Source: a virus. From it: DNA of 30,273 nt. Under the pieces are notes generated by a model. It saw nothing but the letters and a program-made list of their open reading frames with translations, was not told the DNA's origin and ran no database searches. The stretch is taken from the IMG/VR virus record IMGVR_UViG_3300021356_000109, positions 1 through 30,273 of that record; one strand, given 5' to 3'. The translations under genes were made by a program, and so were the position numbers. Shown piece by piece: positions 1 through 30,273 of the stretch. Position 1 is the stretch's first letter. Every line of letters begins with the position of its first letter.

Positions 1-3000
1 AAAAAAGATTACAAAACAGCAGGCGGTTGGAATTTATCAAATGGAATGAAGCTAGAATTTGCCGGTGATGTGTTTCCAACAAAATACGGCGAAGGTGAAT
101 GGTATGTAGAAGGAGTAGGCGAACGGATTGAGCTAATAAACAGAGATGATTTAGAGCTTAATAGTTTGTTTGTTGATGACTTTGAAGTTGAGTTTGATGA
201 TGTTCCATTTGATTATTTTCCATTTAGTGAAGCAATGGGATATCCCCGTAAAAAAGATTATATAGTAATCAATAGAGGTAGTAAAGATGGTAATGCGTGG
301 AGTAAGCATAACCGATGGTTCCATATTGATGTTATTGAGAAGTCGTTAGAACTTAATGGATTGCATCCTGCAGTAGATCAAAACTTGCGGGCTAGGCGTC
401 CAATTATTGAGTTTGACGCGGGGCTACATCTGCATAAGTTTGGAACATATAATAAAAAGCCTGTAGATTTAGTTGATACTTATACTAAGGATGCGTTTTC
501 AACAATTGAAGGCAGCGTTGGTTATAATATTGATGAGATTGATGTAACTGATGGCATGCGGATACTGTTTCTAGCAGATACAGATAAGCTAGTAAGAAAT
601 AAGATATTTAAAGTTAAGTTTATTGTAGTCAATAATTCTAGACAAATTACACTTCTTGAAGAATCTGATACAGAGCCATTGCTAAATGAAACTGTACTAA
701 TAACTAAGGGTAAAACAGAGAAAGGAAAGTTTTATTATTATAACGGAACTGATTGGAAAGAAGGACAAGCTAAAAATGATGTAAATCAACCACCGTTATT
801 TGCATTATATAGTTATGACGATATATCTTATGTAGATCCAATATACTTTAAAGACTCACAGTTTCAAGGTAATAAAATATTTTCATATAAAGTTGGAACG
901 GGCACTAATGATAATGAGTTAGGGTTTCCATTATCATATCAGAATATATCTAACTCAGGTGATATATTATTTTCCTTTGATTTGGTAAATGAAGAATTTA
1001 TACATACTCGAGATAACCAATTCTCACTACAAAAAACAGAAACAGCATTTTTAAGAAAATATGTTGATAGAGAAACTTATAATATACATAATGGTTGGAT
1101 AAAAGCTAGTAATGATGCCAATCAAAATATTATAAGACAGTTTGTTGCCACAGGATTAGGAACAGATTTTCCAATAGATGTGTATGATGATTTAGATTTT
1201 GTAAATGATGCTTGGCTAAGAGTATACTTGAATAATAAGTTACAAGTATTCCAAACTGATTTTGAAACTATTACTAATGTTAACGGAAATCCTTATGTTA
1301 GATTTTTAAAACAACCAAAAGATGGCGATGTTGTTCAAATAAAAACAAGAAGTAGTAAGCCTAAAAATGAAAATGGGTATTATGAGATTCCATATAGTCT
1401 AGAGCGTAACCCAAAAAATGAAAATATAAAAGAATTTACATTGGGCGAAGTTATTGATCACGTTGTAACAATTGTTGAAGAAGATGATAGATTCCTTGGC
1501 AATTTTCCTGGCAACTCTAACTTAAGAGACTTAGGACCAACATCGCATTATGGAAGAAAATTCTTAAAGCACTCGGCCCCATTCAATATAGCAGCCTATC
1601 ACCTAATGGATACAGATTCTAATGTTTTAGAATCAATTCACTTTGCTAGTAAAGAGTATGCTAAGTTTAAGCGATTGTTTTTAGAGACATCTGAAAATTT
1701 AGGTTATGATGGACCAATAAAACAACACGTTGACAAAATAATGGAAGAAATTATTCGAGATAAAACGGATAATATGCCATTTTATTTTAGTGATATGATT
1801 CCACTCTCAGGTAGTATTGTTAATACAGAAGATATTTATGACACAGATCAAGAATATTTTGCACTTAGTGAGCCATACAATTTAGACACACCGAGTTACA
1901 AAGCAGTTCAAGTATATTTAAATGGCAAACAACTAATTTATGATAGAGATTATGAATTCAATGATGAAGGCTTTGTAAGAGTATTTGCTAAAAAGAAATC
2001 TAGAGATATTATAGAAATTTATGAATATCAAAATACAGTAGGATGTTATGTACCACCTACGCCAACTAAGTTAGGTTTATTCCCAAAATATGAACCACAG
2101 TTTTATATAGATGATACTGTTCAAGTTGTGCCTTATTTTGATATTACTGGACCATTTAAAGTATATGCTAAAGCGGCACCAGGATATCCGGGTGATGATA
2201 AAGTTGGATGGTTTTATCCACTTTATACAGCAATTGATGATGCACAGTTAAAGGATACACAACTAGGAGGTAGTGGAGAATTTACAGTTCATAGATTTGG
2301 TGGTATGCAGACTACTTTCTTTATGCCAAAGTCAGCCCAAAACATAGCTGCACAAGATCATAGCGGTTATGAAGAATGGACTGAAGGACAAGCAGTAATA
2401 CAAGGACACGATGGTAGCATTGTAGCAGCATTTAAGGATTATAGAGATGAACTAATATTAGAAATAGAAAAACGAATCTATAATAACCTAAAAGTAAAGT
2501 ATGATCCAAATTTATTTGATATACACGGAATTCGTGAAGGGTTTTATCGAAAAACAGGAATACCAAAGAAGGATATAGACACTGCAATGATAGGCGAATT
2601 TTTGTCTTGGGCAAAACTTATCAATAGAACCTACACAGATCACATTTACTATGATAAAGAAAATACCTTTACATTTAACTATCATAACACAAGATTTTCG
2701 AATGGCGAAAAATTACCAGGATGGTGGAGAGAGGCGTTTAAGTATGCTTTTGATACAGATCGCCCGCATACACACCCTTGGGAGATGCTAGGCTTTACTG
2801 TTAGACCCAAGTGGTGGGTAGAGCAGTATGGCGAAGCACCATATACAAATAATAACTTTCTAATGTGGGAAGATATTGAAAAAGGAATTATACGCCAACC
2901 AAAATTTAGAATAGATAAAAGGTTTGTTCGCCCAGGACTGATGAAAAACTTACCAGTTGATTCACATGGAGTATTGTTAAGCCCGTCAAGTGCAAATCTC

Positions 3001-6000
3001 ATTAAATCATATGACTTTAATGATATTGACTCATCGTTTGTATTTGGTGACGGAGGCCCAGTTGAGTCTGCTTGGAAGCGTAGTAGTGAATATCCATTTA
3101 GTTTGTTGAAGGCTTGTATTCTAAATCGTCCTCTAAAGACTTTTGCTACAGCATATGATAGAATTAGGCAAGTAAGAAATAATTCTAATCAAATTGTTTA
3201 TTCTGAAATACAACAGCCTTTACAATTATCTAACATAGCATTTCCATCATCTGTAAATAGTCCATCGAATGTTATTACTAGCGGATTGATCAATTATGTT
3301 GTAGAATACAGATCAGTATTGACACAAGCACAGTATGACAAATATAAATCAGATTTGTCTCGTATTACAAATCAGTTATCCTTTAAAATAGGCGGCTATA
3401 CAGATAAATCAAAGTTCAAACTTATATTAGATAGTAGATCCCCACTCAATGAAGGTAATATTTTTATACCATCAGAAAATTATACAGTTTCTTTAGGATC
3501 TAGTTATCCAATTCAAGAATTTATGTATAGCGGTGTTATTATTGAGAAGCAACCTGAAGGTTTTTATATAAGAGGTTATGATACACAAAATCCGTCGTTC
3601 TCATATCACAAGCCAAATAAGAAAAATTCAGATACTTTAATAAATGTTGGTGGAATAACAGTTCCATTCCTTTATTGGGGTGAAGGTAAAATATATTCAG
3701 AAGATGCTGTTATAAAATTTGATAACTCTTATTGGAGATGTGCAGTAACGCATAGATCAACAGCAGAATTTGATGTAACTAAATTTCACAAGTTGCCAAA
3801 ACTTCCAACAATAGGAGGAATTGATGCTCATATACGAAAAACATACGAATACCAAATATCGCATTTAGATTATGGCAGTTTATTAACGACCCATCAAGAT
3901 GTTGTGGATTTTTTACTTGGTTACGGCGAGTATCTAAAAAATATTGGGTTTGAGTTTTCAGTATTCAATGATAGTGCTTATGAACTTTCAGATTGGTTAT
4001 ATGCTGCGAAACAATATTTGTTTTGGGTAACTCAAAATTGGGATGCTGGGGCACTTATTACACTGAGTCCAGGCGCTGAACTACTAAAGTTTAAAAATAA
4101 GTTTTCTACAGTATCAAACGTATTTGATACTTCATCAGGTTATTCAGTATTGAGGGCTGATGGAACGCCACTAAAAAACAAATATCTAAAAATACTAAGA
4201 GATCGGGATAATGTCTTTACAATAAGAACATCTAATACTCGCTCAGGAATATATGCTATACGAATTCCAATAGTGCTAAAAGAGCATGTTGTTCTTATTG
4301 ATAATAAGACTATTTTTAATGATGTTATTTATGATATGCCAGCAGGATATAGGCAAGAGCGTATCAAAGTATTAGGATACCGAACAGATGGCTGGAACGG
4401 TTCTCTAAACATACCTGGATTTATTTATGACGCAGCTCGTGTAACAGATTGGGAAGAGTGGCAAGATTATGCTGTAGGCGATATGGTAAAATACAAGGAG
4501 TTTTACTATTCAGCTAATTCAAAAATTGTAGGATCAACATCATTTAAATCTGAAGATTGGACAAGGTTAGATGATAAGCCCGAGCCTAAACTATATGCTA
4601 ATTTTGATTATAGGGTAGAGCAGTTTAGTGATTTTTATGATTTAGATAGTGATAACTTAGATACTGAGCAGCAAAGAATGGCACAGCATCTTATTGGATA
4701 CCAAAAACGAAAATATCTACAAAATATCATTAATAATGACGTTAGTCAGTATAAGTTTTATCAAGGAATGCTACACGAAAAAGGAACTCGTAATGCACTA
4801 ACAAAGTTATTTGATGTATTATCAGGTAGCGATACTGATAGTTTAGAGTTTTACGAAGAATGGGCTATAAAGAATGGACAGTATGGAGCAGTATCTAGTT
4901 TTGAAGAAGTAGAATATATATTAGACGAAACAAAGTTTAGATTAGTCCCGCAACCAGTTCTTTTGACTAATAATGCTACTGGACGAGAAACAGATTTAAT
5001 TTACAGAATTCCGTCCCACGAAGTATATCTAAAACCGCAGAATTATAATCATAAACCGTTTCCAACAAAATGTGTAACAGATACATTTACTAAAAATTCA
5101 GGTTATGTGTATGTAAAAGATGTAGATTATGTTTTGGATAGATATGAACGATTGGTAGATTTAGATACATCAGAAATTAAACAAAATGATTATGTTTGGG
5201 TAGGGAATACTAATGATGATGACTGGGGAGTTTATAGATATAGTGTATATTCTACAAAAATTGAAAAAATATGGACATCTGAAGAAAAGAAAAATCATTT
5301 TTTAGTAAGTTTTCCTAACATTCCTTATGATATTGAAGAGAATGATATTATTGGTATAACAAAAATCCAAAATATAGAATATGAGGAGCACGAAGACTCA
5401 ACAATTAAAACAACATTTACAGATCATCCAGATGCAGATGGATTTTATACAGTAACAAATAAAAGTCTAAATGTCCTTGAGTTAGAAACAACAGTCGACA
5501 AACTATCTAATATTGCAGCAATAACTAATCCAGACATAACAGGATTAGTATCAATTTTTAAATTAGTTAGATATGACAATGTATTAGACATATCAAATAC
5601 ACCAGAAGAAGAGTTAATACCTAAATCAAAGTTTTGGGTTGATAATGCTGAAGAAGATAAGTGGGCTGTAGTTGAAAAGTTGGATAATATAGAAGTATCA
5701 AAACCAATAATAAATCCATCTGACGGGTATAATTATAAATTTGGCGCCACAATGGCTGTGAATAAAAATAATACTTTGATGGTAACAGGCTCACCTTATG
5801 AAGGCGACGGAAAAGTATATATTTTTACAAGAGCGTCTCAAGTTAGAGATTGGCAATTAGTAGAAGTGCTAGAGCCTACATTTCCATCAGTTGCTTCTAA
5901 TAATCAAGGATTTGGGTTTAGTGTAGATATGGACCCTAACGCAAAGTATGTCATTGTTGGGGCTCCGTTTGCGTCGAATATTAAGACTCAATCAGTGGGA

Positions 6001-9000
6001 TTATTTGATGAAGATGTAATTTATACAGCAGGGCAGATAGTTGAACATAATGGTAGTTTTTGGCAAGCTATAGTAGATGTATTTAGAGCTTCTGAAAAAA
6101 TTAAGTTTCAAAGTTTTGTAAACACTAGTCAAGATTTAGTAGATTATGATTTAGACGATGACGATGATCCTGAAATTAATTATATTTTGACTGGAGACTA
6201 TCCATTGGATAGAATACAAACAGATCACTTTTTGTTAAGACTTCCAGATCAAATGTATAAAGGGGTGCAAGCAGGCGATCAGGTAAAGTTAAAATGGAAT
6301 ACAATAACAAATGCAAATCAAACACAAGTAGAGTTAACGGCTAGAGAACCGTTTGATGGTGAAGTTGGTGGACTTACAAGTGCTGATATTGATGGCTGGC
6401 ATACGGTAGAATTTAAAATAGATGTTATATTGTATATCCAAAACTTATTAGGTAGTCCAAATCTAGATGATATAGTAAGTTCTGATACAGGTGTTGGCAG
6501 GGTTGCTTATTTTAGAAATGAAACAGGATATGCAACAATTTATATAAATGAGGTTGTTGGAAATTTTGAAGCTACTGGCACACTAATGAGAAATGAAGAT
6601 GTTATAGGTGATTATAGTTTAGCAGCACCAAACAATGGAGATAATTTTAATATAGCTGAAAATTATGGAGGTTATGTTTTTATAAAATCACCTAATTTAT
6701 TATCAGTTGGATTTACTACAGTTGAATATGGCAGAGGGCTACTTATAACAGACGCAGATGTTCATAACGATCCATCGCCAAGAACTGCTGAATATTATAA
6801 CATTTTAGATTACCTGCCAAGCACAACATATGGTGATAATACAGAAATTAGTATGATAAGAACATTGAGTTGTCAAGGAACAATGCTAGTTAATGCTGGA
6901 TTGTTTAGTGATGACCCAATAGAACTTCCTTATTATGGAGTTCGAGGACCAAAAGTTTTGACAGATAAATTATCTAAAGGTGATAAGCTATCTACCTATT
7001 TTAATACTCTAAAGAAAACAGTAACAGTTCTAAAAGTTAGAAATACACGATTTACATTACCTCCAGAAATATTTGAAGGTGAAGTTTTAACACAAGCTAA
7101 CACAGGAGCTACTGCTACTGTATTTTCAGATAAAGTAGAAATATCACCTGAAACGACAGACCCTTCAAACCCAATATATGACATTCAAGTTATATGGTTG
7201 AGTCCCATTGCTAAGTTTAATAAAGCTGATGAGTTGTTTGGATCTAAAAGTGGACAGTTATATATTCGTCCAGTGTTTGAGCCTGTTGAAGGACCTCTAA
7301 CAAAGTTATCTGAAATTGGCATACCAGATAGATTCAATAATAATGATAACTCTACAGAAATATGGGATTTGTGGGATGGGTTTATTGACTATTCAGAAGA
7401 GTTTTATAGTTATGAAGGCTTGCCATATGTACCAAAATCAGTTTATGTCTATAATGGCTTTGGTGATATCATTGATACTGGTATAGCTCCTCATGTTATT
7501 AGACAGCCCTCTACGGGGGCAACGGCTGAAGTAATGTACTTACAGCGCTTAAGTGAAAAAACACTACGAGCGTATGTTAAAAATGTCACAGGGCAATGGA
7601 CAGTTGGCACCAAGTATGGTGATGAACAAGAGATTGAAATGGTAGCTCGCCCAGGCGAACCAGATCCATGGAATAGAAGAAATATATTTGATATTCCAAG
7701 GACTATGGGTCATGTTACTAGAACTTCTTTAGGTTATGAGACTGAAGGTGTTGGAAAGATGATTATTTTTAGAGATCCAACAAATCTACCTATTATTATA
7801 GATGAAGATACAGGCTTACAAAAAGAAGAACTAGTAGGATATGAATATTGGTTCTATTGGAACAGAGAAGTAGAAGGAATGTTTAATATGTCAAATGAGC
7901 CTACAAATAGCAGCTCAGTTTGGCGAGAAGTATTCAATATTCAAGCTACTTCAATAGGTTATCCGTCAGATAAAACAAACGAAGGTATGGTTTATGTCTA
8001 CCAAAGATTTGGTAACAATTTTGTTTTAGATAAAATGCTTGTAGCACCAAATCGTGAGAGTGATCAGTATTTTGGTTATAATGTAAAACTTCGTGATGTT
8101 GGGAATGAGTTTTATCATGCATATGTTTTAGCTAAAGGCGCTGATGAGAGTTATGATAACCCAGGAAAACTATACTTCCTAAAACAAGGGGAAGATGATA
8201 GAGTCTTTTATAATTGGGATTATTCAAAAGATAAAAGATTTAGAGGAGAGTTTGACGAAACACAATCTTATAAAGTTAGAGATATTGTTTATTTGGGTGA
8301 TAAACTTTATAGTGCAAAAACAAATATTATTGCCTTACCATTTGATATAGATAGGTGGACAGAGATACAAGATGATGAATATATTGATTATGTAGGATAT
8401 ATACCAAATGATTTGCCTTATAATATAACTGGTCCATTAGGTGTAAAGTTAGATAGAGATACACTATATGATTTTGGTACAGTGTATGATGTATCTATGG
8501 ATGGTGAAGTTATAGCCGCATATATCAAATATGCACTAGAACCAAATGTTATTGCTATTTACAGAAATTATGAAGGACGATATCTATGGGCTGAAAATAT
8601 TTACGCACCAACTAAAGATGCAGGATTTGGAGAAAGTATATCTCTAAATGAAGATGGCAGTGTGCTAGTAGTTGGAGCGCCATTTGATGATACTGTGGAT
8701 CATGATCAAGGAAGAGTTTACATTTATAAAATGATAAACGGATCGTTTGAACTTACACAAGAAATTGAATGCCCAAATAACGAAGCATTAGAAATGTTTG
8801 GGACAACAGTAGATGTGTCACAAAACTTTTTATCTATTGGTGCTAAAAATGGAGAAGATGAAGTACCTACTATCATTGATAGTGGAGTAACAACATTTGA
8901 TTTAGGTTTTACAAGTTTTAGATTTGTAAAGAAAAATGTTGGTGTTGTCCATATGTACCAAAACTACTTGGACAAATATATTTATGGTGAATCTGTAGGA

Positions 9001-12000
9001 TATGATTTGCTTAATGAATTAGCTTATGGTTTTGGTGAATATGTAATTTATAATAATGATCATCTATATGTGGGATTGCCAGAAATTTCTAGAAGTGAAA
9101 CTTCCGAAGGAATTATTGTAAATTATCATAAAACATCAGATTATTATCACACATTGCGAGAACCAAAACCAACTGTAGATGTTGATAAAATAAAGAGAGT
9201 AATTCTTTATAATATAAAAGAAAACAAAATTATAAAATATTTAGATTATGTTGATCCTTTACAAGGAAAAATTCCAGGATTAGCAGATGAGAATTTGAGT
9301 TATAAATTGTATTATGATCCTGCTAGATACAATGAAATATTTAATCAAGATCTTCGGGCTATTTATAATAAAGAAAATAGCTGGGGCAAACAACAAGTTG
9401 GAAAATTATGGTGGGATCTAAATAATGCAAAGTATTATCATCCTTATCAAGAAGATGTTACTTATAGCACAAATTATTGGAGTAAAACTTTTGATTCTAA
9501 CTCTATTGATATTTATGAATGGGTTGAATCTGACATACTTCCATCTGCATGGGATCTTTTAGCTGACACATTAGAAGGTTTAGCATTAGGTATATCAGGG
9601 AGATCTAGATACGGTGATCAAATATATGTTGAATTACAAGAGTATGATTCAGTTGCACAAATTTTTACAAAGAAATATTACTTTTGGGTAAAAGATAAAA
9701 AAGTAATACCTAATGTTGAAGGCAGGACTATGCATTCATATAATGTTTCTCAACTGATGGAGGATCCTGCTAAGTTTGGATATCCATTTGTGGCTATGGT
9801 ATCTGATTCAAGTTTTTCTATATATAATTCAACACAATATTTAGAAGATCAAAATGTAGCTATTAGTTTCCAATATTGGAACATTGAAGATCAAGATATT
9901 AACATTCATAATGAGTATCAAATTTTGTCTGAAAATCTTGCTATTAGTGTTCCGCGTCGAGACATTGAAATGAAATGGGTTGATAGTTTAGTAGGTTATG
10001 ATAAGTTTGGTAGAACTGTACCTAATCCATCACTGGACCCAAAGTATCGTTATGGAACACTAAATGAACCAAGACAAGGATGGTTTGTAAATCGTATTGA
10101 GGCACTAAAGCAATATGTTGAAAGGCTAAACTATGTTCTCAGACAACATCTTATAGTAGATAATAAATCGCTAACTAGACTGCATGAGTATGATAAGCCG
10201 CCGCTAAAAACATCGAACTTGTATGATATCGAAGTTGATTTGCGAGCAGATTTGGATCAATATGGAACATCAAGACTTGAGGAAGCAAAAGTAATATTAG
10301 ATGTTGTAGATGGAAGAATTGATTCAGTTCTTATAACAAATCCTGGTAGAGGTTATTTTGTGTCTCCATCATATCATATTAAAAGTAGAGGACAAGATGC
10401 TATAATTGAATTTGATTTAAATTCTGTTGGATCACTAATCCGTGCTCATGTTCTTGACGGTGGTAAAAATTATCATGATGGTGCTGAAATAGAATTAAGA
10501 CGATTTACGGCATTAGTTCGAAATGATGAGACTATAGAAGGTAAATGGGCATTGTATGAGCGAGAGCATAATGCAGATTCATGGCGTAGAATACAAAGCC
10601 AAGGGTATGATGTTAGATTGTATTGGGATTATATAGATTGGTATAAAAAAGGATTTAGTGAAGTATCGGCAGTAAAACATATTGTGCAATACTCATACGA
10701 ATTACCAAGCGTTGATGATTCAATAGGTGATCTTGTAAAAATTAATCATATTGGATCAGGTGGTTGGTTGTTATTGAAAAAAATAGATAATCAATCAAAT
10801 GTAGATTATACTGTAAATTATGAAACTATTGGACGTGAAAAAGGAACCATAGAATTTAAGTCATCATTATATGATCCGTTTGCAGGGCTTGTAAATTTTG
10901 ATATTATAAACTTTGATACTAATTTTTATGATGGACTACCAAGCACAGAGATTCGTTATATAGCACAAGCAATAAAAGAAGATATTTTTATAGATGATTT
11001 GGCGGTGGAATACAATAAGTTATTTTTTGCTGCCATTCGTTATGTGCTAACAGAAGGAGCTAATGTAGATTGGTTATTCAAGACATCATTTATTAGAGCC
11101 AAGCATAATGTTGGAACATTGAGAGAAGATATTACATTCAATAATGATAACTTGGCTAGTTATCAAGATTATATTAGTGAAGTAAAAGCATTCAAAGCAA
11201 AAATTAGAGAATATATATCTTCATACGAAAAGACTGACTCTACTGTTAGTAGAATTACAGACTTTGACTTACCTCCATATTATAGTCCTGAGCAAGAGAA
11301 GATTGTTCCACACGCAATAAAAATATGGGATGATCATTTATTAGGAGCACAATTTGTCAATACCTACCCAAATAAAAATTGGTATGATAATAGTTCATAT
11401 GTATTGACAGAAGTTCGTATTGTAGATCCAGGCTATGGTTATCAAAGTCCTCCGCAGGTAGTGCTAACTGGAGGCGGTGGTAGCGGTGCTAAGATTAGGA
11501 CTCATTTAGGGTCTAACGGAATAGTAAGATTAGCAGAAATTATAGATGAAGGTAGAGGTTATTATTCACTACCAAAGATTACTATTAACGGATCGCTTGA
11601 AGAAGGCGGGCGCCCTGTGATATTGAGTGTAAAGATTGGTAGAGCATTGCCGAGAAGCCTCAAAACAGATATTAAGTTTGATAGAATTACAGGAAAATAT
11701 TTCATTACAGATTTAGAAGAAACTGATAATGTTATATCCTCAGGGTCACAATATGTGTTTGACTTGACTTGGCCCATGAATTTGCGTAGAGGGTTTACTA
11801 AAGTTTATGTAGATGATGTTGCTTTGCTTACAAGTGAATTTACATACAAAAATATATTAGATACTTCTAAAAGCTATGATAGACATCATGGACAAATTAT
11901 ATTCGCAGAACCTGCTCCAAAGTATTCAAAAATAAGAATAGAATATATTAAAGACGCAGAATTACTTTCTGCAGCAGATAGAATTAATTTATACTACGAG

Positions 12001-15000
12001 CCAGAGATTGGACAGTTTGGAAAAGACTTGTCACAGCTAATGGACGGAGTTGATTATGGCGGAGTTGAGGTAAAAGCATTTGACTTCGGAAATAAAGTTG
12101 GATGGGATACTGAGAAATGGTATGATACATCTTGGGATTCATATGATTTGACATTTACAGATCAGTCTTTCAAAGTTATTCCGCATATACTACCTTTTGC
12201 TCAGCTAGGTTATAAACTTTGGATCAATTGGGGACTTATTGGTAGAGATATAAATTTTGCTAAAGATCCTCTGAATCTTCCTGCTATGGCTAGTCCAAGT
12301 TTTATCAATATTTACAACAAAGGCAGTCAGTTTGAAATGGCTGATTTGATTCATGGTGAGGATGTGCAAAAATATGCTCTAGGAACATTAACAGATCCAG
12401 ATGCGTTGAGCACCATAGATAATTATTTAATACCTAGGTTTGGTGAGCTAACAGTAAATGAAATTGCTGAACTTATCAAAGATGGATTGCTAAAAGAGAT
12501 TGCTTTTGAAGCTCAACAACCATTGGAAAATGGTGAGCTATATAATGTTTATTACAACGGCATAAGAATTGACGATGAACAATATGGAACTGGCAATGAG
12601 ACAAATCCAAACGCCAAAGTAAAAACTATTACAGGTGACGGGACAAATACTAAAATTTTATTAAGAGAACTTGGTATTGATCCAGAAGTAGATGATATAT
12701 TTGTGTTACGCAAGCCGTCATCTGATGGTAGCTTCCTACCAAGCGAGTTTGATTACGATACTATGCTATCTGGTGGTAGTTTGACATATGCTAATGCTAA
12801 AGGTATTACAGCAGATGAGATTGTAGTAGATGGTGACAATTTTGTTACACCAATGACTAGCAAAGGACCAGAGGAACAAGTGCCAGGACACTTAGTTGAT
12901 ACACTAGACATTACAGTGTTTGAACGTCCTACACCAGGTGTCAGCACAATCACCAGTCGCAATTTTGTTACAGATGGAACAAATAAAATTTACCCAATAG
13001 GTGTATCTCCACTAACAGAGCATTCACTAATGGTAAAAATAGATGGGAAGCTCAAAAAAGTAAAGACAGATTATAAAATAAACTCAGCAGATCAAACCAT
13101 TGAGTTTGTGAGAAAGCCTAGAGCAGGTAGAAAAGTAAGTCTTATTACATTAGATTATAGTGGCACTGACATATTAGATGTTGATACTATTATAGCAGAT
13201 GGAGTATCAGTAGATTATTACATCAATGTTAGGTGGAGTGAAGATTTATCAAGTCAAGTGTCTGTAAATGCTGAGAATCAAGATTATACTCTAGTAAAAT
13301 CAGATGATTCATCTTATCCAACTCCAGATAATGTAGTTATACAATTTGCTATACCGCCTGCAGCAGGATCTATTATACGATACGCAATATTTAAAGGCGA
13401 CGAAGGAAAATATAGTACAGTAACTGTAGATACCTTTACAGCAGATGGATCTTCAATAGAATATCAATTATCGCAAATACCAGAGCAGCAAGAGCCAACA
13501 GAATGGTACACAATGGTATTGCTAAATGGTGAATTACTAAATCCAGGTTATGTTGAAACTATTACGCTAACAGAGGTAAGAGAATATAAGTTGAAGCTAT
13601 ATCAAGTTCCATTATCTTCAGTTGATGTAAAACAAATGAGAGTATTCCTAAATGATCACGAATTAGAACGTATTAAGGAATGGAGATATAGTTCATTGGA
13701 AGAAATTGATCCGTTGCTACACCCAGATCAACAAGCAGGAAGTCTAATACAGTTACAGCGTGGGGTAGGTAAGCCAGGCGATATTATGAAAGTATATGTA
13801 ACAGGACAAGAGAATCATCCAAAAAATGCAGTAAGTTCAGGCGGTGATTACAGATATGGTTATTTTGATTTACAAGGTGAATTTGTAAAAACACCAGGTA
13901 TACTTTATGTCAATAAGCCGCATAATGCAGGTGATGAAATTATGGTGTATCAGTTTAGCAATCATGATAGCCAAGGTATTGATTGGCAGTCCTATGATAT
14001 TGAGGAACGGACAGCATTACGACAAGGCTACATAGAAAGCTCGGCAGTGTTTATTGTTCCGCACCCCACCTCAGACATTACTTTAGATTTTGAGTTGGAG
14101 TATGGGTCCTTATATAGCGTCACACTAAACGATATTCGTATTGATGACATAAACTATGGAACAGATGAACCAGTAACAAACCCATTTGCAAAAATCAAAC
14201 CAATAGAAGGCGATGGTACTAATGTAATTCATCTACCAGACATTGGAACGTTCCTCAAAGAGAACGATTTTATGAGGATTGAGAAAATAGGAGCTGAGAT
14301 TATACATGACGCTAGTTCAAAAGATTGGTATGAGTTTAGATTGATGCAGAATGGATTTATTCCTCTAAACAAACCTGCTATTGAAGTATATTATGTTTGG
14401 GTAGCAGTAAATGGTAAGCTATTATCACCGAGTGTAGATTATCGCTTGACAAATGATAAAAAATATATTAAACTAGCAACAAACTTGATGGTAGGTGACA
14501 ACGTGCAGACAATACACTTTAGTAATCGTCCTCAGTCAGGAAAACTTGGATGGAGACAGTTTAAGGATGTTCTTAATAGAACTCATTATATGATTATAGA
14601 TGGTACAAAAAATATTGAACTAGCACAAGATTTGCATTGGAATGATAAAACAGTAGAGTTAGTAGATGGAACGCATTTACCAGATCCAGGCAAAGGAGCA
14701 AAAAATCCAGGTGTAGTGTTTATCAATAAAGAGAGGGTTGAATACTTTGAAAAAGTAAATAATAGGTTACAGCAGTTGCGTCGAGGAACATTAGGAACAG
14801 GAGTCAATGCTGTTGTTTCAGCTGGAACTGAGATTTATAATGGCTCGGTGACAATGATGCTGCCTTATAAAGACGAGACAAAAACCCTAACATATATAGC
14901 AGATGGAATATCTAATGAATATGAATTAGATTATATTCCTGAAAGTGTAAATGAGTTTGAAGTATATGTAGCTGGTGTGCGAATGCGTAAAACATTTTTA

Positions 15001-15276
15001 GAGTCATACCAACTTAATAGTGATTTACGCAAGCAATATGCCAAAGATGGACAGTTGGTAGCACAAGATTCTCCTGAAGGTGATGTAACATTACCCCCAG
15101 AATTTACAGTAGAAGGCAATAAATTAATATTGTTACATACTCCTGAGAAAAATCAACATATTCATATAATAAGAAAACTGGGCGCTCCTTGGACAGAAGA
15201 AGGTAAAGCACTAGGTGAAAGTGAAACACTAATTGCTAGAATGATCAAGTCAGCACAGGTGGATCTGCCTAGATAA
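1..15276 (+). CDS. Giant mosaic virion structural/adhesin protein, 5' end outside window
   Basis: The reading frame is open from base 1, so the first in-frame ATG (46) is internal and the true start lies upstream. At least 5091 codons are present. No transmembrane or catalytic motif was seen; the protein is a chain of beta-rich modules. Residues below count from the ATG at 46. Beta modules lie near residues 367-435 and 619-665. Four aromatic modules lie between 1211 and 2777. Seven FG-GAP-like blades run from about 1899 to 3040. Gly-rich 'GYGY.SPP' modules lie near 3428-3485 and 3790-3850. Repeated beta modules fill about 4160-5045. An acidic run (five Asp) lies near 2044. Very long modular proteins beside fibre genes are known in marine T4-like phages, where they are usually called virion structural proteins. 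A host-recognition or baseplate-fibre role is inferred. The stop codon overlaps a late-promoter-like site for the next gene. Gene identity is certain; molecular function is not. Confidence 0.93.
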   Translation, partial: KKDYKTAGGWNLSNGMKLEFAGDVFPTKYGEGEWYVEGVGERIELINRDDLELNSLFVDDFEVEFDDVPFDYFPFSEAMGYPRKKDYIVINRGSKDGNAWSKHNRWFHIDVIEKSLELNGLHPAVDQNLRARRPIIEFDAGLHLHKFGTYNKKPVDLVDTYTKDAFSTIEGSVGYNIDEIDVTDGMRILFLADTDKLVRNKIFKVKFIVVNNSRQITLLEESDTEPLLNETVLITKGKTEKGKFYYYNGTDWKEGQAKNDVNQPPLFALYSYDDISYVDPIYFKDSQFQGNKIFSYKVGTGTNDNELGFPLSYQNISNSGDILFSFDLVNEEFIHTRDNQFSLQKTETAFLRKYVDRETYNIHNGWIKASNDANQNIIRQFVATGLGTDFPIDVYDDLDFVNDAWLRVYLNNKLQVFQTDFETITNVNGNPYVRFLKQPKDGDVVQIKTRSSKPKNENGYYEIPYSLERNPKNENIKEFTLGEVIDHVVTIVEEDDRFLGNFPGNSNLRDLGPTSHYGRKFLKHSAPFNIAAYHLMDTDSNVLESIHFASKEYAKFKRLFLETSENLGYDGPIKQHVDKIMEEIIRDKTDNMPFYFSDMIPLSGSIVNTEDIYDTDQEYFALSEPYNLDTPSYKAVQVYLNGKQLIYDRDYEFNDEGFVRVFAKKKSRDIIEIYEYQNTVGCYVPPTPTKLGLFPKYEPQFYIDDTVQVVPYFDITGPFKVYAKAAPGYPGDDKVGWFYPLYTAIDDAQLKDTQLGGSGEFTVHRFGGMQTTFFMPKSAQNIAAQDHSGYEEWTEGQAVIQGHDGSIVAAFKDYRDELILEIEKRIYNNLKVKYDPNLFDIHGIREGFYRKTGIPKKDIDTAMIGEFLSWAKLINRTYTDHIYYDKENTFTFNYHNTRFSNGEKLPGWWREAFKYAFDTDRPHTHPWEMLGFTVRPKWWVEQYGEAPYTNNNFLMWEDIEKGIIRQPKFRIDKRFVRPGLMKNLPVDSHGVLLSPSSANLIKSYDFNDIDSSFVFGDGGPVESAWKRSSEYPFSLLKACILNRPLKTFATAYDRIRQVRNNSNQIVYSEIQQPLQLSNIAFPSSVNSPSNVITSGLINYVVEYRSVLTQAQYDKYKSDLSRITNQLSFKIGGYTDKSKFKLILDSRSPLNEGNIFIPSENYTVSLGSSYPIQEFMYSGVIIEKQPEGFYIRGYDTQNPSFSYHKPNKKNSDTLINVGGITVPFLYWGEGKIYSEDAVIKFDNSYWRCAVTHRSTAEFDVTKFHKLPKLPTIGGIDAHIRKTYEYQISHLDYGSLLTTHQDVVDFLLGYGEYLKNIGFEFSVFNDSAYELSDWLYAAKQYLFWVTQNWDAGALITLSPGAELLKFKNKFSTVSNVFDTSSGYSVLRADGTPLKNKYLKILRDRDNVFTIRTSNTRSGIYAIRIPIVLKEHVVLIDNKTIFNDVIYDMPAGYRQERIKVLGYRTDGWNGSLNIPGFIYDAARVTDWEEWQDYAVGDMVKYKEFYYSANSKIVGSTSFKSEDWTRLDDKPEPKLYANFDYRVEQFSDFYDLDSDNLDTEQQRMAQHLIGYQKRKYLQNIINNDVSQYKFYQGMLHEKGTRNALTKLFDVLSGSDTDSLEFYEEWAIKNGQYGAVSSFEEVEYILDETKFRLVPQPVLLTNNATGRETDLIYRIPSHEVYLKPQNYNHKPFPTKCVTDTFTKNSGYVYVKDVDYVLDRYERLVDLDTSEIKQNDYVWVGNTNDDDWGVYRYSVYSTKIEKIWTSEEKKNHFLVSFPNIPYDIEENDIIGITKIQNIEYEEHEDSTIKTTFTDHPDADGFYTVTNKSLNVLELETTVDKLSNIAAITNPDITGLVSIFKLVRYDNVLDISNTPEEELIPKSKFWVDNAEEDKWAVVEKLDNIEVSKPIINPSDGYNYKFGATMAVNKNNTLMVTGSPYEGDGKVYIFTRASQVRDWQLVEVLEPTFPSVASNNQGFGFSVDMDPNAKYVIVGAPFASNIKTQSVGLFDEDVIYTAGQIVEHNGSFWQAIVDVFRASEKIKFQSFVNTSQDLVDYDLDDDDDPEINYILTGDYPLDRIQTDHFLLRLPDQMYKGVQAGDQVKLKWNTITNANQTQVELTAREPFDGEVGGLTSADIDGWHTVEFKIDVILYIQNLLGSPNLDDIVSSDTGVGRVAYFRNETGYATIYINEVVGNFEATGTLMRNEDVIGDYSLAAPNNGDNFNIAENYGGYVFIKSPNLLSVGFTTVEYGRGLLITDADVHNDPSPRTAEYYNILDYLPSTTYGDNTEISMIRTLSCQGTMLVNAGLFSDDPIELPYYGVRGPKVLTDKLSKGDKLSTYFNTLKKTVTVLKVRNTRFTLPPEIFEGEVLTQANTGATATVFSDKVEISPETTDPSNPIYDIQVIWLSPIAKFNKADELFGSKSGQLYIRPVFEPVEGPLTKLSEIGIPDRFNNNDNSTEIWDLWDGFIDYSEEFYSYEGLPYVPKSVYVYNGFGDIIDTGIAPHVIRQPSTGATAEVMYLQRLSEKTLRAYVKNVTGQWTVGTKYGDEQEIEMVARPGEPDPWNRRNIFDIPRTMGHVTRTSLGYETEGVGKMIIFRDPTNLPIIIDEDTGLQKEELVGYEYWFYWNREVEGMFNMSNEPTNSSSVWREVFNIQATSIGYPSDKTNEGMVYVYQRFGNNFVLDKMLVAPNRESDQYFGYNVKLRDVGNEFYHAYVLAKGADESYDNPGKLYFLKQGEDDRVFYNWDYSKDKRFRGEFDETQSYKVRDIVYLGDKLYSAKTNIIALPFDIDRWTEIQDDEYIDYVGYIPNDLPYNITGPLGVKLDRDTLYDFGTVYDVSMDGEVIAAYIKYALEPNVIAIYRNYEGRYLWAENIYAPTKDAGFGESISLNEDGSVLVVGAPFDDTVDHDQGRVYIYKMINGSFELTQEIECPNNEALEMFGTTVDVSQNFLSIGAKNGEDEVPTIIDSGVTTFDLGFTSFRFVKKNVGVVHMYQNYLDKYIYGESVGYDLLNELAYGFGEYVIYNNDHLYVGLPEISRSETSEGIIVNYHKTSDYYHTLREPKPTVDVDKIKRVILYNIKENKIIKYLDYVDPLQGKIPGLADENLSYKLYYDPARYNEIFNQDLRAIYNKENSWGKQQVGKLWWDLNNAKYYHPYQEDVTYSTNYWSKTFDSNSIDIYEWVESDILPSAWDLLADTLEGLALGISGRSRYGDQIYVELQEYDSVAQIFTKKYYFWVKDKKVIPNVEGRTMHSYNVSQLMEDPAKFGYPFVAMVSDSSFSIYNSTQYLEDQNVAISFQYWNIEDQDINIHNEYQILSENLAISVPRRDIEMKWVDSLVGYDKFGRTVPNPSLDPKYRYGTLNEPRQGWFVNRIEALKQYVERLNYVLRQHLIVDNKSLTRLHEYDKPPLKTSNLYDIEVDLRADLDQYGTSRLEEAKVILDVVDGRIDSVLITNPGRGYFVSPSYHIKSRGQDAIIEFDLNSVGSLIRAHVLDGGKNYHDGAEIELRRFTALVRNDETIEGKWALYEREHNADSWRRIQSQGYDVRLYWDYIDWYKKGFSEVSAVKHIVQYSYELPSVDDSIGDLVKINHIGSGGWLLLKKIDNQSNVDYTVNYETIGREKGTIEFKSSLYDPFAGLVNFDIINFDTNFYDGLPSTEIRYIAQAIKEDIFIDDLAVEYNKLFFAAIRYVLTEGANVDWLFKTSFIRAKHNVGTLREDITFNNDNLASYQDYISEVKAFKAKIREYISSYEKTDSTVSRITDFDLPPYYSPEQEKIVPHAIKIWDDHLLGAQFVNTYPNKNWYDNSSYVLTEVRIVDPGYGYQSPPQVVLTGGGGSGAKIRTHLGSNGIVRLAEIIDEGRGYYSLPKITINGSLEEGGRPVILSVKIGRALPRSLKTDIKFDRITGKYFITDLEETDNVISSGSQYVFDLTWPMNLRRGFTKVYVDDVALLTSEFTYKNILDTSKSYDRHHGQIIFAEPAPKYSKIRIEYIKDAELLSAADRINLYYEPEIGQFGKDLSQLMDGVDYGGVEVKAFDFGNKVGWDTEKWYDTSWDSYDLTFTDQSFKVIPHILPFAQLGYKLWINWGLIGRDINFAKDPLNLPAMASPSFINIYNKGSQFEMADLIHGEDVQKYALGTLTDPDALSTIDNYLIPRFGELTVNEIAELIKDGLLKEIAFEAQQPLENGELYNVYYNGIRIDDEQYGTGNETNPNAKVKTITGDGTNTKILLRELGIDPEVDDIFVLRKPSSDGSFLPSEFDYDTMLSGGSLTYANAKGITADEIVVDGDNFVTPMTSKGPEEQVPGHLVDTLDITVFERPTPGVSTITSRNFVTDGTNKIYPIGVSPLTEHSLMVKIDGKLKKVKTDYKINSADQTIEFVRKPRAGRKVSLITLDYSGTDILDVDTIIADGVSVDYYINVRWSEDLSSQVSVNAENQDYTLVKSDDSSYPTPDNVVIQFAIPPAAGSIIRYAIFKGDEGKYSTVTVDTFTADGSSIEYQLSQIPEQQEPTEWYTMVLLNGELLNPGYVETITLTEVREYKLKLYQVPLSSVDVKQMRVFLNDHELERIKEWRYSSLEEIDPLLHPDQQAGSLIQLQRGVGKPGDIMKVYVTGQENHPKNAVSSGGDYRYGYFDLQGEFVKTPGILYVNKPHNAGDEIMVYQFSNHDSQGIDWQSYDIEERTALRQGYIESSAVFIVPHPTSDITLDFELEYGSLYSVTLNDIRIDDINYGTDEPVTNPFAKIKPIEGDGTNVIHLPDIGTFLKENDFMRIEKIGAEIIHDASSKDWYEFRLMQNGFIPLNKPAIEVYYVWVAVNGKLLSPSVDYRLTNDKKYIKLATNLMVGDNVQTIHFSNRPQSGKLGWRQFKDVLNRTHYMIIDGTKNIELAQDLHWNDKTVELVDGTHLPDPGKGAKNPGVVFINKERVEYFEKVNNRLQQLRRGTLGTGVNAVVSAGTEIYNGSVTMMLPYKDETKTLTYIADGISNEYELDYIPESVNEFEVYVAGVRMRKTFLESYQLNSDLRKQYAKDGQLVAQDSPEGDVTLPPEFTVEGNKLILLHTPEKNQHIHIIRKLGAPWTEEGKALGESETLIARMIKSAQVDLPR
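3676..8376 (+). repeat. Four aromatic 'Y..GD.V.Y...Y.A' modules in the giant protein
   Basis: Four short modules of about 26-44 residues lie at 3676-3804, 4450-4575, 6004-6081 and 8251-8376. Each has an early Tyr, a Gly-Asp or similar turn followed by Val, then a Gly/Phe-Tyr/Trp pair and Ala or Cys. Examples are YAVGDMVKYKEFYYSA, YTAGQIVEHNGSFWQA and YKVRDIVYLGDKLYSA. Three end in a D.W or similar motif. The pattern resembles the carbohydrate-binding module 5/12 (chitin-binding type 3) family, which is common in phage tail proteins. Sugar binding is inferred from that resemblance only. Confidence 0.55.
5740..9160 (+). repeat. Seven FG-GAP-like blades (integrin-alpha-like beta-propeller) inside the giant protein
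   Basis: Seven Phe-Gly repeat starts are seen at positions 5740, 5911, 8071, 8473, 8626, 8797 and 9031. They read FGATMAVN, FGFSVDMD, FGYNVKLR, FGTVYDVS, FGESISLN, FGTTVDVS and FGEYVIYN. Several continue into the typical 'V.GAP' turn (VTGSPY, IVGAPF, VVGAPF, YVGLPE) and end in a GKVYIF/GRVYIY-type strand. Uninterrupted blades are 51-57 residues apart, the usual FG-GAP length. Larger gaps after blades 2, 3 and 6 are explained by insertions. Seven blades is the number that closes an integrin-type propeller. The calcium-binding D.D.DG loop is not well conserved. Blade count comes from the sequence; the closed fold is inferred. Confidence 0.8.
5977..7979 (+). other. Large insertion splitting propeller blade 2
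   Basis: Between the VGAPF turn of blade 2 and its closing strand (GMVYVYQRF, starting about 7984) lie roughly 660 residues that do not look like FG-GAP repeats. The insertion begins with an aromatic module (6004-6081), passes an acidic stretch (about 6145-6180), and contains two Gly-Ala-Thr-Ala motifs (NTGATATV near 7096 and STGATAEV near 7510). Such motifs recur in phage adhesins. It then returns to the propeller. It could be a receptor-binding or spacer domain displayed from the propeller edge. No known family was recognised for most of it. Confidence 0.55.
10327..11598 (+). repeat. Gly-rich 'GYGY.SPP...GGGGSGA' modules in the giant protein
   Basis: Two related modules lie near 10327-10503 (PGRGYFVSPSY, later GGKNYHDGAEI) and 11413-11598 (PGYGYQSPPQVV, GGGGSGAKI, then EGRGYYSLPKITI). 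Each has paired G-x-GY-x-S-x-P motifs ending in an I/V.I strand. This pattern recurs in tail and fibre proteins of marine T4-like phages. The second copy has the better conserved GGGGSGA turn; the first reads SRGQDAII there. The likely role is a structural beta repeat. Confidence 0.6.
12535..14310 (+). repeat. Duplicated ~75-residue 'IRIDD..YGT' module in the giant protein
   Basis: Two copies of one module begin at about 12535 (GIRIDDEQYGT, then NPNAKVKTITGDGTN) and 14107 (DIRIDDINYGT, then NPFAKIKPIEGDGTN). They are about 1570 bases apart. Both open with G.LY.V and close with a hydrophobic strand followed by an acidic stretch. The DNA of the two copies has diverged at most third codon positions, so the duplication is old and the protein sequence has been kept by selection. 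No function is recognised. Confidence 0.75.
12961..15185 (+). repeat. C-terminal run of 'DG....Y.I..P...V...G..L...DY' beta modules
   Basis: At least five modules of 60-80 residues follow a loose pattern: A/T-DG, an aromatic-hydrophobic strand, a V.V..NG or V.I.GK strand, a DY turn, I.F..P and G..V. They start near 12961 (VTDGTNKIYPI), 13193 (IADGVSVDYYI), 13436 (TADGSSIEYQL), 14300 (SSKDWYEFRL) and 14896 (IADGISNEYEL). Related single copies lie near 1144, 1900 and 11746. They probably form a beta-sandwich chain like that of other phage fibres. Boundaries are approximate. Confidence 0.55.
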
Positions 15277-15279
15277 ATA
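15272..15279 (+). promoter_or_regulatory. T4-like late promoter candidate (GATAAATA)
   Basis: GATAAATA matches the T4 late consensus TATAAATA at 7 of 8 bases and overlaps the stop codon of the giant gene. Transcription would be expected to start near 15285, giving a leader of about 12 bases with a cggga ribosome-binding-like sequence before the ATG at 15297. The distance from the last promoter base to the ATG (18) equals that at the perfect site at 21667-21674. Confidence 0.6.
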
Positions 15280-15296
15280 AAATAACGGGATATAAT

Positions 15297-15899
15297 ATGA
15301 AAGACAATAGTGGGATATTAGTTGAAGGATATATCAAAATTTATGATCCAGAAACAGAGCAAGTATTTATAGATAAAAGAAATGCTATTCATTATGAGAA
15401 TATGAGTATAGCACTTGCTCAAAGTTTAAGTAATGCTGGCGCAGGATTTATATATTCTATGAGTTTTGGTAATGGAGGAACAAGCGTTGATCCAACAGGA
15501 ATTATTACATACCTTACTCCAAATTCTACAGGAGTTAATGCGTCTCTTTACAACGAAACTTACTCAAAGGTAGTAGATGATCGAAGTATCAATAATTCAG
15601 ATCCGTATAGAAATAAAACTGAAGTAAGACATGTTAGTGGTACAAATTATACAGATGTGCTTACGACTTGTTTGTTAGATTACGGCGAGCCTGCAGGGCA
15701 AGATGCGTTTGATACAGCATCAGATAATAATAACTTATTTGTATTTGATGAGTTAGGATTACGAAGTTGGAACCCAGATGGACAAGGATTACTTATTACT
15801 CATGTATTATTCCACCCGGTTCAAAAAAGCCTCAACAGACTTATCCAAATTGATTATACAGTGAGAGTCCAAAGCCTCTCAGGATTGATAGGAGAGTAA
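15297..15899 (+). CDS. Conserved virion structural protein (200 aa)
   Basis: The 200-residue protein starts 20 bases after the giant gene. Its N-terminus (GYIKIYDPETEQVF, KNAIHYENMS) and the following FGNGGTSVDPTG stretch resemble a conserved structural protein that sits next to fibre genes in marine T4-like phages. No signal peptide, membrane segment or catalytic motif is visible; the C-terminal third (residues about 150-195) looks like alternating beta strands (LLITHVLFHP, LIQIDYTVRV). The start is supported by a ggga sequence 7-10 bases upstream and by the late-promoter-like site just before it. A role as baseplate or fibre-connecting protein is inferred from position. The last codons carry the ribosome-binding site (aggag) of the next gene. 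Confidence 0.9.
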   Translation: MKDNSGILVEGYIKIYDPETEQVFIDKRNAIHYENMSIALAQSLSNAGAGFIYSMSFGNGGTSVDPTGIITYLTPNSTGVNASLYNETYSKVVDDRSINNSDPYRNKTEVRHVSGTNYTDVLTTCLLDYGEPAGQDAFDTASDNNNLFVFDELGLRSWNPDGQGLLITHVLFHPVQKSLNRLIQIDYTVRVQSLSGLIGE

Positions 15900-15900
15900 T

Positions 15901-18033
15901 ATGCCATATCAGATTTTATTTACAGATTATGTAAACAAGCTAGGTATAGTTGTTGAGGATGGAACTATCAATCAAGAAACCTCATTAAAATTACCAGGGC
16001 GTAACGCCACTGCTTACGGTACAGTAATTGCTGAAAACTTTTTGCATTTATTAGAAAACTTTGCTGCTTCTACAGAGCCATCCGTTCCAGTCCAAGGACA
16101 ATTGTGGTATGACTCAGGTGATGACGCAGGAGAGCTAAGAGTTTATAATGGAACTGACTGGGTAACTGTAAATGGTGTTAACAAATCATTAGAAACTCCT
16201 ACAAATCCTAGAGAAGGCGATTTGTGGATTGATAGAAACAATTTACAACTAATGATGTTTACAGGTGAAGAAAAAGGCGCTGAGTGGGTATTGATTGGGC
16301 CGCAATTTCAAGGTGGTGTTGTAACAGGATCAACACCAAAAGCAGTTGTTGGTATTGATGATAATATATACAATATTTTACAAATAGATATCAATGCTAT
16401 GCCTTCAATGATTATATCTACATATGAGTTTACTCCTAAAGTAAAAATACCAGGCTTTGTTACATTATACCCTGGTATGAATATGAGCACAAGATATGAG
16501 ACAGGGCAGAAACCACTAAAGTATTTTGGTGTATCTGAAAAAGCTGAAAACCTTATTGTAAATAATCAATCAGTTCCTGCTGGTAATTTTATGCGTAAGG
16601 ATGAGATTAGCTCAACTTCATTTTATTTGAATGTACAACATGATACAGGAATTAATTATGGACTAAATGCTGCTCTTAATGTAGGCGTTGATGGACAAGT
16701 AGGTGTTGTAAAAAGTAAGGTAGCAGGTGCTGGTGTTGATATTAGAGTACGAGGCGATTCCTCTGATTTGTTTGCTGTTAGAGCTACATCAGCAGAGTCA
16801 CCAGTAACATTTACACAAGTAATTAGAGTTGGTATTAATAATAGAAATCCATCTACTACCTTAGATGTAGCAGGCGATGTAAGAATATCCATACCAGTAG
16901 AAGATGCAACACAAGGAAATTTAGTTATTGACAGCACTAAAGATAGTACCTTAATCAGTAACGGATCTATTGTAACTGCTGGTGGTATTGGTGTTGCAAA
17001 AAGTATTACTATTGGTGAAAAACTTAAAGTTGGATTTTTAGGTGCGAGTTATAATGATGGTGAGATTGAAACACGAAGAGTAATACCAGATAAAGACGCC
17101 TCACAAATTATTGACAAAGCAAATGATATGTCATACATTGGAACTAAGGATCTAAAGTATGGTGAGATACATGCTCAAAACATTTATGGAGATTTGACAG
17201 GTACTGTAAATGGATCAGTATCAGGTAGAGCAGGATCAGCAAATCAATTGGCAGCAGCAAGTACATTCTCATTCGCAGGTGATGTAGAACTTGAAGATGA
17301 AGTTATATTTTTAGGTAAAGGCGGATTAGTTCCTTTTGTTACACGACTTAGCAACGGTTTTATATCATCGAAAGAACCAGTAGAAGAAATACAAAGAGAT
17401 GATGAGCTTTTAGTTAATAGAATTAGAACTGACATTGGTGTTAAAAAGGTGACAGTTCAAAAATTGCTTAGTGCAGTTCCAATTATGCCGGTTGGTAGTA
17501 TTGTTCCTTATGCTGGCGAAGAATCACCTCCAGGATGGCTGTTATGTGATGGTAGAAAAGTATTAAGATCAGATTATGTAGAGCTATTTGAGACTATTGG
17601 ATTTTTATATCAAGGCGGTGTAGCAACTACAGATGGAATGTTTACTTTGCCAGATTTGAGAGGACGATTTCCTTTAGGAATGCATAACATGGGAGGAATT
17701 GCTCCGTATGTTGAAGTTGTAGGAGAATCTGCTGCTGAGGTATTGGGAGCGCATGGTGGTGATGATGAAGTAGATATTTTAGAAGAAAACTTACCAGATC
17801 ACAAGCATACATTGTTCCATAATAATATGCAGTATTATGCTCTAGCACAAAAACAATACAATATTGCTGATTCTGAAATAGATGATTATCACTTTTATAC
17901 ACAAACATCTGGATCACTAGATGGAGTTGGTATGAAAAATACACAAGGTATAAAAACATCAGGATCTTTAGGGCAACCAATTAATAAAATGAATCCGTTT
18001 TTGACATTGAATTATATTATATATGCAGGATGA
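15901..18033 (+). CDS. Tail fibre protein with C-terminal phage tail-collar domain (710 aa)
   Basis: Residues 1-140 form an N-terminal domain shared with the next two genes: VEDGTINQET, ENFLHLLENFA, GQLWYD, then GDLWID. The middle is repetitive and fibre-like, with LDVAGDV near residue 323 and a GTVNGSVSGRAGSAN stretch near 440. From residue 529 to the end lies a phage tail-collar domain: PVGSIVPYAG, PPGWLLCDG, FTLPDLRGRFPLG, LPDHKHT with paired His, and a FLTLNYIIYAG ending. This domain is known from T4 short tail fibre gp12 and related fibres, where it takes part in the distal, receptor-facing end. The start lies one base after the previous stop with aggag 7-11 bases upstream. A trimeric fibre attached through the shared N-terminal domain is inferred. 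Confidence 0.93.
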   Translation: MPYQILFTDYVNKLGIVVEDGTINQETSLKLPGRNATAYGTVIAENFLHLLENFAASTEPSVPVQGQLWYDSGDDAGELRVYNGTDWVTVNGVNKSLETPTNPREGDLWIDRNNLQLMMFTGEEKGAEWVLIGPQFQGGVVTGSTPKAVVGIDDNIYNILQIDINAMPSMIISTYEFTPKVKIPGFVTLYPGMNMSTRYETGQKPLKYFGVSEKAENLIVNNQSVPAGNFMRKDEISSTSFYLNVQHDTGINYGLNAALNVGVDGQVGVVKSKVAGAGVDIRVRGDSSDLFAVRATSAESPVTFTQVIRVGINNRNPSTTLDVAGDVRISIPVEDATQGNLVIDSTKDSTLISNGSIVTAGGIGVAKSITIGEKLKVGFLGASYNDGEIETRRVIPDKDASQIIDKANDMSYIGTKDLKYGEIHAQNIYGDLTGTVNGSVSGRAGSANQLAAASTFSFAGDVELEDEVIFLGKGGLVPFVTRLSNGFISSKEPVEEIQRDDELLVNRIRTDIGVKKVTVQKLLSAVPIMPVGSIVPYAGEESPPGWLLCDGRKVLRSDYVELFETIGFLYQGGVATTDGMFTLPDLRGRFPLGMHNMGGIAPYVEVVGESAAEVLGAHGGDDEVDILEENLPDHKHTLFHNNMQYYALAQKQYNIADSEIDDYHFYTQTSGSLDGVGMKNTQGIKTSGSLGQPINKMNPFLTLNYIIYAG

Positions 18034-18037
18034 ATAA

Positions 18038-20086
18038 ATGAGTTATAGAATTAATAGAACTGATGGCGAGTTACTAATTGATTTGACGGATGGCGTCATT
18101 GATAAGTCTGTAACGGATCTTACGCTAATTGGTAAAAATTATAAAGGGTTTGGTGAATGGCTCAATGAAAACTTTATCAAACTACTTGAAAATTTTGCTT
18201 CTACATCGCAACCACCCAATCCTCTGACTGGACAGTTATGGTATGATAAACAAGATCAAAGACTAAAGATTTTTAATGGAACTTATTTTCGATCAGCAAC
18301 AGGAACTATAGTCAATAGTTCTCAACCTACAAATTTAGTAGCAGGTGATATTTGGATTGATAATGCTAATAACAGATTATACCTATATGATGGTGTAGAT
18401 TTGACATTAGTTGGTCCTACTTATGATGTAGGACAAGGGCGTACAGGTTTTGAAGCTGATACACAAATAGATATTAATAATACAGCACATACCATTATGA
18501 AAATGTTTATAGGTGGTAAGTTGGCTGGAATATTAGCAACAGAGGAATTTTGGATACCATATACTCACATTATTCCTACTTTAGATCCAGACCCAGAAGA
18601 TACTTTTAAACCACCACGACAGAGACTCAAAAAAGGTTTCAATATTGTGGACAAGGAAGCAGAATCTGGTGTTGATGGGTTTTGGTGGCGGGGAACTTCG
18701 GATCAAACCAAGGCGTTACTTGATGATTACGGTAATAGAAAAGAGTCTAAGCATTTTTTGCCAACAGACGGAGATGCTATTACAACAGGTTATATATCAA
18801 TTAAGAACTCTCAAGGATTGATTATTGGTGTAGGTGATAGGCCTTATATACAAACAAAAATATTTGGTAATACTGTTTATACAGATAATTTAGAAGTTGA
18901 TGCGAATTATAGCTTAAGAGTAAAAAATGCTCAATTCAAAAATAGTAATATTGAGGCATTTAGGGTTGATGCCTCAGACTATAAGATAACAATGTTTGCT
19001 GATTTGCCTATTACATATCAGCCTTTAACTAATCGATATGATTTTAGCTTATTAAGTGCTCGCCCAAAATTAGAGTTTTGGGGAGATGCATTTTTAGCAG
19101 GAGACCAACACTTTGCTGGAAATGTTAGCATCCAAGGTGACTTAGATGTAGCAGGTACAACAGTATATGTCAATACTGAAAATTTATATATACAAGATAA
19201 GAATATTGAGTTAGCTATTGATTCTGATGGCAACATAGTAAATGATGCTTTTGTAGATGAAGGCGGATTTATTCTAAAAAGTCTTGATGGTGATAAACAT
19301 TTTGTATGGGATGTTACATATAAAACATGGGAGTCTAATCAACATATAAATCTTGTAGCTGGACCTAGTATTACTGATCCGTCTTTTATGATAGACGGTG
19401 TACCAATTTTATCAGCTACTTCTTTAGCACCATCCGTAACAGTAGCACCAGGTATGACTCAACTGGGAACATTGACTGATTTGACAGTTGATAATGTTTT
19501 TATAAATGAAAACAAAATAGAAACTGTAGGAAGTGGTGTATATGGGCTTACAATAGATTCAAAAGGTGATATTAGCGTAACATCACAGAAGATAGTGGAT
19601 CTTGGAGATCCAATTAATAACAAGGATGCTGCCCATAAACAGTTTGTAGAAGAAACCATAGCAAGCCAAGGTGTTGTATTAGCATTTGACATTAATGGTT
19701 TGATGGTAGGTAACGATCCTCGAACAGCACCGTATAATGCTGGCACAATTGAGAATGTGAGAATAATAGCAGAGCAGATGAGATCAGCTACATTAGTATT
19801 ACCAGGAACAGTACTAAAGGTATTAGCAACATCTATCAAAGAGATATCAGCTACAATTCCTGTAACAATTGGTTATGGTAATGATACCACAATACAGTTA
19901 TCCAAAGTAACAGTAAGAAACTTTGATAATACTGGAACGGTTAATGTTATTGAAGACATTGCGGCTAATAGTACAAGCGATGGCGTTAGTGCGGATATTA
20001 GTTTTGAGGTTGAACGGTTTATTTATAAATTTGAAAGTGATGGGTTTAACTGGATTAATCCTGAAGTGGAACAGTTAGTTATCTAA
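18038..20086 (+). CDS. Tail fibre paralogue 2 (682 aa), non-collar C-terminus
   Basis: Residues 1-135 repeat the N-terminal domain of the upstream gene (TDGVIDKSVTDLTLIGKNY, ENFIKLLENFA, GQLWYD, GDIWID, LVGPTYD). The central part carries the pattern GDLDVAGTTVYVNTENLYIQD followed by LAID and a GGFILKSLDG/HFVWD segment (about 19126-19310), common in marine phage fibre and baseplate-wedge proteins. The C-terminal 200 residues (DLGDPINNKDAAHKQFVEE, then long beta strands) have no collar domain; the first part resembles the hinge segment 'DP..N.DAA.K.YVD' seen in many fibres just before the tip. The gene starts 4 bases after the previous stop, with agga 8-11 bases upstream. A second fibre or wedge-associated tip is inferred. 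Confidence 0.92.
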   Translation: MSYRINRTDGELLIDLTDGVIDKSVTDLTLIGKNYKGFGEWLNENFIKLLENFASTSQPPNPLTGQLWYDKQDQRLKIFNGTYFRSATGTIVNSSQPTNLVAGDIWIDNANNRLYLYDGVDLTLVGPTYDVGQGRTGFEADTQIDINNTAHTIMKMFIGGKLAGILATEEFWIPYTHIIPTLDPDPEDTFKPPRQRLKKGFNIVDKEAESGVDGFWWRGTSDQTKALLDDYGNRKESKHFLPTDGDAITTGYISIKNSQGLIIGVGDRPYIQTKIFGNTVYTDNLEVDANYSLRVKNAQFKNSNIEAFRVDASDYKITMFADLPITYQPLTNRYDFSLLSARPKLEFWGDAFLAGDQHFAGNVSIQGDLDVAGTTVYVNTENLYIQDKNIELAIDSDGNIVNDAFVDEGGFILKSLDGDKHFVWDVTYKTWESNQHINLVAGPSITDPSFMIDGVPILSATSLAPSVTVAPGMTQLGTLTDLTVDNVFINENKIETVGSGVYGLTIDSKGDISVTSQKIVDLGDPINNKDAAHKQFVEETIASQGVVLAFDINGLMVGNDPRTAPYNAGTIENVRIIAEQMRSATLVLPGTVLKVLATSIKEISATIPVTIGYGNDTTIQLSKVTVRNFDNTGTVNVIEDIAANSTSDGVSADISFEVERFIYKFESDGFNWINPEVEQLVI

Positions 20087-20091
20087 TTTAG

Positions 20092-20099
20092 GGTAAATA
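20092..20099 (+). promoter_or_regulatory. Late promoter-like site (GGTAAATA)
   Basis: GGTAAATA in the 40-base gap before the gene at 20127 keeps the TAAATA core of the T4 late consensus but not its first two bases. It is followed by the ribosome-binding sequence agggg (20113-20117), 9 bases before the ATG. A transcript starting near 20105 would include that site. Plausible but weaker than 21667-21674. Confidence 0.4.
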
Positions 20100-20126
20100 C
20101 AATATAATAGTTAGGGGTAACACAGA

Positions 20127-21671
20127 ATGGCGTATATTATTAATACATATAATACCGCTCAACTTACAGTAGTTGAAGATGGAACTATTGATCAAACTAC
20201 TGATTTGAAGCTGGTAGGTAAAAATTATGCAGGTTATGGCGAGATACAAAATGAAAACTTTGTATTCTTGCTTGAGAACTTTGCTGGAAATAATGAGCCA
20301 CCTAAAGCCTTACAAGGACAACTTTGGTTTGATGCAGCTAACCTAAAGTTGAAATTTTGGGATGGCAGTAAGTGGCGTTTAGCAGGAGGTTCTGAAGTAT
20401 CTGAAGTCCCCCCGGCTGGTTTATCAGAAGGTGATTTTTGGTGGGATGATAAAAATGATCAACTCTACTGTTGGAATGGTGATGAATACATTTTAGTAGG
20501 ACCACAAGGGGTTGGTGATAGTATTACAAGATTCCAAAGCCGTTCTATCCGAGATACGGCAGGTGTTTCTCGTCCAGTTATTTGCTCTGTAGTAGATGAT
20601 GAAGTAATTCACATTATTAGTGGTGTTGATTTTACTATTGGGCCTGAGGATGCACCAAAATATCCAGCTTTTGATGTAATTCACTCAGGACTTACATTAA
20701 AAAATACAGTTCACTCAACAGCAGGACAAACATCTACACATCATAGATGGTGGGGAACTGCTACAAACGCAGATAGATTAGGCGGCTACACTCCAGATCA
20801 GTTTGTACAAAAGACAGGGGCTACTTTCCCAAATATGGTAGGCTTTGGCGATGAAGGTGTTGCTATTGGTGATAGTAATGATTTACGATTGAAAATTATT
20901 AACGGAGATCAAGCACTTATTGCTAATGAGCAAGGCACAAATATGTATTTTCAAGTTAGAGATGTAAGTGGTAACTTGAGAATGCCAGTTAGACTAGTTG
21001 ATAATGCAATTCTTCCAGGATATGAAGTATTGTTTAGTCCAGGCTCATTGAGTGCTTCGTTTGCTTCTGCGGTAGGAAGATCAGTAGATGTTGGAAGTAT
21101 ATCATTTCCATTTCAAAATATGTTTGCTACATCCTTTAAAGGAAATGCTGACACTGCATCTAAATTAGCAGTTGGAGCAACATATCATTCAGCATCGGCT
21201 ACAGCACAAGCTAATACAATCGCAGCAAGAAATGCGACAGGAGATTTAGTAGCAAATATTTTCCATGGCATAGCAACCTCAGCTAGGTTTGCTGACTTGG
21301 CAGAGAAATATGAAGCAGATCAAGATTATGAGCCAGGCACTGTATTAGTATATGGTGGGTCAAAAGAAGTAACAATGAGTACTCGAAAAAATGACAACAA
21401 TGTTATTGGAGTTGTATCAACTAATCCGGCACATTTGATGAACGATGACATTGATGGTGTTGCTGTAGCACTGCGTGGTAGAGTTCCTTGTAAAGTAGTT
21501 GGTCCAGTGAAAAAAGGAGATTTTATTATTACATCTGATCGTCCAGGAGTTGGCAAAGCATTCAGTTTTCAAGATACTGGATCAGTCAAACCAGATTTTT
21601 ATTCTATTATTGGTAGAAGTTTAGAAGATAATAGTTCAGAAGATGTAAGGTTAGTAGAAATAGTAGTATAA
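20127..21671 (+). CDS. Tail fibre paralogue 3 (514 aa) with peptidase-G2-like C-terminus
   Basis: Residues 1-135 are the third copy of the shared N-terminal domain (VEDGTIDQTTDLKLVGKNY, ENFVFLLENFA, GQLWFD, GDFWWDD, LVGPQG). The stretch from about residue 335 (FKGNADTASKLA, ARNATGDLVANIF) is a common phage fibre repeat. The last 130 residues begin ADLAEKYEADQDYEPGTVL, continue with VIGVVSTNPA and VALRGRVPCKV, and end in an IIGRSLED segment. This order resembles peptidase-G2-type, self-cleaving C-terminal domains of phage fibres, which help trimers fold. No catalytic residue can be assigned from sequence alone, so the similarity is a suggestion. The start has agggg upstream; the last codons overlap a perfect late-promoter consensus. 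Confidence 0.92.
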   Translation: MAYIINTYNTAQLTVVEDGTIDQTTDLKLVGKNYAGYGEIQNENFVFLLENFAGNNEPPKALQGQLWFDAANLKLKFWDGSKWRLAGGSEVSEVPPAGLSEGDFWWDDKNDQLYCWNGDEYILVGPQGVGDSITRFQSRSIRDTAGVSRPVICSVVDDEVIHIISGVDFTIGPEDAPKYPAFDVIHSGLTLKNTVHSTAGQTSTHHRWWGTATNADRLGGYTPDQFVQKTGATFPNMVGFGDEGVAIGDSNDLRLKIINGDQALIANEQGTNMYFQVRDVSGNLRMPVRLVDNAILPGYEVLFSPGSLSASFASAVGRSVDVGSISFPFQNMFATSFKGNADTASKLAVGATYHSASATAQANTIAARNATGDLVANIFHGIATSARFADLAEKYEADQDYEPGTVLVYGGSKEVTMSTRKNDNNVIGVVSTNPAHLMNDDIDGVAVALRGRVPCKVVGPVKKGDFIITSDRPGVGKAFSFQDTGSVKPDFYSIIGRSLEDNSSEDVRLVEIVV

Positions 21672-21674
21672 ATA
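21667..21674 (+). promoter_or_regulatory. T4-type late promoter (TATAAATA, perfect consensus)
   Basis: TATAAATA matches the T4 late -10-like consensus at all 8 bases and overlaps the stop codon of the gene ending at 21671. In T4 this element is read by the late sigma gp55 with the sliding clamp. Transcription would start near 21680, leaving a 12-base leader that contains aagga (21681-21685) six bases before the ATG at 21692. Confidence 0.8.
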
Positions 21675-21691
21675 AAGCAAAAGGACTAAAA

Positions 21692-22669
21692 ATGCCAATT
21701 AACTATAAAGCTAGTGGTGCTACCATCTATGCCGAAGACTATAATAGGCTTCAAACCAAAGTTGCTGCTATACTTGGACAAGGTGGAGGTATTCACGGTG
21801 CAGATTATGGTTACGGACAAACTATAAAAAGTTCGCAAGTATCAGCAGTTAATGATTTAGTAACTGTAGAGCAAATGAATAATTTGCGACAAGATATAAT
21901 GACTTGCTGGTTTCATCAAACATCTGACGCATTTCCATTGTTATCAGTAGCCTCAACAGATACTATCACAGCTGGTGCAGGGACTACCTCAGCAATAATA
22001 TCAGAAGCAGTCAATAAAACTTATAATGATTATACTTGGGTAGTAAATAAAATTGATATTGAACGATTATCAGCTACCCCAGGCTCTATGAATTTAGTAA
22101 ATGATAAAGCATCAATGTCATTTTCTAATTGGAATTCATATAGAGTGCATGAAGTAGTTGTAACTTTTATAGATTCTAACCATAAAAGATATTTTTTCAA
22201 TAGTGGCGGAGAAATTAGACTCCAATCACAGCATGTTGGATCTTTCCTGTCGACATCTAAACCATATGTATGGCAGGAATTATTATCGTCAGCAGGAGTA
22301 ACTAAATTTGGTTATGATGATTATATATCATCAACTTCGGCGCCATCTGTATTATTGTTAAAAAATCCAAATGCTTCTGCTGTATATGCTGAAAATTATT
22401 ATAAGATATATTCTAGTGCCCCTTCAGCAAGCACATTATTATTTAAAATTGTTTTTAATGATGTTGATACTGGTGACAGACCAGCTAACTCAGGACCACC
22501 ACCGTACGGTGCGTTAATAGATGAAAATGTTACAGGAACAACCAAGAGCACGTTATCAATATATTACCCGTCTATGACTTATGTTGATCCAAGAGCAACA
22601 GCAAATAGTTATACTGGTGTAACGCTTACAGTACCAAACACAACATCTAGACAAGGAACTTCTATTTAA
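21692..22669 (+). CDS. Virion-surface/fibre-like protein, first of a tandem pair (325 aa)
   Basis: The 325-residue protein is paralogous to the next gene along most of its length. Shared points are the N-terminal segment (DYNRLQTKVAAILG, YGYGQ, NNLRQDI, CWFHQT at residues about 15-80), a central H.RYFFNSGGEIRL motif near 165-180, and a C-terminal VDTGDR ... LSIYYPS motif near 265-300. No signal peptide or known enzyme motif is visible. It lies directly behind the fibre genes and has its own perfect late-promoter site, so a virion structural role is likely. Similar proteins occur beside fibre genes in marine T4-like phages. The exact place in the particle is unknown. Confidence 0.88.
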   Translation: MPINYKASGATIYAEDYNRLQTKVAAILGQGGGIHGADYGYGQTIKSSQVSAVNDLVTVEQMNNLRQDIMTCWFHQTSDAFPLLSVASTDTITAGAGTTSAIISEAVNKTYNDYTWVVNKIDIERLSATPGSMNLVNDKASMSFSNWNSYRVHEVVVTFIDSNHKRYFFNSGGEIRLQSQHVGSFLSTSKPYVWQELLSSAGVTKFGYDDYISSTSAPSVLLLKNPNASAVYAENYYKIYSSAPSASTLLFKIVFNDVDTGDRPANSGPPPYGALIDENVTGTTKSTLSIYYPSMTYVDPRATANSYTGVTLTVPNTTSRQGTSI

Positions 22670-22678
22670 GAGACTAAT

Positions 22679-23575
22679 ATGCCAATATCAAGTAGAAACA
22701 CTAGCCAAACTTTATCAGCAACACATTACAATGAGTTAAGGAATAAAATTGTATCAATTTTAGGAACTGGTTCAGGTAACTATGGTTATGGACAAGGAAC
22801 TTCCAGTTCTACAGTTGCTGCAGGAGCAAGCGGTGGGCATGTATCAGCATCACAAATGTCGCAACTAAGAGCAGACATTTATAAATGTTGGTTACATCAA
22901 ACGGGATCAACTTTTAGCTTACAAGTGCCAACAGGAGGTTCTGATGTATATAGAGCAGGAAGTTCAGGAGATAGTGATTACCAAAAGACGCATAATGCTT
23001 ATATAGCAGCAATCAATTCTTGTGAGTCTAATAGGTTAACAGCTAATCCAACACAAATGACGTTAGTTACAGGATTATCAGGAAAATCAATAGGCTCTGG
23101 ATGGAATGATTCTAGAAGTCTTACACATACTGTAACTTTTTCAAACTCAAATCATAGGCGATGGTTCTTCAATGCAGGCGGGTATATAAGATTTTCCATT
23201 GGATTGTCATATTCAGGAGGTCAATCAAAGACTCGTGATTGGGTGAATATATGTTCAAGATTTAATGGTTATACTTATGCTTACTCCAATTGGAATAATG
23301 GATCAGGAACAGGAACTCTTGCTAGTTATGGCGGTGGCACTTCTAGTTCTGCATATAATGATAATTACGCAAATATGGCAGTGAGCTACCCAAATTCAAA
23401 TAGTATAAGGTTTGTGCAAAATTTTGTAGATGCCGATGTTGGAAGACGATCTGGAAATCCATATTGGAGATCTGCATATGACGAAACAGTATTAGGCACA
23501 ATAAGTTCGTCAGTATCAATTTATTATCCAACAGGATCTTCTTCAGTTTCATTAGCTCGCCCTTCAGTATCATAA
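22679..23575 (+). CDS. Virion-surface/fibre-like protein, second of a tandem pair (298 aa)
   Basis: This paralogue of the gene ending at 22669 starts 9 bases after it. It keeps HYNELRNKIVSILG, NYGYGQ, SQLRADIYKCWLHQTG, NHRRWFFNAGGYIRF and the C-terminal VDADVGRR ... SVSIYYPTG motif. It is richer in Gly, Ser and Asn in its central third than its neighbour (for example NNGSGTGTLASYGGG), as fits a surface protein. The ribosome-binding site is weak (aagag before the ATG), so expression may depend on coupling to the upstream gene. Structural role inferred; no family name recognised. Confidence 0.88.
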   Translation: MPISSRNTSQTLSATHYNELRNKIVSILGTGSGNYGYGQGTSSSTVAAGASGGHVSASQMSQLRADIYKCWLHQTGSTFSLQVPTGGSDVYRAGSSGDSDYQKTHNAYIAAINSCESNRLTANPTQMTLVTGLSGKSIGSGWNDSRSLTHTVTFSNSNHRRWFFNAGGYIRFSIGLSYSGGQSKTRDWVNICSRFNGYTYAYSNWNNGSGTGTLASYGGGTSSSAYNDNYANMAVSYPNSNSIRFVQNFVDADVGRRSGNPYWRSAYDETVLGTISSSVSIYYPTGSSSVSLARPSVS

Positions 23576-23589
23576 CCACTTTTTATATT

Positions 23590-23643
23590 ACCGTTCATCA
23601 AATATAATATATACATAAAAGGAGTCACGTATGGATGAACGGT
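23590..23643 (+). repeat. Perfect 10-bp inverted repeat around the start of the 115-residue gene
   Basis: accgttcatc (23590-23599) and gatgaacggt (23634-23643) are exact reverse complements separated by 34 bases. The loop holds the ribosome-binding sequence (23618-23624) and the start codon (23631-23633), and the right arm begins at the second codon. In read-through mRNA this stem could hinder ribosome entry. No U-run follows the right arm, so it does not look like a terminator. Confidence 0.6.
23603..23617 (+). promoter_or_regulatory. AT-rich promoter candidate in the 55-base gap
   Basis: The gap between 23575 and 23631 contains TATAAT (23603-23608, a sigma70 -10 match with only a poor -35 in the T-run before it) and TATACATA (23610-23617, 7 of 8 bases of the T4 late consensus). 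A start from TATACATA would fall near 23623, inside the ribosome-binding sequence aaaggag (23618-23624), which argues against it. A start from TATAAT near 23615 would keep that sequence. Neither is certain. Confidence 0.3.
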
Positions 23644-23978
23644 TAGAAAAAGCATTAGAGTTTTCCAATTTTATGGTTACTCTAAATAATCAAAAAAGAA
23701 TTTTTCAAGAAACATACTATCAAGATATTTTACATTATCATAAAGGAGCACAATTTTCTGTAAATCAGCAGTTAATTTGTTTCGTCAAGATTATGCTAAT
23801 GGAAGAACAGGAATCTGTAGTATTAATAGATGATAATGGCAGGCCTGTTGAGATTGAAGACTTACAAAAGTTCTATGATACAATTTTAAGTGTATATGTT
23901 GAAGCTAGTAATTCTTATATGAGCAAATATGATCATCTTATAAACAATAGATCAATAGAAAAAATGGTAAAACTATGA
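23631..23978 (+). CDS. Conserved small protein of marine T4-like phages (115 aa), function unknown
   Basis: The 115-residue protein reads LEFSNFMVTLNNQKRIF near its N-terminus, GAQFSVNQQLICFVK in the middle and VVLIDDNGRPVEIEDLQKF near residues 73-90. It appears mainly helical, with one short beta/turn segment (LIDDNGRPV). Similar short proteins occur among structural and fibre genes of marine T4-like phages, but I know of no assigned function. The start has a strong aaaggag site at 6 bases spacing and is enclosed by the 10-bp inverted repeat described separately. It is the first gene of a run that continues by overlaps to the window's end; its stop overlaps the next start (atga). It could be a structural accessory protein or chaperone; this is not shown. 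Confidence 0.88.
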   Translation: MDERLEKALEFSNFMVTLNNQKRIFQETYYQDILHYHKGAQFSVNQQLICFVKIMLMEEQESVVLIDDNGRPVEIEDLQKFYDTILSVYVEASNSYMSKYDHLINNRSIEKMVKL

Positions 23979-24880
23979 AAAGTCGAGGGGCGCTTGTTAT
24001 AGCAAGAAATAACGCAAATGTTGATTATTTAAAACAAGCGGCATTTTTAGCACAACGACTAGATCATTATTTAAATATTCCTACTTCAGTTGTTACTGAT
24101 AGCCCAGATTGGGTAGCAGCAAATGGCTATATGGATATATTTGATAGAGTTATTCCAATTGTATGGGAAGATAAAGAATCATTACCAGGTAAAAATGTTA
24201 TGGCTAGAACAGACCCGCATTATACTTGGGAAAATGTTAGACGATATTATGATGGTGTTTTGTCACATAGATCATTGCCATTTAAAAATGAAGCTAGGAC
24301 TTCGGCATATGACGCCACACCATATGACGAAACTCTTTTAATAGACAGTGATATGTTTATTATGAATGACGATTATAAACATTGTTTTGAACAAGATCAT
24401 AATTTTCTTATTTATGATAAGTCTTATGACTTAGCAGGGTTTAGAGATCCAATAGAGTTTAAGTATATTAGTCGGCCTAGTATAAAGTTTTATTGGGCAA
24501 CAGTTATATTTTTTAGAAGATCTAAAGAAAATGAAATCTTTTTTGAGTTATTAAAGCATATACAAGATAATTGGTATCATTATAGAGCCATCTTCCAAAT
24601 ACCATCAGCTTTATATCGCAATGATTTTGCGTTTAGTATAGCGATTCATATTATGAATGGATACGAAGAAGGAACATTTTCAATGCCAATGCCAGGTAAG
24701 TTATTTTTTACAACAGATAAAGATATTTTATGGGATGCTAATAAAGATCGTATAAATTTTTTATTAGAGAAAGAAGACTATCCAGGAGAGTATACAATAT
24801 GCCAATGGCGTAATGAAAACATTCATGTTATGAACAAGTTTAGTTTAGAACGATATATTGATAAGGTGTTTCATGTCTAA
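23975..24880 (+). CDS. Glycosyltransferase-like protein 1 (GT-A type, 301 aa)
   Basis: The N-terminus (RGALVIARNNANVDYLKQA) and the following VVTDSPDW segment look like the nucleotide-binding half of a GT-A enzyme. Residues 117-130 read YDETLLIDSDMFIM, with Asp124-Ser-Asp126 as the likely DXD metal and sugar-nucleotide site. The layout resembles glycogenin/GT8-like enzymes, but the family cannot be fixed by eye. The second half (NDFAFSIAIHIMNG near residues 209-222) matches the equivalent part of the next gene, so the two are paralogues. The start overlaps the upstream stop by 4 bases (atga). No signal peptide or membrane segment is seen, so it acts in the host cytoplasm. Donor and acceptor are unknown; fibre or host-surface glycan modification is inferred from neighbours. 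Confidence 0.88.
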   Translation: MKSRGALVIARNNANVDYLKQAAFLAQRLDHYLNIPTSVVTDSPDWVAANGYMDIFDRVIPIVWEDKESLPGKNVMARTDPHYTWENVRRYYDGVLSHRSLPFKNEARTSAYDATPYDETLLIDSDMFIMNDDYKHCFEQDHNFLIYDKSYDLAGFRDPIEFKYISRPSIKFYWATVIFFRRSKENEIFFELLKHIQDNWYHYRAIFQIPSALYRNDFAFSIAIHIMNGYEEGTFSMPMPGKLFFTTDKDILWDANKDRINFLLEKEDYPGEYTICQWRNENIHVMNKFSLERYIDKVFHV

Positions 24881-25760
24881 AGGATTTGTAATATATGCTA
24901 GTGGATTAGAGTATGTAAATCAGGCTTATATTTGCGCCATTAGTATAAAAGAAAAAGAAAACTCATATCCAGTAACAGTTGTTACTTGTGATGAATTAAC
25001 TGATCAACAGAAACAAGTATTTGATGATGTAGTACCAATACCTTGGCATGAGCATGATAATACACGATATCAAGTTTTGAATCGATGGAAGACTTATCAT
25101 GCTTCACCATATGATGAGACAATTGTATTAGATGCTGATACTTTGGTAACACAAAATATTGATGATTGGTGGGATTTTTTTAGTAAGTATGAATTATTTT
25201 TTCCATCTAGAGTTTATACATACCGAGGTGAATTAGTTACTGGACATTATTATCGTAAAGCATTTGTAGAAAATAATTTACCAAGTGTATATACTGGAAT
25301 ACATTATTTTAGAAAAGATGATTTAGCTTATGAATTTTTTAAATGGTTAGAGCTTATATCAAATAACTGGGAATTGTTCTATGGACAGTATTGCAAAGAT
25401 TATTATCCGCCTGCGCCAAGTATGGATGTATCTACAGCAATCGCAATTAAAATTTTAGAATTAGATCAAACAGTAACTAATAATAAAACTAATCTTATAA
25501 ATTTTGTTCATATGAAAGAACGATTACAAGGCTGGCCAAATATTCGATCTACGTGGTTAAAACACGTTGGAGTTTATTTAACAGATGAATTAGATTTGAT
25601 TATAGGTAATCATCGCCAAAGAGGAGTTTTTCATTATGTTGATTCTGATTTTTTATCTGAGGATATATGTGACATATATGAAAAGAAATATTTTCCTAGT
25701 AAACTTTACGAAGAGGTAATAGTTGGTATTCTACCATTTAAAAAAGGTGATGCTGTATGA
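24873..25760 (+). CDS. Glycosyltransferase-like protein 2 (GT-A type, 295 aa)
   Basis: This is a paralogue of the upstream protein: KGFVIYASGLEYVNQA at the N-terminus, TVVTCDELTDQ near residues 35-45, and YDETIVLDADTLV at 80-92 with Asp87-Ala-Asp89 as the likely DXD site. MDVSTAIAIKILE in the second half corresponds to the DFAFSIAIHI stretch of its neighbour. I chose the ATG at 24873 over an in-frame TTG at 24858, because ATG gives the sequence MSKGFVIYASG typical for this N-terminus and has an aaggtg site just upstream. The gene overlaps the previous stop by 8 bases and the next start by 4 (atga). Soluble. A sugar transfer reaction is likely; donor, acceptor and pathway are unknown. Confidence 0.87.
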   Translation: MSKGFVIYASGLEYVNQAYICAISIKEKENSYPVTVVTCDELTDQQKQVFDDVVPIPWHEHDNTRYQVLNRWKTYHASPYDETIVLDADTLVTQNIDDWWDFFSKYELFFPSRVYTYRGELVTGHYYRKAFVENNLPSVYTGIHYFRKDDLAYEFFKWLELISNNWELFYGQYCKDYYPPAPSMDVSTAIAIKILELDQTVTNNKTNLINFVHMKERLQGWPNIRSTWLKHVGVYLTDELDLIIGNHRQRGVFHYVDSDFLSEDICDIYEKKYFPSKLYEEVIVGILPFKKGDAV

Positions 25761-26362
25761 GTTATGTTTGTTTTAACGTTCGAGAAGGAAATATTCTAGC
25801 AATTACAAATAATGAACCGACTGAAGATTTAGATTTTGATTGTGAGTGGAAACATATTACAGTAGATGTAGCTGAGGTTGAAGATATATTACTAGGAAAT
25901 GAGGATTACGCAAATTTTAAAGTAATGTATGATAGAACTGCATTTAGCTATAAAATAAAAAGAATAGAAATAACACCAGTAGATGAATTAAATATTCAAG
26001 AAATTGTATACAAAGTTCCACAAGTTTATAAACATTTCGACGCTGATATTAGGTTATTACAAGATATAGACAAGACTTGTTGGAAAGTTTATATTAGCAA
26101 GGATGCGGCTGGAAAACTTAGATCAGAATTTGCTAGTTTAAAACTAGTTTTGCATTTTTCAGTTACGCAATTCAATAACCCCAATATATTATATCGTATA
26201 TTAAAAGTAGATTTAGAAAAGTTAGTAAATGAGCATCATTATATTTTGCATTTTAAGGATAAATGGGAATATGATCCATTTTTTCCTATAAGTATTTTTA
26301 CCGTAAGAAGATTTGACACTTATACATATCAAAGAGTAATAGATTATGGAGAAGACGTTTAA
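25757..26362 (+). CDS. MSYV-family protein A (201 aa), function unknown
   Basis: No known family recognised. Residues 1-70 (MSYVCFNVREGNILAITNN, VEDILLGNEDYANFKVMYD) look like a small beta-rich domain. The N-terminus of the incomplete gene at 30041 resembles it closely (MSYVYYNDDGIIIAASN, IEKLLIGEHKPSEYKVY). The remaining 130 residues (DADIRLLQDID, CWKVYISKDA, LHFSVTQFNNPNILYRILKVD) look like a second beta-rich domain, missing from what can be seen of the paralogue. The gene is coupled to the upstream gene by an atga overlap with aaggtga before it, and overlaps the next by 17 bases. The position between glycosyltransferase genes suggests it is a partner, carrier or substrate of the enzymes, or a small virion protein; the sequence does not decide. 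Confidence 0.88.
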   Translation: MSYVCFNVREGNILAITNNEPTEDLDFDCEWKHITVDVAEVEDILLGNEDYANFKVMYDRTAFSYKIKRIEITPVDELNIQEIVYKVPQVYKHFDADIRLLQDIDKTCWKVYISKDAAGKLRSEFASLKLVLHFSVTQFNNPNILYRILKVDLEKLVNEHHYILHFKDKWEYDPFFPISIFTVRRFDTYTYQRVIDYGEDV

Positions 26363-27275
26363 GGTATTAGATTATGATATAATTTACCTCAGTTATGATG
26401 AACCAAATGCAGAGCAAAATTATGCTGATTTATGTAAGAAGATTCCGTGGGCTAAAAGAGTTCATGGAGTAGAAGGATCAGATGCAGCACATAAAGCCTG
26501 TGCTGATATATCTGAGACAGATAGGTTTGTAACTATTGATGGTGACAACCGAATTCGTGAACATTTTCTAACCCAAGAGATTAATTTTGGTGATCATTAT
26601 GAGCTAGAAGATAAAGTCATTAGTTGGTGCGGACATAATGTTATAAATGGACTTATGTATGGCAATGGCGGTGTAAAATGCTGGCCCAAAGAGTTTGTCT
26701 TAAATATGCGAACACACGAAAATGCAGATCCAGACAATCCACACGCACAGGTGGATTTCTGTTGGGATGTAGAATACATTCAAATGAACTCTTGCTTCTC
26801 AGACATTTACAATAACGCAACTCCGCAACAAGCATGGAGAGCTGGCTTTCGTGAAGGCGTAAAGATGGCGTTGGACCAAGGCGTAAAACCATCTCTTGAG
26901 GACTTTAAAAATAACCACTGGAAAAACCTCCACAGGCTGTTTATTTGGCTTATGGTGGGTAATGATGTTGAGAATGGAATGTGGGCGATCTTGGGCGCTA
27001 GACAAGGTTTATACAAGACGATGTGTACCGATTGGAACTATGTTCAAGTAAGAGACTTTACCTATTTAAATAATTTATGGGATGACGAAGTTAGCAAACT
27101 AACAACAACAGATGCCGAAGGAGAAGTTATTTGGTTTGGCAGAATGTTAGAAGAAGAATTAGATCTGCCAATAGATAGAAAACCCTTAACAGAAAAGCAA
27201 AGTAAATTTTTCAAAACAGTATATCAAAATCCAACTAGAATTTCTAGAGCAGTAATTGATCCGGAGATGGAATGA
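26346..27275 (+). CDS. Glycosyltransferase-like protein 3 (GT-A/GT2-like, 309 aa)
   Basis: The N-terminus (YDIIYLSYDEPNAEQNYADL) and RVHGVEGSDAAHKACAD (residues 38-54) followed by FVTIDGDNRI (61-70, Asp65-Gly-Asp67 as likely DXD) give the usual order of a family-2-like GT-A enzyme. NGLMYGNGGVKCW (101-113) follows, a motif I associate with phage-encoded members. The protein is not close to the two upstream GT-like proteins, so it is a separate lineage. It starts inside the previous gene (17-base overlap) without a strong ribosome-binding site, suggesting translation by coupling, and overlaps the next gene by 4 bases (atga). From about 26690 on, base composition looks less AT-rich than in the upstream GT genes. 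Catalysis is likely; substrates are unknown. Confidence 0.83.
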   Translation: MEKTFKVLDYDIIYLSYDEPNAEQNYADLCKKIPWAKRVHGVEGSDAAHKACADISETDRFVTIDGDNRIREHFLTQEINFGDHYELEDKVISWCGHNVINGLMYGNGGVKCWPKEFVLNMRTHENADPDNPHAQVDFCWDVEYIQMNSCFSDIYNNATPQQAWRAGFREGVKMALDQGVKPSLEDFKNNHWKNLHRLFIWLMVGNDVENGMWAILGARQGLYKTMCTDWNYVQVRDFTYLNNLWDDEVSKLTTTDAEGEVIWFGRMLEEELDLPIDRKPLTEKQSKFFKTVYQNPTRISRAVIDPEME

Positions 27276-28693
27276 GAGAAAATCAGCGTGGTGATCAAGT
27301 CTCACTAGTTGAAGGACGGTATGTCTCAAAATATTTTAAAGATAGTAAAGAGACACTAGCAGATCTCAATGCCGTTAGTCCATCATTCTGCCTAGCAAAA
27401 TGGTTCAATGTGTCAATTCACATCCCAACAGGGCAGACTCATAGTTGTTATCATCCTCAATCTCACGCTATACCATTAGACGAGTTAGCGGCTAATCCCG
27501 ATGCTATTCATAATACCAGCCATAAAATACAGCAGCGGTATAAGATGTTAGAAGGAGAGCGTCCAAAAGAATGTAGTTACTGCTGGGATATTGAAGATCA
27601 AGGCAATATTAGCGACAGAGCTTACCGCAGTAATGATGTTCAAGAGGAAGGACTAGTTCAAAAAGCATTAGCCAATGTTCAACACCCAACTCCGCGCTAT
27701 ATGGAGGTAAATTTTAATCAGGCTTGTAATTTCAAGTGTGCTTATTGTTCTCCGCACTTATCTACAGAGTGGCTCAAAGAGGTACAAGAACATGGCGGTT
27801 ACAAATTATCATCAGGAACGCATAATGATAAAGGTTGGGTAGATAGATTAGGTATCGATAACAGTCCAGATAATCCTTATGTTCAATCGTTTTGGGAATG
27901 GTGGCCCACTGTATATAAGGATCTAAAAACATTTAGAATGACAGGCGGTGAACCGCTAATGGATAAGAATACTTTTAGGGTATTTGATTATGTAAAAGAA
28001 AACCCAAATCCAGAACTTAATTTGTGTATTACAAGTAATTGTTGTCCGCCAGGCAATCAATGGAATAAGTTTATGGATGCTATAAAAGAAATAGCAAATG
28101 AAGAAACACTCAACCATTTTCAATTGTATTGTAGCTTAGATACTTGGGGAGAGCAAGCAGAATATATTCGTAACGGTTTAGATTATGAAATACTAAGAAA
28201 AAATATTATACAATTTTTAACAGAATGTAAAAATCATAGCTTGGGCTTTATAATCACTTCAAATTTGCTTAGTCTTCCTAATTGGTGTAAGTTTATAGAA
28301 ACTATTCATGAGTTACGATGTAATATAAATAATGAGAGACAACTAATATGGTTTGATACTCCTATGCTACATCATCCTAATTGGCTGAGTATGAGACTAG
28401 CAACACCTGAAATGCTTAATAACTTACAACTTAGTATAAACTTTATGGAAGAAAATAAAGAAACTTCCAATAATAGATTTAAAGGTTTTAAAGATTTTGA
28501 GATTGACAAAGTAAGACGATTATATGATTGGGCTAAACAGCCTTTTAGTGATGAAGAAGAACAGAAACATAAGATAGATTTTTATCTATTTTTTACTGAG
28601 CACGATAAAAGACGCAACACAAATTTTACAAAAACATTTCCAACTATGACAAACTTTATTAAACAGTGTAAGGAGTATTATGAGCAACGGTGA
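27272..28693 (+). CDS. Radical-SAM enzyme 1 with N-terminal auxiliary Cys set (473 aa)
   Basis: A radical-SAM core is shown by C-x3-C-x2-C (CNFKCAYC, Cys152, 156, 159) and by GGEP (225-228) in FRMTGGEPLM, the SAM-binding motif. SLDTWGEQAEYIRNG lies near 285. Upstream of the core are four cysteines: Cys40 (FCLAKW), Cys59 (SCYHP), and Cys101 and Cys104 (ECSYCW). The next gene repeats the first three with the same spacing (19, 42, 3 residues). They could hold a second iron-sulfur cluster, as SPASM/twitch proteins do at the C-terminus; here the set precedes the core. The family includes peptide- and protein-modifying enzymes, though other substrates exist. It is coupled to the GT gene before it by an atga overlap with a ggagatgga site. 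Target unknown. Confidence 0.9.
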   Translation: MRENQRGDQVSLVEGRYVSKYFKDSKETLADLNAVSPSFCLAKWFNVSIHIPTGQTHSCYHPQSHAIPLDELAANPDAIHNTSHKIQQRYKMLEGERPKECSYCWDIEDQGNISDRAYRSNDVQEEGLVQKALANVQHPTPRYMEVNFNQACNFKCAYCSPHLSTEWLKEVQEHGGYKLSSGTHNDKGWVDRLGIDNSPDNPYVQSFWEWWPTVYKDLKTFRMTGGEPLMDKNTFRVFDYVKENPNPELNLCITSNCCPPGNQWNKFMDAIKEIANEETLNHFQLYCSLDTWGEQAEYIRNGLDYEILRKNIIQFLTECKNHSLGFIITSNLLSLPNWCKFIETIHELRCNINNERQLIWFDTPMLHHPNWLSMRLATPEMLNNLQLSINFMEENKETSNNRFKGFKDFEIDKVRRLYDWAKQPFSDEEEQKHKIDFYLFFTEHDKRRNTNFTKTFPTMTNFIKQCKEYYEQR

Positions 28694-30044
28694 TGATCAT
28701 GTCCAAAAAGTGCGAGCTGTTGCAGATAGACTGAACGCAGTAGGTCCAGGATTTTGTGCTATGAAATGGTTACACCAAACTTTGTATTTACATACAGGTG
28801 ATAATCATAGCTGTTACCATCCACGCCCGCATCATATTCCTTTACATAATTTAAAAGATAATCCATCTGCGTTACATAATACTGATTGGAAGAAAGAGCA
28901 AAGAAAAATAATGTTAGAAGGCGGGCGCCCAGATGAGTGTTATTATTGCTGGAATATTGAAGATTTAGAAGGCGATCATTTGTCAGATAGGATGTTTCAT
29001 AGCTCTAGTTCGTTTGCTGAACCAGCGATTGAACAAATAGCAAAGATGCCTTGGGACGCTAATATAAACCCAAGGTATTTAGAAGTATCGTTTGGTAACG
29101 GATGTAACTATAGATGTGGTTATTGTTGTCCTCAAGCAAGCACTTTATGGATGGAAGAAATTGAGACACACGGCAATTATGATTTGACATATAATCAGTA
29201 TGGAACAGAGTTTTTGCGAAGCGGAAAGTATTATGGTCCAAATGATGATAATCCGTATATTGACGCATTTTGGAAATGGTGGCCCAGCTTAAAAAATGAT
29301 TTATGGACACTTCGTATTACTGGCGGTGAGCCATTAATGAATCCTGGAGCTATGCAGTTTTTTGATTTATTGGAAAATGAACCATCTCCAAACCTAGAGA
29401 TCAGCCTAAATAGTAATTTAGGTGTTACTACAAAAAAGATCGATAGAATGTATGATAGGATACGAAGTTTATTAGATCAAAAGAAAATTAGACATTTTAG
29501 ACTTTTTTCAAGTATTGATACTTGGGGCCCGCAAGCTGAATATATGCGAACTGGAATGAAGTTAGATCACTGGGAACGCAATCTTAAAAAAGCATTGGAG
29601 ATGGGGTTTGAGGTTAGTCTTATGTGTACATTTAACGTTTTATGTGTTACAAACTATAAATCGTTGTTACATAAAATAAAAGAATGGAGAGCAGAGTATG
29701 GTAAAAATGCTATTTCATTTGATGTTCCCTATCTTAAAGAACCGCCTCATTGGATGATTAATATCTTGCCTGAAAGTTTTATGGATTACATGCATGATAC
29801 GCTAGACTTTATTCATAATGATTCTGATTTTTTATCAGTAGAGTATGAGAGATTTAAACGAGTCACCAATTATATGAAAACCAATCCAGTTGATCAGAGT
29901 AAAATTTTACAAGGGCAACGAGATTTTTATTCTTTCTTTACAGAAAATGATAAACGATTAGGAACTGATTTGTTAGCTACATTTCCTGAGTATAAAGATT
30001 TTTATTATTATTGTAAAGACGTCTACGAGACTTATGAAAAATGA
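28680..30044 (+). CDS. Radical-SAM enzyme 2, paralogue of the upstream gene (454 aa)
   Basis: The protein matches its upstream neighbour in domain order: Cys26 (FCAMKW), Cys45 (SCYHP), Cys87 and Cys90 (ECYYCW), then the core C-x3-C-x2-C (CNYRCGYC, Cys142, 146, 149), GGEP (215-218) in LRITGGEPLM, SIDTWGPQAEYMRTG near 285, and a shared C-terminus (FFTENDKR, TFPEYKDF). An extra Cys150 follows the core motif. No SPASM-type cysteine cluster is seen at the C-terminus. The start has aaggag (28670-28675) and overlaps the previous gene by 14 bases. Two paralogous enzymes in tandem suggest successive or differing modifications, or a heteromeric pair. The substrate is unknown; an adjacent protein or a virion protein is possible. 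Confidence 0.9.
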   Translation: MSNGDDHVQKVRAVADRLNAVGPGFCAMKWLHQTLYLHTGDNHSCYHPRPHHIPLHNLKDNPSALHNTDWKKEQRKIMLEGGRPDECYYCWNIEDLEGDHLSDRMFHSSSSFAEPAIEQIAKMPWDANINPRYLEVSFGNGCNYRCGYCCPQASTLWMEEIETHGNYDLTYNQYGTEFLRSGKYYGPNDDNPYIDAFWKWWPSLKNDLWTLRITGGEPLMNPGAMQFFDLLENEPSPNLEISLNSNLGVTTKKIDRMYDRIRSLLDQKKIRHFRLFSSIDTWGPQAEYMRTGMKLDHWERNLKKALEMGFEVSLMCTFNVLCVTNYKSLLHKIKEWRAEYGKNAISFDVPYLKEPPHWMINILPESFMDYMHDTLDFIHNDSDFLSVEYERFKRVTNYMKTNPVDQSKILQGQRDFYSFFTENDKRLGTDLLATFPEYKDFYYYCKDVYETYEK

Positions 30045-30273
30045 GCTATGTATATTATAATGACGATGGAATAATAATAGCCGCGTCAAATGATTTGTTA
30101 GAAGATTTTTCAGATGCTAATATTTTAGAAATTAAATTTAAAAAAATAGAAAAATTGTTAATTGGTGAGCATAAGCCATCAGAGTATAAAGTTTATAAAA
30201 ATAAACTGATATATGAAAAAGAAAAAATAGACCCTATGCTACCGCTTGAGCCAGAACCTGAACCTGAGCCAGA
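30041..30273 (+). CDS. MSYV-family protein B, 3' end outside window (first 77 codons)
   Basis: The frame opens at the ATG at 30041 (atga overlap with the radical-SAM stop) and is still open at the window edge. The first 65 residues resemble those of the 201-residue protein at 25757: MSYVYYNDDGIIIAASN against MSYVCFNVREGNILAITNN, and IEKLLIGEHKPSEYKVY against VEDILLGNEDYANFKVM. Instead of continuing into the second domain of that protein, it then enters a Glu-Pro repeat (EPEPEPEP, 30246-30273), usually a stiff linker. What follows is not visible. Such a layout would fit a small domain tethered to another domain. No function is recognised. Confidence 0.8.
   Translation, partial: MSYVYYNDDGIIIAASNDLLEDFSDANILEIKFKKIEKLLIGEHKPSEYKVYKNKLIYEKEKIDPMLPLEPEPEPEP

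Follow-up and report, generated by a model that had tools for sequence, protein, structure and literature searches.

The window (the whole 30,273-nucleotide stretch analyzed here) ends in a run of overlapping genes that follows a group of tail-fiber-type genes (Table 1). A sequence-only reading of this stretch had described seven genes in a row from position 23975: the glycosyltransferase (GT) genes GT1 and GT2, MSYV-A (here MS), GT3, the radical-SAM genes rSAM1 and rSAM2, and MSYV-B. All seven are present, with overlaps of 4 to 17 bases, but the last is truncated by the contig end and the unit begins one gene earlier, at w0, which had been left out and which we found in 164 of the 178 loci screened. 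GT2 may start at a TTG at 24858 or, alternatively, at an ATG at 24873; taking the ATG, the successive overlaps from GT1 to MSYV-B are 8, 4, 17, 4, 14 and 4 bases. Across 152 relatives the w0/GT1, GT1/GT2, GT2/MS and MS/GT3 junctions overlap in 99%, 97%, 72% and 93% of cases, respectively, so the overlaps are not a product of chance. Judged from gene arrangement, they imply coupled translation; equimolar production, which had been deduced from them, does not follow.

Table 1. Features of the window, from left to right
Feature	Position	Strand	Remark
Giant baseplate/virion structural protein (context, outside the cassette)	46..15276	+	PHROG phrog_10938 virion structural protein, E 3.9e-199
Tail-fiber-type protein (context)	18038..20086	+	Homologous to the 20127-21671 fiber, 36-37% over ~200 aa; syntenic in relatives
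Tail-fiber-type protein, intramolecular-chaperone-like C terminus (context)	20127..21671	+	PHROG tail fiber matches; syntenic in relatives
T4-late-type promoter motif TATAAATA	21667..21674	+	Just 5' of the fiber-associated gene at 21692
Fiber-associated protein f0 (context)	21692..22669	+	Paralog of f1, 35-36% identity; syntenic
Fiber-associated protein f1 (context)	22679..23575	+	Paralog of f0; syntenic
Weak sigma-70-like promoter 5' of w0	23580..23608	+	TTTTTA 23580-23585, 17-base spacer, TATAAT 23603-23608
TATACATA	23610-23617	+	Differs from the late motif by one base
w0, 115-aa protein, function not assigned, first cassette gene	23631..23978	+	4-base overlap with GT1; co-varies with GT1, GT2 and MS
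GT1, predicted GT-A (GT8-like) glycosyltransferase	23975..24880	+	D124xD126 invariant; same profile family as GT2
GT2, predicted GT-A (GT8/glycogenin-like) glycosyltransferase	24873..25760	+	Pfam Mannosyl_trans3 above cut-off; PHROG phrog_1903
MS (MSYV-A), two-domain protein	25757..26362	+	AlphaFold pLDDT 91.9
GT3, GT-A-fold glycosyltransferase-like protein	26346..27275	+	DGD at residues 65-67
rSAM1, radical-SAM enzyme, N-terminal twitch domain	27272..28693	+	NCBIfam NF033640, 312.7 bits
rSAM2, radical-SAM enzyme	28680..30044	+	Paralog of rSAM1 (35% identical); NCBIfam NF033640, 309.2 bits
MSYV-B, MS-type N-domain	30041..30273	+	Runs off the contig end

The giant protein on the left is 27 to 29% identical to proteins of the jumbo T4-like phages PA5oct/Cassandra (Pseudomonas), Atu_ph07 (Agrobacterium) and SCTP-2 (Salicola), which have the same left flank as the window: a giant baseplate-type protein, a protein of ~200 amino acids (placed elsewhere in Atu_ph07) and then large fiber-type genes. 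Unlike the window, however, these phages carry no annotated GT cassette downstream of the fibers, and Atu_ph07 has one radical-SAM gene near its fibers where the window has several. Contigs of the window's relatives contain gp23, and their capsid and baseplate proteins place them nearer to jumbo phages of the PA5oct/Atu_ph07 type than to pelagimyophages or cyanomyophages. The window is probably part of a large T4-like marine myovirus of jumbo size, and the carriers of the cassette are large uncultured ocean viruses infecting bacteria. Moraphages were rejected as the described lineage of the window; they are placed outside the T4 group (PMC12619734).

Proteins encoded by the cassette

Both pairs of paralogs proposed earlier were recovered, GT1/GT2 (23% identity, E 4e-6) and rSAM1/rSAM2, and iterated profiles started from GT1 and from GT2 gathered an identical set of 336 proteins. 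The GT2 profile matched glycogenin (E 1.3e-6) over residues 3-105, including the DxD motif; this likeness to glycogenin and GT8 enzymes covers only the N-terminal third of GT2, and its C-terminal part is without a match. The match of GT1 to glycogenin was weak (E 0.14). The aspartates D124/D126 of GT1 and D92/D94 of GT2 (numbered from the TTG at 24858) are invariant in 52 homologs each, as are D65 and D67 of GT3 among its homologs. Lack of a sugar-nucleotide site in the GT-like proteins, named earlier as a reason for doubt, was therefore not seen in any of the three. By family and conserved DxD, GT1 and GT2 are putative GT8/glycogenin-like glycosyltransferases.

Although GT3 had no match in the PDB by sequence, its AlphaFold model (pLDDT 88.9) gave RmlT, SunS and ThuS as best Foldseek matches (E 3e-4, probability 0.98, TM-scores about 0.3), and the leading matches were mainly GT-A enzymes, at low TM-scores. 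One relative has a GT3-like fusion with a weak, below-cut-off match to Glycos_transf_2. We predict from the model that GT3 is a GT-A protein.

MS is the fastest-evolving member of the cassette, with Met1 the sole position to reach 95% conservation, and is probably non-catalytic. It matched nothing in the PDB by sequence or, using the AlphaFold model, by fold, and in BFVD it matched only unnamed or uncharacterized viral proteins. The only hits of the fold search were Hsp90 N-domains, at a meaningless TM-score of ~0.13. Long forms of MS contain a weak CBM5/12-like motif that lies below cut-off and is suggestive only. For w0, the PDB search returned marginal, unrelated matches only. No hydrophobic segment exceeded the transmembrane threshold in 40 homologs of each cassette protein, and the cassette lacks a flippase, a lipid anchor and an initiating transferase.

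The radical-SAM proteins score ~140 bits beyond the curated cut-off (170 bits) of NCBIfam NF033640 (N_Twi_rSAM), rSAM1 over profile positions 1-397 and rSAM2 over 3-398. In rSAM1 the CxxxCxxC cysteines (C152, C156 and C159) and the N-terminal twitch cysteines (40, 59, 101 and 104) are invariant among seven homologs, and at the level of sequence the radical-SAM identity of both proteins is firm. The family name, twitch domain-containing radical SAM, gives no function; to it the window adds a gene neighborhood and a fusion to the MS-type N-domain. That fusion is seen in six ~95%-identical relatives, where the MSYV-B frame encodes a protein of 520 aa that combines an MSYV-like N-domain (78% identity over 64 aa) with a SPASM and a radical-SAM domain. 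The most likely reading of MSYV-B is therefore a third radical-SAM gene of which the contig retains only the 5' part; its standing as a small gene is not supported. MSYV-A and MSYV-B do share an N-domain of ~60 aa (E about 2e-6), but only that, which makes a weak case for the earlier idea that a small family frames GT3 and the radical-SAM genes.

Conservation, promoter class and known relatives of the cassette

More than 150 viral contigs related to the window bear out that the neighboring genes are conserved together. Of 163 viral loci with an MS gene, 152 have w0, GT1, GT2, MS and GT3 all present in that order, which distant relatives also keep at 36-53% identity. The position directly behind the fiber genes is constant. 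The radical-SAM genes form a variable tail. One relative (G004) has 12 of them, in an island that also holds a sulfotransferase-like gene and weak matches to nitroreductase, PLP-enzyme and ATP-PPase-type genes; at 19 loci the core has no adjacent radical-SAM gene and a second GT3-like gene stands in its place. In a biased set of loci, namely those found by GT1 or GT3, the sequences of w0, GT1, GT2 and MS co-vary with one another (rho 0.54-0.67, Mantel p 0.001), whereas co-variation of cassette with fiber genes is slight (rho 0.01-0.21). An HldE-like gene occurs in 2 of 26 relatives' contigs, all of them fragments, so that absence says little. In G010 this kinase/nucleotidylyltransferase adjoins an epimerase and a HAD phosphatase, and G011 has at least the HldE-like gene; both may serve ADP-heptose-type donor synthesis. 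Phage records gave no match to the window by nucleotide search, and tblastn of MS, GT1, GT3 and w0 against 50,697 of them found none; GT2 matched only Synechococcus ACG-2014f (27%). A freshwater GT2-MS stretch, used as query for a further nucleotide search, had no matches.

A strong sigma-70 site (TTGACA-17-TATACT/TATAAT) precedes w0 in 27 of 40 dereplicated relatives, against 1.4 expected, and in 65 of 96 distinct loci. The T4-late motif, by contrast, is enriched 5' of the relatives' fiber genes; over the whole window its frequency is not above chance, and it is informative only by position. In G010, promoters of the sigma-70 class found at w0 also stand ahead of the dNMP kinase gene and the gene for an SbcD-like phosphoesterase, and those of the late class ahead of genes encoding a large FG-GAP-repeat protein and the tail sheath. 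In the window itself, the promoter of w0 matches the -35 consensus poorly and could alternatively be a degenerate late promoter; we infer early expression of this copy from its relatives. A sigma-70 site 5' of GT3 (16 of 40 loci) was rejected as evidence, as it sits within the end of the MS coding sequence, where the codons of two conserved residue pairs, F-D and Y-T, probably account for it by spelling TTGAC and TATACT.

A close published parallel is the host recognition cluster (HRC) of pelagimyophages and cyanomyophages, a hypervariable island beside T4-like tail fibers with GTs (GT8 being most represented) and radical-SAM cassettes, proposed to modify the host O-chain (PMC7029224). The window's relatives resemble it in being T4-like (gp23) and in combining fibers, GTs and a variable radical-SAM tail. 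The HRC lies between VrlC and gp14; the window has a giant baseplate-type protein on the left, and its contig ends before the right flank. Campylobacter phages CP220/CPt10, also T4-like, carry 11 and 12 radical-SAM genes, part of them as an interchangeable module (PMC2853527), and the T4-like marine TARA_ERS488813_N000010 carries 12 (PMC5332604), about a dozen per genome as in G004, so we do not count radical-SAM number itself as novel. In the available portions of these descriptions, the HRC account does not mention the w0-GT1-GT2-MS-GT3 core, the MS family or the sigma-70 promoter, and the other two describe no GT1-GT2-MS-GT3 core. The earlier statement that no system of this composition was known holds where the exact core is concerned, within the searches and texts covered, but not for GT and radical-SAM islands beside T4-like fibers or for radical-SAM-rich T4-like phages. 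What appears to be new is the core, the MS family and the early promoter. P22-type O-antigen conversion (gtrABC) was rejected as a model, as it needs the membrane flippase GtrA and transmembrane GTs.

Possible roles of the cassette

We propose that the w0-GT1-GT2-MS-GT3 cassette is inherited separately from the late tail-fiber genes ahead of it and, in most relatives, would be transcribed early in infection by host RNA polymerase with sigma-70. Its overlapping starts would cause the proteins to be made together as a soluble complex, in which w0 and MS, as non-catalytic subunits, may determine the acceptor or keep the GTs in place. In the cytoplasm, GT1 and GT2 would use host or phage-made sugar nucleotides to glycosylate a precursor of the envelope (LPS core, O-chain or surface glycoprotein), GT3 and the radical-SAM enzymes would extend and chemically edit the glycan or its carrier, and receptors for competing phages would be lost from the changed surface. 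Taken as a whole, this sequence from early cassette through envelope glycan remodeling to competitor exclusion is possible, though we stop somewhat short of calling it probable. It draws on the contrast between the sigma-70 promoter of w0 in most relatives and the T4-late motifs of the fibers; on mutual co-variation of the cassette genes; on GT8/GT-A identity, conserved order, lack of transmembrane segments and the HldE-like genes of G010 and G011; and on the published interpretation of neighboring pelagimyophage GTs as host O-chain modifiers (PMC7029224). Against it count the missing flippase, lipid anchor, initiating transferase and transmembrane GT anchor, the poor -35 element of the window's own promoter, the rarity of HldE among fragmentary contigs, the bias of the co-variation set, and the fact that the nearest solved relatives include glycogenin and SunS/ThuS, enzymes whose acceptors are proteins or peptides rather than LPS. 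It is doubtful, in our estimate, that w0, MS, GT1 and GT2 form a new phage glycosylation complex under an early host-type promoter, in which MS, evolving rapidly, is the specificity subunit or the acceptor, and which feeds an exchangeable series of N-twitch radical-SAM enzymes with unusual chemistry on the glycan or carrier.

Fiber adjacency had earlier been taken to suggest tailoring of virion or host-surface components. The GTs and radical-SAM enzymes might indeed glycosylate and modify the adjacent tail-fiber or adhesin proteins, or else MS, which would then be a glycoprotein of the virion, and so shield the particle or alter how the host is recognized; the constant position behind the fibers, the fast evolution of MS, the weak CBM5/12-like motifs in its long forms, possible read-through from the late promoter of f0 and the protein or peptide substrates of the nearest solved GTs would all agree. 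Nevertheless, the cassette's own sigma-70 promoter in most relatives and its lack of co-variation with the late fibers weaken the virion half of that suggestion, which we consider unlikely but well worth weighing, and favor early host-surface remodeling, which fits better. A radical-SAM-rich island could also make or tailor a secreted metabolite or peptide that the GTs then glycosylate, as the G004 gene content and the frequent use of peptides as substrates by twitch/SPASM radical-SAM enzymes (PMC8326336) might suggest; this is improbable, given the 19 loci without an adjacent radical-SAM gene and since a passing look at the island genes revealed neither a precursor peptide nor a transporter. 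Glycosylation of modified phage-DNA bases to block restriction has precedent among phage GTs (cited in PMC12619734) and would agree with early expression, but GT1 and GT2 are GT8-like, a passing look at the window and the G004 island revealed no gene for base hydroxylation or hydroxymethylation, and the linkage to fiber genes would be left unexplained, making it very improbable.

These data give what had been a loosely described, hypervariable GT and radical-SAM island the form of a definite unit open to testing: five genes in fixed order, with a seemingly undescribed protein family and a promoter class that sets it apart from the neighboring late genes. The cassette offers a natural system for learning the role of the common N-twitch radical-SAM enzymes and, if it does remodel the surface of the infected cell, would be a widespread means by which large ocean phages keep competitors out.

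Gene order and the end of the cluster

The sequence-only reading described seven overlapping genes beside the fibre genes: three GT-A-like proteins (GT1 to GT3), two radical-SAM enzymes (rSAM1, rSAM2) and two small proteins of one family (MS, or MSYV-A, and MSYV-B). On re-reading the window, we found its reading frames, coordinates and overlaps (8, 4, 17, 4, 14 and 4 bases, taking the ATG start of GT2) to be correct. Two scans of IMG/VR with GT3 and GT1 profiles yielded 160 loci and showed GT3 to have at least 593 relatives; gene order was read across loci using iterated profiles for each gene. The order was constant: fibre, fibre-associated protein, w0 (the gene preceding GT1), GT1, GT2, MS, GT3 and usually then radical-SAM genes. 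The full w0-GT1-GT2-MS-GT3 series was present in 152 of the 163 viral loci having an MS gene (these are records, not independent lineages, and some are near-identical copies), so the neighbours are indeed conserved together. Because w0, GT2, MS and the radical-SAM genes served as query in neither scan, their presence is informative. Of 10 loci from MAG contigs, 6 show the same order, including one that sits on a contig of 335 kb.

The gene after GT3 encodes a radical-SAM protein in 103 loci, a second GT3-like protein in 19 and another protein in 11; the contig ends there in 19. A second GT3-like gene takes the radical-SAM gene's place in loci L142-L146, L149, L153, L156-L160, L162, L164, L166, L169-L174 and L176-L179, several of which are apparently from lakes, judged by sample ids only. 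Several relatives (L135, L161, L167, L168) have an opposite-strand radical-SAM gene inserted between two fibre-associated genes.

The end of the 30-kb IMG/VR record falls inside MSYV-B. Six relatives, with rSAM1 approximately 95% identical to that of the window, extend further, and there the same frame encodes a protein of 520 aa that begins with ~60 MSYV-like residues and goes on into SPASM and radical-SAM domains. MSYV-B is thus most likely the N-terminal domain of a third radical-SAM enzyme.

Coordinates of features in the window and in contigs of relatives
Feature	Position	Length	Description
Virion structural protein, single	window 46-15276	5076 aa	homologue of the giant protein in the baseplate region of PA5oct/Atu_ph07-type phages
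w0	window 23631-23978		first cassette gene
GT2 start	window 24873		ATG
MS	window 25757-26362		MSYV-A
MSYV-B	window 30041-end		cut by contig end
GT3-like fusion	L012:10249-11898	549 aa	at least two tandem repeats, then GT3-like domain
Sugar-nucleotide-type gene group	L199:14023-17477 (contig of L021, G010)		grouped genes for an HldE-like bifunctional kinase/nucleotidylyltransferase, an epimerase, a cupin and a HAD phosphatase
Island in L012, L013	G004:15000-43600		~27 kb of tailoring-type genes behind fibre genes; oppositely oriented structural genes beyond

Enzymes and the MS protein

GT2 scored above the Pfam Mannosyl_trans3 cut-off and its profile matched glycogenin (family GT8) over residues 3-105 (E 1e-6); GT1 falls in the same profile family. 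GT3 had no sequence match in the PDB, and a fold search with its predicted model (pLDDT 88.9) returned GT-A enzymes first (RmlT, SunS, ThuS; E ~3e-4), with low TM-scores. All three GTs keep their DxD aspartates without exception across homologues. Many relatives also have fusion proteins of 500-1100 aa that include a GT3-like domain.

The MS structure was predicted confidently (pLDDT 91.9, pTM 0.69) and matched no PDB fold, while its viral matches were unnamed or uncharacterised proteins only. MS is probably not an enzyme: Met1 is its one residue conserved at the 95% level, against dozens in the GTs. Long MS forms (278-459 aa) carry inserted segments weakly similar to CBM5/12.

rSAM1 and rSAM2 are firm members of NF033640 (N_Twi_rSAM), with all seven expected cysteines. 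In relative G004 (locus L005) the island runs on for ~27 kb and has 12 radical-SAM matches (7 above the N_Twi_rSAM cut-off). It also encodes another GT3-like protein and has a sulfotransferase-like gene, along with genes resembling SGNH hydrolases, nitroreductases, 2OG-type oxygenases, an ATP-PPase and a PLP enzyme, several of these labels being sequence readings or sub-threshold Pfam matches. GT and radical-SAM islands beside T4-like tail fibres are already known from pelagimyophages (PMC7029224), and two further papers give 11-12 radical-SAM genes for Campylobacter T4-like phages (PMC2853527) and a marine metagenome T4-like phage (PMC5332604). In the open-licence papers searched, we found no description of the core with its fixed order, of the MS family or its fusion to a radical-SAM protein, or of the sigma-70 promoter.

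Co-variation, promoters and virus type

Distances among 40 dereplicated loci placed the fibre and the fibre-associated protein in one block (rho 0.49) and w0, GT1, GT2 and MS in another (rho 0.54-0.67, Mantel p 0.001), with cross-block rho of 0.01-0.21. Neither block had more than loose ties to GT3 or the first radical-SAM gene. A T4-late motif with at most one mismatch preceded the fibre genes in 30/38 and 21/40 cases (5.7 and 10.7 expected), and the cassette genes did not carry it in the same scan. A sigma-70 promoter close to consensus precedes w0 in 27 of 40 loci (1.4 expected) and in 65 of 96 distinct upstream regions, and its spacer is nearly always 17 bases long. What looked like a sigma-70 site ahead of GT3 was discounted, since conserved MS coding sequence explains the match. 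In relative G010 the motifs separate in the expected way, the late motif preceding the tail sheath gene and the gene for a large protein with FG-GAP repeats, and the sigma-70 motif preceding a dNMP kinase, an SbcD-like phosphoesterase and an HldE-like gene. The w0 promoter of the window's own copy has a perfect -10, but its -35 is poor and a motif close to the late one is also present; early expression of this copy is therefore suggested by its relatives.

T4 gp23 is encoded on 3 of 13 long cassette-bearing contigs, and one of these capsid proteins shares 68-71% identity with its counterparts in Vibrio phage 2.275.O, Sinorhizobium phage Phosso and Pseudomonas phage PA5oct, all with genomes of 280-470 kb. 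The window's giant left gene is 27-29% identical to counterparts in PA5oct-like phages, Atu_ph07 and SCTP-2; these cultured phages likewise carry a block of giant gene and fibre-type genes but, unlike the window, end it without an annotated GT cassette. The whole cassette is also present in L180 and L184 (PBPT01000016, 335 kb; PBPT01000082, 153 kb), binned as Candidatus Neomarinimicrobiota in an assembly that has phage gp23 on some of its contigs; these are probably misbinned jumbo phage contigs, and they bear on the host question.

Possible targets of the cassette

From the place beside the fibre genes, the sequence-only reading had proposed tailoring of virion or host-surface components. The cassette does directly follow the fibre genes, and it co-varies apart from them and has its own promoter class in most relatives; we consider tailoring of the virion the less likely of the two and lean, tentatively, towards remodelling of the host surface. 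HldE-like genes in relatives G010 and G011, in the former with epimerase and HAD phosphatase genes alongside, suggest synthesis of an ADP-heptose-type donor by some relatives. The L199 gene group, headed by a perfect sigma-70 promoter, reads as an operon of ADP-heptose type in a relative among the jumbo T4-like phages.

Under remodelling of the host surface, early, translationally coupled production would yield a soluble complex of GTs in which MS and w0 serve as non-catalytic partners. Its target would be a glycan of the cell envelope, or a precursor of one, and the product would be extended or edited by GT3 and the exchangeable row of radical-SAM enzymes.
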